From assembly GCF_900100665.1 (NCBI RefSeq), contig NZ_FNCS01000001.1:191001-255000 (forward strand): a stretch of DNA of 64,000 nt, given 5' to 3'. Of the stretch, positions 1 through 64,000 are shown piece after piece; position 1 is the first letter of the stretch, and each line of letters opens with the position of its first letter. Below the pieces are notes generated by a model. It was not told the origin of the DNA. It was given only the letters and a program-made list of their open reading frames with translations, and ran no database searches. Source of the stretch: Pelagibacterium luteolum (GTDB lineage: Bacteria > Pseudomonadota > Alphaproteobacteria > Rhizobiales > Devosiaceae). A program made the translations under genes and the position numbers.

Positions 1-547
1 CATCGGGCGACTGAATTTCAACGCTGGCACCGAGCGCCATCATTGCGACGGCCATGTCGGACGGATGCGTCGCGATGCAATGCTCGCTGCCACCCAATAT
101 TGCATGGATGCGATTGCGCCCTTCTAGCGCAGCGCAGCCCGAACCAGGCTCGCGCTTGTTGCAGGGCATGGCGCGGTTGTAGAAATAAAAGCATCGCGTC
201 CGCTGCAACAGATTACCGCCCGTCGTCGCCTTGTTGCGCAACTGCCCCGACGCCCCTGATAACAGAGCTCTTGCAAGGACCTCATAATCGCGCCGAACAC
301 GCGCGTCGGCCGCGAGATCGGAATTGGTGACGAGCGCCCCGATGCGAAGCCCACCATCTTCCGTGTCCTCGATCGCATCAAGCGGCAAACGCGAGATGTC
401 GATGACGGTCTCGGGCCGTTCGATTTCGAGCTTCATCAGATCGAGCAGATTGGTCCCGCCCGCAATGAACCGAACGCCTTGCGCATTGGCGGCCATTGCC
501 GCTGCGGCTTGTGCGCTATCGGCGCGCTGATAATCGAACGCCTTCAT
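1..547 (-). CDS. Molybdenum hydroxylase FAD-binding subunit (YagS/PaoB-like), 3' end missing
   Basis: This is the medium subunit of a xanthine-dehydrogenase-family oxidoreductase, which passes electrons between the iron-sulfur subunit and FAD. Only the first 182 residues are present because the gene runs off the window. The N-terminal FAD-domain pattern is visible ([10 protein letters not shown] near residues 29-38, then [15 protein letters not shown] at 105-119). Cysteines at about 119, 129 and 138 sit in the arrangement [16 protein letters not shown], which in PaoB-type proteins binds an extra [4Fe-4S] cluster. The ATG overlaps the stop of the iron-sulfur subunit as ATGA, so the two are translationally coupled. 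The large molybdopterin subunit is expected just outside the window. The substrate (aldehyde, purine or sugar-derived) cannot be told. Confidence 0.88.
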
Positions 548-1050
548 TTGCGACCACCCCCGACTTCTGAAATAGCATCGACGATGTTTGGATAGGCTGA
601 ACAGCGACACAGATTGCCGCTCATGCGCTCCGATATCTCGGCATCGGTAAGCTGGGGCTGATCCTCTAGATTATCGGAGACGTGGCTCGGCCATCCGGCC
701 TCCACTTCGCCCAGCATCGCCGTAGCCGAACAGATCTGGCCCGGCGTGCAGTACCCGCATTGATAGCCATCATGCGCAACGAAAGCGGCCTGGAGGGGCG
801 AAAGCTTTCCCTCTTCGCCCAAGCCTTCGATCGTCGTGATCTCGTCACCCTCGTGCATCACCGCTAAAGAGAGGCACGAGTTGATACGGCGACCATTCAA
901 AAGCACCGTGCAGGCCCCGCACTGGCCATGATCGCATCCCTTTTTCGAACCGGTGAGATCGAGATGGTCACGCAGCATGTCGAGCAGGCTGGTGCGCGGA
1001 TCGAGATCGAGCGCGTGCTCGGTCCCGTTGACGGTAAGGGTGAGATGCAT
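544..1050 (-). CDS. Molybdenum hydroxylase [2Fe-2S] subunit
   Basis: Small iron-sulfur subunit of a xanthine-dehydrogenase/aldehyde-oxidase family enzyme, 168 residues, the usual size. The plant-type ferredoxin cluster ligands are C39, C44, C47 and C59 ([12 protein letters not shown]). The second cluster uses C98, C101, C148 and C150 (CGYC and LCRCSAY). The ATG at 1050 is preferred over a TTG at 1083 because homologues begin directly with the strand MHLTLTVNG and a GAGG lies upstream. There is no Tat-like leader, so this resembles the cytoplasmic form. It lies 58 nt downstream of the PfkB kinase on the same strand and may be the end of the CUT1 sugar operon. Confidence 0.92.
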
Positions 1051-1108
1051 GTGAGGCCTCGGACGGAATGTGTACCCGTCCAATGCGTGGCATGCGATGC
1101 CGTTCCCT

Positions 1109-2020
1109 CTAGCCGGTCCGATCTGCGAAATGATGTGCGGACACGGGAGCCCCGCCGATCGATTGAACCGAGCGCGAGCCCGCGGCTATCCCGGCCGCAA
1201 GGCACTCGGGCAGCGGGCGTTCGCGCAGATAGGCATCCAGAAAACCCGCGTTGAACGCATCGCCGGCCCCTGTAGGATCGACGACATTGACTTTAGGCGC
1301 CGGGATCGAGAGCCGCGTGGTCCCCGCTGCAAGCACCGCGCCTTTGCCGCCGCACTTTACGACCACCAGCGGAAAGCTTTCAGCCAGACTATTAAGCGCA
1401 TCATCGATGGTCGCCGCGCCCGTGATCGCCAGCGCCTCCTCGGCATTGGGCAGGAAAACATCGACGCCCGCGCACGCCGAGATGAGACGTGGATCCGAGA
1501 TCAACGTATCGTCCCAACTCGGATCGAGCGAAACCAGCAGACCATGTGCCTTGGCGCGCGCGACAAGGTCGGGCTGTTCGGCAAGCGTAGCGTATTCCGC
1601 AATATGAAGGAGCGCGGCGCGCTCCCATCCCAGCGCTGCTTCGAATCCACCGGGCACGGCCTTGCCGGCACGGCGGGACAAAAAAGCCCGGTCGTTCGGC
1701 GCTGTAATGACCACCGTGACCTGAGGGCCGGCATCTGCGCTCCGTTCGACAAACGTCAATTCGATACCGCTCGCATCAAGCTGCGGCTCGAGGGCGAGAG
1801 ACAAAGGATCAATGCCATAGGACGCCAGGAGGGCCACCGGCCGCTCAAGCTGAACCAGATGGGCCGCGGCGATAAATGCGCCGCCACCCAGCACAGGCTG
1901 CATTGATTGCGCAAAGACTTCCCGCCCCATCTGAGGCATGGAGGGAACGCCTGCGAAAACCAGATCGCAATAGATACGGCCAACGCTCAGGATAGCGTCG
2001 CGCGATGGATTGGTTTTCAT
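1109..2020 (-). CDS. PfkB-family carbohydrate kinase
   Basis: ATP-dependent sugar or nucleoside kinase of the ribokinase fold, 303 residues. The N-terminal glycine signature (GGGAFIAAAHL) is near 45-55. The C-terminal PfkB signature DPTGAGDAFNAGF is at 248-260 with the presumed catalytic base D254, and PNAEEA at 191-196 is also typical. The start overlaps the ATPase gene by 4 bp. Its place in a CUT1 operon suggests that it phosphorylates the imported sugar or a product of it. The exact substrate is not predictable from these motifs. Confidence 0.9.
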   Translation of the reverse strand: MKTNPSRDAILSVGRIYCDLVFAGVPSMPQMGREVFAQSMQPVLGGGAFIAAAHLVQLERPVALLASYGIDPLSLALEPQLDASGIELTFVERSADAGPQVTVVITAPNDRAFLSRRAGKAVPGGFEAALGWERAALLHIAEYATLAEQPDLVARAKAHGLLVSLDPSWDDTLISDPRLISACAGVDVFLPNAEEALAITGAATIDDALNSLAESFPLVVVKCGGKGAVLAAGTTRLSIPAPKVNVVDPTGAGDAFNAGFLDAYLRERPLPECLAAGIAAGSRSVQSIGGAPVSAHHFADRTG

Positions 2021-3090
2021 AGACGGCCCAGAGATTTTCCGCTGGGGGCATCAAAGAGATAAAGACTGCCTGGAGCGGCCCAGACATCGACCGTGCTCCC
2101 CACTGCGGGCACCTGTTTCGCCGGCGCCGTCGCAATGGCCGGCGCACCATCGACCTCGATGTGAACAAGGGTTTCAGAGCCCAGTGGCTCGACCACCGTC
2201 ACAATACCTTTAAGCGCCATGGCCGCTTGCGCCGACGCTTCGCCGACCAGAAGATCATGGGGGCGCACGCCGACCAGCAGATCGCCAGAGCCCGTCCGCG
2301 ATGGAACGCCGCCGATTTTCGCACCCCCTGCAATGATCGCGCCATCCGAAGCGCGTGCCGGCAGGAGGTTCATCGAGGGACTGCCGATAAACCGGGCGGT
2401 AAAGACGTCGACCGGCTGTTCGTAGAGCTCGGTCGGCGTGCCCACTTGAAGAATACGGCCCTCGTGCATCACAACGATCCGATCGGCCATGGTCATGGCT
2501 TCGACCTGGTCGTGGGTCACATAGACGATGGTCTTGCCCAACCTTTGGTGCAGCCTTTTGATCTCGATGCGCATCTGCGACCGCAGCTGCGCGTCGAGAT
2601 TGGACAACGGCTCGTCAAAGAGAAACGCCGCCGGGTCGCGAACCATTGCGCGACCGATGGCAACGCGCTGGCGCTGGCCGCCCGACAGCGACGCAGGCCG
2701 GCGATCGAGCAGGTCCTCGAGCCCGAGAATTTTTCCTGCCTCTGCGATCTTTTTCTGCTTTTCGGCTTTGGGAAGATCGGACGTGTAAAGCCCGAACCCA
2801 ATGTTCTGCCCTACCGTCATGTGCGGATAGATGGCGTAGTTCTGGAACACCATTGCGATATTGCGCTGCTTGGGCTCGTACTCGTTGACGACCTGGTCGC
2901 CGATCTTGAGAACACCGCCCGAGATTTCTTCAAGCCCGGCAATCATGCGCAATGTCGTGGACTTGCCGCAGCCCGAAGGTCCGACGAAAACCACGAACTC
3001 GCCATCGGCGATTTCGAGGTCGATTCCATGAACGACAGTGGCCTTGCCGTAGCGCTTGACGAGCCCTTCCAGTCGGATATCAGCCATCAT
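2017..3090 (-). CDS. CUT1 sugar ABC transporter ATPase (UgpC/MsmK-like)
   Basis: Cytoplasmic ATP-hydrolysing subunit of the sugar importer, 357 residues. Walker A GPSGCGKST is near 37-45, followed by the ABC signature LSGGQRQRVAIGRAM and Walker B with FLFDEPLSNLD. A C-terminal TOBE-like regulatory domain (from about 240) contains GVRPHDL, typical of UgpC/MalK proteins. Two adjacent ATGs are possible at 3090 and 3087; the first overlaps the stop of the upstream lyase as ATGA. It should energise the two permeases at 4596-6378. It sits after the lyase rather than beside the permeases. Confidence 0.94.
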   Translation of the reverse strand: MMADIRLEGLVKRYGKATVVHGIDLEIADGEFVVFVGPSGCGKSTTLRMIAGLEEISGGVLKIGDQVVNEYEPKQRNIAMVFQNYAIYPHMTVGQNIGFGLYTSDLPKAEKQKKIAEAGKILGLEDLLDRRPASLSGGQRQRVAIGRAMVRDPAAFLFDEPLSNLDAQLRSQMRIEIKRLHQRLGKTIVYVTHDQVEAMTMADRIVVMHEGRILQVGTPTELYEQPVDVFTARFIGSPSMNLLPARASDGAIIAGGAKIGGVPSRTGSGDLLVGVRPHDLLVGEASAQAAMALKGIVTVVEPLGSETLVHIEVDGAPAIATAPAKQVPAVGSTVDVWAAPGSLYLFDAPSGKSLGRL

Positions 3091-4589
3091 GCCGCTCCCA
3101 ATAATGCGTTAAATTTTGAATCGAGTTCCGCGCGCGCTTCGGCAAGGCGGTCGGCGCGCAGCGCGGCAGCACGTTCGTAGGCGCCAAGCTTGTCGCGATA
3201 GCGCCCAAGCGATGCCGACAGCGCGGCGGGTGCGGGCCCACCGAGGCGATCCCGAACCGAAACGAAATGGCGCGCCGAGACCAGTTCGGCAAACCGCTCG
3301 CGCGACACATCCGTCGTCCGGCCCGTCGCGTGTTCGAACGCTTCCACAAAGGTTTCGTAGCCATCTCCGGCCAGCGATCCCCCACGGGCGACAACAGCAC
3401 GGGCCACAGCAGCGGAAATTTCGTGGGCCTGTCGAAACGAGAGATCTTCGAGCCGGACGAGACTGTCGGCCAGTTCGGTAATCGTGATGCAGGACCGATT
3501 GGTGTTGGTCTCCACGCGCTCGGCATTGATCGATACCTGCGCCACCAGCGCCGCGAAAAGATCGAGCACGCGATAGGCGACGTCGAAGGCCTGATACCCC
3601 ATGCCCTGGCTTTCGCCCTCACTGTCGTTCATGTCGGTGAAGGGCGTGTTGTGCATGATATCGAGCATCGCCTTGGAGCGCCCATAGGCTTGGCTCGCGA
3701 GATGCCGCAGATGTTCGATGGGCACCGGATTGCGCTTTTGCGGCATGATCGAGGAGATCTGGACAAGGGAATTGGGCACGTAGAGCTGCCCGACTTCAAA
3801 GCTCGACCAGACCTGAAAATCCTGGATGGGCCGGCCCAGATGCAGGAATGTCAGTGCCAGCGCGCCGTAAATTCCCGTGGTGTAATCGACGGACGCGATA
3901 CACCCATATGAATTTTCAAGCGGACGCGAGAACCCGAGAAGCTCGGCCATCCGTTCGCGATCGATCGGAAACCCCGATGTTGTGATGGCTGCAGCGCCCA
4001 TCGGGCAAAGATCGATCACATCGAGCGCAGCCTCGATCCGTTCGATGTCGCGCAAGAGCACTTCCGCCACCGCACCGAGATAGTGCCCGAACGTCGAGGG
4101 CTGGGCCGGCTGGCCGTGCGTATAGGCAACGATCAGCGTTTCCTTTTCCCGCTCCGCCGCGGACAACACGGCATCCACGACAGCGCGCAGCTTTTCGAGC
4201 AGCAGTTCCGTGCGGGGCTTGAGGCTGAGCTTGAACAGGGTGTGGTCGATATCGTTCCGCGAACGGGCCGTATGCAACCGCCCGGCGAGATCTGGCCCCA
4301 AGCGCTGCTTGAGATGCTTTTCAATCAGGAAGAAAAAATCTTCGACCTCGCCCGTATAGATCAAGCTCTCGGGCGCGATCTCATCCTTGATCGCAACGAG
4401 GGCTCCGGCAATCGCCGAGGCCTGCTCCCGGGTCAAAATGCCCGTTTCGGCAAGCATGACCAGATGCGCACGGTCGATGAGCTGGAACCCATCTGCGTGG
4501 TGATCTCTTGCGCCGTCAAACAGCGGTGCGAGGACGGTTGCCTTATAGACGGGGTCTGGAAAAACGCTTGTGTCGTTCAAATTGGCCAT
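3087..4589 (-). CDS. Argininosuccinate-lyase-like protein (fumarase/ASL superfamily) in a sugar operon
   Basis: A 500-residue member of the argininosuccinate lyase/fumarase superfamily, which splits fumarate off an amine or alcohol by beta-elimination. The three family regions are present: HTARSRNDI at 106-114, THGQPAQPS at 158-166, and the flexible signature loop SSIMPQKRNP at 279-288. It is longer than housekeeping ArgH (about 460). It also has Ile where ArgH usually has Gln after SRND, and THGQ instead of THLQ. No argG or other arginine gene is near; it lies between a permease and the ATPase of a sugar transporter. A lyase acting on a succinyl- or malyl-type adduct of the imported compound is an inference. 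A genuine ArgH moved into this operon is the alternative. Confidence 0.85.
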   Translation of the reverse strand: MANLNDTSVFPDPVYKATVLAPLFDGARDHHADGFQLIDRAHLVMLAETGILTREQASAIAGALVAIKDEIAPESLIYTGEVEDFFFLIEKHLKQRLGPDLAGRLHTARSRNDIDHTLFKLSLKPRTELLLEKLRAVVDAVLSAAEREKETLIVAYTHGQPAQPSTFGHYLGAVAEVLLRDIERIEAALDVIDLCPMGAAAITTSGFPIDRERMAELLGFSRPLENSYGCIASVDYTTGIYGALALTFLHLGRPIQDFQVWSSFEVGQLYVPNSLVQISSIMPQKRNPVPIEHLRHLASQAYGRSKAMLDIMHNTPFTDMNDSEGESQGMGYQAFDVAYRVLDLFAALVAQVSINAERVETNTNRSCITITELADSLVRLEDLSFRQAHEISAAVARAVVARGGSLAGDGYETFVEAFEHATGRTTDVSRERFAELVSARHFVSVRDRLGGPAPAALSASLGRYRDKLGAYERAAALRADRLAEARAELDSKFNALLGAA

Positions 4590-4595
4590 GCCCGA

Positions 4596-5453
4596 TTACC
4601 CCTTAAGCCCGGCCAGCATGACGCCGCGCACGATATAGCGTTGCAGGACGAGGAAGACGAGCAGCGTCGGGATCGTGGCGATTGCAGCCCCCGTCATGAT
4701 CATCTCCCACTGGATCGATTGTTCGACCGCAAAGCTCGATAGCCCCACCGGCAGCGTATAGAGATCGCGGCTGTTGGTGACGATCAGCGGCCAGAAAAAC
4801 GCCGTCCAATTGCCCAGGAACGTAAAGATCGCGAGGGCCGAGAGGGCCGGCGTGACCAGTGGCATCGCCACCTTCCACCAGATGGTGAACTCGTTGAGAC
4901 CATCCACGCGTGCCGCTTCAAGGAAGTCGTCAGGCACGGTTTCAAAGAACTGCTTCATGAGGAACGTGCCGAACGCCGTCATCATGCCGGGGAACATGAT
5001 GCCCCAGTAGCTATCGATCCAGCCCAGCTGCGCGCTCATCAGATACCACGGGATCACCAGCATTTCGGTGGGGATCATCAGGGTCGAAAGGATGGCAAGG
5101 AATATGAAATAGCGCCCGCGGAACTGAAATTTCGCCAGCGTGTACCCCACGAGGCTGTCGAAAAAGACGTTCGAAAGCGTCACGGCCACAGCCACGAAGG
5201 TCGAATTGAAGAACCAGCGCATGAAGCGCCCGTCGGATAAAACCTTGACGTAATTGTCAAATGAGGGCGCGGCCGGGATCAGCCGCAGATCATAGACCTG
5301 ACCGGCTGATTTGAGCGACGTCGAAAACATGAACAACAGCGGGGTGATCATGATCACACCGCCAATGAACAGCACGGTCCAGGCGATGATGCGCCCCGGA
5401 CGGATTGACGACGTGTTGAACTTGAATTCTGTCGATGGCACGGTTGCGGTCAT
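4596..5453 (-). CDS. CUT1 sugar ABC transporter permease (MalG-like)
   Basis: Inner-membrane permease of 285 residues with about six membrane helices, the first at about 22-44. The cytoplasmic EAA coupling loop is clear (EAARVDGLNEFTIWWKVAMP), followed by a C-terminal helix pair typical of MalG/UgpE proteins. It starts one base after the stop of the partner permease and ends 6 nt before the lyase, so the genes are tightly packed. It forms the channel with the 5455-6378 product. Confidence 0.93.
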   Translation of the reverse strand: MTATVPSTEFKFNTSSIRPGRIIAWTVLFIGGVIMITPLLFMFSTSLKSAGQVYDLRLIPAAPSFDNYVKVLSDGRFMRWFFNSTFVAVAVTLSNVFFDSLVGYTLAKFQFRGRYFIFLAILSTLMIPTEMLVIPWYLMSAQLGWIDSYWGIMFPGMMTAFGTFLMKQFFETVPDDFLEAARVDGLNEFTIWWKVAMPLVTPALSALAIFTFLGNWTAFFWPLIVTNSRDLYTLPVGLSSFAVEQSIQWEMIMTGAAIATIPTLLVFLVLQRYIVRGVMLAGLKG

Positions 5454-5454
5454 C

Positions 5455-6378
5455 TCAGCGCGTCCTCAAAACCCAGAGTTGCAGCAACGAGACGATCAGA
5501 AGGATGGTGAACAGCACCACCGTCTGCGCCGCGGCGTAACCCATGTTGAAGGATGAAAAGGCGGTCTGATAGATCATCAGCACCAAGGGCTTGGTCGAAT
5601 TGAGCGGCCCGCCGGGATCGTTGGTCGTCATGTTATAGACCTGATCGAAAATCCGTAAGAACCCGATCGAAGAGAAGACGACGAGAAACACTGTCGTGGG
5701 TTTGAGGAGCGGCAGCGTGATCTTGCGCAGGATGGCCCATTCGCCCAACCCGTCGATGCGTGCCGCCTCGTAATAGGTGCTCGGAATGGCACGGAGCCCA
5801 GCCATGAAGATGATGATCTGGAACCCCAGCCCCGCCCAGATGGCCGTCACCATGATCGATGGCAGACCCTGTTCGAGCGAACGCAGGAAAGGTTGGGCGG
5901 GCAGCCCCACCGAGCCCAGAAACCCGTTGATCACCCCGATCGGCGGCGGCTGATAGAACCAGCGCCACACCCAGGCCATCGCGGCCGCGGTGGTGAGAAA
6001 CGGCAGGAAATACAACGCCCGGATGAACCCGTGCATGAAGCGCACGCGGTCGAGGTAATAGGCGATCAAAAACGAGAGCACGAGCGAGATCGGCGTGCCG
6101 ATGATCAGATAGGCAAACGTGTTGCGGAACACCTGCCAGAACTGGGGATCGTTGACGAGCGTCACATAGTTCTGGACACCGATGAACTGGGCCGGCCGGA
6201 GCAGATCCCAATTGGTGAACGAGAGCCAGAACGCCTGAAACGTCGGATAGAACCGGATCGCGCCGTAAAAGACGATAGGAAGGGCCAGAAAGGTCCACGC
6301 CCAGATGACGCGCTTCTGCCCGATACTGAAACGGTCCCAGAGACCGTTTCGAGAGGTGTCCGATACTGCCGCGCTCAT
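5455..6378 (-). CDS. CUT1 sugar ABC transporter permease (MalF/UgpA-like)
   Basis: Inner-membrane permease of 307 residues, with about six helices and an EAA loop (YYEAARIDGLGEWAILRKITLP) in its second half. The ATG at 6378 has AGGAGG eight bases upstream and is preferred over a GTG at 6411. It follows the binding-protein gene across a gap containing a 10-bp-stem hairpin, and pairs with the MalG-like permease immediately downstream. Confidence 0.93.
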   Translation of the reverse strand: MSAAVSDTSRNGLWDRFSIGQKRVIWAWTFLALPIVFYGAIRFYPTFQAFWLSFTNWDLLRPAQFIGVQNYVTLVNDPQFWQVFRNTFAYLIIGTPISLVLSFLIAYYLDRVRFMHGFIRALYFLPFLTTAAAMAWVWRWFYQPPPIGVINGFLGSVGLPAQPFLRSLEQGLPSIMVTAIWAGLGFQIIIFMAGLRAIPSTYYEAARIDGLGEWAILRKITLPLLKPTTVFLVVFSSIGFLRIFDQVYNMTTNDPGGPLNSTKPLVLMIYQTAFSSFNMGYAAAQTVVLFTILLIVSLLQLWVLRTR

Positions 6379-6452
6379 GCCTGGCGCCTCCTGCTCATTC
6401 GCGCAACCCACGCGCTTGGCCGTTGCCGGCCTGCCTTATGGTCGAAGTCGGT

Positions 6453-6481
6453 GTGGGCCGGCACCGCTGGCGCCGGCCCAC
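6453..6481. promoter_or_regulatory. Intercistronic hairpin after the sugar-binding-protein gene
   Basis: GTGGGCCGGC (6453-6462) pairs perfectly with GCCGGCCCAC (6472-6481) across a 9-nt loop. It lies just after the stop of the solute-binding-protein gene and before the first permease, with no T-run. This is consistent with an mRNA-stabilising or attenuating stem that keeps binding protein in excess over membrane subunits (inference). Confidence 0.6.
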
Positions 6482-6488
6482 TTTGAGC

Positions 6489-7745
6489 CTATCGGCTATA
6501 AAAGGCGTCGAGGATCGCCTGTTCTTCCTGGGCAGCCTGCGCCAGCGAGTCGGCCGGCTCCTGGCCCTGCAGCGAAATGCGGGTTTCCATGTCGATCGCG
6601 ACCTGGCGCTGTGCCGCTTCGTCCACAAAGATCGTGGTCTGCGCGTATTCGAGCCCAGCAAGGAACGGACCATAGATCGGGTCGGCCAGGTTTTCTTCCG
6701 TCAGGGCCACGTCCTGGCGAGCAGGCAGTTCGCCCACAACTTCGAGCCAGATTTCCATGGCTTCCGGCGAAGAGATATAGGCAAGGAATTTCTGCGCCGC
6801 TTCGAGCTCCTCGCCTTCGGCACGCACGCCGATGGCATTTGCGAAATAGCTCGCATAGTTCGACCGCACGCCCTCGTCATTGGCCGGCAACTCGGTGACG
6901 CCCCATTCGAAATCGGTGATTTCCGAAAAAGCACCGAGCCGGAACGTGCCATCGATGGTCATCGCCGCCATGCCGGCGCGGAATGCCGCCTGCGGTTCGT
7001 CCATGAACCCGATCTGGGTCACGGGCGCATCTCCGCGATAGAGGTCGGCCTGCCATGTCGTCGCCGCGATCCCGGCTTCGTCATTGTAGGTCACCTGGGT
7101 GCCGTCGTCGGAATAAGGCTGCCCGCCGAACTGACGGATCAGCCCCTCGCGCCACCACTGGTGATCCTGCCCGGCCATGCCCATGGCAATACCGACGCGC
7201 GTGATGTTGCCACCACCGTCGCGCTGGACTGTCGCTTCGGCCGCCGCAAGCAATTCGTCAAGCGTCTGGGGCGGGCTTTCCGGATCGAGACCGGCTTCTT
7301 CGAAAATGTTCTTGTTGTAAAAGAGCGCAAGCGACCGCACGGCGGTCGGGAGACCCCAATACTGCCCGTCACGTTCCATGGCCGAAACGATAGGAAAGAA
7401 TTCGCCCTCGATGTCCTCGGTCGGAAACACGGCCGGATCGAGCGGTTGGATCAGTTCACCGGCGATGAAATTGTCGAGCCAGCCATAAAACAGCTGAACG
7501 ACATCCGGGCCCTGCCCCGCCACATTGGCGGCAACCACGCGGGTCTGATAGTCCGCATAGGGGAATGTCTGATGGTTGACGGTGATATCGGGATTGGCTT
7601 CCTCGAAATTGGCGATCAACTGGTCCATGGCCTGGACGCGCGTGTCGAACACATACTGCCAATAGTCGATCTCCACCGCCTGAGCGGCGTTGATGGCGAG
7701 AAAACTCATACCGGCGGCAAGGCCGGCGATCATAGAGCGACGCAT
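6489..7745 (-). CDS. CUT1 sugar ABC transporter solute-binding protein
   Basis: Periplasmic binding protein of 418 residues. It has a Sec signal peptide (basic MRR start, hydrophobic core, probable cleavage after NAAQA at about 21). The mature part looks like a family-1 sugar-binding protein: YWQYVFDTR start, ANVAGQGPDVVQLFYGW, and GLPTAVRSLALFYNKNIF. The ATG at 7745 follows a strong AAAGGAGG; upstream in-frame starts lack one. It is the first gene of the minus-strand operon and faces the ROK regulator. The ligand is unknown. Confidence 0.93.
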   Translation of the reverse strand: MRRSMIAGLAAGMSFLAINAAQAVEIDYWQYVFDTRVQAMDQLIANFEEANPDITVNHQTFPYADYQTRVVAANVAGQGPDVVQLFYGWLDNFIAGELIQPLDPAVFPTEDIEGEFFPIVSAMERDGQYWGLPTAVRSLALFYNKNIFEEAGLDPESPPQTLDELLAAAEATVQRDGGGNITRVGIAMGMAGQDHQWWREGLIRQFGGQPYSDDGTQVTYNDEAGIAATTWQADLYRGDAPVTQIGFMDEPQAAFRAGMAAMTIDGTFRLGAFSEITDFEWGVTELPANDEGVRSNYASYFANAIGVRAEGEELEAAQKFLAYISSPEAMEIWLEVVGELPARQDVALTEENLADPIYGPFLAGLEYAQTTIFVDEAAQRQVAIDMETRISLQGQEPADSLAQAAQEEQAILDAFYSR

Positions 7746-7870
7746 ATGGTACCTCCTTTTTCCGCCAGCCTGAGCCAGCCCCGACAGGCGGATGCTTGTT
7801 CCCTTGAGGAAGGGCGGACACCGCCATTCCAGCATCATAGGCTCACTCGGCCCGCGTCGCTTGTCAATAA

Positions 7871-7890
7871 AATAATCTACTTGAGTTATT
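7871..7890. promoter_or_regulatory. Possible ROK operator in the divergent promoter
   Basis: AATAA (7871-7875) and TTATT (7886-7890) form an inverted repeat with a 10-base spacer in the only AT-rich patch between the sugar operon and the ROK gene. NagC/Mlc-type ROK proteins bind AT-rich inverted repeats of comparable layout, so this is a reasonable candidate operator. The arms are short, so chance is not excluded. Confidence 0.4.
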
Positions 7891-7930
7891 CATTCAGATT
7901 GGCCATCGTTGAGAGGGAGAGGCGAGACCG

Positions 7931-9160
7931 ATGATCTCAAAGCACCGCCAGACGGGCCGCCAGCGCGTGGCCATCGGCAACAACCCCGAGCGCAATCGTC
8001 TGCACAACCGCCGCGTCGTGCTCGAAATCATTCGTGTGCACGGCCCCATCGGGCGCACCAGCATTGCCCGGCTCACCCATCTTACCCCACAGGCGGTTTC
8101 TAACATCGTCGATGAACTGGTGACGGATCATCTGCTGGTCGAAACCGGTCGTCTCCGGACGGGTCGTGGCCAACCGCCTATACAATTTGCCATCAATCCC
8201 GACGGGCCGATGACCGCGGGGGTCGAGATCGCCGCTGACCACATGGTGACGGTGATGCTCGACATCACCGGTCGCGTGCGCGCCCAGACCTCGGTGCCCC
8301 TTGCAGAAGCGACGCCGGACGCCATCGCGCCATTGCTGGTCGCCGAACTCGACAAGGCACGTGCGGTTATCGGCACGAACCCGCGCATTCTGGGGATCGG
8401 GGTGGTGATGCCCGGCCCATTCGGCATTGAGGGCATGACCTCGGTCGGACCAACCACCCTCCCCGGCTGGCACGAGATCGATCCTGCACACCTGCTGGGC
8501 GAAGCGACCGGACTGCCTGTCGTTATCGAAAACGACGCCACGGCGGCAGCCATTGGCGAGCGCTTTTTCGGCGTCGGGCAAAAACTCGCCGATTTCGCCT
8601 ACATCTATTTCGGCGCCGGCCTGGGCATGGGCATCATTCACAATGGCCAGCCTTTCCGTGGGGTCTTCGGCAATGCCGGGGAAATCGGACACGCCGTTGT
8701 CGTGCCGGGTGGCCGGCCCTGCGCCTGTGGCCAGTCGGGATGTCTCGAGCGCTATGCTTCGGTTTATGCCTTGCGGGAAAAATGCGCCGAGCGCGGCATA
8801 GAGGTGCCCGACTTCGCCGGCCTCGAAACATGGCAGGCCGAGGGTCATCCCGTTCTGCGCGAATGGATAGCTGAGGCCGCGCAATCGCTGGCCCCGATCA
8901 TTGCGACGCTCGAAAACGTCCTCGACCCCGAAACCATGATTTTGGGCGGCGCGCTTCCCGATCCGGTGATCGATGCGGTGATCGCCGCTCTCGCACCGCT
9001 GCCGGTCTCGGTGGCCAGCCGCCGCGACCGACAGGTTCCTCGCGTCCTGCGCGGCACGACGGGCCAATTCACCGCGGCGCTTGGTGCCGCCGCCATTCCG
9101 CTGATGGAAACCATAACACCGCGCCTCGACATCGCACCCGATCCGGCCGGCGCGGCATAG
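7931..9160 (+). CDS. ROK-family transcriptional regulator
   Basis: DNA-binding repressor of the NagC/Mlc/XylR type, 409 residues. A winged helix-turn-helix occupies about 25-80 (NRRVVLEIIRVHGPIGRTS..LTPQAVSNIVDELV). The ROK sugar-kinase-like domain follows, with ENDATAAAIGERFFG and the zinc-binding CACGQSGCLE, cysteines at 264, 266 and 271. Such proteins release DNA on binding a sugar or sugar phosphate. It is divergent from the CUT1 operon and upstream of the PIG-L gene, so control of both is likely. A GAGAGGGAGA stretch upstream serves as ribosome-binding site. Confidence 0.93.
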   Translation: MISKHRQTGRQRVAIGNNPERNRLHNRRVVLEIIRVHGPIGRTSIARLTHLTPQAVSNIVDELVTDHLLVETGRLRTGRGQPPIQFAINPDGPMTAGVEIAADHMVTVMLDITGRVRAQTSVPLAEATPDAIAPLLVAELDKARAVIGTNPRILGIGVVMPGPFGIEGMTSVGPTTLPGWHEIDPAHLLGEATGLPVVIENDATAAAIGERFFGVGQKLADFAYIYFGAGLGMGIIHNGQPFRGVFGNAGEIGHAVVVPGGRPCACGQSGCLERYASVYALREKCAERGIEVPDFAGLETWQAEGHPVLREWIAEAAQSLAPIIATLENVLDPETMILGGALPDPVIDAVIAALAPLPVSVASRRDRQVPRVLRGTTGQFTAALGAAAIPLMETITPRLDIAPDPAGAA

Positions 9161-9182
9161 AAGACGACAGGAGACTTCCCTC

Positions 9183-11567
9183 ATGACCAAGATCAGCGCC
9201 CGGCTCGCGGCCCACCAGGCCGCCCCCCGCCTTCTGACCCTGCACCGCGCGCTCTCGCGTCTCACCTCGACGCTCACGGTCATGAATACCGGTGCCCATC
9301 CCGACGATGAGCACAACGGCATGCTGGCTGCCATGCGGCTGGGCTCTGGCCATCGGATCGTCGTCGCTTGCTCGACACGCGGAGAGGGCGGACAAAATGC
9401 GCTCGGCCCCGAACGGCAAGGCGCCCTCGGCATCGTCCGCACGCGCGAAATGGAGGAATCGGCAAAGGTGATCGACGCCGATATCCATTGGCTCGGCCAT
9501 GGGCCGGAAGATCCGGTGCACGATTTCGGCTTTTCCAAAAACGGCGACGACACGCTATCGCGCTGGGGCGAAGACCGTATCATCGAACGTCTCGTGCGCG
9601 CCTATCGCACCGAGCGTCCCGATGTCGTCATTCCCACCTTCCTCGACGTCCCCGGCCAGCACGGCCACCATCGCGCCATGACCCGCGCCGCTGAAACCGC
9701 CATCGAAAAAGCTGCCGATCCCAACGCATATCCCGAGCATTTGACCGAAGGCCTGAAGCCCTGGCGCGTCGCAAAATTCTACCTTCCGGCCTGGTCGGGC
9801 GGCGGCGGCACCTATGACGATGAAGTGCCGCCGCCCAACGCCACGCTGACCATAACCGCCGATAGCGCCGACCCCGCCACCGGCGCCGCCTTCGACCAGA
9901 TCGGCGAATGGTCGCGTCGCTACCACGCCTCCCAGGGCATGGGCTATTGGGACGATACGATCCAGACAGCCTGGCCGCTCCATTTGAAGATCGGCCCGTC
10001 CGATACCGAAGCATCGCTGGCCGACAACATTCCATCCAGCCTCACGTCGATCGCCGCGCTGCCAGATCTCGACCACGCCACCCGCGCTGCCATCGAAGCC
10101 GCCGACGCTGCGATCGCGCGGGCCCTCGCGGCCTTCCCCAACGCAGCAGCGATAAGCGCAGCGCTTCTGGAGGCTGCACGCCAGTTGCAAACCGCGCGCA
10201 ACGGACTGGGCGACGCCCTCGATCACCGTCTGAAACGTGTCCTCGACAATATCGACCGCGCGCTTCTCGAAGCATCGGGATCGATCCCCTTTGCATGGGC
10301 CGAGCCCGCATTCCTTACGCCTGGCGAGACTGGCGAAATTCGCGTGCTGTTCCCCCAGGACACAGACCGAGGCGCCACCTCTGTCACGCTCAAAACCGCG
10401 CCCGGCCTCACCGCCAGCCCGCTCCCCGACGCAGGGGATCATCTGCGGTTTGCTCTGTCGGTCGCCAACGACGCGCCGATGACCAACCCCTATCCCCCGG
10501 CCTTCTATGCAAGTGGCGGCAACGGCCCGGTCGTCATCGAAGTCACCGCCGAAATAGACGGGCGTTCGGTATCGAGCACGGTCGATCTCGTTGAACCCGT
10601 CACCATCCGTCCGGCGGCGTCCGTCACGCTTGACCCCGACGCCCTGATCGTTCGCCGCGACGATGTCCAATCCAGCTACGTCATCGACGCGGCGCTCGCA
10701 GGCAAGGGCGTGGTATCTTTGGCCTCCGATGGCGGTTGGTCGGCGCAATCGTCAGGGTCAGGCTTCACCCTCACCCCGCCGGCGGATTTCACGCCAGGGC
10801 TCGTCACGCTGCCTGCAAATATCGATGGCCAGCCAGCCTTTCACAAACACACGATCGCCTATCCCCATATCGGGCAATCGGTTCACCTCACCCCCGCGAC
10901 AGTGCGCATACTCTCCCTCGACCTCACGCTCCCCCAGGGCGCCCGCGTCGGATATGTCGGTGGCGGCGCCGACCGTGTGGGCCTATGGCTCAAGCGCATG
11001 AGGCTCGACGTCACCAATCTCGAACCCGGCCAATTGGACGGCGATCTCTCCGCGTTCACAACCATCGTTGTCGGCATCTTCACCTTCGGCCTGCGCCCCG
11101 ATCTTCTCGCTGCTACGTCAAAGCTCCATGCCTGGATCGAACGGGGCGGGCATCTCGTAACGCTCTATCACCGACCGTCCGATGCGTGGTCGCCCGAAAC
11201 AGTGCCGCCAAAGCCACTGACTATCGGCTCGCCATCTCTGCGCTGGCGCGTGACCGATCCCAACGCTCATGTCGAAGTGCTCATCCCCGACCATCCGCTC
11301 CTTGCCGGCCCCAATAGCATCGGTGCCGAGGACTGGGCGGGTTGGGACAAAGAGCGCGGGCTGTATTTCGCCAGCCAATGGGACCCCGCCTACGAACCTC
11401 TACTCTCCATGCACGATAAGGGCGAAAAGCCACTGCTCGGTGCTCTGGTTTCGGCGCGGATCGGCAACGGCCGTCACACCTATACGAGCCTTGTCCTGCA
11501 CCATCAACTCGACAAGCTCGTCCCCGGCGCGTTCCGCCTGATCGCCAATTTGGTCCAACCGGCCTGA
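9183..11567 (+). CDS. Large PIG-L family deacetylase with C-terminal extension
   Basis: A 794-residue protein. The N-terminal PIG-L (LmbE-like) zinc hydrolase domain, about 30-290, has the metal motif AHPDDE at 38-43 and a downstream GQHGHHRAM that supplies further ligands. PIG-L enzymes remove acetyl groups from N-acetylglucosamine-containing molecules. After it come a beta-rich middle region and a C-terminal domain (from about 580) that looks like a glutamine-amidotransferase/ThuA-type fold (VGYVGGGADRVG..IERGGHLVTLYHRP). Most PIG-L proteins are only 230-300 residues. No signal peptide is evident. AGGAG precedes the ATG. Placement behind the ROK gene suggests it deacetylates the imported amino sugar (inference). 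Confidence 0.88.
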   Translation: MTKISARLAAHQAAPRLLTLHRALSRLTSTLTVMNTGAHPDDEHNGMLAAMRLGSGHRIVVACSTRGEGGQNALGPERQGALGIVRTREMEESAKVIDADIHWLGHGPEDPVHDFGFSKNGDDTLSRWGEDRIIERLVRAYRTERPDVVIPTFLDVPGQHGHHRAMTRAAETAIEKAADPNAYPEHLTEGLKPWRVAKFYLPAWSGGGGTYDDEVPPPNATLTITADSADPATGAAFDQIGEWSRRYHASQGMGYWDDTIQTAWPLHLKIGPSDTEASLADNIPSSLTSIAALPDLDHATRAAIEAADAAIARALAAFPNAAAISAALLEAARQLQTARNGLGDALDHRLKRVLDNIDRALLEASGSIPFAWAEPAFLTPGETGEIRVLFPQDTDRGATSVTLKTAPGLTASPLPDAGDHLRFALSVANDAPMTNPYPPAFYASGGNGPVVIEVTAEIDGRSVSSTVDLVEPVTIRPAASVTLDPDALIVRRDDVQSSYVIDAALAGKGVVSLASDGGWSAQSSGSGFTLTPPADFTPGLVTLPANIDGQPAFHKHTIAYPHIGQSVHLTPATVRILSLDLTLPQGARVGYVGGGADRVGLWLKRMRLDVTNLEPGQLDGDLSAFTTIVVGIFTFGLRPDLLAATSKLHAWIERGGHLVTLYHRPSDAWSPETVPPKPLTIGSPSLRWRVTDPNAHVEVLIPDHPLLAGPNSIGAEDWAGWDKERGLYFASQWDPAYEPLLSMHDKGEKPLLGALVSARIGNGRHTYTSLVLHHQLDKLVPGAFRLIANLVQPA

Positions 11568-11570
11568 TCC

Positions 11571-12476
11571 GTGGACCGGGTCGAGGCTGACGAGAAAAGT
11601 TCTGGTTTCGGTGTCGCGTGGCTTTTGGCCGACATGACGCTGGTCACGGCCATGACGGTCATCGTCAAGGCCCAGGGCAGCGTCTATCCGGCGATCCAGC
11701 TCGTCTTCATCCGCTCGATCATCGGGCTGATCATGGTCGCGCCGCTCGCCTGGAGATATCGCCGCGCTATTGCAGGCACCAAACGCCCGGGGCGCCATGC
11801 GTTTCGTGTGGGCTGCAACGCCATGGCCCTCACCTGCAATTTTGCCGCGCTGACCGCTCTGCCCTTGGCCCTCGTCAACGCCATCGGCTTCATGCGCCCA
11901 CTCATCGTCATGGTGTTCGCCGTGTTTTTACTGCGCGAGATCGTCACCCCGATCCGCTGGATCGGCGCGGTGATCGGGTTGGCCGGCGTTCTCGTCATGG
12001 TCGCGCCCGGCGAGTTCACCGTCTCGATCGGGCTCGCGGCTGCGTTTGGATCAGTGCTGTTCGGCTCGCTCGCCACCGTCCAGACCCGCGCGCTCAAGGA
12101 CGAAAATACGACAGTGCTGATGGTGTTCTATACCGTCGGCCTGACCCTTTTCACGGCCATCCCCGCCATCATGTTCTGGCAACCGATTGCCCAGAGCGAC
12201 TGGCTGCCGCTTATCGGCATCGGGCTCCTGGCCCAGGTGGCCCAGTATTGTTTTCTCCGCGCCTATCAATCGACGCCAGCATCCATACTGGCCCCCATTG
12301 GCTATCTCACCATTGTCTTTGCGACAGCGGCGGGCTTTGTGTTCTTTGACGAAATCCCGCACTGGACGACCGTTTTCGGCGTCGCCATCATTCTCATAGC
12401 GCTCCAGCTGACCCGCATGGCCGAGACCAAGCAAAAGCGACGGCACGAAACCAATAAAGCGCCTCAAGACGACTAG
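11571..12476 (+). CDS. EamA/DMT-superfamily membrane transporter
   Basis: Inner-membrane protein of 301 residues with about ten helices in two EamA repeats, such as PLALVNAIGFMRPLIVMVFAVFLLREIV and the second-repeat SILAPIGYLTIVFATAAGFVFFDEIP. A GTG start lies 3 nt after the PIG-L stop, so the two are probably co-transcribed. DMT proteins export or exchange small metabolites; the substrate is unknown. Its stop is shared head-on with the converging ABC ATPase gene: the four bases CTAG at 12473-12476 serve both genes. Confidence 0.88.
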   Translation: MDRVEADEKSSGFGVAWLLADMTLVTAMTVIVKAQGSVYPAIQLVFIRSIIGLIMVAPLAWRYRRAIAGTKRPGRHAFRVGCNAMALTCNFAALTALPLALVNAIGFMRPLIVMVFAVFLLREIVTPIRWIGAVIGLAGVLVMVAPGEFTVSIGLAAAFGSVLFGSLATVQTRALKDENTTVLMVFYTVGLTLFTAIPAIMFWQPIAQSDWLPLIGIGLLAQVAQYCFLRAYQSTPASILAPIGYLTIVFATAAGFVFFDEIPHWTTVFGVAIILIALQLTRMAETKQKRRHETNKAPQDD

Positions 12477-13390
12477 GCCTGAGCTGTCCCGCCCGGCACG
12501 CGTATGAAATGCCCGGGCCCAACTTCACGCACTTCACTCTGGGCCTGAGCAGCATCCTTGCGGATCGCAACGATGTCATCGGGCGAAAAGTCCGTTGCCT
12601 CGCCAAGCCTGACGTCAGGATCGGGCACCGCCGAAAGCAGCAATCGAGTGTAAGGGTGCGCCGGATTGCCAAGCACGCTTTCCACCGGACCCCATTCGAC
12701 GATCTGGCCTGAAAACATCACCATGATGTCCTCGGCGACATAGCGCGCCGTCGCGATATCATGGGTGATGTAGAGCAGCGCCAGATCGAGCGAGCGCTTC
12801 ATCTCGTTCAAAAGATTGAGGATTCCCAGCCGCACCGAGACGTCGAGCATCGACGTCGGCTCATCGGCAACGATCACCTCAGGCCCCACAGCCAGCGCTC
12901 GCGCAATCGAAATGCGCTGGCGCTGCCCCCCGGAAAGCTCGTGCGGATATTTTTCCAGCATCTGATCGGCAGGCAGCTTCACCTTTTCGAGCAGCTTGAC
13001 GATCCCGGCCTCGCGCTCGGCTTTCGCCAAATCCTTGCGATGGAGTTTGAGCGGCCGCTCAAGATGATAGCGGATGGTGTGGGCGGGATTGAGCGAGGCA
13101 AACGGATCCTGAAAGATCATCTGCACGGCCCGGCGATACGCCGACAGGTCCGCAAACTGCCCTGTGCCCAGCTTTTCGCCCTTGAAGAGAATTTTCCCTT
13201 CATCCGCCTCGTATTCGCGCATGATCAGGCGCGCGCATGTGGTTTTGCCGCTCCCCGATTCCCCGACAAGTGCCGTGGTCCGGCCCGGCGTCAGTTCCAG
13301 CGATACCGCGCGGGCCGCATAGACCGGCGCCTTGCCACCGCCGAAGGTCTTCGAGACGTTATCGAGCGATAAAATGGGTGCATGGCTCAC
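12473..13390 (-). CDS. Oligopeptide/oligosaccharide ABC transporter ATPase (OppF-like)
   Basis: ATPase of 305 residues from the Opp/Dpp family. Walker A GESGSGKT, the signature LSGGQRQRISIARAL and Walker B VIVADEPTSMLD are present, with the C-terminal extension (HPYTRLLLSAVPDPD) typical of this family, which in OppD/OppF may carry an iron-sulfur site. The GTG at 13390 overlaps the stop of the preceding ATPase as GTGA and places the family N-terminus correctly; an in-frame ATG 51 codons upstream would overlap that gene. It is the last gene of the operon. Confidence 0.9.
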   Translation of the reverse strand: MSHAPILSLDNVSKTFGGGKAPVYAARAVSLELTPGRTTALVGESGSGKTTCARLIMREYEADEGKILFKGEKLGTGQFADLSAYRRAVQMIFQDPFASLNPAHTIRYHLERPLKLHRKDLAKAEREAGIVKLLEKVKLPADQMLEKYPHELSGGQRQRISIARALAVGPEVIVADEPTSMLDVSVRLGILNLLNEMKRSLDLALLYITHDIATARYVAEDIMVMFSGQIVEWGPVESVLGNPAHPYTRLLLSAVPDPDVRLGEATDFSPDDIVAIRKDAAQAQSEVREVGPGHFIRVPGGTAQA

Positions 13391-14202
13391 AGGCTGGCCT
13401 CCCCGCCGATCTGGGCGCCACGCAGGCGCGGCATCGAAGCCCAGAGTTTTTTCGTATAGGGATGGGTTGGCGCCGTATGGATTTGCCGTGCATCGCCCAC
13501 TTCCACGAGCTCCCCTTCCAGCATCACGCCGATCCGGTCGCAAACCTGCGCCATGAGCCCAAGATCGTGCGTGATAAACAGGATCGAAAATCCCAACTCC
13601 TTGCGCAGCACATCGATGCGCTGCAGGATTTCGCGCTGCACGACCACATCGAGGGCAGTCGTCGGCTCATCCATGATCAACAGCTTTGGATTGAGCGCGA
13701 GGCAAATCGCGATGACGATGCGCTGCCGCATGCCACCCGAACATTGATGCGGAAACGATTTCAGCCGCTCGGCCGGGATATCGACAAGCGCCAGCAACTC
13801 CTCGGCCCGCTTGCGCGATTGCTCGCGGCTCAGGCCCAGATGCGTCTTGAGCACATCATGAAACTGCGCCTCGATGGTCAGCACGGGATTGAGCGAGTTC
13901 ATGGCGCTCTGAAACACCATCGCCACTTCGGTCCAGCGGAATTTCTCCAGCGCCTTCTTGTCGAGATCGAGAACGTTGCGCCCCTCGACCAAAATCTCGC
14001 CCCGGCGGATCAGCGCGGACGGCTGATGCAGGCGCGCGATAGCAAAGGCGATCGTCGATTTCCCGCACCCGGATTCCCCGGCAAGCCCGAAAAACTCGCC
14101 CTTGGCGATGTCGAAACTCACATCCTTGACCGCGTGGAAATCGCTGTCCTCCCCGACATAATCGATCGAGAGGTTTCTGACCGAAAGAACCGGCGCGCTC
14201 AT
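13387..14202 (-). CDS. Oligopeptide/oligosaccharide ABC transporter ATPase (OppD-like)
   Basis: First ATPase of the pair, 271 residues. Walker A GESGCGKST, signature CSGGMRQRIVIAICL and Walker B LLIMDEPTTALD are all intact, plus the terminal HPYTKKLWASMP typical of OppD. It is shorter than usual OppD (about 320-330), ending soon after that segment. The start overlaps the preceding permease stop by 4 bp (ATGA). Confidence 0.9.
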   Translation of the reverse strand: MSAPVLSVRNLSIDYVGEDSDFHAVKDVSFDIAKGEFFGLAGESGCGKSTIAFAIARLHQPSALIRRGEILVEGRNVLDLDKKALEKFRWTEVAMVFQSAMNSLNPVLTIEAQFHDVLKTHLGLSREQSRKRAEELLALVDIPAERLKSFPHQCSGGMRQRIVIAICLALNPKLLIMDEPTTALDVVVQREILQRIDVLRKELGFSILFITHDLGLMAQVCDRIGVMLEGELVEVGDARQIHTAPTHPYTKKLWASMPRLRGAQIGGEASL

Positions 14203-15089
14203 ATCCGCCCCTCCCCGGTTCGCACCAGCATTTTCCAGCGATTGAGCCTGCTACCCGTCCGCAGGCGCGGATTGGCAACTTCGTCGATGGCAAAATTGAT
14301 CAAAGCGAGCGACAGGCCCAAAAGCGCCAGCGCAAAGCACGGCGCCAGCATGTCCCACCACGCTCCGACGGTCAGCGCCGAGGCGTTTTGCGCATTATAG
14401 AGCATGATCCCCCACGACACCGCGTTGGGATCGCCCAGCCCGAGAAATTCGAGCGTCGCTTCAGTGATAACGGCAAAGATCACCGAGCCGATAAAGTTGA
14501 TCCCCACGATCGAAATGAGGTTGGGGAAAATTTCAAAGGTCATGATGCGCCATTTGGGCTCACCCAGCATTTCGGCCGATTTGACGAAATCCTTCTCGCG
14601 CACCGACAGCGTCTGCGCGCGCGTCACCCGAACGCCCCATGCCCAGGAGGTAAAGCCCAGGATCAGCGCGATCACCAGCGGGCTTGCCTGCCCGATGAAT
14701 GCCGCAAGCACCAAAAGCAGCGGCAGATTGGGAATGACGAGGATCATGTTGGTGAAAAAATTGATCACCTCGTCGACCTTGCCGCGCATATATCCGGCAA
14801 TAATGCCCAGCACGGTCCCGATCACCGTGATCATCAGCCCCGCGCCAAACCCGACGGCCAGCGAGGTGCGCGCGCCATAAATCATCTGGGTCCAGACGTC
14901 GCGCCCGATGCGGGTGGTACCGAACCAGTGCTCCCACGATGGCGGCTGATGCGGCCGACCCACGCGCGCCGATGCTCCGTAGGGCGTCAGAAGCGGCGCA
15001 AAGATCGCAACCAGAAGGATGATGACGAGGATCGAGAGACCGATCACCGCCTTTTTGTTTTTCGAAAGCCCGACAAGAAGCTGTTTCAT
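14199..15089 (-). CDS. Oligopeptide/oligosaccharide ABC transporter permease (DppC/OppC-like)
   Basis: Inner-membrane permease of 296 residues: an N-terminal helix (about 15-37), a periplasmic loop containing the OppC-type WFGTTRIGRDVWTQMIYGARTSL, then the five-helix core. A coupling loop (VKSAEMLGEPKWRIMTFEIFPNL) contacts the ATPase. It lies 3 nt downstream of the DppB-like permease, with which it should pair. Confidence 0.9.
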   Translation of the reverse strand: MKQLLVGLSKNKKAVIGLSILVIILLVAIFAPLLTPYGASARVGRPHQPPSWEHWFGTTRIGRDVWTQMIYGARTSLAVGFGAGLMITVIGTVLGIIAGYMRGKVDEVINFFTNMILVIPNLPLLLVLAAFIGQASPLVIALILGFTSWAWGVRVTRAQTLSVREKDFVKSAEMLGEPKWRIMTFEIFPNLISIVGINFIGSVIFAVITEATLEFLGLGDPNAVSWGIMLYNAQNASALTVGAWWDMLAPCFALALLGLSLALINFAIDEVANPRLRTGSRLNRWKMLVRTGEGRI

Positions 15090-15092
15090 CGA

Positions 15093-16070
15093 TCAGGCCT
15101 TCTTGAGCCGGGGGTCGAGCAGCACATAGCTGACATCGACGAGAAAATTGGCGATCAGCATCGCAGCGGTCATGATCAGGAGCTGGCCCTGGATCACGGG
15201 ATAGTCGCGCGCCAAAATGGCCTGATAGAGCACGTTGCCGAGCCCTGGATAATTGAAGACGACTTCGGTGATCAGCGATCCACCCACCACCGTTCCCAGC
15301 GCAATCGCGAGATTGGAGACGGTGGGGAGCAGCGCGTTGCGTGCGGCGTACCAGAACATCACACGGTTCTCGCTGAGCCCCTTGGCGCGCCCCATGACGA
15401 TGTAATCTTCGCCCAAAAGATTGATCATGTTGTTGCGCATGGTGATCGCGAACCCGCCCAGAAGGACGATGAACATCGTCACCATGGGTAGCGTGCCGTG
15501 ATAGATGACCGAGGAGATGTAGGTCCAGCTCAGCGCAGGATCGAGCAGCGGATTATACGCATACCCCGAGGGGAACCAGCGGAGCTGATAGGCAAAGATA
15601 AAGAGAGCCAGAAGCGAGATAACCACGGCCGGGACGGCGGTCGTGAAAATCGCCAGAAGCGAGATCGCCGTGTCCGCGCGCGTCCCGCGCTTCCAGGCTG
15701 CGAAAATGCCCAGGCCCGTCCCGACGATAAACGCCAGGATCGTCGCAATGCCCACAAGGCCAACGGTCCAGATGGTGGCCCGCCCCAAAATCTCGGACAC
15801 GGGTGCCGGAAAATACCGGATCGAACGGCCCAGATCGCCGGTAAATATCGACTGCAGATAGGTCAGATATTGTTGCCAGATCGGCGCGTCGATGAACCCG
15901 AAGGTCAACCGCAGCGCGTTGAGGTTCTCCACCGTCAGATTGGCATTGGCAGACCCGAACATGATCTGGATTGGATCGCCCGGCATGACGCGCGGCAAAA
16001 AGAAATTGACCGTCGCCGCGGCGATAAACGCTGCGAGATAAAATGCGAGACGCCGTAAAAGAAAGGCCAT
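15093..16070 (-). CDS. Oligopeptide/oligosaccharide ABC transporter permease (DppB/OppB-like)
   Basis: Inner-membrane permease of 325 residues. It begins MAFLLRRLAFYLAAFIAAATVNFFLPR, the standard OppB start, followed by the VMPGDP and GDLGRSIRYFPAPV regions and a C-terminal coupling segment (GLSENRVMFWYAARNALLPT). The ATG at 16070 has AAGGGA upstream; the longer in-frame start at 16133 would add a non-homologous leader. It is separated from the binding-protein gene by about 177 nt that contain a hairpin repeat. Confidence 0.9.
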   Translation of the reverse strand: MAFLLRRLAFYLAAFIAAATVNFFLPRVMPGDPIQIMFGSANANLTVENLNALRLTFGFIDAPIWQQYLTYLQSIFTGDLGRSIRYFPAPVSEILGRATIWTVGLVGIATILAFIVGTGLGIFAAWKRGTRADTAISLLAIFTTAVPAVVISLLALFIFAYQLRWFPSGYAYNPLLDPALSWTYISSVIYHGTLPMVTMFIVLLGGFAITMRNNMINLLGEDYIVMGRAKGLSENRVMFWYAARNALLPTVSNLAIALGTVVGGSLITEVVFNYPGLGNVLYQAILARDYPVIQGQLLIMTAAMLIANFLVDVSYVLLDPRLKKA

Positions 16071-16152
16071 CTTGTCCCTTGTATGTTTAGCGGCGACCGC
16101 ACTGAACCCTGGGGATACGGATGGGTTTGGCATCGTCTGCCAAACCCCACGC

Positions 16153-16184
16153 CGTCACCCCGGGATATATTCCCCGGGGTCCAG
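16153..16184. repeat. Hairpin repeat, family R1, copy a; also intercistronic stem
   Basis: A GTCACCCCGGG...CCCCGGGGTCCAG element. The arms ACCCCGGG (16157-16164) and CCCGGGGT (16173-16180) form an 8-bp stem. Related GTCATCCCGG...CCGGGACCCAG copies are at 52007-52036 and 55894-55921. Here it lies between the binding-protein gene and its permease, so it may also act as an mRNA processing or stabilising structure. Confidence 0.65.
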
Positions 16185-16247
16185 CCTCTGCATATCCGCG
16201 GGCACGACGGCTGCTTAACCGCCCTGCCCGAGACGCCCGGACGCGTC

Positions 16248-17915
16248 CTATTGAGCCGGCTCGAGGTCGAGCAGCTGCAACAGGCGGGCCGGGTTTGTAT
16301 TGGTCACCACCGGGGAAAACTTGGGGTCCTCGGCGTTCGCCCAGCCTGTCCAGCGCGATGTGTTGTACTGGTAAAAGCTCGGGCTGTTATAGACCGGGAA
16401 CAACGGCAGATTCTCAGCAACGATCCGCTGTGCACGGTTCATGATGTCCCCCTGCTCCTCGCGGTCCTGGGTCTGCGGGAAATCAGCCAGCAATTCGGTC
16501 AGCTCATCGTCAAAGAAGCGCTGGGCCACGAACCGGCTCACACCCTCGTCACCGGGATTGAACGCACGGTTGTAGGCGTACCATGGCATGGCTGCCGCCC
16601 CGAGTGCGTTCATGGTCATTTCGTAACGCCCCTCGATCAGATCCGCCGTCCATACGGCAGCTTCCGGGGTCGAGATCGAGACGTTGAGACCGGCCGCCTG
16701 AAGATCCTCGCTGGCGATGGTCACAGCATCGATCCAGTCGGTCCACCCATTGGGCACCATCAGATCGATCGCGATCGGGGTACCATCGGGGTTGTCGCGC
16801 CATCCGTCGCCATTGGCATCGACATATCCCGCTTCGTCGAGCAACGCGGTCGCTGCTTCGGGATCGAACTGGGTATACTGCCCGAACTCTTCGACCACTG
16901 CAGGATCGACCCAATCGGCATAAAGCTCGCCAAGTGTCGTTGGGTCATCATTGACGATCGGATAGCCGAACCCTGCGATATCGACGATATCCTGGCGGTT
17001 GAGCAGCATGGATGTCGCGCGACGGAAATCGACGTCGTTGAACGCCTTGGACAGGTCTTCGTCCGGCACTTCGAGATTGTAGGAGAACGACACGAGGCTC
17101 GATGGCGTGTACCAGAAATGGTGGTTGTCCGGATCACGGGCAACGAAGGTGTTTTCCACGTCAGGAATAAAGCTCGTCGCCCAATCGAGCGAGCCTTCGG
17201 CCAGGGCGCCGAGCACCTGCGTGTTGTCGGCAAGCTGCGGCCAGCGCATGCAGTCGACAGCCAGATTGTCGTTGTCCCAATAGTGCGGGTTCCGGCACTG
17301 GTCATAGACCTGCGGGGTGAACCGCGCGATCTCGGTCAGTGGGCCGCTGCCCACGGGCTCCTCATTGGCAAAGGTCGCCGGGTCTTCGATTTCCGACCAG
17401 ATATGCTCTGGAACGATCGGCATCCCCACGACCTGCGTCGCGATGAGCGCATTGGGCTCAACCAGATTGAACTGTACCGTTCGCTCGTCGATCGCTTCAA
17501 TGCTTTCAAACAGCGGGCGGATCGAAACGAAATCGAGTTCGGGATGGGCTTCGAGATAGTCATAGGTGAAGACCACGTCCGCCGAGGTCAGCGGTTCGCC
17601 ATCCGACCATTGCAGGCCCTCACGCAGCGTAAACGTTACGCTCATCAGGTCTTCAGCCAATTCGAAACTTTCGGCCAGCCGATAGTTCGGCTCGTTATCC
17701 TGGATGCGGTTGAAGATGACCAGCGGCTCATAGATGAAATCATGGGTCGAATAACGCATCGACGCCTGGCTGAACGGATTGAAATTGCGCACCCACTGGG
17801 TGGCCGCTTCAGCGTTTGCCGTCAGGACGAGCGGTTCGTCCTGCGCGGCGGCCGGCATCCCTGCCGTTAGCAGTACGGCTACCGAAGTGGCCAGCATGAG
17901 ATTTGTTTTTTGCAT
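16248..17915 (-). CDS. Family-5 ABC solute-binding protein, chitobiose/cellobiose-binding type
   Basis: Periplasmic binding protein of 555 residues with a Sec signal peptide (cleavage likely after MPAAA, about 24). The mature N-terminus contains WVRNFNPFSQASMRYSTHDF at 42-61. That stretch resembles the VRNFNP..T..FIYEPL region I associate with cellobiose- and chitin-oligosaccharide-binding proteins of this fold rather than with di/oligopeptide binders. The neighbours support an amino-sugar role: GH3 hexosaminidase just upstream and an amino-sugar kinase beyond. The ATG at 17915 follows AAAGGAGAGG. A peptide or muropeptide ligand remains possible. Confidence 0.85.
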   Translation of the reverse strand: MQKTNLMLATSVAVLLTAGMPAAAQDEPLVLTANAEAATQWVRNFNPFSQASMRYSTHDFIYEPLVIFNRIQDNEPNYRLAESFELAEDLMSVTFTLREGLQWSDGEPLTSADVVFTYDYLEAHPELDFVSIRPLFESIEAIDERTVQFNLVEPNALIATQVVGMPIVPEHIWSEIEDPATFANEEPVGSGPLTEIARFTPQVYDQCRNPHYWDNDNLAVDCMRWPQLADNTQVLGALAEGSLDWATSFIPDVENTFVARDPDNHHFWYTPSSLVSFSYNLEVPDEDLSKAFNDVDFRRATSMLLNRQDIVDIAGFGYPIVNDDPTTLGELYADWVDPAVVEEFGQYTQFDPEAATALLDEAGYVDANGDGWRDNPDGTPIAIDLMVPNGWTDWIDAVTIASEDLQAAGLNVSISTPEAAVWTADLIEGRYEMTMNALGAAAMPWYAYNRAFNPGDEGVSRFVAQRFFDDELTELLADFPQTQDREEQGDIMNRAQRIVAENLPLFPVYNSPSFYQYNTSRWTGWANAEDPKFSPVVTNTNPARLLQLLDLEPAQ

Positions 17916-17954
17916 GATTGTTCCTCTCCTTTTTCAGTTCAGTTACAGCCGGGC

Positions 17955-18974
17955 TTATGCCAACCCGTACTGTGCAAAAATGGCTTCGGCCTGGGCATGA
18001 AGATCGGCCACGTCGTAACGCGCCTTGCCCAAGCGTGCGTTGGCCCGGGCTATCCGGCCAAGGCTGTGTTCGCTCAATGGGCGGGCAGCCTTCGCCGCGG
18101 CCTCGCTCTGCGCCAAGGTGCCCTGGCTGTGCAGCGCGATATCGTAACCGGCATCAAGCGTCGCCGTGACGCGCTCGGCCCAGGTCCCGCTCAAGGCTTC
18201 CATGGTGAGGCAATCGGTAATGATCACCCCGTCATAGCCCAGCGTTGAGCGTATGAAGTCACAGACGATGGGCGAGACCGAGGCGGGCCGCTCCGTATCA
18301 AGCGCCGTAAAGATCAGATGCGCGACCATCGCCCATGGCGCATCCTTCAAATCAATGAACGGCTTGAAGTCCGTCGCCATCAGATCGTCGAGCGCCGCAT
18401 CGACCACGGGCAGATCGAAATGGGGATCGACCTTGACCCGCCCATAGCCCGGAATGTGCTTGATGATGGGCATTTCTCCCACCTCGAGCATTGCCTCGAC
18501 CACCTCGCGTCCCAGCGCGGTAACGATCTCAGGATCGTCGGAAAATGCCCGCTGCCCGATGACATCATGCATGCCCTTGATCGCCAGATCGACCACCGGG
18601 GTCGTCCCCGACCCGATATCGAGCTCGGCCATCATCGTGCCCATGGCAAGTGTGGAAAGCCGCAACGCCGTCTTGGCCGCGTCCATATCCTTTGCCGCCA
18701 ACGCGCCAAAGTCGCCGAGTGCACGAAACAACGGCCAATTGCCATTGTCGAGCCGTTGCACCCGTCCGCCCTCCTGGTCGATATAGACCGGCGCATCCTC
18801 GCGTCGGACCGCCTCGCGGAACTGGCGCACCAGGGCGCGGATCTGTTCGGGATTATCGAGATTGCGTTTGAAGAGAAACAGCCCGAACGGATTGGCGTCT
18901 CGAAAGAACGCGATCTCGTCGTCGGAAAGCGAATAGCCGGGCATCCCGACAAAGAGTGCAAGAGGCGTGGTCAA
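17955..18974 (-). CDS. nagZ: GH3 beta-N-acetylhexosaminidase (NagZ-like)
   Basis: Glycoside hydrolase family 3, 339 residues, close to NagZ size, removing terminal N-acetylglucosamine from chito-oligosaccharides or muropeptides. Visible motifs are DQEGGRVQRL at 67-76, KHIPGYG at 172-178 followed by the flexible-loop D183-P-H185 that in NagZ provides the acid/base His, and ITDCLTMEA with the likely nucleophile D254. A TTG at 18974, with GGAGA about 10 bases upstream and 4 nt after the GNAT stop, fits homologue N-termini. The in-frame start at 19067 would overlap the GNAT gene. No signal peptide, so cytoplasmic. The binding-protein gene follows after 39 nt. Confidence 0.87.
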   Translation of the reverse strand: MTTPLALFVGMPGYSLSDDEIAFFRDANPFGLFLFKRNLDNPEQIRALVRQFREAVRREDAPVYIDQEGGRVQRLDNGNWPLFRALGDFGALAAKDMDAAKTALRLSTLAMGTMMAELDIGSGTTPVVDLAIKGMHDVIGQRAFSDDPEIVTALGREVVEAMLEVGEMPIIKHIPGYGRVKVDPHFDLPVVDAALDDLMATDFKPFIDLKDAPWAMVAHLIFTALDTERPASVSPIVCDFIRSTLGYDGVIITDCLTMEALSGTWAERVTATLDAGYDIALHSQGTLAQSEAAAKAARPLSEHSLGRIARANARLGKARYDVADLHAQAEAIFAQYGLA

Positions 18975-18978
18975 ACGA

Positions 18979-19464
18979 TCAGGTCTCCACTTTAGGAGTG
19001 CGGAGCATGCCGCGATAAATGTCTTCGTCCTCGGTGGGGATGGGAATGGCGCCCACCGCATTGGCATAAAAGTCGATAGGCCCCGCCTTGCCGATCATGG
19101 CATAGGCAAAGCCGAGATCTTTCAGCGCCTTGAGCGAATGATAAAACAGCGCCAGCCCTATCCCCTTGCCGCGCGCACTTTCGTCGACACCCGTCGGTCC
19201 GAAAAATCCGCGGGCCGTCGTGTCGTAGCAGGCAAACCCGACGAGCTGATCATCGATGGTGGCGACAAGACACCCGACCGGCTGATGCGCCATGGCGACA
19301 GCGACTTCGCTCGACCAATAGCATGAGAAGCGCGCCTCGACCCAATCGGTGACGATATGCATCTCAGGCGGGAGGGCGCGCCGGATCGTTGCCGGTGTAT
19401 CGGCAACGCGTGCACCCAAGGCGTCAAGACGCGCGGAATAGAGATTGACCAGCAGATCCGTCAC
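18979..19464 (-). CDS. GNAT-family N-acetyltransferase
   Basis: A 161-residue GNAT protein. The acetyl-CoA-binding region is visible as GPTGVDESARGKGIGLALFYHSLKAL at about 99-124 (R/Q-x-x-G-x-G/A pattern ARGKGIG), followed by a C-terminal beta-strand with YAMIG. A GTG start follows a strong AAGGAGG. It sits between the sugar kinase and NagZ genes on the same strand, suggesting an amino-sugar substrate, but nothing in the sequence fixes that. Confidence 0.82.
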   Translation of the reverse strand: MTDLLVNLYSARLDALGARVADTPATIRRALPPEMHIVTDWVEARFSCYWSSEVAVAMAHQPVGCLVATIDDQLVGFACYDTTARGFFGPTGVDESARGKGIGLALFYHSLKALKDLGFAYAMIGKAGPIDFYANAVGAIPIPTEDEDIYRGMLRTPKVET

Positions 19465-19618
19465 CGTTCCTCCTTGGCGTCGGCTTCAAAGCACTCGGCC
19501 CACCATAATACCAATCTAAACCACTATGGAAGCCCTCACCGGCAAGTCGGACGCGTTTCGGGGTTGGATTATTGAAATCCTGCCCAAAACGCCGAGACCA
19601 ATGCCATACCTCTTGCGA

Positions 19619-20551
19619 TCAGCGGCGAAGAGTTTGCGCTATACGCGCCGCGCCCAGAGCAGCATCGATCTGGGGAAACACAACCTCATGTCCGCTGAGC
19701 GACGCCCCGATGGCGGATCGGAAACTGGGCGTGATGTCGAGCAGCCCACCCACGAACCCCACCGGCCGTTCGCCGGCGCGCTTTATCAGCGCAAGACCGA
19801 GCCGCGCTAGCTCTCCGGCTGCCTCGGCGATAATCGTTTGCGCCAGCCGATCCCCGGCCTCTGCTGCCGCGCCCACCACCCGGGCCAGCGACCCGATGGT
19901 CCCGCGATCGGCGCCGTAGATATAGGCGCGCACGTCATTCCAGCTATCGCCGCCTATAGCATCGAACAATTGCCGCGCGAGAATTGTCGCGTCGCCACAA
20001 CCGCCCTTCTCGTCCAGGATCCGGTAGAGGCCATCGAGCGCCCGCAGCGCGATCCATGCTCCCGACCCGCCATCATCGATCAGAATACCGCGTCCACCGA
20101 CGCGAACGACCTCGCCATCCTGACCGATGTGCATGCCGACCGATCCGGTGCCCACCGAAATTAGATGCCCCGCGCCCGGCGCAAAAACGCTACGAAACGC
20201 GAGGTCCATATCGTCGCCAACACTGACGCTGTCCACAGAAAGACCAAAGGCCTGAGAAACGATATCCCTTGCGGTCTCGTGGTAGTCCTCCCCCAGCCCC
20301 GTTGCGCCGATATGGACGGCGCGCGGCTGCGCGCTATCCCGCGCAACAGCGGCAATTGCCGCGATCACCGCGATAAAGTCCTGCTTTGCCTCCGGGCGGA
20401 ATAGATGCCCTGTCGCCCCATGGGCAGCACCGCGCGCCAGAACCGCCCCCTCGGCATCGATAAGCACCCACCGCGAGCCCGTGCCACCCATGTCGATCCC
20501 GAGACAGACACCGTCTTGCGTGTCACTTGCGCTCAATCCATCATCGCCCAA
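19619..20551 (-). CDS. BadF/BadG/BcrA-type sugar kinase (N-acetylglucosamine/glucosamine kinase-like)
   Basis: ASKHA-fold kinase of 310 residues. It has the phosphate-1 loop LGIDMGGTGSRWVLID at about 17-32, a VSVGDDMD segment, and the phosphate-2 motif LISVGTGSVG. This family includes the glucosamine kinase GspK of Vibrio chitin operons and eukaryotic GlcNAc kinase. It would phosphorylate the monosaccharide released by the hexosaminidase. A TTG at 20551 with GAGGAG upstream is the likely start; no ATG is available before the nucleotide loop. A 154-nt gap separates it from the GNAT gene, so it may or may not share the transcript. Confidence 0.85.
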   Translation of the reverse strand: MGDDGLSASDTQDGVCLGIDMGGTGSRWVLIDAEGAVLARGAAHGATGHLFRPEAKQDFIAVIAAIAAVARDSAQPRAVHIGATGLGEDYHETARDIVSQAFGLSVDSVSVGDDMDLAFRSVFAPGAGHLISVGTGSVGMHIGQDGEVVRVGGRGILIDDGGSGAWIALRALDGLYRILDEKGGCGDATILARQLFDAIGGDSWNDVRAYIYGADRGTIGSLARVVGAAAEAGDRLAQTIIAEAAGELARLGLALIKRAGERPVGFVGGLLDITPSFRSAIGASLSGHEVVFPQIDAALGAARIAQTLRR

Positions 20552-20680
20552 CGGCTCTGCTCCTCTAGCCTATGCGCGCGTACTATATTGGCACTCAGCA
20601 CCCCCGCAAGCGTCACTCCCGACTGGTACACCGCTTCGCCCCGCGCTATGCAGGCGTCGCAAACGGAAGGTGTTGTTGCG

Positions 20681-21322
20681 ATGAGCGAAGGTGTTGCGCC
20701 GGGATTTGTGGCGATCTGGAACGGTGTAACACCGGGAACCGAGAACGACTTCGCCGCCTGGCATAAAAAAGAGCACATGCCCGAGCGACTCGCCATCCCC
20801 GGATTTCTGCGCGGAACGCGCTGGGGCGAGAGGACTTATTTCACGCTTTATGAACTCGCCCACCCCGACGTCGCCCGTTCTGCCCACTATCTCGAGCGGC
20901 TCAATGCCCCGACCGATTGGACGCGGCGGGTCATGAGCCATTTCCAAGACAATTCCCGATGCGTTGGCGCCTTCGTCCATTCGCTCGGCGCCATGCCCCA
21001 CGAGCGCGCGATCATTATACGCCTCGATGGCGAACAGCAGGGCACGATCGATGACGCCGTTGCAGTCGAGATTATGAACATCGCCGGCGTCAAGGGCTGC
21101 CATATCGGTCTCGCCGACAATGCAGTCTCCAGCATCAAGACAATCGAACGGCAGGGCCGACACGTCCACGAACCATGGGGTCTGATCCTTATCGCCCTCG
21201 ACGCCGATGCTGATCCGGCTCCGATCGAGGCGTCCGTCGGCCGCCATTTGCCTAAAGCTGCGCCAGAAATCCTGGACCTGACCCTGCAATTACAGATGAG
21301 CCGCGTATACGAGATCGTCTAA
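20681..21322 (+). CDS. Uncharacterised protein, tandem dimeric alpha/beta-barrel type
   Basis: Cytoplasmic protein of 213 residues without a recognised name. The first half has a ferredoxin-like dimeric-barrel pattern, with FVAIWNGVTPGTENDFAAWHKKEHMPERLAIPGFLRGTRW typical of small EthD/antibiotic-monooxygenase-like barrels (WHxxEHxPER...PGF). The second half seems to repeat the fold less clearly (ERAIIIRLDGEQQ..VGRHLPKAAP). The ATG at 20681 with GGAAGG upstream was chosen; an ATG at 20648 would add 11 residues. It lies 184 nt before the TRAP operon and may relate to its substrate (inference). Confidence 0.7.
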   Translation: MSEGVAPGFVAIWNGVTPGTENDFAAWHKKEHMPERLAIPGFLRGTRWGERTYFTLYELAHPDVARSAHYLERLNAPTDWTRRVMSHFQDNSRCVGAFVHSLGAMPHERAIIIRLDGEQQGTIDDAVAVEIMNIAGVKGCHIGLADNAVSSIKTIERQGRHVHEPWGLILIALDADADPAPIEASVGRHLPKAAPEILDLTLQLQMSRVYEIV

Positions 21323-21447
21323 AATTTTGGAGTCACTTGCGAAACTCGCGTTTCGCCCTGCACACGGCGCCCTCGCGCTGCAATTTTCACCACTCTGCAT
21401 GTCGATTGAGCAACTATAGCCCGCCTGTCTATATTTTGAGAATTTTC

Positions 21448-21476
21448 TTGACAGTGCTCGCGACCCGAGTGTCTTC
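21448..21476 (+). promoter_or_regulatory. Possible sigma-70-type promoter for the DctPQM operon
   Basis: TTGACA is present at 21448-21453, about 54 bases before the dctP-like start, in a locally AT-rich patch. The -10 region at the correct 17-base spacing (21471-21476, GTCTTC) is poor, so only the -35 match is convincing. Confidence 0.3.
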
Positions 21477-21506
21477 TAGCCTCATCAATTACCAAAGGGG
21501 AACATC

Positions 21507-22523
21507 ATGAACCGCCGTGTCCTGCTTGCTTCGGCAGCAATTATCACCGTTCTGGCCGGTGCGCTTCCGGCCTCCGCTCAGGAATTTACAGCTCGCATCG
21601 GGCACCTGGAATCCGACCAGCAGCCGCGTCACCAGGGCCTGCAGATGGTTGCCGATCTGGTCTCCGAGCGCACTGACGGCGCCGTCGAGTTCCAGCTCTT
21701 CCCCGCCGGCCAGCTCGGCCAGGCGCGCGAAATGAACGAAGGCACCCAGCTCGGCCTGATGGAGGGCACGGTTTCGCCTGCAGCGTTCCTCGCCGGCTTC
21801 AACCCCGCCGTTTCGATCCTCGACGTCCCGTTCCTTTACCCGGCTGATCGCGAGGAGGCCAACGCCTTGCGCACCGGCCCCTTCGGTCAGGCCGTCCTCG
21901 ACAGCTTCGCACCCCTCGGCCTCAAGGCCATCGCCATCTGGCCGAATGGCCGCAAGTCGATGACGTCGAACGAAGATATTTCGGCGCTCGAAAACTTCTC
22001 CGGCCAGAGCTTCCGCGTCATGGATTCACAGGTGCTGATGGAGCAGTTCAACGCAGTCGGTGCTTCCGCCATCGCCCTGCCGTTCGGCGAGCTCTATACA
22101 GCGCTCCAGACCGGCGTCGTCGACGGCCAGGAAAACGCCCTCGATACCATCGCCACCATGAAGTACCAGGAAGTGCAGGACTACCTGCTCATCTCCGAGC
22201 ATGGCGCCAATGAAGACGTCGTGATGTTTAACCAGGGCTGGTGGGACGCGCTTCCCGCCGAATACCAGACGGTAATCGAAGAGGCGTTCGAAGAAGTCCG
22301 TCCGGAAGTCGAAGCGCTCAAGGAAGCGGCGCAGGACACCGCGCTCGAAACCATCCGCGCCAGCGACATTACCATCACCGAGCTTGACGATGCCCAGCGG
22401 ACCGCTTTCCGTGACGCCATGTACGGCCCGGCGCGCGACGCCTATCTTGCTGGCGCCGGCGACGTCGGTCAGCAGATCGTCGACACCTATGAAAGCCAGT
22501 ACGAAGAAATCGTCGGCCAGTAA
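21507..22523 (+). CDS. dctP: TRAP transporter solute-binding protein (DctP family)
   Basis: Periplasmic binding protein of 338 residues with a Sec signal peptide (cleavage after PASA, about 24). The DctP pattern is clear: FPAGQLGQAREMNEGTQLGLMEG, then GQSFRVMDSQV, whose R170 matches the conserved arginine that holds the substrate carboxylate, then ALPFGELYTALQTGVVDGQENAL. The substrate is therefore expected to be an organic acid. AAAGGGG precedes the ATG. It is the first gene of the DctPQM set. Confidence 0.94.
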   Translation: MNRRVLLASAAIITVLAGALPASAQEFTARIGHLESDQQPRHQGLQMVADLVSERTDGAVEFQLFPAGQLGQAREMNEGTQLGLMEGTVSPAAFLAGFNPAVSILDVPFLYPADREEANALRTGPFGQAVLDSFAPLGLKAIAIWPNGRKSMTSNEDISALENFSGQSFRVMDSQVLMEQFNAVGASAIALPFGELYTALQTGVVDGQENALDTIATMKYQEVQDYLLISEHGANEDVVMFNQGWWDALPAEYQTVIEEAFEEVRPEVEALKEAAQDTALETIRASDITITELDDAQRTAFRDAMYGPARDAYLAGAGDVGQQIVDTYESQYEEIVGQ

Positions 22524-22536
22524 GGCCTGAAGGATA

Positions 22537-22582
22537 CCGGCGCGCTTTTCAAAAGGTGCCGAGGATCGTGAACGGGCGCCGG
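22537..22582. promoter_or_regulatory. Intercistronic inverted repeat between dctP and dctQ
   Basis: CCGGCGC (22537-22543) can pair with GCGCCGG (22576-22582), enclosing a smaller CTTTTcAAAAG stem. It lies in the gap after the binding-protein gene, where the other transporters in this window also have a stem. The long loop makes it weaker than the others. Confidence 0.4.
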
Positions 22583-22635
22583 GGTGTATGAGCCTTGGCG
22601 CCTCTTCGTTTCAAGAAAGGGGTGGCCAGACCGTC

Positions 22636-23154
22636 ATGGAACCGAAAAACAACCTTGCAAGGGCATTGGGCGTCTTGGCGTCCTTCGAGCGCATAGCTCT
22701 TGCCCTGCTGATGCTCGCCATGGTGGCGCTCTATGTCACGGGCGTTTTCGTCCGCGAACTCTTTCCCACCTATTCGCGCAATGTCGCCTGGATCGACGAA
22801 GCCGCCCGCTACATGATGGTGTGGCTGGTGTTTCTCTCGCTCGGCCTCGCTCTCGCAGAGGGCCGCCAGATCGCCATGACCAGCTTTCTCGAACGCATGG
22901 GCGCAACGGCGCGACTGTGGATCGGCCGCGCGATCGATCTTACCGGGCTTGGCCTGTCGCTCTTTATTGCGTGGGTTGGCCTGGAAATGGCCCAGAGCGT
23001 TGCCCGCACCGGGCAGATCAGCCCCACGCTGGGTATCCCCGCCTCACTGCTCTATTACGCATTGCCGGCCGGCTTCCTCTTGCTGGCCTTCCGCTATGGC
23101 CTGAGCCTTTTTGGTCTGATCGACCGCTGGAACAAGACCGAAGGGGCGCACTGA
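22636..23154 (+). CDS. dctQ: TRAP transporter small permease (DctQ family)
   Basis: Four-helix inner-membrane subunit, 172 residues from the ATG at 22636. The pattern ERIALALLMLAMVALYVTGVFVREL, then WIDEAARYMMVWLVFLSLGLALAEGRQIAM is typical of DctQ (E-A-R-Y and GRQI). The alternative ATG at 22588 would add 16 residues and has no good ribosome-binding site; the AAAGGGG before 22636 is slightly far. It pairs with the large permease one base downstream. Confidence 0.88.
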   Translation: MEPKNNLARALGVLASFERIALALLMLAMVALYVTGVFVRELFPTYSRNVAWIDEAARYMMVWLVFLSLGLALAEGRQIAMTSFLERMGATARLWIGRAIDLTGLGLSLFIAWVGLEMAQSVARTGQISPTLGIPASLLYYALPAGFLLLAFRYGLSLFGLIDRWNKTEGAH

Positions 23155-23155
23155 G

Positions 23156-24439
23156 ATGCTGATTGCAGCCATAGTTTTCGGCGCCATGGCGCTTTTGTTC
23201 CTCGGGTTCGAGATGCTGATCGTTCTCGGCCTGCCGGGAATTCTGACCAAGGAACTGTTCTTTTCCACGATGCCCGATATCATCTACGGGCAACGCATCG
23301 TCGGCGGCATCAACCACTCGACGCTCCTCGCCATTCCGTTCTTTATCTTTGCCGCGGAAGTCATGTCCAAGGGCTCGATTGCCCGGCACCTGACCAATCT
23401 CGTCGGCGCCTTCCTCGGCCATCGCCGTGGCGGCATGGGGCTGACCACCGTCGCAACGGCCGCAGCCTTCGGTTCGGTCTCGGGCTCCGCCCCCGCAACT
23501 GTCGCAGCGCTCGGCGGCATCGTTTATCCCGAACTCAGGCGCCAGGGTTATTCCGACAAATTCTCACTCGGCCTTATTGTCTCCTCGGCTGAAGTTGCCC
23601 TTCTCATCCCACCTTCGATCACGCTCATCATCTATGCCTGGCTCACCGGGACATCGGTCGCCTCGCTGTTTGCGGCGGGCCTCGTCGTCGGCATTTTCCT
23701 CTCGCTCGTCTTTTGCGCCTATGTGCTGTTTTACGCGCACCGCAACGGGCTCAAGGGCGACATGCCAATGCCCTGGAACGAGCGCTTCAAGGTCATGGGC
23801 CGCAGCGTCTGGGCGGTTGGTCTGCCCGTCGTTTTGCTCGGCGGTATCTATTCGGGCCTATTCACGCCCACCGAAGCGGCGGCCGTCAGCGTCGCATACG
23901 CCCTGCTGGTCGAAGTCGTCATCTATCGGCACATGGGACTTAAGGACGTCTTCAAGGTCGCAACAGGCGCCGCAATCACCACCGGCAGCATTTTCGTGCT
24001 TCTGGCCATGGGCTCGATCGTCGCCTATTTCATTACCCTGGCCCAACTGCCCGCCATGGTCATCGACTTCCTCGACATGATCAACGCCAACTGGGTCGTG
24101 TTCCTCCTGATCGTCAACCTGCTGTTCCTTGTGGCCGGCATGTTCATCGATCCAAACTCGACCATGCTGATCCTCGTCCCGGCGCTCTATCCCGTGGCCG
24201 TAGCCTTCGGCATCGACCCGATCCATTTCGGCATCATCGTCTGTCTCAACACCTGTATCGGTATGATCACCCCGCCCTTTGGGCTCGATATCTTCGTCGC
24301 CTCATCGACGCTGGGCGAGTCGGTCTCAAAGATCATCTCGGGCATAACGCCGTTCATCATCGTCAACCTCCTGGCGCTGATGGTGATCTCCTACCTACCC
24401 GATATCTCGATGTTCCTGCCCCGCCTGCTGGCGCAATAA
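23156..24439 (+). CDS. dctM: TRAP transporter large permease (DctM family)
   Basis: Twelve-helix transport subunit of 427 residues. Hallmarks are the GSVSGSAPATVAALGGIVYPELRRQGYSDKFSLGLI segment and the matching second-half GMFIDPNSTMLILVPALYPVA and CIGMITPPFGLDIFV. It moves substrate with sodium together with DctQ and DctP. The gene begins one base after dctQ and ends just before a strong terminator. Confidence 0.94.
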   Translation: MLIAAIVFGAMALLFLGFEMLIVLGLPGILTKELFFSTMPDIIYGQRIVGGINHSTLLAIPFFIFAAEVMSKGSIARHLTNLVGAFLGHRRGGMGLTTVATAAAFGSVSGSAPATVAALGGIVYPELRRQGYSDKFSLGLIVSSAEVALLIPPSITLIIYAWLTGTSVASLFAAGLVVGIFLSLVFCAYVLFYAHRNGLKGDMPMPWNERFKVMGRSVWAVGLPVVLLGGIYSGLFTPTEAAAVSVAYALLVEVVIYRHMGLKDVFKVATGAAITTGSIFVLLAMGSIVAYFITLAQLPAMVIDFLDMINANWVVFLLIVNLLFLVAGMFIDPNSTMLILVPALYPVAVAFGIDPIHFGIIVCLNTCIGMITPPFGLDIFVASSTLGESVSKIISGITPFIIVNLLALMVISYLPDISMFLPRLLAQ

Positions 24440-24450
24440 AGAAAAACAAA

Positions 24451-24478
24451 AGGGCCGCCCCGAGGGACGGCCCTTTTT
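24451..24478. terminator. Bidirectional intrinsic terminator between dctM and pyrE
   Basis: AGGGCCG (24451-24457) pairs with CGGCCCT (24468-24474), followed by T24475-24478 and preceded by an A-rich run at 24438-24450. It can therefore terminate both the plus-strand TRAP operon and the minus-strand pyrimidine genes, which converge here. Confidence 0.88.
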
Positions 24479-24499
24479 CAATCCTGAAAACGAATGCGC

Positions 24500-25210
24500 T
24501 CAGCCCTTGGCAGCAGGCGCAAATTCCGAAATGCCGCCATGGGCCGACGACCAGCTCGCTGGATCGTTGAGGAAGCTTTCGACCTCGTTGAGCGTATGGG
24601 TATCGAAGTGGCCAGACTCCTTGGCCGCATCGAGCACGTCCCACCAGGTCGCAAGATAATGCAGCTCGATCCCGAGCTCTTTCATCAACTCGTGGCTGTT
24701 GGGGAAGATGTCGTAGTAAAAGACCACAAAGCAATGGTCGACCTGCGCGCCCGCCTTGCGCAGCGCATCGGCAAACATGACCTTCGAGCGCCCGTCGGTC
24801 GCAAGATCCTCGACCAGCAGCGTCCGCGCACCTGTCACGACCTCGCCCTCGATCTGCGCGTTGCGGCCGAACCCCTTGGCCTTCTTGCGCACGTACTGCA
24901 TGGGCAGCATCAGCTTGTCGGCAATCCATGCCGCAAAGGGGATACCCGCCGTCTCGCCGCCGGTTACCACATCGATCGATTCATAGCCGATTTCGGTGGC
25001 GATCGTATGCGCGGCCAGATCCATCAGCGCCGAGCGCAGGCGCGGGTAGGAAATGAGCTTGCGGCAATCGACATAGACCGGGCTGGCCCAGCCGGAGGTG
25101 AAAACGAAAGGCTGCTCGGCGTTGAAATGGATGGCGTTGATTTCAAGCATCATCCGGGCGGTCTGCCGGGCAATCGCTTTCTTGTCGTCGCCTAGGCGCA
25201 GTGTGCTCAT
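24500..25210 (-). CDS. pyrE: Orotate phosphoribosyltransferase
   Basis: Transfers the phosphoribosyl group from PRPP to orotate, the fifth step of UMP synthesis. 236 residues, with [19 protein letters not shown] near 36-53, [17 protein letters not shown], and the PRPP loop [13 protein letters not shown] at 131-143. The ATG at 25210 follows GAAGGGACC; the in-frame ATG at 25306 would add an atypical leader. It is the last gene of the minus-strand pyrimidine group, 104 nt after pyrC. Confidence 0.93.
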
Positions 25211-25314
25211 CTGGGGTCCCTTCGCTTCTCGTGCCTGCGGTCGCGCAAAATCGCGGCCGCCGGATGAAAGGTCCAGCGCCGCCGGAGTGGTAAGGCTCTC
25301 GTGCAACCGGTTCG

Positions 25315-26355
25315 CTATAACCCCGGGGCCAAAGCCCAGTCAACGTTTTCACCGGCAAACAGTGGGACAATTTCACGGTTCTCAACCGAAACGGTCTCGG
25401 GCGCCGTCCAGGACCGTTCTTCATACGTCACGCGCGTCTCCGACGGCGCAAAGCCATAAAACGCTGGCCCGTTGAGCGAAGCAAACGCCTCGAAATGCTC
25501 AAGCGCGTCGTCCTCGGCAAAAACCTTGAGATAGGCTTCGACAGCCACAGGGGCCGAAAACACCCCGGCACATCCGCAAGCAGCTTCCTTGAGATGCTTG
25601 AGATGGGGCGCGGTATCCGTCCCTAAAAAATAGTTCGCCGCCCCACTCGTCGCCGCCTTGCGCAAGGCAAGCTGATGCTTCCGGCGCTTCAAAATCGGCA
25701 GGCAGTAATAATGTGGGCGGATGCCACCCTCGAACAGTACGTTGCGATCATAAAGCAGATGCTGCGGCGTGATGGTCGCGGCCAGCCGATCGCCGCCACT
25801 GGCTACGAACTGTGCGCCCTCTTCGGTTGTGATGTGCTCCATCACGACCTTCAGCGTTGGATGCCGCTCGAGCAGCGGAGCCAGGATGTCATCGATAAAC
25901 CGCGCCTCGCGATCGAAGATATCGACATCTGCGTGCACCAGTTCGCCATGCGTCAAAAGCGGCATGCCCGCGTCGGCCATCGCCGCAAACACCGGATCGA
26001 GCGCCTCGACCGAGGTTACCCCATGCGCCGAATTGGTTGTCGCATGCGCCGGATAGAGTTTTGCCGCTGCAAAGATACCATCCCGATGCCCCGCCACGAG
26101 ATCGGCCGGCACTGTCGCGTCGGTCAGATAGCACGTCATCATCGGCGTAAAGTCGACACCCTCCGGCACCGCCGCCATGATGCGCCCGCGATAATCCGCT
26201 GCCATCTGCGCAGTCGTCACCGGGGGCACCAGATTGGGCATGACGATCGCCCGCGCGAACTGGCGCGCCGTATAGGGCACCACGGCATCGAGAACTTCGC
26301 CGTCGCGGAAATGGACATGCAGGTCGACGGGCTTGCGCAGGGTGATCGATCGCAT
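25315..26355 (-). CDS. pyrC: Dihydroorotase, class II (PyrC)
   Basis: Interconverts carbamoyl-aspartate and dihydroorotate. 346 residues, the length of the E. coli PyrC type. Zinc ligands H13 and H15 and substrate-binding R17 are in LHVHFRDG, followed by the diagnostic [24 protein letters not shown]. Further metal ligands are in HGELVHAD and MEHITTEEG. The pyrC-pyrE pairing is usual in this group of bacteria, so a biosynthetic role is likely. It could also serve the reverse reaction with the neighbouring genes. Confidence 0.94.
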
Positions 26356-26436
26356 GGGTGTTTTATTCCTCGGAGTGGGGTCAGAAAAAGCGACAGACTT
26401 TTTCGGTTCGACCTCGCGACAAAAGAAAAACCAGAA

Positions 26437-27729
26437 TCAGTTGGTTGACGTCACCGCCTTATAGAGCACATCGGTGCCTTTGATGAGATCATCGACATCC
26501 ATCGCCTCATGGGGGTTGTGCGAGCCATTGGCGTTGCGCACGAACACCATCCCCGAGGGCACCCCGGCATTGGCAAAAACCGCTGCGTCGTGCCCGGCGC
26601 CCGACGGCAGCGTTTGCGGATCGAGCCCACAATCCTCGGCCGCCCGCGTCAGCATGGCGATGATCCCTGCATCCATTTTCGCCGGCTCGGTATAGACCCT
26701 GTCGTCGAAGTCGAAATGAACGCCCCGCAACTGCCCCACCGACCGGCATTCGGAGCGGAACAGCTCATAAAACCCCTCAAGGGTATCGTGGCTCTGGCTG
26801 CGCACTTCGAAGGAAAACATCACCTCGCCGGGAATGCGGCTAATTGCGTGTTCCTCGGGATCGGTCCCCACGATACCCGTCGTCACGACGAGATCGAGGC
26901 CCCGTTCGAGCAGCACGCGCCAATGTTCGTCCAGCCGCCCCACGAGATCGGCGAAGGCAAACACGGCATCCTTGCGCCACCAGCGCGGAATAGTGCCCGA
27001 ATGCCCCGCTTCGCCACGGCAGACCACCTTGCGATGCCGCACATTGCCGCGAATGCCCGAGACGACCGCCGCAGGCAAGGCGCGATCGGTCATCACCGGC
27101 CCCTGTTCGATATGAAGCTCGAGATAGCTCGCAGCCTTTTGCGTATCGAAGAGGATCTCGCCATTGCGGATCGGATCGACAGCGATTCCCGTCGCCGCCA
27201 TGGCCTCGGCCAGCGTACGGCCCTTGCCACGCGAGCGCGCCGCGAGGTCCTTGTCGTCCAAAATCCCAAACAGCGCTCGCGATCCGATATTGGCCCGCCC
27301 GTAAAATGCGCTCTCTTCGCCACGCAGCATTAAAACCCGCACCGGCGTCGCCAGCTCGCGCCCGGATCTCGCCAGCCGGACGAGGCACATCAGCCCCGCA
27401 ACGATGCCCGCCGCGCCATCGTAATTGCCGCCCTGAGGCACCGAATCCGCATGTGATCCGATATAATGCGCAGCCTTTTCACCATCATCACCCGCCATGC
27501 GAACGACCATATTGCCGGCTGCGTCGGTGTCGATTGCAAACCCATAGGCCCGAGCGATGGAGCAAAATACCTCCAGCGCCGCGTCTTCCCGATCCGAATA
27601 ACACTCGCGTGTAATCCCCACCCCGTCACCGGTCTGCCGCCCCAATTCGGCAAAGATCGCGTCGGCCAGTTCATGCTCAGTCGCAAAGGCCGTCCAGTCG
27701 ATAACGGTGGTTGCGGGCACTGCCGTCAT
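26437..27729 (-). CDS. M20-family N-carbamoyl-amino-acid hydrolase / allantoate-amidohydrolase-like
   Basis: Zinc-dependent amidohydrolase of 430 residues. Metal and catalytic positions match the carbamoylase/ureidoglycolate/allantoate branch: GSHADSVPQGGNYDG with H93 and D104, LRGEESAFYGR with E138/E139, LELHIEQGP with H206, and a C-terminal GAGHDAAVF. Such enzymes release ammonia and CO2 from carbamoyl amino acids. It lies between pyrD and pyrC, its start overlapping the pyrD stop by 4 bp. Carbamoyl-aspartate, the metabolite those enzymes share, is therefore an attractive substrate (inference). Allantoate or another ureido acid is the alternative. Confidence 0.88.
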   Translation of the reverse strand: MTAVPATTVIDWTAFATEHELADAIFAELGRQTGDGVGITRECYSDREDAALEVFCSIARAYGFAIDTDAAGNMVVRMAGDDGEKAAHYIGSHADSVPQGGNYDGAAGIVAGLMCLVRLARSGRELATPVRVLMLRGEESAFYGRANIGSRALFGILDDKDLAARSRGKGRTLAEAMAATGIAVDPIRNGEILFDTQKAASYLELHIEQGPVMTDRALPAAVVSGIRGNVRHRKVVCRGEAGHSGTIPRWWRKDAVFAFADLVGRLDEHWRVLLERGLDLVVTTGIVGTDPEEHAISRIPGEVMFSFEVRSQSHDTLEGFYELFRSECRSVGQLRGVHFDFDDRVYTEPAKMDAGIIAMLTRAAEDCGLDPQTLPSGAGHDAAVFANAGVPSGMVFVRNANGSHNPHEAMDVDDLIKGTDVLYKAVTSTN

Positions 27730-28667
27730 TGCGCCGCCTCCATGACGTCGGGCGCAAGCATATCCGCATTGAGCGCCGCGCCGAGTTCGGCGACTGCGTT
27801 AAACCCCTTGCGGCGGCAATATTCGGTAATCCCCGCGATCACTTCGTCCATCGTACCCGGACGCGTAAACGTCGCCGTCCCGACCTGCACCGCCCGCGCA
27901 CCGGCCAGCAGAAATTCCACCGCATCTTCGGCGCTGGCGATCCCGCCGCACCCGATCACCGGAATATCGACGGCCCGCGCGCATTGGTACGTCATACGCA
28001 GCGCGATCGGCTTGACCGCCGGACCCGAGAGCCCGCCCATGACATTGCCCAGCGTCGGGCGCATGGTTTCGATGTCGATGGTCATGGCCAGAATGGTATT
28101 GGCCACCACAAGCCCGTCCGCCCCCGCAGCTTCCGCAGCCCGCGCCACCGACGCGATATCGCCGGTATTGGGCGTCAGCTTGGCCCAGAGCGGCAGATCG
28201 GTGACCTTTCGCATGGCGCTGACGGCTTGCTCGGTCGTCTGAGGCCGCATGGCAAACGCCTTGCCGTCCTCTTCGATATTGGGGCACGAAATATTGGCTT
28301 CGATCCCGGCAATACCCTCGACATTGAGCCGCGCTGCAGCCCTTCCGAAATCATCCACGGTCGGCGCTGAAATCGAAACGATCAGCGGGCTCGAAAACCG
28401 CCGATAGAACGGCAGCGCCTCATCAAGAAACTGGTCGATCCCCTTTGACGGAATGCCGATCGAATTGAGCATGCCATTGCCGACTTCGGCGACACGCGGG
28501 GTCGGATTGCCACCGCGCAATTCCGCAGTGATCGTCTTGGTGACTAATGCCCCCAGCCCGTTGAGATCGACCACCTTGGCCAACCCCTCGGCAAACGTCC
28601 CCGACGCCGGCATGACCGGATTGGCGAGCACCAGGCCCCGCCCCATATCGACTTTGAGATCTACCAT
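27726..28667 (-). CDS. pyrD: Dihydroorotate dehydrogenase, class 1B catalytic subunit
   Basis: FMN enzyme of 313 residues interconverting dihydroorotate and orotate. Class 1 features are NPVMPASGTFAEG (16-28), TKTITAELRGGNPTPRV, and ANISCPN with the presumed catalytic base C128; a membrane-binding helix as in class 2 is absent. The adjacent, overlapping pyrK shows class 1B, which uses NAD through an FAD/iron-sulfur subunit. The ATG at 28667 lies inside the 3' end of pyrK. Many proteobacteria use the quinone-linked class 2 enzyme, so this form here is notable and might work in the reductive direction. Confidence 0.92.
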   Translation of the reverse strand: MVDLKVDMGRGLVLANPVMPASGTFAEGLAKVVDLNGLGALVTKTITAELRGGNPTPRVAEVGNGMLNSIGIPSKGIDQFLDEALPFYRRFSSPLIVSISAPTVDDFGRAAARLNVEGIAGIEANISCPNIEEDGKAFAMRPQTTEQAVSAMRKVTDLPLWAKLTPNTGDIASVARAAEAAGADGLVVANTILAMTIDIETMRPTLGNVMGGLSGPAVKPIALRMTYQCARAVDIPVIGCGGIASAEDAVEFLLAGARAVQVGTATFTRPGTMDEVIAGITEYCRRKGFNAVAELGAALNADMLAPDVMEAAQ

Positions 28668-29509
28668 GAGGTCGCCTCGGACAGCGCAAATACCGGCCCG
28701 TCCCAGCAGACGCGCTTCGATATTGTTTCGCCCTCGACGGTAAAATTGCGCACGCAGCAAAAGCACATGCCCAGCCCGCACGCCATTTGCTGCTCCATGG
28801 CCACTTCGCCAAACACATCCAGTTCTGCAGCCAGCTTTTGCATCAGCAACATCAGCCGGTTCGATCCGCAGGTGTAAAACCCGTCGGCGCGCCCTTCGGC
28901 ATGAAGACGGCGCAGGATCGCTTCGACATTGGTCATCGCGCTGGTGCCATCGCTGTCGAGAACGATTTCGACCTTGGCCCCCGCCGCCCTAAACCTTTCG
29001 ACAGAGAGGATTTGCTCCGGCCCGCGCGCACTGACGATGGCGGTGACCGCCACGCCCCTGTCGCGCGCCATCTCCGCCAGCGGCGCCAATGTCGCAAGCC
29101 CCACGCCCCGCCCCAGAACGACGATTGATCGCACATCATCAGGCAGAGTGAACCCGACACCCAGCGGCCCCAGAATACGCGTGGTTCCGCCCGAGATCAG
29201 ACTGGCCAGTCCCCGCGTTCCCGCACCCGCAACCTTATAGAGAAACTCCACCCGGCCCGTTTCGGGATCGGCTGCATAAGTGCTCATCGGACGCCGAAAG
29301 AACGGCTTGTCTTCACCCACGACCGGGCACTCGATGTTGAAAAACTGCCCAGCCTCTGCGGACGCCGCCAGGCCCGGCGCATCGAGCACGATCAGCTTGT
29401 ACTCGGCATTGACCCAATCGTTGGAAACGACGCGCGCGACGGTGTCGGCGACTTGAGCTGCAAAACCGCCCGAACCGGGCGTCACATCGGCATTATCAAT
29501 CTGTCTCAT
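28661..29509 (-). CDS. pyrK: Dihydroorotate dehydrogenase electron-transfer subunit
   Basis: FAD/[2Fe-2S] subunit of 282 residues that connects PyrD to NAD(H). The FAD motif RRPMST is at 72-77, the GAGTRG and LGRGVGLAT nucleotide segments follow, and the C-terminal cluster ligands are C244, C249, C252 and C268 (ACGLGMCFCC...VCWDGP). The ATG at 29509 lies inside an 18-bp inverted repeat (29502-29519), so a bound regulator would sit on the translation start. First structural gene after the XRE regulator. Confidence 0.92.
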   Translation of the reverse strand: MRQIDNADVTPGSGGFAAQVADTVARVVSNDWVNAEYKLIVLDAPGLAASAEAGQFFNIECPVVGEDKPFFRRPMSTYAADPETGRVEFLYKVAGAGTRGLASLISGGTTRILGPLGVGFTLPDDVRSIVVLGRGVGLATLAPLAEMARDRGVAVTAIVSARGPEQILSVERFRAAGAKVEIVLDSDGTSAMTNVEAILRRLHAEGRADGFYTCGSNRLMLLMQKLAAELDVFGEVAMEQQMACGLGMCFCCVRNFTVEGETISKRVCWDGPVFALSEATSW

Positions 29510-29519
29510 TTTTGAGACA
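29502..29519. promoter_or_regulatory. Inverted-repeat operator at the pyrK start
   Basis: TGTCTCA (29502-29508), four T, TGAGACA (29513-29519): a perfect 7-4-7 inverted repeat covering the pyrK start codon and the short gap after the XRE gene. A related copy (14 of 18 bases) lies in front of the XRE gene at 30466-30483, so the XRE protein is the obvious candidate ligand. Confidence 0.7.
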
Positions 29520-29541
29520 ATGGGACAAGGTCCCGCTTTTG

Positions 29542-30447
29542 TCAATCGCCGGATCCGGCATCGACAGCCGCCGTCCGATCCAGAATGCGTCGCAGCATCG
29601 CGGCACCCTCGGCGCCTTTTTTCGCCCCGGCCCATTGGGCATCGAGCGTTTCCTTGAAATGCCGCACGGCCTCCGGCGCCGTGGTGACGATGGCGATCCC
29701 CGACGACACATTGGGCTGGTCCCCCAGCCGGTACGGCGACAGCGTCACCGCCGAATCCTGCTCCCGCTCATAGATCTGGAACGTCTGGCTCGGCGGCTGC
29801 CCCTCGACGATCCCGATCTGCGTACCAATCGGCTGGTGTTCGATCGTCGCGCATAGCCGCTCGATTTCCTTGCGCGCCGCGGCACGACGCTCGGCAACGA
29901 CCGCCGCAGGCAGATCGAACCGCCCCACCAGCCCCAGCAGCAAAAACCGCTCGATATCCTGGCTGCCGACGATCGAAACGATCGGCACCCGACGCCGCAT
30001 CGCGCTTTCGCGCCGCTCATTGAGCAGGTCCAAAATCTTGTCGATCGCCGCAATCGCCTTCTCGCGATCGGCAACCGTGTCCGAGATCGCCTCGATCAGC
30101 ATGACCCGCAACGCGACCATATAATCGGGGGACAATAACAGCGAGGACACCGGCGAAAAATTCCCCAGCAGATGCAGGGACTTCTCCTCCAACTGCCGCA
30201 TGCGTTCGAAAAAAGACAGCGCGTTGGAGTAATATTCGACCCCTACGCCGAGCAGTGACGGCAGCGAAACGTCCAAAAATTTGGAAATCGACTCGAGGAT
30301 CTGGATCTTGACGATCTCTCCCTTCTCCAGCCGATAGACCGCCGCGCGGGAGATGCCGAGATGGGCTGCAATGTCGTCGGCGCTTAGGTTTTTCCCCATG
30401 CGATACGCCCGTAGCCGTCGCCCGATTTCCTCAAACTGGATCGACAT
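29542..30447 (-). CDS. XRE-family transcriptional regulator with large C-terminal domain
   Basis: Regulator of 301 residues. A Cro/CI-type helix-turn-helix lies at about 7-62 (IGRRLRAYRMGKNLSADDIAAHLGISRAAVYRLEKGE). A C-terminal domain of about 230 residues, mostly helical then mixed, ends in a segment listing HQPIGTQIGIVEG...IAIVTTAPEAVRHFKETL; I do not recognise that domain. The ATG at 30447 with AAGGGGA upstream gives the standard HTH start. It precedes pyrK by 32 nt and has an operator-like copy upstream of its own start, implying autoregulation. Confidence 0.85.
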   Translation of the reverse strand: MSIQFEEIGRRLRAYRMGKNLSADDIAAHLGISRAAVYRLEKGEIVKIQILESISKFLDVSLPSLLGVGVEYYSNALSFFERMRQLEEKSLHLLGNFSPVSSLLLSPDYMVALRVMLIEAISDTVADREKAIAAIDKILDLLNERRESAMRRRVPIVSIVGSQDIERFLLLGLVGRFDLPAAVVAERRAAARKEIERLCATIEHQPIGTQIGIVEGQPPSQTFQIYEREQDSAVTLSPYRLGDQPNVSSGIAIVTTAPEAVRHFKETLDAQWAGAKKGAEGAAMLRRILDRTAAVDAGSGD

Positions 30448-30465
30448 CCCGTCCCCTTTTCCTAG

Positions 30466-30483
30466 CGTCTCACTTTTGATATA
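30466..30483. promoter_or_regulatory. Second copy of the pyrK-type operator, upstream of the XRE gene
   Basis: CGTCTCACTTTTGATATA aligns with 29502-29519 at 14 of 18 positions, keeping the left arm GTCTCA intact and losing part of the right arm. It lies 19-36 bases before the regulator start, in the divergent gap shared with the small gene at 30540. Confidence 0.55.
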
Positions 30484-30539
30484 CACCGGCGTTTCCGGTG
30501 TCCAGATAGCCCTGGATATGAACAAGTAGGAGACGAGAC

Positions 30540-30851
30540 GTGAACGAGCTTTATGCATGGCTCAATGAGCAGAACGGCGGCATCCGCACCTATGGCGAAT
30601 TCCACGCCAAAGCCCAGCAACTGGCGCGCGAAGACGCTGAAAACGCTGCCGTTCTCGCCCTGCTCGGCCGCATCGCCGCTCGCTTCGTTTCACGCTATGA
30701 AGGCGAACCCCTGCCCGTCGACAGCGCCAGCAAGGCCATCGCCCAGTTCCGCGATCTCGTCGCCACGGCCATCAGCGTCCGCACCGGCGCCGATGCCGAA
30801 AAACTCGCCTTCGCCAACCGCATCGCCACGACCGACCTACTGGCCGGCTGA
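30540..30851 (+). CDS. Small hypothetical protein
   Basis: Helical, soluble 103-residue protein, not recognised. A GTG start has AGGAG eight bases upstream, and codon use matches the neighbours. It carries no signal peptide, cysteines or clear motif; it begins MNELYAWLNEQNGGIRTYGEF and is alanine-rich afterwards. It is divergent from the XRE regulator and is followed by an R3 repeat. Confidence 0.65.
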   Translation: MNELYAWLNEQNGGIRTYGEFHAKAQQLAREDAENAAVLALLGRIAARFVSRYEGEPLPVDSASKAIAQFRDLVATAISVRTGADAEKLAFANRIATTDLLAG

Positions 30852-30865
30852 GGCTTGACGCATAG

Positions 30866-30917
30866 CCACCTCTCCCTCGGGGGAGAGGTCGGCGCGAAGC
30901 GGCGTATGAAGAGGCCC
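30866..30917. repeat. Hairpin repeat, family R3, copy a
   Basis: CCACCTCTCCCTCGGGGGAGAGGTCGG... contains the stem CCTCTCCC/GGGAGAGG and continues GCGCGAAGCGGCG. It is similar over about 45 bases to 55795-55848. It lies between two convergent genes. Confidence 0.6.
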
Positions 30918-30986
30918 TGCGGCACAGACCCGGCCTGTGCGGCCGGGCCCATCAATCAACCCTGAAATGCTAAGCGTCGATACGCC

Positions 30987-32657
30987 CTAAAGCCCCTTGG
31001 CCTGCGCCGCCTGCCGCAGTTTATCGAGCGTCGTACGCGGCGTAATCGCCTGCGGGTCGAGCTTGAGGTCGATGATTGCCGCTGTGCCCGACGCCAGCGC
31101 CCGCTCCATCGCCGGCGCAAATTGCGCCGTCTCTGTCACGGTCTCCCCATGCGCCCCGAACGCCTTGGCATAGGCGGCGAAATCGGGATTGACCAGATCG
31201 GTCGCCGATATCCGACCCGGATAATGGTTCTCCTGGTGCATGCGGATGGTGCCGAGGATGCCATTATTGAAAATGATGGTGATCGGCTTGGCGCCCGTCG
31301 CCATCGCCGTCGCCAGATCCTGACCGCTCATCAGAAAATCCCCGTCCCCGGCAAAGCAGACGACCGGCGCGTCGGGTTTGACGATCGCCGCGGCAATGGC
31401 GGCGGGAAACCCATACCCCATCGAGCCCGATGTCGGCGCCAATTGCGTGCCCAGCCGGCGATAGCGATGGAAGCGATGCAGCCAGACGGAAAAATTGCCC
31501 GCCCCATTGGTATAGATCGTCTCGACCGGCATGTTGGCTTCGAGCCACTCCATCACGCGTCCGAGTTGAACCGCCCCCGGATTGGCCGGACAGATCTGCC
31601 ATTCGCCATACTCGGCATGCGCGGCCTCCCCTGTCCCCGCCCAAACGGGATCGGCAATCGGCTCGAGCGCGCCCAGCGCCTTCGCAAATTCGCGCGGTGT
31701 GGCGTTGATCGCCAGCGTCGGATGATACACCCGCCCCAATTCCTCAGGGTCGGGGTGGATGTGAATGAGCGTCTGCTGGGGCACGGGAATATCGAACACA
31801 GTATATCCGCCCGTGGTCATCTCCGTCAGCCGCGCGCCAATCACCAGCAGCACATCCGCAGCCTTTATGCGTTCGAGCAGTTTCGGGTTCGGTCCGATCC
31901 CCAGATCGCCGGCATAAAGCGGATGCGCATTGTCGAACCGGTCGGCACGGCGAAAGCTCGTGGCGACCGGCAGATGATTGGCTTCGGCAAAGCGCTGGAT
32001 GCCATCAACCGCCTCCGTGTCCCACGGTGACCCGCCAAGCAGCACCATAGGCCGTTGTGCCCCAGCCAAAAGCGCTCGCACCGCGTCCAACTCCCCGGTC
32101 CCCGGCCAACTCTCCAGCGGCGTATAGGGCAAGGCATCGACCACATCGACAGCCTCGGTCAGCATGTCCTCGGGCAAAGCGATGGCCACCGGCCCCGGTC
32201 GCCCGCTCGTCGCAACGCGAAAGGCCCGCGCGATCAGCTCGGGCAGGCGCGCCGCATCATCGACCTGCACCGTCCATTTGGTCACCTGTCCGAACATGCG
32301 GCGATAATCGATCTCCTGGAACGCCTCGCGCTCGATCTGGTCGCGCGCCACCTGCCCGATGAACAACAGCATGGGCGTTGCGTCCTGCATCGCCACATGC
32401 AGCCCCGCGCTGGCATTGGTCGCCCCCGGCCCGCGTGTCACCATGCAGATGCCCGGCCGCCCGGTGAGCTTACCATGCGCTTCGGCCATCATCGCCGCAT
32501 TGCCCTCATGGCGGCAGGTGATCGTCTTGATCCCCCCAGCATCATGGAGCGCATCGAGCACGGCGAGATAGCTCTCGCCCGGCACGCAGAACACGTGATC
32601 GGCCCCATGCAGCGCAAGCTGGTCGACAAGAATTTGGCCGCCGGTGCGGATGGACAT
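30987..32657 (-). CDS. Thiamine-diphosphate-dependent enzyme, acetolactate-synthase-like
   Basis: A 556-residue enzyme of the ThDP decarboxylase/acetolactate synthase family. The catalytic glutamate E28 is in VFCVPGESYLAVLDAL. Then come CRHEGNAAMMAEAHGKLTG and GPGATNASAGL, and the diphosphate/Mg motif GDGDFLMSGQDLATAMATGAKPITIIFNNG. No regulatory small subunit is nearby, so branched-chain synthesis is unlikely. The ATG at 32657 follows GGGGAGGAG; a long upstream extension lacks homology. It is divergent from the IlvD/Edd dehydratase with a palindromic operator between, suggesting a role in the same sugar-acid catabolism. Its substrate is unknown. Confidence 0.87.
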   Translation of the reverse strand: MSIRTGGQILVDQLALHGADHVFCVPGESYLAVLDALHDAGGIKTITCRHEGNAAMMAEAHGKLTGRPGICMVTRGPGATNASAGLHVAMQDATPMLLFIGQVARDQIEREAFQEIDYRRMFGQVTKWTVQVDDAARLPELIARAFRVATSGRPGPVAIALPEDMLTEAVDVVDALPYTPLESWPGTGELDAVRALLAGAQRPMVLLGGSPWDTEAVDGIQRFAEANHLPVATSFRRADRFDNAHPLYAGDLGIGPNPKLLERIKAADVLLVIGARLTEMTTGGYTVFDIPVPQQTLIHIHPDPEELGRVYHPTLAINATPREFAKALGALEPIADPVWAGTGEAAHAEYGEWQICPANPGAVQLGRVMEWLEANMPVETIYTNGAGNFSVWLHRFHRYRRLGTQLAPTSGSMGYGFPAAIAAAIVKPDAPVVCFAGDGDFLMSGQDLATAMATGAKPITIIFNNGILGTIRMHQENHYPGRISATDLVNPDFAAYAKAFGAHGETVTETAQFAPAMERALASGTAAIIDLKLDPQAITPRTTLDKLRQAAQAKGL

Positions 32658-32864
32658 GAACAGGGCTCCTCCCCAATTGCGATAGCGCCGTAAAGTCACA
32701 GGACATTCGTCGACCTGTCCAGTGCTCCGTGGCGACTGTCCCCATGGACGTCTCCCCGGCCGACATTGGACCAGTCCCCGAATGCCCCGTCGCCTCCACA
32801 ACATCGGCGCAAGCTCCTGACACTCTGGGGGCCAAAAATCCCCGTCGCCCGCTTGCTGCAAAAG

Positions 32865-32880
32865 CACTAATGCATTAGTG
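32865..32880. promoter_or_regulatory. GntR-type palindromic operator, site 1
   Basis: CACTAATGCATTAGTG is a perfect 16-bp palindrome in the divergent promoter between the ThDP enzyme and the dehydratase. The same core ACTAATGCATTAGT recurs at 42695-42708, with weaker copies at 43822-43835 and 44653-44666, all upstream of genes in this locus. Confidence 0.8.
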
Positions 32881-32950
32881 TTGAAGTTGTCAAACAGATG
32901 CGCTAGGACCGTTAGACGAGACTGGACGCCATTAAAGCGGAGGAGACCCC

Positions 32951-34690
32951 ATGAGCAAGGACGATACCAAGAGTTCGGGCCGCAGAAGCGATCGCTGGTT
33001 CGTACCCGACGATCTGCGCTCCATGGGCCACCGTTCGCGCATGCTGCAGATGGGCTATGACGAGGCCGACTTTCTCGGCAAACCGATCATCGGGATCATA
33101 AACACCTGGTCGGACACCAATCCCTGCCACGGCCACTTCAAGGACCGCGTCGAAGACGTCAAGCGCGGCATCCTCCAGGCCGGCGGTTTCCCTGTCGAAC
33201 TTCCCGGCCTGTCCCTTTCGGAAAGCCAGCTCAAGCCCACCTCCATGCTCTATCGCAACATGCTGGCGATGGAGACCGAGGAGATGCTGCGCGCCCACCC
33301 CATCGACGGCACCGTCCTTATGGGCGGCTGCGATAAATCCACCCCCGGCCTCGTCCTCGGCGCCGTCAGCGCCGGCTATCCGATGATCTTCATGCCCGCC
33401 GGCCCCATGCTGCGCGGCAATTACCGCGGCGAAGCGCTCGGCTCGGGCTCGGACTCCTGGAAATACTGGGACGAACGCCGCGCCGGCACCATTGGCGAAA
33501 GCGAATGGAAGGAAGTCGAACAGGGCATCGCACGCTCGTTCGGCCATTGCATGACCTTTGGCACCGCCAGCACCATGACGGCCATCGCCGAAGCCCTTGG
33601 CCTCACTCTGCCCGGCGCCAGTTCGATCCCCGCCGCCGATACCAATCACAATCGCATGGCGACCCAGACCGGCCGCCGCGCCGTTGAAATGGTCCTTGAG
33701 GGCCTGACCCCCGACAAGATCCTGACCCGCCCCGCCGTCGATAACGCCGTGATCGTCGCCATGGCCACAGGCTGCTCGACCAACGCCGTCGTCCATCTCC
33801 TCGCCATGGCCCGCCGCGCCGGCATCGATCTGACCCTCGACGATCTCGACGCCGCCAGCCGCACCACGCCCGTGCTGGCCAATATCCGCCCGTCGGGGAA
33901 AAAATACCTGATGGAGGATTTCTACTTCGCCGGCGGCCTGCGTGCGCTCATGGCCCAGCTCAGCGACCGTCTGAACCTCGACGCAATCACCGTCTCCGGC
34001 CTGCCTTTGGGCGAAACCCTCAAAGGCGCCGAGATTTACAACGCCGACGTCATTCGCCCGCTCGATAACCCCATCTACCACGAAGGCTCGCTCGCCGTTT
34101 TGCGCGGCAATCTTGCCCCCGATGGCTGCGTCATCAAGCCTTCGGCCTGCGAAAGCCGGTTTTTAAACCATGAGGGCCCGGCTCTCGTCTTTGACTCCTA
34201 CCCCGAGATGAAAGCGGCGGTCGACGATGACGATCTCGACGTCACCGCCGATCACATCCTCATCCTGCGCAATGCCGGCCCGCAGGGCGGCCCCGGCATG
34301 CCCGAATGGGGCATGCTGCCCATCCCGCGCAAGCTTTTGCGTCAGGGCGTACGCGACATGCTGCGCATTTCGGATTCGAGAATGAGCGGCACCAGTTATG
34401 GCGCCTGCATCCTCCACGTCGCCCCCGAATCCCACATCGGCGGCCCGCTGGCGCTGGTCAAAACCGGCGACATCGTCAGGGTCGACGTGCCCAACCGCCG
34501 CATCGACATGCTGGTCGATGACGCCGAACTCGAGGCCCGCCGCGCCGCATGGGTCGCGCCAAAACCACACTACGAGCGTGGCTATGGCTGGATGTTCGTC
34601 AATCATGTGACGCAGGCCGACAAGGGCTGCGACTTCGATTTCCTCGAAACCCGTTTCGGCGCTCCCGTCGCCGAGCCCGATATTTTCTGA
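32951..34690 (+). CDS. IlvD/Edd-family sugar-acid dehydratase (L-arabinonate-dehydratase-like)
   Basis: Iron-sulfur dehydratase of 579 residues, converting an aldonic acid to a 2-keto-3-deoxy acid. Cluster cysteines fall at C59 (NPCHGH), C127 (GGCDKS) and C200 (FGHCMTF). As I recall, these are the positions and overall length reported for the Rhizobium leguminosarum L-arabinonate dehydratase. K129 and the late SDSRMSGTSYG segment, with its catalytic Ser, are also present. GGAGGAG lies just upstream of the ATG. It is followed closely by the RraA and dehydrogenase genes. Closely related aldonates are possible substrates. Confidence 0.92.
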   Translation: MSKDDTKSSGRRSDRWFVPDDLRSMGHRSRMLQMGYDEADFLGKPIIGIINTWSDTNPCHGHFKDRVEDVKRGILQAGGFPVELPGLSLSESQLKPTSMLYRNMLAMETEEMLRAHPIDGTVLMGGCDKSTPGLVLGAVSAGYPMIFMPAGPMLRGNYRGEALGSGSDSWKYWDERRAGTIGESEWKEVEQGIARSFGHCMTFGTASTMTAIAEALGLTLPGASSIPAADTNHNRMATQTGRRAVEMVLEGLTPDKILTRPAVDNAVIVAMATGCSTNAVVHLLAMARRAGIDLTLDDLDAASRTTPVLANIRPSGKKYLMEDFYFAGGLRALMAQLSDRLNLDAITVSGLPLGETLKGAEIYNADVIRPLDNPIYHEGSLAVLRGNLAPDGCVIKPSACESRFLNHEGPALVFDSYPEMKAAVDDDDLDVTADHILILRNAGPQGGPGMPEWGMLPIPRKLLRQGVRDMLRISDSRMSGTSYGACILHVAPESHIGGPLALVKTGDIVRVDVPNRRIDMLVDDAELEARRAAWVAPKPHYERGYGWMFVNHVTQADKGCDFDFLETRFGAPVAEPDIF

Positions 34691-34707
34691 TCCTTAGGAC
34701 CGCCGAT

Positions 34708-35433
34708 ATGACAACGACCGCACTGCGCGCCGAAACGCGCGACAAACTCAAGCACGTCAGCACAGCGACCCTCGCGACGCTTCTCTTCAAGCGCGGCCTG
34801 CGCAACCAGTTCATCCAGGACGTCCATCCCTTGGGCCGCAAGGGAGAGAACATGGTCGGCCCGGCCTTCACCCTGCGCTATATCCCGGCCCGCGAAGACC
34901 TCAATGAATTGACCGTCTTCCGCGACCCGGACCACCCCCAGCGCAAGGCCGTCGAGATGGCGCCCGAAGGTTCGGTCATGGTGTTCGACAGCCGCAAGGA
35001 CGCCCGCGCCGCATCGGCCGGCTCCATCCTCGTCACGCGCTTGATGGTGCGCGGCGTCGTCGGCATCGTCACCGATGGCGGCTTCCGCGACAGCCCCGAG
35101 ATCGCCGAAATGGATATCCACGCCTATCACAATCGCCCATCGGCCCCGACCAATCTCACCCTGCACCAGGCCCTCGACATCAACGCCCCCATCGGTTGCG
35201 GCGACGTTGCCGTCTGGCCGGGCGACATCATGGTCGGCGACGGAGAAGGCGTGATCGTCATCCCCAGCGCCATCGTCGACGACGTAGCCAAAGAGGCGGC
35301 GGAAATGACGGTTTTCGAAGACTTCGTTCTCGAACAGGTCCAGAACGGCGCCCAGATCATCGGCCTTTATCCGCCAACCAAAGAGGAGAGCCAGACGGCT
35401 TTCGCCGATTGGCGCAAGAAGACCGGCCGCTGA
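34708..35433 (+). CDS. RraA-family protein (aldolase/decarboxylase-like)
   Basis: A 241-residue RraA/4-hydroxy-4-methyl-2-oxoglutarate-aldolase-fold protein. It has VGPAFTLRYIPAREDL, TRLMVRGVVGIVTDGGFRDSPEI (the R-D pair typical of active aldolases of this fold), and GDVAVWPGDIMVGDGEGVIVIPS. The ATG at 34708 has TAGGA upstream; the longer in-frame start overlaps the dehydratase. Related genes often sit beside IlvD/Edd dehydratases, where they are thought to act on keto-acid intermediates; the reaction here is not established. Confidence 0.86.
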   Translation: MTTTALRAETRDKLKHVSTATLATLLFKRGLRNQFIQDVHPLGRKGENMVGPAFTLRYIPAREDLNELTVFRDPDHPQRKAVEMAPEGSVMVFDSRKDARAASAGSILVTRLMVRGVVGIVTDGGFRDSPEIAEMDIHAYHNRPSAPTNLTLHQALDINAPIGCGDVAVWPGDIMVGDGEGVIVIPSAIVDDVAKEAAEMTVFEDFVLEQVQNGAQIIGLYPPTKEESQTAFADWRKKTGR

Positions 35434-35450
35434 ACGAAGGGACCGCCACG

Positions 35451-36389
35451 ATGACGGACACGCCGCATATCCTCAGAAGCGCCAAGCTTTTCGACAAATC
35501 CAATGCCGAACTCGCCGAGCGTTTTACCGTCGATGTCGTCACCGAGGATAGGGCGGAAACCGATCGCCTGCTCGATCGCGTCGGTCCCTTTATCCGCGGC
35601 TTTGCGGTGCGCAAGACCATCATCGACAAGGCGATGATCGACCGCCTGCCGGCGCTGGAAATCATCTCGAGCTACAGCGCCGGCACCGAAAATATCGACA
35701 CCGCCTACGCGCGCGAAAAAGGCATCCTCGTCGCCAACACCTCGCATATCCTCGCAGGCGAAGTCGCCAATCTGGCGCTGGCGCAGATTCTGAGCCTCAC
35801 GCGCAACCTCGTTAATGCCGACAAGTTCGTGCGCGACGGCAACTGGCCGACCGAAACCTTCCCCCTCACCCGCTCGCTCAAGGGCATGAAGATCGGCATC
35901 GTCGGTTTCGGCCATATCGGCAGCGAAATCGCCAAACGGCTCGATGCCATGGGCGCACGACCGGCCTATACCGGTCCCAACCGCAAGCCTGTCGATTACC
36001 CGTTCTACCAAAACCCGCTCGATCTCGCCCGCGCCACCCAGATGCTGGTGGTCACCTGCCCCCTGACGCCCGAAACGCGCGGCATGATCGATGCCGAGGT
36101 GATGGCGGCCATCGGCAGTGATGGATACCTCGTCAACGTCGCGCGCGGCCCGATCGTTGACGAGCGCGCCCTGATCGCGCTCCTCGCCCAAAACGGCCTC
36201 GCCGGCGCGGCCCTGGACGTCTTCGAAGACGAGCCCAATGTCCCTGCCGAACTGATCGCCGACCGCCGTGTCATCCTCACGCCCCACATGGCGTCAGGCA
36301 CAAACGAAACCCGCGAATTCATGGGCGACGCCATGGTCGATGCCCTCATCGAAAAGCTCGGCGCAGCACCGGTGCCGCGTTCAAGCTAA
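35451..36389 (+). CDS. D-2-hydroxyacid dehydrogenase family protein
   Basis: NAD(P)-dependent dehydrogenase/reductase of 312 residues. Nucleotide motif GIVGFGHIGSEIAKRL is at 149-164. The catalytic set is R232 (NVARGP), E261 (FEDEP) and H279 (LTPHMASG). It probably reduces glyoxylate, hydroxypyruvate or another 2-keto acid from the same pathway. AAGGGA precedes the ATG, 17 nt after the RraA stop, so dehydratase, RraA and dehydrogenase form one operon. Confidence 0.9.
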   Translation: MTDTPHILRSAKLFDKSNAELAERFTVDVVTEDRAETDRLLDRVGPFIRGFAVRKTIIDKAMIDRLPALEIISSYSAGTENIDTAYAREKGILVANTSHILAGEVANLALAQILSLTRNLVNADKFVRDGNWPTETFPLTRSLKGMKIGIVGFGHIGSEIAKRLDAMGARPAYTGPNRKPVDYPFYQNPLDLARATQMLVVTCPLTPETRGMIDAEVMAAIGSDGYLVNVARGPIVDERALIALLAQNGLAGAALDVFEDEPNVPAELIADRRVILTPHMASGTNETREFMGDAMVDALIEKLGAAPVPRSS

Positions 36390-36438
36390 AAGCCACAGCG
36401 CAGCGGCGCCTCACCCACTAAATGGCAAACAGCCCGTC

Positions 36439-37326
36439 TCACAGAATATCGCTCGCATCCGGCGGTATCTTGTTCTTCGCCCTGCGCCCTTCCCAGAACG
36501 CGCTATAGACGACGCCCGCAAAGATCACCGTCCCCCCGGCCAGAACCGTAAGCTCGATACTTTCGGAAAACAGGAAATACCCGAGCACCGCCGCGATCGG
36601 CAGGCGAATGAAGTCCACCGAAATGACCAGCGACGCATCGGCAAGCTTCATCGCCCGGGCAAAACAGAGCTGTGCGATGAGCCCGCCAACGCCCTGAAGC
36701 GCCATCAGTCCCAGCGCAGCCGGACTCGGCCACACCCAGACGGGTATGGCGATCAGCGCCGCGATCGGCACGGTGATGACGAGGTTAAACCACACGATCC
36801 GGAGCGGATCGTCACGGCCCGAACTGACCTTCATCAAGAGCGCTACGCCAGCCAGCCCGATAGCCGAAGCCAGCGCGAGCGCAATGCCCACGCCAAACTC
36901 TATCCCCGGCGGCTGGAGTATGATCAGCATGCCCACCAGCCCGGCCGCGATGGCGATCACCCGGTGCAATCCCACCCCTTCGCGCAACAGCACCATCGAT
37001 CCGAGCGTTACAAACAACGGCATGGTGAAGGCCATGGCCGTAACCAAAGCGATCGGCAGCATGGTAATCGCCATGAAATAGGCGACCAGCGCCGCAAGCT
37101 TGATCACCGCCCGCACCGTATGGATTGGCCACATCCCCTTGGCATCGAAATTGCGCTGGGCCTTTTTCAAAATGAAAAGGATGGCGATCAGCGAAAAGAG
37201 ATTGCGAAAGAACGCGATCTGCAGCGGATGGATTTCGTCTGACACCAGCCGCACGAACACGGTGTCGAGCGCCGACATCGAGGCGTTGAACCCCATGAGC
37301 AGGAAGGCAAGCATCGCTGGAGACAT
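36439..37326 (-). CDS. EamA/DMT-superfamily membrane transporter
   Basis: Inner-membrane protein of 295 residues with about ten helices in two repeats. The first ends with ITMLPIALVTAMAFTMPLFVTLGSMVLLREGV; the second contains ADASLVISVDFIRLPIAAVLGYFLFSESI. Likely an exporter; substrate unknown. It converges on the dehydrogenase gene and is separated from the ABC ATPase upstream by a structured 150-nt gap. Confidence 0.87.
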   Translation of the reverse strand: MSPAMLAFLLMGFNASMSALDTVFVRLVSDEIHPLQIAFFRNLFSLIAILFILKKAQRNFDAKGMWPIHTVRAVIKLAALVAYFMAITMLPIALVTAMAFTMPLFVTLGSMVLLREGVGLHRVIAIAAGLVGMLIILQPPGIEFGVGIALALASAIGLAGVALLMKVSSGRDDPLRIVWFNLVITVPIAALIAIPVWVWPSPAALGLMALQGVGGLIAQLCFARAMKLADASLVISVDFIRLPIAAVLGYFLFSESIELTVLAGGTVIFAGVVYSAFWEGRRAKNKIPPDASDIL

Positions 37327-37374
37327 AGGCGGACTTTCAGACGCGCCGCGTGGCCGGACGGCCTGGCGCTTAGA

Positions 37375-37468
37375 GCGCTTCCAGGATAAGCGGACACCAC
37401 TTATCCGGTTCGGAAGCGCGACAAAACAAAGACTAAGAGCTCCTGTTTTGATTCCATCAAAACAGGAG
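37375..37468. repeat. Nested palindromic element with terminator-like stem
   Basis: An outer stem GCGCTTCC (37375-37382) / GGAAGCGC (37412-37419) encloses GGATAAG (37384-37390) / CTTATCC (37400-37406). It is followed by a 13-bp stem CTCCTGTTTTGAT (37440-37452) / ATCAAAACAGGAG (37456-37468) with a 3-base loop. The first part resembles dispersed palindromes I recall from Rhizobiales genomes. The second may stop transcription of the ABC operon ending nearby or of read-through from it. Confidence 0.6.
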
Positions 37469-37476
37469 CCCTAGGC

Positions 37477-39120
37477 TCACGCTGCCGAGGCAGCTTCCCA
37501 TTTGGGCTTGGGCGCCGCTTCGATCAGCGTCCTCGTGTATTGGTCCTTGGGCGCGCGGAACAACTCTTCGGTCCGGCTCTGCTCGACCACCTTGCCCGAT
37601 TTCATCACAAGGATCCGGTCGGCAAAATTGCGCACGATCGGCAGGTCATGAGTGATGAAGATATAAGAGAGCCCCAACCGGTCGCGCAGATCGCCCAAAA
37701 GATCGATAATCTGCATCTGGATCGAAACATCGAGCGCCGAGACCGCCTCGTCGCAAACGAGAATTTCCGGATCGCACGCCAGCGCCCGCGCAATGGCGAT
37801 CCTTTGGCGCTGCCCGCCTGAGAACTGATGCGGAAACCGCCTGGCGTGATCGGCATTGAGCCCGACCAGCGCCAGAAGCTCGGCCACCCGCGCCTCCCAC
37901 TTGGCGCGTGGCAAGATATCCTTATGGATCTTCCAGGGCTCGGCGATGATCGAAAAGACGTTCATGCGCGGGTTCATCGAACTGTAGGGGTCCTGAAACA
38001 CCATCTGCACGCGCCGCCGAAAGGCCAGCAACTCACGCCGATCCATTTTCAAGATGTCATCGCCGTGAAACAGCGCCTCACCGCTCGTGGCATCGTTGAG
38101 CCGCAGGAGAACCCGCGCGATCGTCGATTTGCCCGACCCGGACTCCCCAACGATCCCCAGCGTCTCGCCACGTTTGAGCGTAAACGACACATCGTCGACG
38201 GCTTTCAAAACGCGTGGATCGCCACCAAAAAGCCCCGGCGAAAGCGTATAGGATTTGCACAAATGGCTGACCGTGAGCACCGGCTCCTCGGTCGCCCCGC
38301 GCTCGGGCCCATCGCCCTCCTGATGCGCGGGCAATGCGCTCATCAACTGCCGCGTATAGGCATGCTCGGGATGGTCGAAGACCTTTCGCGCGTCGCCCTC
38401 TTCGACGATGCGCCCCGATTTCATGACAACAATCCGGTCGGCCATATTGGCGGCGACTTCGAGATCGTGGGTAATCATGATGATCCCCAGCCCCTCTTCA
38501 CGCTGCAGATCTTTCAAAAGCTCCAAAATCTGCGCCTGCACCGAAACGTCGAGCGCCGTCGTCGGCTCGTCGGCGATCAAAAGTTCCGGCCCTAGCGCAA
38601 TCGCCATGCCGATCATGATCCGCTGGCGCTGCCCGCCGGAAAACTGGTGCGGATACCAGTCGATCCGCGTCTCGGGATCGGGGAGCCCGACGCGGCGCAA
38701 TATCTCGATGCTCCGCTTGCGCGCCTCTTCGCCGCTGGCTTTCCGATGCGCTGTAAACACCTCGGCCAATTGCCACCCGATCGTATAGACCGGATTGAGA
38801 TGGCTCAGCGGGTCCTGAAAGATCATGGCGATCTTGCAGCCATTGATCGCCCGCCGCCGCGCTTCTGACGCCGTGCGCAAATCCTCGCCGCGATAGCTGA
38901 TCGCGCCTGAAACGATCTCGCCCGGCGGGGTATCGATCAGGCCCATGATGGCACTCGCGCTCACCGATTTGCCCGATCCGCTCTCGCCGAGGATAACCAG
39001 CGTCTCCCCGGCATCGACCGAAAAGCTCACGCCCTCGGTTGCTCGAAACGCCCCGGCCGCCGAATGGAAATCCACCGTAAGATTGTCGACCGACAAGAGG
39101 GGTGGCTTGGACATGCTCAT
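37477..39120 (-). CDS. Fused dual ATPase of a peptide-type ABC transporter (DppD-DppF)
   Basis: A 547-residue protein with two complete ABC domains. The first has GESGSGKS, FSGGQRQRIMIGMAI and LLIADEPTTALD; the second has GESGSGKST, FSGGQRQRIAIARAL and ILVCDEAVSALD. Note Ala instead of Pro in the second Walker B. It replaces the usual two separate ATPases. The ATG at 39120 overlaps the DppC-like stop as ATGA. It energises the permeases at 39117-40963 and belongs to the sugar-acid locus by operator sharing. Confidence 0.93.
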   Translation of the reverse strand: MSMSKPPLLSVDNLTVDFHSAAGAFRATEGVSFSVDAGETLVILGESGSGKSVSASAIMGLIDTPPGEIVSGAISYRGEDLRTASEARRRAINGCKIAMIFQDPLSHLNPVYTIGWQLAEVFTAHRKASGEEARKRSIEILRRVGLPDPETRIDWYPHQFSGGQRQRIMIGMAIALGPELLIADEPTTALDVSVQAQILELLKDLQREEGLGIIMITHDLEVAANMADRIVVMKSGRIVEEGDARKVFDHPEHAYTRQLMSALPAHQEGDGPERGATEEPVLTVSHLCKSYTLSPGLFGGDPRVLKAVDDVSFTLKRGETLGIVGESGSGKSTIARVLLRLNDATSGEALFHGDDILKMDRRELLAFRRRVQMVFQDPYSSMNPRMNVFSIIAEPWKIHKDILPRAKWEARVAELLALVGLNADHARRFPHQFSGGQRQRIAIARALACDPEILVCDEAVSALDVSIQMQIIDLLGDLRDRLGLSYIFITHDLPIVRNFADRILVMKSGKVVEQSRTEELFRAPKDQYTRTLIEAAPKPKWEAASAA

Positions 39121-40043
39121 TTGCGTTCCTTCTTGCCGAGCTCGAGCCGCCAGCGCTGATGCGGATCGGCATAGGTGCGCCACCAGCTCGAAAGAATATT
39201 GAGCGACAGCGTTGTCAAAAGGATCGCCAGCCCCGGCCAGAACGCGACCCACCAGGCATTGGCGAGATAGCCCCGCCCCGTCGCAACCATCGACCCCCAC
39301 GTAAAGGCCGGCGCCTGGATACCCAGCCCCAGAAAGCTCAGCGAGGATTCAGCGAGAACCACAGTAGCGAAATCGATCGCCCCGATCGTCAAAACCGTCG
39401 GCAGCACCATCGGCGCGATATGGGAGAAGATCAGCCGCAGATCGCTCGCGCCCAGCGCCGTTGCCGCGCTCACAAACATCCGCTCGCGCACTTCGAGCAC
39501 TTCGGCCCGCGTCGTGCGCAGATAGATCGGCACGCGCGTGATGGCGAGAACGAGGATCAGATTGGGAATAGAGGGCCCGAGACTGAACAGAACGATCAAC
39601 GCCAAAAGGAGCGAGGGAAAGCTCATCACGATATCGGTGGCCCGCATGATGGCATTGCCCAGCCACCCGCGCGAATACCCGGCGATGAGCCCCAGCGTGC
39701 CCCCGATCAGCAGCGAGCACATCACTGCGATCGCAGCAATCCCGAGCGTGTTACGCGCGCCCACCGCCAATCGCGCCAGAAGGCTGCGACCCAGCGTGTC
39801 GGCGCCGAGGATATAGGCGAACCCCTGTTCGAGCGAGAACGGCGCCATATTGCGCGCCCGGAAATTCGGCGCCTCTGCGAGATGCCCGATCAGCATCGGG
39901 GCAATAATCGCACAGGCCGTGACGATGATCAAAAAGACCGCTGCGGCCCCGGCCAGTGGATCGCGGAACAAAAGCTTGAACGGCAGGGGAATGCGGCTTG
40001 CGCGCTTTTGTGCGGCTTGGGTTTCCATGGAAAGAACGCTCAT
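39117..40043 (-). CDS. Peptide-type ABC transporter permease (DppC-like)
   Basis: Inner-membrane permease of 308 residues: N-terminal helix about 35-57, then the loop with ILGADTLGRSLLARLAVGARNTL, and the core helices with coupling segment FVSAATALGASDLRLIFSHIAP. It starts inside the end of the DppB gene (4-bp overlap) and ends inside the start of the ATPase gene. Confidence 0.92.
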   Translation of the reverse strand: MSVLSMETQAAQKRASRIPLPFKLLFRDPLAGAAAVFLIIVTACAIIAPMLIGHLAEAPNFRARNMAPFSLEQGFAYILGADTLGRSLLARLAVGARNTLGIAAIAVMCSLLIGGTLGLIAGYSRGWLGNAIMRATDIVMSFPSLLLALIVLFSLGPSIPNLILVLAITRVPIYLRTTRAEVLEVRERMFVSAATALGASDLRLIFSHIAPMVLPTVLTIGAIDFATVVLAESSLSFLGLGIQAPAFTWGSMVATGRGYLANAWWVAFWPGLAILLTTLSLNILSSWWRTYADPHQRWRLELGKKERK

Positions 40044-40963
40044 GCTGCTTGGTGCCGGATGCGGGGGTCGAGGGCTGCGTAGATAAGATCGATCACGATA
40101 TTGAGGATAAAGATCGCCACGGCGGTCACGAGAACCGTCGACTGGATCAGCGCGAAGTCACGCCGCAGGATGGCGTCGATCATCAGCTTGCCGATGCCCG
40201 GCCAACCAAAGATCGTCTCGATCACCACAGCGCCATTGACCAGCGTCGCAGCAAGATCGCCGGCAACCGTGACGACCGGCAGCATGGCGTTGCGCAGCGC
40301 GTGGACGAAAACGATCTTCTGGCCGGATACGCCCTTGGCGCGCGCCGTCTTGACGTAAGCCGAGGTTAGAACGCCCATCATCGATCCGCGCACCACCTGG
40401 GTCAAAAGCCCGAAAGGTCGCAACATCAGAACGCCGATCGGCATGATCCAGTGCAAGGCTGTTCCCGTGCCCGACGTCGGCAACAGCCCGAGCGAAACCG
40501 AAAACACAAGGATCGCTACGATAGCCACCCAGAAATCGGGCGCGCTGGCACCGGCCAGCGATGCGGTTGTGGCAATGCGATCGAAGAATCCGTTCGGACG
40601 CGCCGCCGCCAGTGAACCGACGACGATCGCCATAACGATCGCCAAGGTCATCGCAATCGCAGCAAGCTTCAGCGTTTCCGGAAACGCCTGCAGCGTCACT
40701 TCCATGGCCGGCCGGTTGCGGCTGAGCGCCGTCCCGAAATCGAGCTGTACGAGGTCGAGGAGATAGCGCCCGAACTGAATATAGATCGGGTCGTTGAACC
40801 CGTTGAGTTCGTTAAAGGCATCCCGCTGAGCCGGGGTCGAGTCGAGCGGCAGATAGAGATAGGCCGGGTCACCGGTCAGGCGCGAGAGAAAGAACACAAG
40901 CACCAAAAGCCCCGCGACCGCGATCAGGCTCTGGATCGACCGTCTGAAGACGTATGCGAACAT
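40040..40963 (-). CDS. Peptide-type ABC transporter permease (DppB-like)
   Basis: Inner-membrane permease of 307 residues beginning MFAYVFRRSIQSLIAVAGLLVLVFFLSRLTGDPA, the standard DppB start, with a coupling loop TARAKGVSGQKIVFVHALRNAMLPV. The ATG at 40963 has GGGAGGA upstream. It follows the binding-protein gene across a gap with a perfect 8-bp stem. Confidence 0.92.
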   Translation of the reverse strand: MFAYVFRRSIQSLIAVAGLLVLVFFLSRLTGDPAYLYLPLDSTPAQRDAFNELNGFNDPIYIQFGRYLLDLVQLDFGTALSRNRPAMEVTLQAFPETLKLAAIAMTLAIVMAIVVGSLAAARPNGFFDRIATTASLAGASAPDFWVAIVAILVFSVSLGLLPTSGTGTALHWIMPIGVLMLRPFGLLTQVVRGSMMGVLTSAYVKTARAKGVSGQKIVFVHALRNAMLPVVTVAGDLAATLVNGAVVIETIFGWPGIGKLMIDAILRRDFALIQSTVLVTAVAIFILNIVIDLIYAALDPRIRHQAA

Positions 40964-40985
40964 GAAATTCCTCCCGAAAGCCGAA

Positions 40986-41008
40986 CGCGGCGGGATCTGG
41001 CCGCCGCG
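40986..41008. promoter_or_regulatory. Intercistronic hairpin after the second family-5 binding-protein gene
   Basis: CGCGGCGG (40986-40993) pairs with CCGCCGCG (41001-41008) over a 7-base loop, between the binding-protein stop and the permease start. No T-run follows. This matches the arrangement at the other transporter operons of the window. Confidence 0.6.
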
Positions 41009-41050
41009 CTGGGTGCGGGGACAAGTGCAGGCACCCATCCCCTGATCAAT

Positions 41051-42565
41051 TTATTCTGCGAACGCGATTTCCGACAGACGCACTTCACTGTTGGTCTTGA
41101 GATCTGGCTCGTATTCGATCCGGTCGCCGACGCGCACATAGCCGATCATGTGATACATCGGAACGTCGGCAATGATCTCGTCATGAACCATGGCGAAGGC
41201 ATCGGCAAAAAGCTGGCAACGCTCTTCGCCGCTCGACGTCATCGCATCGAGGATCAGCGCGTCGAGATCGGGATTTTCGACCGTCGAATACTGCCCTTCG
41301 CTCGTGTACATCACCGGCACGGTAAAGCCCGCATCGCCCGTGTTGTTGTCGTGCTGCTGCTGGAACAGCGTCGGGTTGCGGCCCTCGGGGAAGGGCTTGT
41401 CGAGATAGCGCACCCAATCGGCGGCCTCGAGCTGCTGCACCGTGATGTTGAGGCCGAGATCGGCCCACATCGCCTGCATGGCTTCAACCGATTCCTGGGC
41501 GTTGGGGAAGAACCCGTTCCGCGCGATGATGGTCATTTCGGTGTCCACCGGAACCCCGTCCGCACGGGCTTCCTCGATCAGCTGACGGGCGCGTTCAGGG
41601 TCGAACTGCCAGGGCGTGATCGCATCGTTGAACCCGCAATTGCCCGGAGGCACCATCTGGTTGGCGCGCAGCACTTCAGCACCGAACAGCGCTTCGCCCA
41701 TGCCGTCCCAATCGATACCGATATTGAGCGCTTCGCGGACGCGGACGTCATCGAGCGGCGGCATCTGCATGTCGAGACGCATGCGGGTGGTTTCCGAGTT
41801 GAGATACGCAAAGTCCGTTTCCGGATTGGTCGCATCCTGAACCGCAATCGCCGGCGTCAGATCGGCTTCCCCGGTTTCCACCATCGCAGCACGGATTGCC
41901 GATTCCGAACGCCACACGAAGGTTGCGTCGGTAACGGCCGGCAGTTCGCCCCAGTAATCGGGGTTCTGCGACAGAACGATCCGCTCATTGGTGGCTTCGG
42001 CCAGAACATACGGGCCGGTCCCGACAGGTTCGTTGACTTCGGCATCGAACGGCATGTTGGGCGAAACGATCTGCACGGTACCCATCAGCGTCGGCATGAT
42101 GGGGATCGCGATGTCACTGACGATCTCGACGGTCTGCGCGTCGATTGCCGTCGGCGTCAGCGTCACATCGCCGAATTTCGACCGGCTGTCGCATGTAAGG
42201 TTCGGGTTCATCAGGCGGTTGATCGAATTGACCACAGCCTCGGCATCGAGCGGCGCGCCGTCCTGGAACGTGACGCCCTCGCGCAGGGTAAAGCGCCAGG
42301 TCGTATCGTCCACCTGCTCCCATTCGGTCGCAAGATGCGGCTCGACTTCGCCGGTATCGACATTGATGTCGGTCAGCGTCTCGGTGATGTTCATGTTGAT
42401 CACGCGCCCGATATCAGCGCGGATCGACCGGCACGGCTCAAGATTGGCCGGCTGCTCTGGCAAGACGACGGTTATCTCCTGGGCGGTCGCGGCGACACCG
42501 CCCGACATCAATCCCAAAACGAGTGTACCCGCTACGCTTGAAATCAGTTTCGTCCTGATCGTCAT
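41051..42565 (-). CDS. Family-5 ABC solute-binding protein
   Basis: Periplasmic binding protein of 504 residues with signal peptide (cleavage after VAATA, about 28). The typical family-5 layout follows: EPHLATEWEQVDDTTWRFTLREGVTFQDG, PVGTGPYVL, and a second-lobe VREALNIGIDWDGM. The ATG at 42565 has GAGGAGGAGG directly upstream. An operator palindrome lies 130-143 bases before the start. Family-5 proteins bind peptides but also opines, oligosaccharides and other compounds; the surrounding enzymes favour a sugar-acid-type ligand (inference). Confidence 0.91.
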   Translation of the reverse strand: MTIRTKLISSVAGTLVLGLMSGGVAATAQEITVVLPEQPANLEPCRSIRADIGRVINMNITETLTDINVDTGEVEPHLATEWEQVDDTTWRFTLREGVTFQDGAPLDAEAVVNSINRLMNPNLTCDSRSKFGDVTLTPTAIDAQTVEIVSDIAIPIMPTLMGTVQIVSPNMPFDAEVNEPVGTGPYVLAEATNERIVLSQNPDYWGELPAVTDATFVWRSESAIRAAMVETGEADLTPAIAVQDATNPETDFAYLNSETTRMRLDMQMPPLDDVRVREALNIGIDWDGMGEALFGAEVLRANQMVPPGNCGFNDAITPWQFDPERARQLIEEARADGVPVDTEMTIIARNGFFPNAQESVEAMQAMWADLGLNITVQQLEAADWVRYLDKPFPEGRNPTLFQQQHDNNTGDAGFTVPVMYTSEGQYSTVENPDLDALILDAMTSSGEERCQLFADAFAMVHDEIIADVPMYHMIGYVRVGDRIEYEPDLKTNSEVRLSEIAFAE

Positions 42566-42694
42566 GGATCCTCCTCCTCGATCTCGGTCCTGTTTGGGGT
42601 CTCCCCCTTGGAGCCGGCGCGGCTGGACCAGACCGCACGAGCCGAAATTTCCGCGTGCCGTAACGGCGGCAAAACTTAGCCGCCGCACTAGAGC

Positions 42695-42708
42695 ACTAAT
42701 GCATTAGT
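42695..42708. promoter_or_regulatory. GntR-type palindromic operator, site 2
   Basis: ACTAATGCATTAGT, a perfect 14-bp palindrome and identical to the core of site 1, lies between the DapA-family gene and the ABC binding-protein gene, in the presumed promoter of the ABC operon. Confidence 0.8.
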
Positions 42709-42738
42709 CAGTCAACGGCGTATCCGATAGACCTTCGT

Positions 42739-43680
42739 TCATGCCGCGCGGGCCCGCTGCCGCGCAGCACTTTCCGCCGCCATAAGCGCCTCGACCTGCG
42801 GCATAATCATGGCCTTCTGGCTCTCATCGAGATTGGAGACCAGCGGCATCAACGGGCCGCAATCGGCAATGCCTGAAAGCGTGATCCCGTCATGAAGCAC
42901 CGATGTGCCGCCCAGCTTGGCACGGGTGACTTCGAAATCGAGAAAAGGCTGGCTCAGCCTCCGCGCCAGATCGAATTCCCCGGCCCGATAGAGTTCCAGC
43001 AACTCGTTTGCAGCCGCCGGCGCAATGCACACGGCGCCCGATGTATAGGTCGCCATCTTGCGCGCCCCGATATGATCGTGGATCGGCGTCTCGCCCATGC
43101 CGGACGCAATCTTGTCGGTGCCCACAGCGGCAATCAGCCTGTCGAGATAGGGATCGGCTGCAGCATCGTCGCGCTCGACGGCATATTTGACGAAATCGAC
43201 AGCGCCGTCCTCGATCAACCGCCCCAGCGCGTCGGGATCGATATAATTCTCGCGCTTGACGTAGAGCACGATCCCGAACCCCAATCGGTCGGCGATCCGC
43301 CGCGCGCCTTCCGCGACACCGCGCGCATCGGCAGGAAACGCCATGGGCAGCAGCAGCACATTGCGCACCCCGGCCTTGAGGATATCGCCAGCCTGATCCA
43401 TCGCCTTGCCGAAATCGGGGCCGATGGAAAAGAGGATCTGCAGATTGGGCGGGCAGTTGGCAAACAGCACCGAAAGCGCCTCGCGAAAACTTTCCGCGCC
43501 GAAGTGATAGAGATTGGCATTGCCGCCATAGAGCACCGACGTCACCCCACCATCGGCGATATGGCTCATGATGGCGCGATTGGCGCTCTCTGCAACCACG
43601 CCTTCGGCGGTGAGGGCGATGGGGGGAACGGCAACCACGGACTTGGCATAATCCTGGGGCGTCAACACGGGCTGCTTCAC
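42739..43680 (-). CDS. DapA-family aldolase/dehydratase (2-keto-3-deoxy sugar acid type)
   Basis: TIM-barrel enzyme of 313 residues in the dihydrodipicolinate synthase/N-acetylneuraminate lyase family. Schiff-base lysine K165 is in DFVKYAVERD and the proton-relay tyrosine Y140 is in GIVLYVKRENYI. The usual GTTGE pocket is replaced by GGNANLYHFG at 52-61, so it is not a lysine-synthesis DapA. With an aldonate dehydratase encoded nearby, cleavage or dehydration of a 2-keto-3-deoxy acid is the likely role. The GTG at 43680 has AGGAG eight bases upstream; a GTG three codons earlier overlaps that site. Confidence 0.87.
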   Translation of the reverse strand: MKQPVLTPQDYAKSVVAVPPIALTAEGVVAESANRAIMSHIADGGVTSVLYGGNANLYHFGAESFREALSVLFANCPPNLQILFSIGPDFGKAMDQAGDILKAGVRNVLLLPMAFPADARGVAEGARRIADRLGFGIVLYVKRENYIDPDALGRLIEDGAVDFVKYAVERDDAAADPYLDRLIAAVGTDKIASGMGETPIHDHIGARKMATYTSGAVCIAPAAANELLELYRAGEFDLARRLSQPFLDFEVTRAKLGGTSVLHDGITLSGIADCGPLMPLVSNLDESQKAMIMPQVEALMAAESAARQRARAA

Positions 43681-43821
43681 TGTCAGCACTCCTGATTGAG
43701 CACGTTTCCAGCAAAAGGCAGGCCCTCGGCATAAATCCGATGACGATACCGTTTCAGCGTCCTGGAAACGCGGCGATACAAACAAAAAGAGCAGCGCAAG
43801 CGTTGATCGGCGACTGATGCT

Positions 43822-43835
43822 CTAGTGCGTCAGTC
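43822..43835. promoter_or_regulatory. GntR-type operator, site 3 (imperfect)
   Basis: The 12-base core CTAGTGCGTCAG (43822-43833) matches CTAATGCATTAG at 9 of 12 positions. It lies in the gap upstream of the DapA-family gene, itself downstream of the GntR gene. It is also flanked by ACTGA...TCAGT. Confidence 0.5.
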
Positions 43836-43875
43836 CTAACCGCAACAGCAAATGCTGTCAACAATGTTTACATCA

Positions 43876-44595
43876 TCAGGGTGATAGGGTCTTGTCAAGC
43901 ATGCGCCGTCGCGCTTGCACGAGGTGAAACTCCATGGCAATCCGCGCCGCCACCGCATCGCGACCGCGAATCGCATCGACGATATTGGAATGCTCCCGCG
44001 CCACGAGCGATCCGCGTTGCGGCGATCGCGAACTTGTCAGTTTCAGTGACACGGTCATGAAATCGCTTAGCCGTACTTCCGGCCCTTCCAGGCTTTCGAC
44101 GAAAAACTCATTTCCCGCCGCCTCGGCGATCGCGATATGAACCTCCCGGTCGGACTGCCATAGGAACTGGCCATTCTCGATTTCGGCAATGAATTTGTTA
44201 TGCGCATCGACGATCCGCGCCAGTTGCGCGCTCGTCCGCCGCTCCGCTGCAAGCGCCGCCGCCGCCCCTTCAACCACCAGCCGGAATTCCTGATAGCGCT
44301 GATAGCGGGCGATCTGCGCCATGTCCGCTGCCGCCGACAAATCCTCGGGCGGGCTCGACAGAACGAAACTCCCGCTGCCTTTGCGCGATTCGATCAGCCC
44401 GTCGCGCTGCAGTCGCGACAGCGCATCGCGCACCACCGGCCGCGACACTCCGAACCGCTCCCCGAGCAGCTTTTCGCTCGGCAGTTTGCTCCCCGTCGGG
44501 AATGCGCCCGTGGCTATGCTCGACAAAATCCGCCCGTAAACCTGGTCGGCGAACGTCGATGGCCGTTCGGCCTCTTCCCCAGGTTTTGCGATCAT
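43876..44595 (-). CDS. GntR-family regulator, FadR/FCD type (1)
   Basis: Regulator of 239 residues. The winged helix-turn-helix is at about 14-78 (FADQVYGRILSSIATGAFPTGSKLPSEKLLGERFGVSRPVVRDALSRL). An FCD ligand-binding domain follows, with metal-site-like positions in DREVHIAI, REHSNIVDAI and MEFHLVQAR. FCD proteins commonly sense sugar acids or other carboxylates. It is upstream of the DapA-family gene on the same strand and divergent from a second GntR gene. One of the pair should bind the ACTAATGCATTAGT sites. Confidence 0.92.
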   Translation of the reverse strand: MIAKPGEEAERPSTFADQVYGRILSSIATGAFPTGSKLPSEKLLGERFGVSRPVVRDALSRLQRDGLIESRKGSGSFVLSSPPEDLSAAADMAQIARYQRYQEFRLVVEGAAAALAAERRTSAQLARIVDAHNKFIAEIENGQFLWQSDREVHIAIAEAAGNEFFVESLEGPEVRLSDFMTVSLKLTSSRSPQRGSLVAREHSNIVDAIRGRDAVAARIAMEFHLVQARRRMLDKTLSP

Positions 44596-44652
44596 TGTCC
44601 TGCCCCCATCGGCTCTTGCCCCCAGTGCGTCTGGCCATTACCAAGCTTAAGT

Positions 44653-44666
44653 AGTAATGCATCACG
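44653..44666. promoter_or_regulatory. GntR-type operator, site 4 (imperfect)
   Basis: AGTAATGCATCACG keeps the central AATGCAT of the palindrome and matches 10 of 14 positions. It lies in the 98-nt gap between the two divergent GntR genes, where an autoregulatory site would be expected. Confidence 0.5.
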
Positions 44667-44693
44667 ACACAAAGATTCACACCCGGCAGCCTG

Positions 44694-45389
44694 ATGTCCA
44701 CCATTACTTCAAAAAGCCGCATCGTCCTCGACCGCACCCGCCAGGTCGCGCCTCAGGTCGTCGAATATTTGCGCGAGCGCATTTTGGCGTTGGAACTGGC
44801 CCCCGGCTCGACGATTTCGCGCACCGCCCTGCAGCAACAGTTCGGCCTCAGCCAGACCCCGGTCCGCGATGCGCTCTTAAAGCTTGAGGAAGAGGGTCTT
44901 GTCACCGTCTATCCTCAATACGCGACGCTCGTCTCGCGCATCAATATCGGCATCGCCCGCCAGGCCCATTTCATGCGCCGCGCCATTGAATCCGACGCCG
45001 TGCGCGTTCTGGCCGAAACAGCCAACAAGACCGCCGTCGCCGATATGCGTGCCGCCAATGCCGAAGTCGGCCATCGCGCCAGCCAGAAGGATCACGCGGC
45101 CTTCCTCATCGCCGACCGTCAGTTCCATCACACGATCTTCCGCCACGCCGATATCTTGGACCTCTGGCCCATCCTGCGCCGCCACAGCGGCCATCTCGAC
45201 CGCCTGCGCATGCTCAACCTGCCCAATATCGGCATGGAGCGCGTTGTCGCCCTGCACGAAAAGATCATTGACGGCATAGCCGCCGAAGACCCCATCGCCG
45301 CCATCGAAGCGATGCGCGAACACCTCTCCAAAACCCTCTCGATGCTCGATTGGGTCGGCCAGCAATATCCCGACTATCTCGAAATCTGA
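44694..45389 (+). CDS. GntR-family regulator, FCD type (2)
   Basis: Regulator of 231 residues with an N-terminal winged helix-turn-helix at about 14-75 (VVEYLRERILALELAPGSTISRTALQQQFGLSQTPVRDALLKL). The FCD domain has likely metal ligands in DRQFHHTIF, SGHLDRL and MREHLSK. It is a different subgroup from GntR (1): the SQTPVRDAL recognition helix is of the VanR/FCD type. It may control an additional target or sense a different intermediate. Confidence 0.9.
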   Translation: MSTITSKSRIVLDRTRQVAPQVVEYLRERILALELAPGSTISRTALQQQFGLSQTPVRDALLKLEEEGLVTVYPQYATLVSRINIGIARQAHFMRRAIESDAVRVLAETANKTAVADMRAANAEVGHRASQKDHAAFLIADRQFHHTIFRHADILDLWPILRRHSGHLDRLRMLNLPNIGMERVVALHEKIIDGIAAEDPIAAIEAMREHLSKTLSMLDWVGQQYPDYLEI

Positions 45390-45440
45390 CGCTTAAAGCC
45401 CCGCCAGCCAACGCTCGATATCTTACGCCAGACACATAAA

Positions 45441-45467
45441 GGCCGGCCGCTTGGAAAGCGACCGGCC
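45441..45467. terminator. Hairpin between convergent genes
   Basis: GGCCGG (45441-45446) pairs with CCGGCC (45462-45467), continuing inside as GCTT/AAGC. It sits between the GntR gene (plus) and the Asp-rich gene (minus), a position suited to a bidirectional terminator, but no T-run follows. Confidence 0.45.
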
Positions 45468-45510
45468 CGACGGTGGCATGTGACGGGCTGCTCAGCGCCG
45501 CTCACGGCAG

Positions 45511-46059
45511 TCAGTCGTCGTCGCCGTCCTTGTCTTCGTCATGGCGGTCGTCGTCGCGGTCGTCATCATCCCGGTCATCGTCGTCGCCATGATCATCGCG
45601 ATCGTCATCGTCATGGTGATCGTCGCCATTGTCGTGACGGTCGTCATCATCATCGTCATCGCCATAATGACCGCCATGATCGTCGTCACGATCATCATCA
45701 TCATCATCGTAGCGGTCGTCGTCGTCATCATCGTCGTCATCGTGATCATCGTCGTCATCATCGTCATGATCGTCGCCGAGCAGCCATTCGTCGTATTCCT
45801 TGCGGTAATCATGGTCGTCCAGACGATCGTCGGGATGGAGGATGTGGTCGTCGCTATCGCAACGGACACTGCCCGAAACGGTCTCGCCCCAGGGCAGGGT
45901 GATCGAGGTCGTCGTCGTCGTATTGGGCGTCTGCCCAGCGCAATATTCCGCCTCCTGGGCGTCCGACATCAGATCGTCGATCGAGCGGGACTGGGCGAAA
46001 GCGGGCGAAGCCGCCATCAAGGTGAGCGCGCTCAGCGCAATTCCCAAATGCAGTTTCAT
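45511..46059 (-). CDS. Secreted, extremely Asp/His-rich protein
   Basis: A 182-residue protein not recognised as any named family. It has a Sec signal peptide (cleavage after SPAFA, about 22) and a short folded-looking part with C40 and C67, possibly a disulfide. From about residue 96 to the end it is almost only Asp, with His, Arg, Gly and Tyr interspersed in runs such as DDDDDDDHDDD. Such a tail would bind divalent cations in the periplasm or outside. AAGGAG precedes the ATG at 46059. It is divergent from a second Asp-rich protein and a PhoP/PhoQ-like pair. Confidence 0.78.
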   Translation of the reverse strand: MKLHLGIALSALTLMAASPAFAQSRSIDDLMSDAQEAEYCAGQTPNTTTTTSITLPWGETVSGSVRCDSDDHILHPDDRLDDHDYRKEYDEWLLGDDHDDDDDDDHDDDDDDDDDRYDDDDDDRDDDHGGHYGDDDDDDDRHDNGDDHHDDDDRDDHGDDDDRDDDDRDDDRHDEDKDGDDD

Positions 46060-46185
46060 TGTTTTCAACTCCTTGGTTTGCCGTCTGGTGACGAAACAAG
46101 CCGGAGTGTAGGCTGGCGCGGCTGACCGATCGCGCCGCCACGCTGTCAGCGATTTGTCAGTTTCGGACCTGTATTTGAGATCGTG

Positions 46186-46659
46186 ATGTCGATCACCCGC
46201 CGAACCCTTCTTGTCGCTGCCACAGCCCTCCTCGCCGCGTGGGCCGTGCCCGCGCATGCCGATGACGACGATTACGACGATGACCGCGACGATGATCGGG
46301 ACGACGATGAGGACGACGACCGGGAAGACGACCGCGACGACGAGGACGACGATGATGACCTCGACCATGATGTCCCTGACGATGAGGACGACGACGACCC
46401 CGCAACGCCCACGCAACGCCCCACCGATGACCATGAGGACATCCCAACCGGCCAGATCCGCCAGACCGTAAATTCCGACGGGTTGCTCACTCTCGAGCAA
46501 ATGCTGACCATCTTCCAGGGCTACGGCACCCTGACCGTGGTCGATGTCGTCCTGCGCCGCACCCCGGCCCGCACCTATTACCGCTTCAAATATATCGACG
46601 GCACGGGCACGGTCCGCACCGCCGATTTCGATGCCGTAACGGGCCAGCCCGTGAGGTAG
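46186..46659 (+). CDS. Secreted Asp-rich protein with C-terminal PepSY-like domain
   Basis: A 157-residue protein with a signal peptide that has an RR near its start (MSITRRTLLV; cleavage after PAHA, about 25). An acidic run of about 46 residues follows (26-71, mostly Asp, Glu and Arg). The C-terminal region of about 65 residues (QMLTIFQGYGTLTVVDVVLRR..YYRFKYIDGTGTVRTADFDAVTGQ) looks like a PepSY domain. Small PepSY proteins are often encoded with a two-component pair and modulate its sensor. Here the response-regulator gene starts 2 nt downstream. The ATG at 46186 is preferred to a GTG one codon earlier. Confidence 0.8.
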   Translation: MSITRRTLLVAATALLAAWAVPAHADDDDYDDDRDDDRDDDEDDDREDDRDDEDDDDDLDHDVPDDEDDDDPATPTQRPTDDHEDIPTGQIRQTVNSDGLLTLEQMLTIFQGYGTLTVVDVVLRRTPARTYYRFKYIDGTGTVRTADFDAVTGQPVR

Positions 46660-46661
46660 CG

Positions 46662-47324
46662 ATGCGCGTCTTGGTTGTTGAGGACGACCCCACCATCGCC
46701 GATGGCCTGCGCACGGCGCTCGAATTGTCGGGCTTCGTCGTCGAGCATAGCGACGATGGCGAGATCGGGCACTATCGCGGCGAAACCGAAGCCTTTGACG
46801 CCATCGTCCTCGATCTGTCCTTGCCGACAATGGACGGCCTCGTCGTGCTCAAGCGCTGGCGCAAGGCGAAAATCTTGACCCCCGTGCTCGTCCTGACGGC
46901 CCGCGGCGCATGGGAAGAACGCGTTGAGGGCATAGACGCCGGCGCCGATGATTATCTTGCCAAGCCATTCCGCATCGAAGAGGTTGTGGCGCGCATCCGC
47001 GCGCTTGTCCGCCGCGCTTCGGGCAACCCCACCCCTGTCATCGAAGTGGGCGCCCTCACCCTCGACACCCGCCAGATGCGCGTCTCGGTCGATGGGGCCC
47101 TCATTCCGCTGACGCCCCAGGAATACCGGCTCGTCGCCTATCTCGCCCACCACAAGGGCCGCGTCGTTGATCAGATCGAGTTGACCGAACACCTCTATCT
47201 CCAGGACTTCGAACGCGACTCCAACGCCATCGAAGTGCTTGTCGGCCGCGCCCGCCGCAAGCTTGGCGCCGGCATCATCGAAACCCGTCGCGGCTTCGGC
47301 TATGTCATCGGCGAGGCGCCGTGA
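46662..47324 (+). CDS. OmpR-family response regulator (PhoP-like)
   Basis: Transcription regulator of 220 residues. The receiver domain has D8/D9, phospho-acceptor D51 and K101, followed by a winged-helix DNA-binding domain (about 128-217: PLTPQEYRLVAYLAHHKGRVV...VGRARRKLGAGIIETRRGFGYVI). It is co-transcribed with the PepSY protein upstream and the sensor downstream, whose start overlaps its stop. Confidence 0.94.
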   Translation: MRVLVVEDDPTIADGLRTALELSGFVVEHSDDGEIGHYRGETEAFDAIVLDLSLPTMDGLVVLKRWRKAKILTPVLVLTARGAWEERVEGIDAGADDYLAKPFRIEEVVARIRALVRRASGNPTPVIEVGALTLDTRQMRVSVDGALIPLTPQEYRLVAYLAHHKGRVVDQIELTEHLYLQDFERDSNAIEVLVGRARRKLGAGIIETRRGFGYVIGEAP

Positions 47325-48697
47325 CGATGACGAGCTCGATCCGCCTTCGCCTCACCCTTGCCACCATAATCACGCTCTCGATCGCCATGGCGGTGTTCGG
47401 CGTTCTGCTGATCGAGATTTTCACGGCCCATCTCGAGCGCCAGGCCCGCGCCAATCTCGACAATGAATTGACCCGCCTCATCGCCCTCGTCGAGCCCGAC
47501 GCGCCCCAGCCTCTCTTGACCCAGGACATGCCCGATCCGCGCTACGCAATCCCGCTCAGCGGGCTTTACTGGCAGGTCAGCGACCCCGAAACCGGCCAGA
47601 TCGCCGCGTCGCGCTCGCTTTTCGATCAGGCCCTCGACATCCCCGCTGCGCTCCAGCCGGGCGCGCCACCGATAGCGCTCAAGCTCGAAGACGCGGGCGG
47701 AACGATCCTCCTCGCCACCACCCGCCGGCTGGGCTTCGAGCGCGCCGATGGCTCGACCCGCACACTCGATCTGGTTGTCGCCGAGCGCCGCGACAGGCTC
47801 GAACTGGCCATTGCCGCCTTCCGCTTCGACCTGTTCCGGGTGCTCGCGATTCTCGTTGTCATGCTCGCCGTGGCCGGCTGGATTCAGGTCAGCGTTGGCC
47901 TGCGCCCCTTTTCCGGCCTGCGTCAGCGCTTGGCCGGCGTGCGCGAGGGCCGTGAGCGCCGTCTGGTCGGGCGTTTCCCCCGGGAAGTCAAACCGCTCGT
48001 CGATGAGGTCAACGAGCTTCTCGATGCTCAGGGCCACGCCATCACCTATGCAAGGGCCCGCGCTTCCGATCTCGCCCACGGCCTTCAGACCCCGCTGACC
48101 GTTCTGGGCGTCGAAGCGCGAAAGCTGCGCCAGGCCGGCCTAGACGAACCCGCGCTCCGCATCGAAAAGCTGGTCGAGACGATGGCGATCACCGTCCATC
48201 ACCAGCTTGGCCTTGCGCGCCTGCGCCACCGCGCCCGTGCCGAACATTGCGCAACGCCCCTGGCGGCGACCATCGAAAAGGTCATCGCCACCCTGCGCCT
48301 GACACCGGACGGCGAATCGCTGCATTGGACGCGCACGCTGGACACGGCGCTCACCGTCGATCTCGACCCCGCCGATCTCACCGAAATGTGCGGCATCGTT
48401 CTTGAAAACGCCAGCCAATGGGCAAAATCCGAGATCCGCATCGAGGCGCTGCACAAGGGCGACTATATCCATCTGATCGTCGAGGATGACGGCCCGGGCT
48501 TTGCCCCCGACACCGCCCATCGGCCGCGCCCCAATGGCGGAACCGGCTACGGTCTTGGCCTGCGCATCGTCTCCGAAATCGCCGAAATCAACGGCGCCAG
48601 TATCACGCGTGGCGCGTCTCAGTCTGGTGGTGCTCGCGTCGAAATCGCCCTCCGCGCCGCCTATCCCGGCACCGCGAGCCCACCGCCGCCCAGGTGA
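47321..48697 (+). CDS. Sensor histidine kinase (PhoQ-like)
   Basis: Membrane sensor of 458 residues: helix 1 at about 10-32, a periplasmic sensor of about 135 residues, helix 2 at about 172-193, HAMP-like linker, dimerisation domain with H253 in SDLAHGLQTPLTV, and an ATPase domain with VLENASQWAK, VEDDGPGFA and GTGYGLGLRI. The DLAHGLQTPL H-box resembles PhoQ kinases, which sense divalent cations and acidic peptides. That fits the Asp-rich neighbours, although the sensor domain itself is not acidic as in PhoQ. The GTG at 47321 overlaps the preceding stop; an ATG two codons later is also possible. Confidence 0.92.
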   Translation: MTMTSSIRLRLTLATIITLSIAMAVFGVLLIEIFTAHLERQARANLDNELTRLIALVEPDAPQPLLTQDMPDPRYAIPLSGLYWQVSDPETGQIAASRSLFDQALDIPAALQPGAPPIALKLEDAGGTILLATTRRLGFERADGSTRTLDLVVAERRDRLELAIAAFRFDLFRVLAILVVMLAVAGWIQVSVGLRPFSGLRQRLAGVREGRERRLVGRFPREVKPLVDEVNELLDAQGHAITYARARASDLAHGLQTPLTVLGVEARKLRQAGLDEPALRIEKLVETMAITVHHQLGLARLRHRARAEHCATPLAATIEKVIATLRLTPDGESLHWTRTLDTALTVDLDPADLTEMCGIVLENASQWAKSEIRIEALHKGDYIHLIVEDDGPGFAPDTAHRPRPNGGTGYGLGLRIVSEIAEINGASITRGASQSGGARVEIALRAAYPGTASPPPPR

Positions 48698-48781
48698 TTG
48701 TCACCCCGGCCCGCTTGCGCCATGATTGGGGCGGGCCAGTTTGGGAGGATCACTGGGCTGTCTGATCTAACGCAACGATCG

Positions 48782-50572
48782 ATGCGGCGCGTCATCGTCG
48801 CCCTTGCGGCGATCGGCTTGGTGTGCGCGCTGGCCGCCCTCGCCTATGCGCTCGCCCATCGCGCCGGCATGGACCGCCTGTCGGGCCAGTTGCGCGATCG
48901 CCTCACCGTCACCCTACGGTCGGTCGAAAGCGAAATCGAGCGCTTCGGCTATCTTCCCGAAGTCATGGGCGAGGACGAACGCATCCTCGATCTGCTCGAA
49001 ACGCCCGCACCCGACGCCGTCGCCCTCGCCAACACCTATCTCCAGACCATCGCCGCACACTCCATCGCCGACGCCGCCTATATCATCGACACCGACGGCC
49101 TCACGCTGGCCGCCTCCAACTGGGATTTACCCACCTCGTTCGTCGGCCACAATTACAGCTTCCGCCCCTATTTCGCCGATGCGCTCGCCAATGGCGAAGG
49201 CTCGTACTACGCAGTGGGCGTAACCACCGGCATCCCGGGCTATTTCCTCTCGGCCCGCATTTCGAACCCCGCCGGCCCGATGGGCGTTGCCGTCGTCAAG
49301 GTCGACATGGCCCCTCTAGAACGCGCCTGGGTGCAGGCGGGGGAAATCACCGGCCTTGCCGACGAAGCCGGCGTTGTGTTCCTCACTGGCGTGGGCACCT
49401 GGAAATATCGCCCGCTCTATGCCCTTAACAGCGAAAACCGCGACCTCATCGCGCGCGAACGCCGCTATGACGGCATCGATGTCGCCGGCAGCGCGCCCCT
49501 CATCGGCACCCCGATCCCGGAGGGCCAGCCCGTCATCGTCGAAACCGACCGTGACGCCCTGATGATGAGCGTCGCACGTATCGAGCCGCAGGGCTGGCAG
49601 GTTTTTACCGCCCTCCCCACCGCCCCCATCGCCGAAGAGGCGCGGCTTTTTGCCGGCGTCGCCGCCCTTCTCTCGCTGGTCCTGATCCTCATCGGCCTTT
49701 ATGCCTATCAGCGCCGCCAGTTGACCCGCCTCAAGCTCGACCAGAACGCCGTCCTCGAACGCCGCGTCGCCGAACGCACCGAAGCCCTCGGCCTTGAAAT
49801 CGACGAGCGCCTGCGCGCCGAAGCCGAACTGCGCGACACCCAGGACAGCCTCATCCACGCCGCCAAGCTCGCCGCCCTCGGCCGCATGTCCGCCGCCATC
49901 GTTCACGAAGTCAGCCAGCCCCTCTCGGCCCTTGATACGACGCTGGCCGCCGCTGGCCTCCACGCCCAGAACCAGCGTCCCGAAAAACTCGATGCCTCGA
50001 TCCGCTCGAGCCGCGATCTGTTGAAACGCATGCAGCGCACCGTCCGCCATCTCAAGACCTTTTCCTCGCGCACCCAGGCCATGCCCGTCGAGCCCATATC
50101 GCTCGCCAGCTCGGTCGACGCCGCCATCGAGATCGTCCTGCCCCGGGCCCGTGAAGTCGGCGTCACCATCCGCTTCGATCCCGCCCCCGACGCCCCGATG
50201 ATCGCCGTCAACGCCGTGCGCATCGAACAGGTCTTCATCAATCTGCTCTTGAACGCCGTCGATGCCACCGCCGCCCTCGGCAACACCGCAATCGCGGTCT
50301 CCATCTCCCAAAACGAGGATCGCGCCGTTATGGCCATCCATGATTCCGGCCCCGGCATTCCCGACGAGATCGCCGAAAAGATCACCGAACCCTTCTTCAC
50401 GACGAAAACCACCGGCGAGGGCCTTGGTCTCGGCCTCTCGATTTCCCGCGCCATACTCGAAGATTATGACGGCACCCTCGCCTTCGCCCCGGCCAGGGGT
50501 GGCGGCACGCTGACGACAGTCTCGCTCCCCCTCATGGGTGCCCGCGCCGAACATCTGGAGCCCGCGCAATGA
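48782..50572 (+). CDS. DctB-like sensor histidine kinase
   Basis: Sensor of 596 residues from the ATG at 48782: helix 1 at about 3-25, a large periplasmic PDC/Cache domain (NYSFRPYFADAL at 124-135 is the DctB-type signature), helix 2 at about 290-309, coiled linker, H375 in AAIVHEVSQPLSALD, and ATPase motifs NLLLNAVDAT, DSGPGIP and GEGLGLGLSIS. DctB proteins sense carboxylates. The start is uncertain: an ATG at 48722 and a TTG at 48698 are in frame, and none has a clear ribosome-binding site. The response regulator overlaps the end by 4 bp. Confidence 0.9.
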   Translation: MRRVIVALAAIGLVCALAALAYALAHRAGMDRLSGQLRDRLTVTLRSVESEIERFGYLPEVMGEDERILDLLETPAPDAVALANTYLQTIAAHSIADAAYIIDTDGLTLAASNWDLPTSFVGHNYSFRPYFADALANGEGSYYAVGVTTGIPGYFLSARISNPAGPMGVAVVKVDMAPLERAWVQAGEITGLADEAGVVFLTGVGTWKYRPLYALNSENRDLIARERRYDGIDVAGSAPLIGTPIPEGQPVIVETDRDALMMSVARIEPQGWQVFTALPTAPIAEEARLFAGVAALLSLVLILIGLYAYQRRQLTRLKLDQNAVLERRVAERTEALGLEIDERLRAEAELRDTQDSLIHAAKLAALGRMSAAIVHEVSQPLSALDTTLAAAGLHAQNQRPEKLDASIRSSRDLLKRMQRTVRHLKTFSSRTQAMPVEPISLASSVDAAIEIVLPRAREVGVTIRFDPAPDAPMIAVNAVRIEQVFINLLLNAVDATAALGNTAIAVSISQNEDRAVMAIHDSGPGIPDEIAEKITEPFFTTKTTGEGLGLGLSISRAILEDYDGTLAFAPARGGGTLTTVSLPLMGARAEHLEPAQ

Positions 50573-51879
50573 GCCGCGGCCGCATCGCCTTTATCGATGA
50601 CGAGCCCGATCTCTGCGCCGCCGCCGCGGACTGGCTCGAAGCGTCCGGATTTACCGTCACCACCCACACCGACCCCCGGCGCGCCCTCGCTGACATCGAC
50701 ACCGCCACCTGCGACTGCGTGGTCAGCGACATCCGCATGCCCGGCCTTTCCGGCCTCGACCTCCTGGAACGCCTCCACCGCACCGACCCGGACCTTCCCG
50801 TCATCTTGCTCACCGGCCATGGCGACGTCCCGGTCGCCGTCAAAGCCATGCGCGCCGGCGCCTACCATTTTCTTGAAAAGCCCTACGACGCCGAACAGCT
50901 CGTCTCCATCCTCGACAACGCCGTCGAAAAGCGCCGCCTTGTCGGTGAAATCTCCCGCCTCAAGCGCCAGCCCGACGATCTCGAAGCCCGCCTGATCGGC
51001 GTCTCCCCAGCCATCGTCGAACTGCGTCGCTCCATCCTCCACCTCGCCGATATCGACGTCGACATGCTCATCACCGGCGAGACCGGCACTGGAAAGGAAG
51101 TCGCAGCCCGCGCTCTCCACGATTTCGGCCGCCGCCGCGCAGGCCCGTTCGTCGCCATCAACTGCGCCGCCATCCCCGAAACCATTTTCGAAAGCGAACT
51201 GTTCGGCCACGACAAGGGCGCCTATACCGGCGCCGTCGGCGCCCGCGAGGGCAAGCTAGTCTTTGCCAATGGCGGCACCGTCTTTTTCGACGAAATCGAA
51301 TCCATGCCCCTGGCACTCCAGGCCAAGGTCCTGCGCGTCATCCAGGAGCGCGTCGTCGAACCCCTCGGCTCCAACCGCCAGATCGAAATCGACGTCCGCT
51401 TCATCGGCGCCACAAAATCCGATCTGCGCTTTGAAAGCGAAGCCGGTCGCTTCCGCCCCGATCTCTATTTCCGCCTCTCGACCATCGATCTCGCGCTGCC
51501 CCCGCTCCGCGCCCGCCGCGAGGATATCGGGCTTTTGCACACGGTCTTTGCCCGCCGCGCCGCCGAACGCTTCGGCCTCCCGATGCGCGACCCCTCGCCC
51601 GCAATGCTCGCCGATCTGGGCTCGAAATCCTGGCCCGGCAATGTCCGCGAACTCAAAGGCCACGCCGAACGCTCGATCATCGGCATCGCTCCACTGCCCA
51701 CCGACAGTCCTGCCGTCGAGTCCCTCCCCGACCAACTCGCCCGCTTCGAAGCCGGCATCATCGCCAGCGCGCTCGAAACCGCCAACGGCTCCAGCGCCCG
51801 CGCCGCCGAACTCCTCGGCATCCCGCGCCGCACCCTCAACGAAAAAATCACCCGCCTCCGCCTCCGCGCCACCGCGTGA
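50569..51879 (+). CDS. DctD-like sigma-54-dependent response regulator
   Basis: Activator of 436 residues: receiver with D54 and K104, an AAA+ domain with Walker A GETGTGKE at 170-177, the sigma-54 contact loop GAYTGA at 217-222 (Tyr for the common Phe), Walker B VFFDEIES at 238-245, R-finger region, and a Fis-type C-terminal helix-turn-helix (ARAAELLGIPRRTLNEKITRL). It should drive sigma-54 RNA polymerase. A consensus -24/-12 promoter lies about 310 bases downstream, in front of the TAXI operon. Confidence 0.94.
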   Translation: MSRGRIAFIDDEPDLCAAAADWLEASGFTVTTHTDPRRALADIDTATCDCVVSDIRMPGLSGLDLLERLHRTDPDLPVILLTGHGDVPVAVKAMRAGAYHFLEKPYDAEQLVSILDNAVEKRRLVGEISRLKRQPDDLEARLIGVSPAIVELRRSILHLADIDVDMLITGETGTGKEVAARALHDFGRRRAGPFVAINCAAIPETIFESELFGHDKGAYTGAVGAREGKLVFANGGTVFFDEIESMPLALQAKVLRVIQERVVEPLGSNRQIEIDVRFIGATKSDLRFESEAGRFRPDLYFRLSTIDLALPPLRARREDIGLLHTVFARRAAERFGLPMRDPSPAMLADLGSKSWPGNVRELKGHAERSIIGIAPLPTDSPAVESLPDQLARFEAGIIASALETANGSSARAAELLGIPRRTLNEKITRLRLRATA

Positions 51880-51915
51880 GCCGGCCCCACCGAAAACCCT
51901 CATTCCCCTCCCACC

Positions 51916-51948
51916 CGTCACCCTCGGGCTCGACCCGAGGGCCCACGC
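51916..51948. repeat. Hairpin repeat, family R2, copy a
   Basis: CGTCACCCTCGGGCTCGACC... with arms CCCTCGGG/CCCGAGGG. The 33-base sequence is identical to 55965-55997. Both copies are in gaps flanking the TAXI-TRAP operon. Confidence 0.75.
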
Positions 51949-52006
51949 TGCAGCCGCCAAACCAACAGCATTCCTCTCCCATCCCCACCGTTCCCTGCCC
52001 TCCACC

Positions 52007-52036
52007 CGTCATCCCGGGCGAAGACCCGGGACCCAG
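52007..52036. repeat. Hairpin repeat, family R1, copy b
   Basis: CGTCATCCCGGGCGAAGACC... with arms TCCCGGG/CCCGGGA, ending in CCCAG. Closely similar to 55894-55921 and, less so, to 16153-16184. Confidence 0.7.
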
Positions 52037-52189
52037 TATGCTCCCAAGCAGTGGGGCCGAACGCGCCTCCGCGCACCCTGACCTCCCCAGACTGACGCCC
52101 CCGGCAATTTCCCGCCAACCCCACCTCCCCGCTGGCAAAATCTTGCCCCGCACCCCCACGCCAGTCCCCATTTCCCCGCCCTCCCCATC

Positions 52190-52205
52190 TGGCACACCGC
52201 TTGCA
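52190..52205 (+). promoter_or_regulatory. Sigma-54 (-24/-12) promoter of the TAXI-TRAP operon
   Basis: TGGCACACCGCTTGCA agrees fully with the TGGCAC-N5-TTGCA consensus. Transcription should begin about 12 bases downstream, leaving a leader of about 50 bases before the binding-protein ATG. The adjacent upstream gene encodes a sigma-54 activator of the DctD type, which makes the assignment strong. Confidence 0.88.
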
Positions 52206-52267
52206 ACCTCCCCTCCAGCGCCACCGTGAGGAGACGGCGGCGTCACAAACCCTTTGGGAGGAAATCC

Positions 52268-53227
52268 ATGTCTAATGTGATCACGCGCCTCGGCGCGGCA
52301 TCTCTGCTTGGCACGACGCTCGTCGCCATGCCCGTCGCCGCCAACGCCCAGGAATTCATCAACGTCCTGACCGGCGGCACCTCGGGCGTCTATTACCCGC
52401 TCGGCGTAGCGCTCTCGGAAATCTACGCCGATGGCATCGAAGGCTCGCGCACCCAGGTCCAGGCCACCCGCGCCTCGGTCGAAAACCTCAACCTCCTCGC
52501 CGAAGGCAGTGGCGAAATCGCCTTCGCGCTCGGCGATTCCGTGGCGCTTGCCTGGGAAGGCAATGAAGAAGCGGGCTTCCCCGCTGCTCTCACCGGCCTG
52601 CGCGCCATCGCCGCGATCTATCCCAACTACGTCCAGATCGTCGCCGACACCGCCTCTGGCGTCGAAACCCTCGAGGACCTCCCCGGCCGCTCGATTTCGG
52701 TCGGCGCACCCGCTTCCGGCACCGAGCTCAACGCCCGCGCCATCTTTGAAGCCGCCGGCCTCACCTACGAGGACATGGGCCGCCTCGAATATCTGCCCTT
52801 TGCGGAATCGGCCGAACTGATCAAGAACCGCCAGCTCGATTCCACCCTGCAATCTGCCGGTCTCGGCGTTGCCTTCATTCAGGATTTGTCGGCAACCCAC
52901 GAGATCAACATCGTCGCCATTCCCGCCGATATCGTGGAATCGATCGGCGCGCCTTACGTCCCCGCAACCATTCCCGCCGGCACCTATAACGGCCAGGACG
53001 AAGACGTCCCAACCGCCGCCATCGGCAACATTCTCGTCTCTTACGAAACCGTCTCCGAAGAGATGGCCTACGACATGACCCGCCTGCTGTTTGAAAATCT
53101 CGACCGCATGCAGGCGGCCCATGGCGCAGCCAACGATATCGACATCAACGCCGCCATCGAAGGCCTGCCCATCCCGCTGCACCCCGGCGCGGAACGCTAT
53201 TACCGCGAACAGGGCATCATTGAATAA
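52268..53227 (+). CDS. TAXI-family TRAP transporter solute-binding protein
   Basis: Periplasmic binding protein of 319 residues with signal peptide (cleavage after VAANA, about 27). The TAXI start FINVLTGGTSGVYYPLGVALSEIY and the ISVGAPASGTELNARAIFEAAG segment are characteristic. TAXI systems usually carry carboxylates such as glutamate or 2-oxoglutarate. The ATG at 52268 follows GGGAGGAAA. It lies directly after the sigma-54 promoter. Confidence 0.94.
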   Translation: MSNVITRLGAASLLGTTLVAMPVAANAQEFINVLTGGTSGVYYPLGVALSEIYADGIEGSRTQVQATRASVENLNLLAEGSGEIAFALGDSVALAWEGNEEAGFPAALTGLRAIAAIYPNYVQIVADTASGVETLEDLPGRSISVGAPASGTELNARAIFEAAGLTYEDMGRLEYLPFAESAELIKNRQLDSTLQSAGLGVAFIQDLSATHEINIVAIPADIVESIGAPYVPATIPAGTYNGQDEDVPTAAIGNILVSYETVSEEMAYDMTRLLFENLDRMQAAHGAANDIDINAAIEGLPIPLHPGAERYYREQGIIE

Positions 53228-53236
53228 ATGATCGCT

Positions 53237-53268
53237 TCATGCGGCCCGGATCGTCCCGGGCCGCATGA
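53237..53268. promoter_or_regulatory. Intercistronic hairpin after the TAXI binding-protein gene
   Basis: TCATGCGGCCCGG (53237-53249) pairs perfectly with CCGGGCCGCATGA (53256-53268) over a 6-base loop. It separates the binding-protein gene from the fused permease and has no T-run. It probably protects the upstream message or partly attenuates read-through. Confidence 0.7.
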
Positions 53269-53291
53269 TCCAAGGAGGGGAGGATAAGATC

Positions 53292-55412
53292 ATGTCGCAG
53301 CAGGGCGAAATCCGCGCTGAAGAGTTCAACCAGCAGCCAGACGATGTCGAAGAAGCCATCGAGGGCCTTCCGCCCGGCTTCGGCCACGGCATCATGGGCA
53401 CAGTGGCGTTCACCATCGCCATCGTCTTCGCCCTGTTCCAGCTCTGGGTCGCAGCCTATGGCAACATGCCCAGCCAGATCGTCCGGGCCATGCATGTGGG
53501 CTTCCTGCTCCTGCTCGGCTTCGGCCTCATCGCCAATCTTCTCGCCAAAACACCGCTGACCAAGACCATCTTCTGGAGCCTCGGCATCGCCGGGTTTTTG
53601 ACCGGCATCTACAATTGGGTCTTCTATATCGACCTCATCCGGCGTTCGGGTTTCCACACCACCCTCGACCTCGTGGTCGGCACCGCCGCCATCGCCCTCG
53701 TCTTTGAAGCTGCGCGTCGCCTCATGGGCTGGCCGCTGGCGCTGATTGCCGGCATTTTCTTTGCCTACTGCTTTTTCGGCCAATACCTGCCCGGCCCGCT
53801 CGTCCACCGCGGCTACAGTTTCCCGCTGATCATCAGCCATTTCGGCTTTGGCACCGAGGGCATTTACGGCACCCCGATCTATGTTTCGGCCGCCTATATC
53901 TTCATTTTCGTGCTGTTCGCCGCCTTCCTCGAACGCGCCGGCATGCTGAAGCTGTTCAACGATTTCGCCCTCGGGCTTGTCGGCGGCTGGCGCGGCGGCG
54001 CGGCCCAGGTCTGCGTCCTGTCCTCAGCGCTTATGGGCACCATCTCGGGCTCCGGCGTCGCCAATGTCGTAGCGTCCGGCCAGTTCACGATACCGCTGAT
54101 GAAACGCTCGGGCTTTAAATCCCCCTTCGCGGGCGGCGTCGAAGCCACATCGTCCATGGGCGGCCAGATCATGCCCCCCGTCATGGGCGCCGTCGCCTTC
54201 ATCATGGCCGAAACGCTGAATCTGCCCTACACCGAAATCGTCAGGGCCGCGATCATCCCGGCCATTCTCTATTTCGCCGTCTGCTTCTGGATGGTCCATC
54301 TCGAAGCCGGCAAGCTCGGCCTCAAGGGCCTCGCCAAGGATTCCCTCCCCAATCCATGGGCCGCCATCAAGGCCCAATGGCCGCTGGCCCTGCCGCTCGG
54401 CACGCTGATCTTCTTGCTGTTTGCCGGCTACACTCCGATCTTTGCCGGCACCATGGGCCTGGCCCTGATCGTCGTCCTGATCCTGGGCACCCCCATCGCC
54501 GCGCTGATCGGCCCCTTTGCCTTCCGCGTCGTCTTCTGGATCGCGCTCGGCCTCGCCGCCGCATCCTTCCTCCAGTTCGGCGTCAATTTCCTCGTCGCCG
54601 TCATCGCCGCGTTGCTCATCGGCTGCGTCTTTTTCAAAGGCGGACGCGAAACCATCCTCATCTGCCGCGATTCTCTCGCTCAGGGCGCCCGCAACGCGCT
54701 CCCCGTCGGCATCGCCTGCGCCGTTGTCGGCATCGTCATCGGCACGTTGACCTTGACCGGCATCGCCTCGACCTTCATCTCGGCGATCATTTCGGTCGGC
54801 GAAAGCAATCTCTTCCTCTCGCTGATCCTTACAATGCTTACCTGCCTCGTCCTCGGTATGGGCATTCCGACAATCCCTAACTACATCATCACCTCGTCCC
54901 TCGCCGGCCCGGCCCTGCTCGAACTCGGCGTGCCGCTCTTGGTCAGCCACATGTTCGTCTTCTATTTCGGGATCATGGCCGATCTGACCCCGCCCGTGGC
55001 GCTGGCCTGCTTTGCCGCCGCCCCCATGGCCAAAACCTCGGGGTTCAAGATTTCCATCCAGGCCGTCAAGCTGGCCGCCGCCGGTTTCGTCATCCCGTTT
55101 ATGGCGGTCTATACCCCCTCGCTCATGCTCCAGGACGGCGGCTGGATGGCCGAAGCCTTCGGCTATCCTGTCGAGGTCGCCTATATCGTCGCCAAGGCCT
55201 GTTTCGGCATCGGCATGTGGGGCATCGCCATGGTCGGGTTCTTCATCGTCCGCGCCGGCATCATCGAACGCTTGGCGTTCTTTGCCGCCGGCCTCCTGCT
55301 GATCCTCGCCCTGCCCTTGACCGATGAAATCGGCTTCGTGCTCGGCCTTGCCCTGATCGGCTGGCAAATCGTGCGCTTCCGGGCGCATAAAGCCAAAGCT
55401 CAACCCGCATGA
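53292..55412 (+). CDS. TAXI-TRAP fused permease (4TM-12TM, DctQM fusion)
   Basis: Inner-membrane protein of 706 residues combining the small and large TRAP permease parts, as is normal for TAXI systems. An acidic N-terminal tail comes first, then about four helices, then the DctM-type core with SSALMGTISGSGVANVVASGQFTIPLMKRSGF and the matching second half LVLGMGIPTIPNYIITSSLAGPALLELGVP. The ATG at 53292 has GGAGGGGAGGATAAG upstream; the ATG at 53265 would place that site inside the gene. Confidence 0.94.
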   Translation: MSQQGEIRAEEFNQQPDDVEEAIEGLPPGFGHGIMGTVAFTIAIVFALFQLWVAAYGNMPSQIVRAMHVGFLLLLGFGLIANLLAKTPLTKTIFWSLGIAGFLTGIYNWVFYIDLIRRSGFHTTLDLVVGTAAIALVFEAARRLMGWPLALIAGIFFAYCFFGQYLPGPLVHRGYSFPLIISHFGFGTEGIYGTPIYVSAAYIFIFVLFAAFLERAGMLKLFNDFALGLVGGWRGGAAQVCVLSSALMGTISGSGVANVVASGQFTIPLMKRSGFKSPFAGGVEATSSMGGQIMPPVMGAVAFIMAETLNLPYTEIVRAAIIPAILYFAVCFWMVHLEAGKLGLKGLAKDSLPNPWAAIKAQWPLALPLGTLIFLLFAGYTPIFAGTMGLALIVVLILGTPIAALIGPFAFRVVFWIALGLAAASFLQFGVNFLVAVIAALLIGCVFFKGGRETILICRDSLAQGARNALPVGIACAVVGIVIGTLTLTGIASTFISAIISVGESNLFLSLILTMLTCLVLGMGIPTIPNYIITSSLAGPALLELGVPLLVSHMFVFYFGIMADLTPPVALACFAAAPMAKTSGFKISIQAVKLAAAGFVIPFMAVYTPSLMLQDGGWMAEAFGYPVEVAYIVAKACFGIGMWGIAMVGFFIVRAGIIERLAFFAAGLLLILALPLTDEIGFVLGLALIGWQIVRFRAHKAKAQPA

Positions 55413-55783
55413 CCCTCTGCATCGCCGCGAGCGGAACACTCCTTGCGCTCGCGGCGTCGAGCTTTTCCTTAAGCTGGACCCATTCGGTCGAAAAAACTCT
55501 CTGGCAAGAGCAATGGTCCATCCAGGACAACCGCCTCGTCCTGACCCAGGCCATCGTCCAGGGCTCGGGCGCCGGTATCGCCCCGCCCCCCGACGCCATC
55601 CTGACCGACGAGGGCTGGACCTATACCCCCACCCTCGCCCCCCTCGACCGCCTGACCCTCGCCGCCTCCGGCGTAACCCCCTCCCCCTGGCAATTGTGCA
55701 CCGACACCCAATGCCACGATCTCGGTGCCGAAGCCGGCACCCCCATCACCCTTTGGGCCGCCGACCAATGCGCGCCTGAATAG
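55409..55783 (+). CDS. DUF1850 protein, TAXI-TRAP partner
   Basis: A 124-residue protein with an N-terminal signal or anchor. The DUF1850 pattern FSLSWTHSVEKTLWQEQWSI followed by QGSGAGI is clear, and two cysteines near the end (LCTDTQCHDL) may form a disulfide. DUF1850 genes commonly accompany TAXI-TRAP permeases; their function is not known to me. The start overlaps the permease stop by 4 bp, which supports a shared role in the periplasm. Confidence 0.85.
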   Translation: MTLCIAASGTLLALAASSFSLSWTHSVEKTLWQEQWSIQDNRLVLTQAIVQGSGAGIAPPPDAILTDEGWTYTPTLAPLDRLTLAASGVTPSPWQLCTDTQCHDLGAEAGTPITLWAADQCAPE

Positions 55784-55794
55784 CCACCACCGCC

Positions 55795-55848
55795 CATCTC
55801 TCCCTCCGGGGGAGAGGTCGCCGCGCAGCGGCGGGTAAGGGGGCCTTC
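55795..55848. repeat. Hairpin repeat, family R3, copy b
   Basis: CATCTCTCCCTCCGGGGGAG... then GAGGTCGCCGCGCAGCGGCG, with the stem CTCTCCC/GGGAGAG. Similar to 30866-30917; both follow a gene end. Confidence 0.6.
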
Positions 55849-55893
55849 CCAACGCCCATCCAAACCGACATTCATCCTCAACCTCACCCCCCT

Positions 55894-55921
55894 GTCATCC
55901 CGGCCTTGATCCGGGACCCAG
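55894..55921. repeat. Hairpin repeat, family R1, copy c
   Basis: GTCATCCCGGCCTTGATCCG followed by GGACCCAG, arms TCCCGG/CCGGGA. Related to 52007-52036 and 16153-16184. It lies in the convergent gap between the TAXI operon and the efflux operon. Confidence 0.65.
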
Positions 55922-55964
55922 CATCCTCCGAGCACCTGGCCCCAAAGTCTTCGCCATACCCAAC

Positions 55965-55997
55965 CGTCACCCTCGGGCTCGACCCGAGGGCCCACGC
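55965..55997. repeat. Hairpin repeat, family R2, copy b
   Basis: Same 33-base sequence as 51916-51948, with arms CCCTCGGG/CCCGAGGG, in the same convergent gap as R1c and R3b. Three repeat families thus sit together in about 200 bases. Confidence 0.75.
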
Positions 55998-56041
55998 CGC
56001 CCATGCCAAACCCGCAGCACAAGCCGGTGTATCCCTCGCGC

Positions 56042-57382
56042 CTACCGCAAATCCCCCCAAGCATCGACCGGCGCTGCAACAACCGCCCTCTGCCCCTCCG
56101 CTGTCCGCGGCACGACCGGCAACCCCAATTCATCCGCCCCCAACGACCCAGTCGCCGCGATCAGCGAATACGCGGCGATCACCCGCTGCGCCTGCGCCGA
56201 AATCAGCATCTCTTCCGATCCCGCAACCGATGCCCGCGCATCGAGCACATCGAGCGTCGTCGCCTGCCCTACCTCATTTTGCTCGATGATCGAATTAAGC
56301 GCGATCCGCCCGGCCGCCACAGCCGCTGTCGCCGCTTCGATCTGCGCCGTCGCCGCTTCCATGCCCGCCCAGCCCTGCCGTACCGCCTCGACGATCTGGT
56401 CCCGCGTCGCCAGCCCTTCGAGATGGGACTGGATCTGCCCGATATTGGCCTGCTCGACCGCCGGATCGCGGTTCGGCGTATAGATCGGCACGCTCAGCCG
56501 CAGCGAAATCGACGCGCTCTGCGTCACCGTCCCGTTCGTCCAGCCGCCGACCCCGACATTGCCGTTCAACGAAAGGTTCGGCCCGAACCCGGCCAGCGTT
56601 TCCTCATAGCCATATTGCGCAGCCCGCAACTGTGCCGCCGTCGCCAAAAGCGCCGGATGCGCCGCCGTCGCCCGCGCCAGCCCGTCCTCGAGGCTGGCCG
56701 GCAACAGGGCCGAATATCCATATTGCCCGTTGAGCGCCCCCGCCTCGCGCCCCACATGGCGCAAATAATTGGCTTCGGCGACCCGCAGCGCATTGACCGC
56801 CGCCGCCGAAGACGCCCGCGCCTCAGCCAGCGTCGCCTCCGCCTGCGACACGTCAAGCTGCGTGCCCTCGCCAACCTCCAGCCGATCCCGCGCCGATTGC
56901 AATTGCGCCGCAACGAACCCCACGGTCTCCGCCCGGATCGCCGCCACCCGACGCCCGGTCAAAACGTCGACATAAGCCTGCGTCACCGAGAGCAACACGT
57001 TCTGCTCGGCGTTTTCAGCGCCATAGACCGCGGCATCATACTGCGCCATCGCCCCGGCGATCGCCGCGTCCCCCTGATGATTGTCGAACAATGTCTGGCT
57101 GTACCCCAGCCCGATGCTGTCGCTGCCGGTCCAGTTATTGGCGGCGCTGTTCCACGACGCCCCAAGCTCCGCCTCCGCGCCGATGGTTGGCAGGCGCGAT
57201 CCCTCCGCCGCCTTGATTCCCTCCCCCGCAGCCCGCACCGAAAGAAACGCCGAGGCGATCTGGGGATTGTTCTCATAAGCATGCGCCATCGCATCGGCGA
57301 GGCTCTCGGCAAACGCAGGCGTGGTTAGCATCAGCGCACCCGTCACCGCCAAAGCGGCACGAAAAATGGATCTGGTCGACAT
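56042..57382 (-). CDS. tolC: TolC-family outer-membrane efflux protein
   Basis: Outer-membrane channel of 446 residues with a signal peptide (cleavage after TPAFA, about 25). The two TolC repeats are visible: SLADAMAHAYENNPQIASAFLSVRA..., then LRAAQYGYEETLAGFGPNLSLNGNVGVGGW, with long helical segments such as ARDRLEVGEGTQLDVSQAEATLAEAR and its second-repeat partner NEVGQATTLDVLDARASVAG. It ends the efflux operon, 76 nt after the RND pump. The ATG at 57382 was chosen because it begins the signal peptide. Confidence 0.92.
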   Translation of the reverse strand: MSTRSIFRAALAVTGALMLTTPAFAESLADAMAHAYENNPQIASAFLSVRAAGEGIKAAEGSRLPTIGAEAELGASWNSAANNWTGSDSIGLGYSQTLFDNHQGDAAIAGAMAQYDAAVYGAENAEQNVLLSVTQAYVDVLTGRRVAAIRAETVGFVAAQLQSARDRLEVGEGTQLDVSQAEATLAEARASSAAAVNALRVAEANYLRHVGREAGALNGQYGYSALLPASLEDGLARATAAHPALLATAAQLRAAQYGYEETLAGFGPNLSLNGNVGVGGWTNGTVTQSASISLRLSVPIYTPNRDPAVEQANIGQIQSHLEGLATRDQIVEAVRQGWAGMEAATAQIEAATAAVAAGRIALNSIIEQNEVGQATTLDVLDARASVAGSEEMLISAQAQRVIAAYSLIAATGSLGADELGLPVVPRTAEGQRAVVAAPVDAWGDLR

Positions 57383-57458
57383 GGGATCGGCCTTCTTTTC
57401 AAAAACTGGAAACAACGAAAAAGCCACCGCGCCGCAGGTGGCGCGGTGGCATCGGCCA

Positions 57459-60400
57459 TCACTCGGTCGCCGGATGGCCATGGCCTTCAGGCGCCTTGGG
57501 CAGGAACCGCCCCACCCATTGGCCGAACCCTTCGACATAGGTCAGGATCACCGGCACGACGAGCAGCGTCAGCAAGGTCGAGCTGATCAGCCCGCCGATC
57601 ACCGCATGGGCCATCGGCGCGTTCTGCTCGCTGCCCGGATGCAGTGCCAGAGCGAGCGGCAGCATGCCGAAGATCATCGCCGTCGTCGTCATGATGATGG
57701 GCCGGAACCGGGTCGCACCCGCCGCCATCAAAGCATCCTTGAGCGGCATCCCGGCGCGCACGTGCTGATTGCTATTGTCGACGAGGAGGATAGCGTTTTT
57801 TACCACCAGCCCCATCAGCATGATGAATCCGATCATCGAATACATGTTGAGCGTCGACCCGCCGACCAAAAGCCCCAGCAGCACCCCGACCAGCGACAGC
57901 GGCAAGGCGCTCATGATGGCGATGGGTTGCAAGAAGCTCCCGAACTGGCTGGCCAGCACCAGATAGATGAACACGACGGCAAGGATCAGCGCCGCGCCCA
58001 TGCTGGCAGTGGTATCGGCCAGCATTTCCGCATCGCCCCCCTGCTCGATCGCCACCCCGGGCGGCAGATCGAGCGCGGCGACGGCCGCATCGATCTGTGC
58101 CACCACGTCACCAAGCAGTCCGTCGCCTATATTGGCGCTGATGGTGATCTGGCGCGCCAGCGCCTGGCGTTCGATTTCGCTCGGCCCCACCGTCTGGTTG
58201 AGGCTCGCCACCTGCCCCAGCGGCACCGAGACCGGCATATCGCCGTTCCGCATCTGCGCCACCGGCAGATTGGCCAGCCCGTCGATATCGGAGCGGAGGC
58301 TTTCCGGCAGCCGCACCATCACGTCGATACGGTCGTCGCGCTGATTGGTCCATTCGCTGGCCACTTCGCCTGCAATCATCACCCGCATGGCCGACCCGAC
58401 CTGCTGCGCGGAAATCCCGAGATCGCTCGCCGCCTGACGGTCCATGACGATATCGAGCATCGGCTGCGCCTGCTGCGTGCTCATTCTGACATCGATTGCG
58501 CCGGGCACCGCCGCCACGGCATCGGCGATCATTTGCGCCCCCTCGGCGAGACCTTCGACAGTGCCCCCGCGCACGTTGAGGGTAATCGGCGCCCCACCGG
58601 CCCCGAGCCCACCACCGGCGCTCACCGTCAGATCGACGCCCGGCACGACGGCCGTCGCCTGCCGGATTTCCGAAATGATCTGCACATCCGACAGCGCCCG
58701 CTCGCCGGGATCGACGAGATTGACGCTGATCGCAGCCACGTTCTCCCCGCTCGCCGTGCCCGAATTGACGTTGGTATAGGTGTTTTCCACCCCATCGATG
58801 CCGCGCACGATGGCATCGACCTGCCGCGCCTTGATCGCCGTATAATCCTGCGACGAGCCGACCGGCGTTTCCATTTCGATACTGACGAGGCTGCTGTCGC
58901 TGGCCGGCATGAATTCGAACCCGACCATCGGCACCAGTGCAAAGCTCGAGATAAATATCCCCAGCGCCGCCAGAAGCGTCATCACCCGGTGCCGCAGGCT
59001 CCAGCCGAGCACCTTGGTATAGCGCCGCCCCACCGCCGCGAACCCGTGCTCGAATTTGCCGATCGCGCGCCCTAAAAACCCGCGCTTCGCGTCAGGCTGC
59101 GCATCGGGATCATACCAGACGCTCGACATCATCGGATCGAGCGTAAAGCTGACGAACAGCGAGATCAGCACCGCCACCGAAACCGTGACGCCGAATTGCA
59201 GGAAGAACTGCCCGACGATCCCGTCCATGAAGGCGAGCGGCAAAAACACCGCGCAGATCGAGAGCGTCGTCGCCAGAACCGCCAGCCCGATCTCATTGGT
59301 CCCGTCGAGCGCCGCCTGGAAATGGCTCTTGCCCATATGCAGATGCCGCGTGATGTTCTCACGCACAACGATCGCATCATCGATCAGAATGCCGATCGAC
59401 AGCGTCAGCGCCAGCATGGTCATCATGTTGAGCGAAAAGCCCAGCATAGAAATCACCGCCAGCGTCCCCAAAATCGAGATCGGCAGCGTCATCCCGGTGA
59501 TCACCGTCGACCGCCAGGAATTGAGGAACAGGAACACGATCGCCACCGCCAGCAGCGCGCCCTCCAGAAGCGTCGCTTCGAGCGTGTGGTAATTGGCCTC
59601 GATCTGCTCGGCGCTGTCCTGCAGCACCTCGATGCGGGCGCCCTCGAGCCGCCCGTCCTCATTGAGCTGGGCGACGGTCGCGTGAACCTCATGGGCGATC
59701 TCGACAGTATTGCCGCTATCGACCCGCGAAATGTTGATCGCCAGCGCCTGATTGCCGTTCTGGAGCGCCAGCCCGTCGAGCTCGGATTGCGCCAGAACGA
59801 TCTCGGCGACATCGCCCAGATAGATCGTCTGTCCGCCCTGCTGCGCCACGACGATCGACGCGAAATCCTCGATCGTGTCGAGCTCGGTATTGAGCTGCAC
59901 CGTCTGGACCAAGAGCCCGTCGACAACCGACCCCGAAGGGATCGTCATATTGTCGCTGGCAAAGGCGGACACCACTTCCGACACCCCGATGCCATAGGCG
60001 TTGAGCCGATCGGGATCGATCAGCACATCGACCTGTTCCTCGATCGAACCCACAACGCTCGCGCTGCCCACGCCTTCCACATTGGTCATGGCCGGCGCAA
60101 CGACATCATTGGCGATCCGGGTCAGATCGGTCATCGTCTGCCCTTCCCCGCTCAGCGCCAGCGACATCATCGGCGTGGCCGTCGGGTCGAACCGCATCAC
60201 CTGCGGCACGTCGGCGCCATCGGGCAGGCTCACCGCCGCCAACCTGTCGCGCACTTCCTGCGCCGCCTGCATGCTGTCGGTCTCGAGCGTGAACTGCACG
60301 ATCACCGTCGAATGGCCCGAACTCGAGGTCGAAGAGACGGTCTCGATCCCCGAAAGCGTGTTGACCGCCTCTTCGATCACCTGGGAAATTTCGGTCTCGA

Positions 60401-60575
60401 CCGCCTCGGGCGCAGCGCCCGTATAGGGCGTCAGAACCGCAACCACCGGAAAGTCGACATCGGGATATTGCTCGATCGCCATGCCGCGAAACGCGTTGAT
60501 GCCGAACACCAGGATGGCGATCATCACCATGGTCGCAAATACGGGGTGGCGGACGCTGATCCGTGTCAAAAACAT
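57459..60575 (-). CDS. RND multidrug efflux pump, inner-membrane subunit (HAE-1 family)
   Basis: Proton-driven pump of 1038 residues, full AcrB-like length. It starts MFLTRISVRHPVFATMVMIAI, with helix 1 then a porter domain beginning with EQYPDVDFPVVAV. The helix-4 aspartate pair is in LSIGILIDDAIVVREN (about residue 400). The second half repeats the plan, with GVLLGLLVGGSTLNMYSMIGFIMLMGLVVKNAILLVD. It exports drugs, detergents or metabolites through TolC with the adaptor encoded 2 nt upstream. Specificity is not predictable. Confidence 0.94.
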   Translation of the reverse strand: MFLTRISVRHPVFATMVMIAILVFGINAFRGMAIEQYPDVDFPVVAVLTPYTGAAPEAVETEISQVIEEAVNTLSGIETVSSTSSSGHSTVIVQFTLETDSMQAAQEVRDRLAAVSLPDGADVPQVMRFDPTATPMMSLALSGEGQTMTDLTRIANDVVAPAMTNVEGVGSASVVGSIEEQVDVLIDPDRLNAYGIGVSEVVSAFASDNMTIPSGSVVDGLLVQTVQLNTELDTIEDFASIVVAQQGGQTIYLGDVAEIVLAQSELDGLALQNGNQALAINISRVDSGNTVEIAHEVHATVAQLNEDGRLEGARIEVLQDSAEQIEANYHTLEATLLEGALLAVAIVFLFLNSWRSTVITGMTLPISILGTLAVISMLGFSLNMMTMLALTLSIGILIDDAIVVRENITRHLHMGKSHFQAALDGTNEIGLAVLATTLSICAVFLPLAFMDGIVGQFFLQFGVTVSVAVLISLFVSFTLDPMMSSVWYDPDAQPDAKRGFLGRAIGKFEHGFAAVGRRYTKVLGWSLRHRVMTLLAALGIFISSFALVPMVGFEFMPASDSSLVSIEMETPVGSSQDYTAIKARQVDAIVRGIDGVENTYTNVNSGTASGENVAAISVNLVDPGERALSDVQIISEIRQATAVVPGVDLTVSAGGGLGAGGAPITLNVRGGTVEGLAEGAQMIADAVAAVPGAIDVRMSTQQAQPMLDIVMDRQAASDLGISAQQVGSAMRVMIAGEVASEWTNQRDDRIDVMVRLPESLRSDIDGLANLPVAQMRNGDMPVSVPLGQVASLNQTVGPSEIERQALARQITISANIGDGLLGDVVAQIDAAVAALDLPPGVAIEQGGDAEMLADTTASMGAALILAVVFIYLVLASQFGSFLQPIAIMSALPLSLVGVLLGLLVGGSTLNMYSMIGFIMLMGLVVKNAILLVDNSNQHVRAGMPLKDALMAAGATRFRPIIMTTTAMIFGMLPLALALHPGSEQNAPMAHAVIGGLISSTLLTLLVVPVILTYVEGFGQWVGRFLPKAPEGHGHPATE

Positions 60576-60577
60576 TG

Positions 60578-61747
60578 CTAGATGTCCCCGACGATAACGG
60601 TCTGGCCGATTTCAAGGCCCGACAGCGGCAGCGAAACGATCACGTCACCGCGCGCAACCCCCTCGGCAATCTCGACCAGCCCCAGCCGATCCCAGATCTT
60701 TTCGACGGTGATGTCCTGACGCACCAGGGCGCCATCGACCACCGCCAGCACATATCGATCCTCGCCTTCGCCCAGCACCGCATTTTGCGGCAGGGCAATG
60801 GCGTCGCTGGAGGCTTCGATAACGATCCGGCCCGAAACAAACATCCCGCCGCGCAACCGCGCGTCCGAATTGTCGAGCCCAAGATGGACGACGACCGATC
60901 GCGTCCCCTCTTCAGCGACGGGATTGATCCGCTCGACCTCCGCCTCGAACACCGACCCTTCGAGCCCCTGAACCGAAACGCTCGCCGTCTGGCCAACGGC
61001 GATCGCCGCCGATTGCGCAAGCGGCACCATGGCATCGACATTGAGCCGGCTCAGATCGACGATCGACAGCACCGCCGCCCCCTGGCTCACCACCTGCCCC
61101 GGCTCGACCATGCGGGCCGAGACCGTGCCCGAAAACGGCGCCTTGATGATCGTCCGCGCGATATTGGTTTCGACCTGTTCAAGCTGCGATTGCAGCGAGG
61201 CAAGGCTGGCCTCCAGCCCATCGACCTCGGCGATCGCCGCATCGAGCGTTGCTTGTGGGGTCAGCCCGCGATCGGCCAATGACCGGGTGCGATCAAGCGT
61301 CTGGCGCGCAGCGTTGAGCTGGATTTCCGTCGAATTGAGCGTGCTCTGCTGCTGGCGCAATTGCAGATTGAGATCTGTCGCATCGATTTCGACGAGGACG
61401 TCGCCCGCTTCGACAGTATCGCCGGTCTGGACATGAACCGCATTGGCGATCCCCGCCACCTGCGCGGAAATATCGGCGCGCTGGGCCGGCCGCACCGAGC
61501 CGGTAAACGAGATCGCCGACGAAAGATCGTGCATCTCGACTTCATAGACCTCGCTGCCATGCAGTTGCATGGCCCGCGGTTCGGCGGTCACGGGTTCCGA
61601 TGTGACATCCTGGGCCTGCGGCGCATCGAGCGCTCCGCTCAGCGCCAGCCCGCCCCCGGCCACAAGCACCAGAACGAATGCGGCGCCCGCCCAGCGGCGC
61701 TTGGGCTTTGACGAAGAATGGGCAGCCGATGGGGTGTGTTCGTTCAT
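60578..61747 (-). CDS. RND efflux periplasmic adaptor (membrane fusion protein)
   Basis: Adaptor of 389 residues with an N-terminal membrane anchor (about 20-40), barrel-sandwich half-motifs (RPAQRADISAQVAGIANAVHVQTGDTVEAGDVLVEID and AGTVSAR-like PFSGTVSARMVEPGQVVSQG), a coiled-coil hairpin between them (about 112-180), and a beta-barrel/MP domain. The ATG at 61747 begins the cytoplasmic tail; the longer in-frame start at 61900 lacks homology. First gene of the efflux operon, divergent from a two-component system. Confidence 0.91.
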   Translation of the reverse strand: MNEHTPSAAHSSSKPKRRWAGAAFVLVLVAGGGLALSGALDAPQAQDVTSEPVTAEPRAMQLHGSEVYEVEMHDLSSAISFTGSVRPAQRADISAQVAGIANAVHVQTGDTVEAGDVLVEIDATDLNLQLRQQQSTLNSTEIQLNAARQTLDRTRSLADRGLTPQATLDAAIAEVDGLEASLASLQSQLEQVETNIARTIIKAPFSGTVSARMVEPGQVVSQGAAVLSIVDLSRLNVDAMVPLAQSAAIAVGQTASVSVQGLEGSVFEAEVERINPVAEEGTRSVVVHLGLDNSDARLRGGMFVSGRIVIEASSDAIALPQNAVLGEGEDRYVLAVVDGALVRQDITVEKIWDRLGLVEIAEGVARGDVIVSLPLSGLEIGQTVIVGDI

Positions 61748-61804
61748 GGTCCAGCACGTAAAGTGAGAAAAGGTGCTGGCATCAATCGGCGCGTTCCATT
61801 GCAG

Positions 61805-61844
61805 CAACATTGCAAGTCTGGCGCCAACCACGCAATGTTGGCGC
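61805..61844. promoter_or_regulatory. Inverted repeats in the efflux/two-component divergent promoter
   Basis: CAACATTGC (61805-61813) is repeated inverted as GCAATGTTG (61832-61840). Overlapping it, GCGCCAAC (61821-61828) is inverted as GTTGGCGC (61837-61844). They lie 58-97 bases before the adaptor start and are good candidates for the binding site of the adjacent OmpR-type regulator. Confidence 0.5.
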
Positions 61845-61976
61845 AACCCAGCCCTGCCACTGGAGCATATCAAGGCAATGTCGTGCCCGTTCTTCCACAT
61901 CGGATATGCGCGCAGGATTGAGAAATGCCCGGTGGCTGGGGACCGCTAAAGGGCGACAGAGGTAAGGACCGTCTGC

Positions 61977-62645
61977 ATGCGCATATTACTGGTCGAAGAC
62001 GAAGACGAGATGGCCAACCTCTTGCGCTCGGCCCTTGGACGTCACTCAATGGTCGTCGATCACGCCCCCACGCTCGAAATCGCCCGCGAGGCGTCCCTCA
62101 GCCACACCCACGACGCCGTGCTGCTCGACCGCAAGCTTCCCGATGGCGAGGGGCTCTCGCTCATCCCGCAATTACGGCGGCAGAACCCCGCCATGCCCAT
62201 CATCGTCCTCTCCGCCCTCGGCTCGCTCGACAATCGCGTCACCGGCCTTGACGAAGGCGCCGACGATTATCTCGCCAAGCCGTTCTCAGTCGACGAGTTG
62301 ATGGCCAGACTGCGCGCCGTCCTGCGCCGCCCCGCCCAGCTCCAGTCCGAAACCCTCACCATCGGCGCTCTGGACTTCGAACCCGAACACAACGCCGTCC
62401 GCATCAACGGCCAACCTGTCGACCTCCCCCGCCGCGAATTGCTGGCCCTCGAAGCGCTGATCAAGCGCGCCGGTCGCACCGTATCGCGCGAAACGCTCGA
62501 ACAGGCCGTTTATGGCTTTGACGACGACATCGCCTCCAATGCGCTCGACGCTCATCTCTCGCGCCTTCGCCGCAAGCTCGCCGCAGCCCGCGTCGAAATC
62601 CACGCCATTCGCGGCATCGGCTATCTCCTGCGGGAAGTGCAATGA
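61977..62645 (+). CDS. OmpR-family response regulator of the efflux locus
   Basis: Regulator of 222 residues: receiver with acidic pocket E7-D10, phospho-acceptor D51 and K101, then a winged-helix output domain (QPVDLPRRELLALEALIKRAGRTVSRETLEQAVYGFDDDIASNALDAHLSRLRRKL). AAGGA precedes the ATG. It is divergent from the RND operon and probably controls it. The kinase gene overlaps its end by 4 bp. Confidence 0.93.
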   Translation: MRILLVEDEDEMANLLRSALGRHSMVVDHAPTLEIAREASLSHTHDAVLLDRKLPDGEGLSLIPQLRRQNPAMPIIVLSALGSLDNRVTGLDEGADDYLAKPFSVDELMARLRAVLRRPAQLQSETLTIGALDFEPEHNAVRINGQPVDLPRRELLALEALIKRAGRTVSRETLEQAVYGFDDDIASNALDAHLSRLRRKLAAARVEIHAIRGIGYLLREVQ

Positions 62646-63985
62646 TTTTAGGACACTGGAATTCGCTGCGCTACAAGCTGACCCGCAAGCTGGTCCTCTT
62701 GCAGATTCTGGCGCTTGTCGCCTTTGCGCTCATCGCCTCGGTGCCCATTTCGCGCTTTGCCTCAGGCGTCGGGCTCGACGACCGCATCGTCGGCGTCATC
62801 GCCGAAGCGATCACGGTCGAAAACGGAGTGCCCACGATTGGCGCCGGCAAGAAGCTCGCTGCCATCAGCACCCGGTTTCCCAATTTCTGGTACTACGCGC
62901 GCACCGAGGACGGCCAGGTCGTGAGCGATGGCCCGATCCCCGAAGCCTTCGGGCCGGCCCTTGAATATCTCGGCTTTATCTCCTTTGGCGATTTCGGCAG
63001 CGAGGATTTCCCCGAGGTCGCTTCCCTTATCGTGCGCCAGGCCAATTCCGATGCCGGGCCCCTCCACATCGCCACCGGTGGCGGCCCACGCTTTAGCTGG
63101 CTTTCGGTCGGCCTGTTATTTGCCAACAAATATTTCGTCATCTTTTCCGCAGCGCTTTCCCTGGTCCTGATCATCGCCATCCCGCTCACCTTGCGCCGCG
63201 CCCTGCGCGGGCTCGACAAGGTGGCCAAGGAGGCCGCCATGATCGATGTCGATCAGCCGGGCATGCGGCTCACCCCCGATGAAATCCCCCTCGAAATGCA
63301 GCCGCTCGTCGCAGCCTTCAACGACGCACTCGTTAGGCTCGACGACGGTATCGAGCGCCGCCAACGCTTCATGGCCGATGCGGCCCATGAATTGCGCACC
63401 CCCATCGCCATTCTCCAGACCCGCGTCGAACTCCTCTCCTCTTCGCCCGAGCGCACCCAATTGATGCTCGATGTCGCGCGCCTCTCCAACCTCGCCGACC
63501 AGCTTTTGGACCTGCAGCGCATCGATATCGGGCGCTCGCGGTTCGAAACCTTCGATCTCGTCAAACTCGGTGCCGAGGCGACCGCTGAAATGGCCCCTCT
63601 CGTCATCGCGTCGCAGGACGAGATCGCCTTTGAGAGCGACGTCGAGACCGTTCCCGTCAGCGGAGACAGGGTCGCCATGACCCGCGCCGTCACCAACCTC
63701 ATCCAGAACGCCATCACCCATGCCGGGAAATCGGCAAGGATCACCGTCAAGGTGGCCGGCGACGGCACGCTCACCGTCGATGACAACGGCCCCGGCATCG
63801 ATCCCTCCCAGCGCGCCAAGATTTTCGAGCCCTTCTACCGCGTCAAACCTTCCACCCGCGGCGCCGGTCTCGGTCTCAATCTGGTGCAGGAGATCGTCCT
63901 GCGTCACAAGGGCACCATCAAGGTCGGGCAATCCCCCAATGGCGGCGCCGCCTTCACCATCGCCCTTCCGCGCGTCGAAGCCTGA
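62642..63985 (+). CDS. Sensor histidine kinase of the efflux locus
   Basis: Membrane kinase of 447 residues: helix 1 at about 18-36, a periplasmic sensor of about 125 residues (WYYARTEDGQVVSDGPIPEAFG), helix 2 at about 164-182, HAMP, H249 in ADAAHELRTPIAIL, and ATPase motifs NLIQNAITHAG, VDDNGPGID and GAGLGLNLVQEI. The gene is complete; only 15 bases follow before the window ends. The stimulus is unknown. Confidence 0.93.
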   Translation: MILGHWNSLRYKLTRKLVLLQILALVAFALIASVPISRFASGVGLDDRIVGVIAEAITVENGVPTIGAGKKLAAISTRFPNFWYYARTEDGQVVSDGPIPEAFGPALEYLGFISFGDFGSEDFPEVASLIVRQANSDAGPLHIATGGGPRFSWLSVGLLFANKYFVIFSAALSLVLIIAIPLTLRRALRGLDKVAKEAAMIDVDQPGMRLTPDEIPLEMQPLVAAFNDALVRLDDGIERRQRFMADAAHELRTPIAILQTRVELLSSSPERTQLMLDVARLSNLADQLLDLQRIDIGRSRFETFDLVKLGAEATAEMAPLVIASQDEIAFESDVETVPVSGDRVAMTRAVTNLIQNAITHAGKSARITVKVAGDGTLTVDDNGPGIDPSQRAKIFEPFYRVKPSTRGAGLGLNLVQEIVLRHKGTIKVGQSPNGGAAFTIALPRVEA

Positions 63986-64000
63986 ACGGCGCGCACGAAA

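Follow-up and report, generated by a model that had tools for sequence, protein, structure and literature searches.

The locus analysed here raises the question of why a gene for a carbamoylase-like M20 amidohydrolase is embedded among genes that bear the names of pyrimidine biosynthesis. It lies in a stretch of 64,000 nucleotides of Pelagibacterium luteolum DNA (the window), and an earlier description made from the letters of the DNA (the sequence-only reading) proposed that it serves reductive orotate breakdown, with the M20 enzyme as the hydrolase. Such breakdown is known from orotate-fermenting clostridia and some aerobic soil bacteria, and its enzymology dates from the Kornberg era. The comparisons presented below make it quite likely that the locus is an orotate-use operon, in which biosynthesis-like genes would be run in reverse, from orotate to aspartate. 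Its features are collected in Table 1.

Table 1. Features of the putative orotate-use locus (positions in the window)
Feature	Position	Strand	Basis or remark
TRAP-upstream degenerate palindrome copy	21426-21443		10/14 positions; upstream of TRAP genes
DctP-family TRAP substrate-binding protein, predicted to bind orotate	21507-22523	+	NF037995 and TIGR00787 over cut-off
TRAP small permease (DctQ-type by our reading)	22588-23154	+	ORF; kept between DctP and DctM genes elsewhere
TRAP large permease (DctM-type by our reading)	23156-24439	+	ORF; conserved
pyrE, orotate phosphoribosyltransferase	24500-25210	-	NF001729
pyrC, dimer-type dihydroorotase	25315-26355	-	TIGR00856
M20 hydantoinase/carbamoylase-family amidohydrolase	26437-27729	-	TIGR01879
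pyrD class 1B, catalytic subunit	27726-28667	-	NF005574 and TIGR01037
pyrK, class 1B dihydroorotate dehydrogenase, electron-transfer subunit	28661-29509	-	
Perfect palindrome TGTCTCATTTTTGAGACA, candidate operator	29502-29519		spans pyrK start codon
xre, predicted cluster regulator	29542-30447	-	HTH_3 match
Degenerate palindrome copy	30466-30483		11/14 positions; xre/small-protein promoter
Small protein, ca. 105 residues, predicted helix bundle	30540-30851	+	recurrent family, no credible Pfam match

The genes on the minus strand follow one another in the order xre, pyrK, pyrD, M20, pyrC, and pyrE, with overlaps of 7 nt between pyrK and pyrD and 4 nt between pyrD and M20; open reading frames and profile models confirm the consecutive pyrK, class 1B pyrD, M20, and pyrC genes and both overlaps of the sequence-only reading. 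pyrE falls within the interval 24500-30447 which that reading covered, though its text does not name it. The TRAP genes (21507-24439, plus strand) converge on pyrE. The comparison set comprised the 80 best M20 relatives and their loci, and in 35 of these, spanning alpha-, beta-, and gammaproteobacteria, the M20 gene follows pyrK–pyrD. Since pyrD and M20 are adjacent on the same strand, with pyrK upstream of pyrD, in 35 of the 80 loci, the arrangement is not due to chance.

PyrD passes two class 1B models (NF005574, 355.9 bits with a cut-off of 269, and TIGR01037, 308.8 with a cut-off of 270), its best solved relatives are the DHODB-type chains 5ue9, 5ksw, and 1ep1, and it has the motif NISCPN at position 125, the cysteine of which we take to be the active-site residue. 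PyrK does not reach the cut-offs set for PyrK equivalogs in NCBIfam; it carries the Fe-S domain PF10418 (42.6 bits, cut-off 23.9), has its cysteines within positions 244-268, and matches the solved DHODB PyrK chains 5ksw_B and 1ep1_B. By these models and motifs, the two proteins are subunits of a class 1B dihydroorotate dehydrogenase. A class 2 pyrD is located elsewhere in the genome, on contig C10, and one such gene scores over the cut-off in each of the 45 genomes searched, 28 of which carry the cluster; the class 1B enzyme is therefore an extra one, and the cluster pyrD is not the sole copy; a sole copy was what the sequence-only reading had named as speaking against itself.

The M20 protein scores over the cut-off of 204 with the subfamily model TIGR01879 (265.7) and has H93, D104, E138, E139, H206, R310, and H404 at the family metal-site and substrate-carboxylate positions, where the residue roles are presumed partly from general knowledge. 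By model and conserved positions it is an M20 amidohydrolase of the hydantoinase/carbamoylase family, distant from the solved members (best E 3.1e-47); its R310 appears to be the counterpart of Arg291, which forms a salt bridge in the R. radiobacter enzyme (PMC10952681). None of the substrate-specific models compared is passed, and no curated model assigns carbamoyl-aspartate as a substrate. In the tree of M20 proteins a branch (100/100) divides 60 pyr-adjacent sequences and one other from 23 without pyr genes, the window protein falling on the pyr-linked side; the pyrDK-linked proteins are not monophyletic (6 label changes), a clade with pyrE and without pyrDK being interspersed among them. 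Gene context leads to the prediction that the enzyme is an N-carbamoyl-L-aspartate amidohydrolase (ureidosuccinase). Position R298, considered as an active-site marker of the substrate, is R in 39 of 40 pyrDK-linked sequences and K in 17 of the 24 M20 proteins without pyr genes, whereas the 21 pyrE-only sequences have either V (16) or R (5); it follows the clade, and was dropped as substrate evidence.

PyrC passes TIGR00856 (413.8, cut-off 293) and contains the active-site motifs, whose residue roles we assume from general knowledge. The second pyrC that the sequence-only reading had proposed to look for was found as a dimer-type copy on contig C18. The cluster lacks pyrC in two of the five nearest genomes (G010 and G079), and the sister genome G001 has no dimer-type pyrC besides that of the cluster. 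As to the TRAP importer, its adjacency to the operon holds, but it is not merely nearby, since in other genera TRAP genes are in line with pyrK–pyrD–M20 and are preceded by the operator-like site.

XRE relatives are encoded near M20 in 21 of the 35 pyrDK loci. In the AF2 model of the window's XRE (pLDDT 90.4), the C-terminal part resembles PLD-fold proteins and, weakly, also TrmBL2; a sensor-like domain of PLD-like fold is thus predicted from the model, and the protein may be the regulator of the cluster, responding to a ligand. The candidate operator, of the consensus TGTCTCA-N4-TGAGACA, is met repeatedly across the loci, ahead of xre, importer, and pyrK genes: a site matching at least 10 of 14 positions precedes 30 of 65 xre, TRAP, MFS, and pyrK starts, whereas in loci lacking pyrDK it precedes 23 of 584 gene starts. 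Taken by itself, the copy upstream of the TRAP genes is weak, a score of 10 being reached at seven further places in the window. No such site precedes any of 15 small-protein starts (those found with two of three queries) or five of the six aspA starts. The small-protein family is present in 21 of the 35 pyrDK loci and in none of the 45 others; the window's member has no Pfam match, its AF2 model (pLDDT 91.9) predicts a helix bundle, and none of 64 matches in a PDB fold search with it reached E ≤ 0.001.

According to the proposed scheme, orotate would be imported by the TRAP system (by an MFS carrier in other bacteria) and reduced to dihydroorotate by NADH-fed PyrDK, PyrC would open the ring to give N-carbamoyl-L-aspartate, and M20, which would thereby be ureidosuccinase, would hydrolyse the latter to L-aspartate, CO2, and ammonia; in some relatives aspartase would then convert aspartate into fumarate. 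Alternatively, PyrE would route orotate into UMP, and would also act in de novo synthesis beside class 2 PyrD. Acting at the palindromic site, XRE probably controls the operon together with the importer, and perhaps the small protein as well. Counting against the scheme is that a dihydroorotase is found in just 17 of the 35 loci (dimer PyrC in 15, another type in 2, each of these two over the NF006688 cut-off) and an importer of the two families in 22 (TRAP in 10, MFS in 12), some contigs ending early. The missing pyrC of G010 and G079, the scattering of the pyrDK-linked M20 proteins in the tree, and the small-protein and aspA starts that lack the operator-like site count against it as well. 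In its favour, the roles of importer and dihydroorotase are filled by different families among the loci, the MFS carrier being of the aromatic-acid type, and the division of the M20 tree and the recurrence of the operator-like site speak for it too.

pyrE passes NF001729 (389.5 bits, cut-off 245) and codes for the sole orotate phosphoribosyltransferase found in the genome, where pyrD and pyrC are duplicated; because no other copy was found, the operon is probably used for UMP synthesis as well and hence is probably not purely catabolic. The breakdown route first proposed, with M20 as the hydrolase, has gained good comparative support, from the extra class 1B pyrD and the conserved linkage, while a purely catabolic role is improbable. 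pyrE is linked in 29 of the 35 pyrDK loci, and both this linkage and the sole copy fit biosynthesis equally well. They also agree with orotate salvage as the primary function—import and PyrE leading to UMP, with PyrDK, PyrC, and M20 bleeding off excess orotate and carbamoyl-aspartate—but this is unlikely, as 6 of the 35 loci (one of them, L058, a short contig) have no pyrE close to the module and the examined Klebsiella and P. putida plasmid stretches lack it, while the aspartase gene near in 5 of the 35 loci (over the TIGR00839 cut-off in two of these) fits catabolism. A second, NAD-linked dihydroorotate dehydrogenase taking part in ordinary UMP synthesis, with M20 acting on an unrelated ureido compound, would explain why PyrC and PyrE pass biosynthetic models, the single pyrE, and the lone dimer-type pyrC of G001; it is a distinctly improbable explanation given the class 2 pyrD of all 45 genomes, the pyrD–M20 adjacency in 35 loci of three proteobacterial classes, the importer and regulator accompanying the module, and the two plasmid stretches without pyrE. 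It is scarcely credible that PyrDK and PyrC have been repurposed to degrade, instead of orotate, some other substituted pyrimidine or a dihydropyrimidine: dihydropyrimidine dehydrogenase is related to the class 1B enzymes (149.6 bits with NF006183, below its cut-off of 335), but models for orotate or dihydroorotate are passed by PyrD, PyrC, and PyrE alike.

An orotate-use operon would provide a set of genes with which orotate breakdown can be tested in aerobic proteobacteria and, in M20, a candidate sequence for ureidosuccinase, an enzyme described decades ago; it also cautions that a catabolic operon can include pyrK, pyrD, and pyrC genes that carry a biosynthetic annotation. Among the matches listed in a literature search on orotate use, most subscription papers being outside its scope, neither a description of the cluster nor a gene for the clostridial or soil pathway was found, and 'ureidosuccinase' gave no match. 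The module is located beside lac genes, on one stretch, in 49 Klebsiella plasmid records, and a function is thereby proposed for a region common to dozens of Klebsiella lac plasmids; in one Klebsiella plasmid record this region is annotated gene by gene only. One Klebsiella and one P. putida plasmid stretch comprise genes for the MFS carrier, pyrK, pyrD, M20, dihydroorotase, xre, and the small protein. Orotate is plentiful in cow's milk, and if the proposal is true, plasmid-borne lactose use would be tied to a second milk nutrient. Whether all this amounts to a widespread, partly mobile orotate-scavenging regulon, with M20 as the sequence of ureidosuccinase (EC 3.5.1.7), the small helical protein and the PLD-fold XRE as new components, and a milk-use region with lactose genes on the Klebsiella plasmids, seems to us evenly balanced.

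Among known systems, the plasmid-borne lac region in Klebsiella of bovine mastitis (PMC12724306) resembles the one described here in that the 49 records have the module and plasmid lac genes together on one stretch; the main text of that paper contains neither the letters 'orot' nor 'pyrimidine'. The predicted reactions, orotate to dihydroorotate to carbamoyl-aspartate to aspartate, are identical to those of orotate breakdown in clostridia and soil bacteria, whereas the gene set here is proteobacterial and includes an importer, an XRE regulator, a small protein, and pyrE. The reductive uracil pathway (PreTA or PydA, dihydropyrimidinase, and beta-ureidopropionase) follows the same logic of a reductase, a cyclic amidohydrolase, and a carbamoyl hydrolase, the last belonging in some bacteria to the M20 family; the cluster differs in having PyrDK, a true PyrC, and an M20 protein distant from the solved members. 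With the pyrK–pyrD, pyrC, and pyrE genes of de novo pyrimidine synthesis it has protein families in common, but it is extra to class 2 PyrD, has a hydrolase and an importer linked with it, and is found also on plasmids.

The pyr cluster is predicted with good confidence to encode a reductive orotate pathway, because its hydrolase would work against synthesis and its class 1B enzyme duplicates a class 2 one. All the genes listed in the sequence-only reading (xre, pyrK, pyrD, the M20 gene and pyrC) were found as open frames on the minus strand, and pyrE falls inside the same interval, giving the transcription order xre, pyrK, pyrD, M20, pyrC, pyrE. The proposed overlaps were confirmed (pyrK-pyrD, 7 nt; pyrD-M20, 4 nt), as was the TRAP importer beside the cluster; gaps of ca. 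80 and 100 nt precede pyrC and pyrE, respectively. PyrD exceeds the class 1B model cut-offs and its nearest solved relatives are of the DHODB type, while PyrK is matched by solved PyrK chains and does not reach the NCBIfam PyrK cut-offs. The M20 protein passes the TIGR01879 cut-off, which places it in the hydantoinase/carbamoylase family, and matches none of the substrate-specific models listed. The same genes are present in L104, a contig labelled Devosia, with 85-89% identity (TRAP subunits, 71-87%).

Features located in the window (plain positions) and at related loci (locus:positions)
Feature	Position	Remarks
Small protein, ca. 105 residues	30540-30851	divergent from xre
TRAP importer	21507-24439	facing the operon
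Protein without Pfam match	20405-21322	upstream of the TRAP genes; 50% identical ORF at the same place in related genomes G001 and G010
Operator-like site (13/14)	L038:3094	directly upstream of the frame corresponding to 20405-21322
Genes adjoining the cluster	30987-36389	TPP enzyme above the NF006052 cut-off; dehydratase scoring 1075 bits with the L-arabinonate dehydratase model (cut-off 882); RraA-like gene; hydroxyacid-dehydrogenase-like ORF (by reading); looks like a sugar-acid pathway
Protein of ca. 285 residues	L097:5811-6665; L133:3807-4658	Pseudomonas clusters, between xre and MFS; no Pfam match
Malic-enzyme-like gene and chemotaxis receptor	L133:11112-14152	after the module on the P. 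putida plasmid
Three M20-family ORFs in tandem	L113:8602-12541	no pyr genes

The class 2 pyrD and second pyrC that the sequence-only reading had proposed to look for both exist. A PF01180 search of the genome gave two dihydroorotate dehydrogenases, the cluster copy and one on another contig, C10, whose score of 376.6 bits exceeds the class 2 cut-off of 200, and the cluster pyrD is thus not the sole copy; dimer-type PyrC is likewise present twice. Class 2 pyrD is over the cut-off in 45 of the 45 genomes searched (28 with the cluster, 10 of the same genus without it and seven with pyrE-M20 only), and in the last seven no second dihydroorotate dehydrogenase was found. The cluster pyrE is the only orotate phosphoribosyltransferase found in the genome, with no further TIGR00336 match above 27.0 bits; a match on contig C42 (24.7 bits) was rejected, as it reads as an adenine phosphoribosyltransferase. 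Ten same-genus genomes without the cluster-type M20 have instead a TIGR00336 match scoring 55-63 bits that is probably another pyrE, and since no such match was found in the window's own genome, G001 or G010, the usual gene seems to have given way to the cluster pyrE in this genus. G001 has no dimer-type pyrC besides the cluster copy, and a single copy of the other type above its cut-off. The single pyrE here and the sole dimer-type pyrC there indicate that the operon is probably dual-use.

The cluster-type M20 (at least 48% identity) occurs in five of 101 genomes (own and 100 relatives), adjoined by pyrK, pyrD and pyrE in all five, with pyrC outside the cluster in two (G010, G079). A wider contig scan with five M20 queries gave 549 confirmed matches, of which the best 80 served as a sample: 35 with pyrK and pyrD (pyrDK loci), 21 with pyrE but no pyrDK (on short contigs in some cases) and 24 with no pyr gene. 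In this sample pyrD and M20 are same-strand neighbours in 35 of 35 pyrDK loci, with pyrK upstream of pyrD by ORF positions; in L071, pyrK, pyrD and pyrC are each split into two ORFs. Within 8 kb of M20 these 35 loci hold pyrE (29), xre (21), pyrC (15), MFS (12), TRAP (10), aspartase (5) and a second kind of dihydroorotase (2). A tree of 84 M20 sequences (L104 excluded as a fragment) split 60 pyr-linked rows and one unlinked row from 23 other unlinked rows with support of 100/100; within the linked side the pyrDK-linked proteins are not one clade (six changes). One M20 clade has pyrE without pyrDK (L062, L064, L077, L079, L080, L081, L082, L087, L092, L095); in nine of its ten loci (all but L080) pyrE is preceded by a minus-strand gene belonging to one cluster, which in L062 is a LysR regulator, and downstream lie a TctC receptor (L064, L080) or an ABC binding protein (L079, L092).

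From one bacterium to another, the transporter and the dihydroorotase come from families that are unrelated or only distantly related, as would be expected if the loci had a substrate in common rather than a gene history. The one MFS protein tested fits best an aromatic-acid type model, under its cut-off (333.7 vs 418.6). Aspartase would consume the predicted product, aspartate; two of the five aspartases in the 35 sampled pyrDK loci pass TIGR00839, the others scoring 673.1 (cut-off 681.2), 550.8 and 425.9 (a shorter frame).

A perfect palindrome, TGTCTCATTTTTGAGACA, spans the pyrK start and is the sole site of its kind in the whole genome (A/T spacer, up to three mismatches), as many as a reversed control pattern gave. 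In the window alone, two sites with up to three mismatches against 0.98 expected are no excess over chance, and the case for an operator therefore rests on other loci. In 40 loci, made up of the 35 sampled pyrDK loci and five others, sites matching at least 10/14 positions were sought between -300 and +60 relative to estimated gene starts, with expectations from shuffles; in these per-gene counts, where divergent genes have some sites in common, they precede xre in 14/22 cases (1.95 expected), TRAP in 8/12 (1.19), MFS in 6/11 (0.68; second query 2/3, 0.26), pyrK in 8/36 (2.77), aspA in 1/6 (0.4) and the small-protein gene in 4/5 with the window's query (0.37), and in 0/8 and 0/7 with two other queries. 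In the 35 sampled pyrDK loci, 30 of 65 xre, TRAP, MFS and pyrK starts have such a site, versus 23 of 584 starts in loci without pyrDK; at 12/14 or more the counts are 9/65 versus 0/584. Other cluster-gene starts in those 35 loci gave 7/144 (none at 12 or more) and outside-gene starts, a category including small-protein genes and ORFs with common promoters, 32/368 (seven at 12 or more). We infer that the XRE protein binds these sites; its C-terminal domain has a predicted PLD-like fold (best E 1.1e-4, TM 0.42; TrmBL2 at 4.3e-3), which would be consistent with a small-molecule sensor role.

A search of 84 loci gave 25 members of the small-protein family, 21 in the 35 sampled pyrDK loci (whole locus) and four in further cluster loci, with none in the other 45; the window's own and those on three plasmids are further members. 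Pfam gave no match for the window's protein and scattered weak ones for the others (best E 0.0074). It is modelled confidently as a helix bundle, with no significant match among solved structures; a regulator partner or an enzyme accessory would be guesses at its role.

A tblastn search with M20 (E <= 1e-80) gave 77 plasmid records, 53 of them from Klebsiella; three of the 77 were opened. The Klebsiella plasmid carries MFS, pyrK (annotated as hypothetical), pyrD, M20, pyrC, xre and the small protein, and the 19 kb viewed contain no pyrE; the P. putida plasmid has xre, MFS, pyrK, pyrD, M20, a dihydroorotase and the small protein, with no pyrE in 17 kb; the Nitratireductor plasmid has TRAP and pyrE. 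A 13-kb Klebsiella query, from the MFS gene through lacZ, was covered to at least 80% in 49 records, all Klebsiella among the matches listed (best 60 rows), a few of them with insertions, and four further Klebsiella records there carry the module and an incomplete lac part; the sum equals the 53 tblastn records by total, not by record-by-record matching. A search of 5,426 E. coli genomes gave no near match. Of the 49 records, nine carry a milk or bovine-mastitis label and the rest are mostly from humans or wastewater or carry no label; in H88, a milk isolate, the lac genes are present and the module is absent. Orotate is abundant in cow's milk, and the module may hypothetically be linked to milk.

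The classical reductive orotate route is the reaction sequence predicted here. No account of the gene set was found among the literature matches listed, nor is it treated in the accessible parts of PMC10041152, PMC1940265, PMC10952681 and PMC12724306. In the accessible part of PMC4016543, class 1B PyrD is placed next to dihydropyrimidine dehydrogenase families, and the M20-linked module that appears there differs from this cluster.
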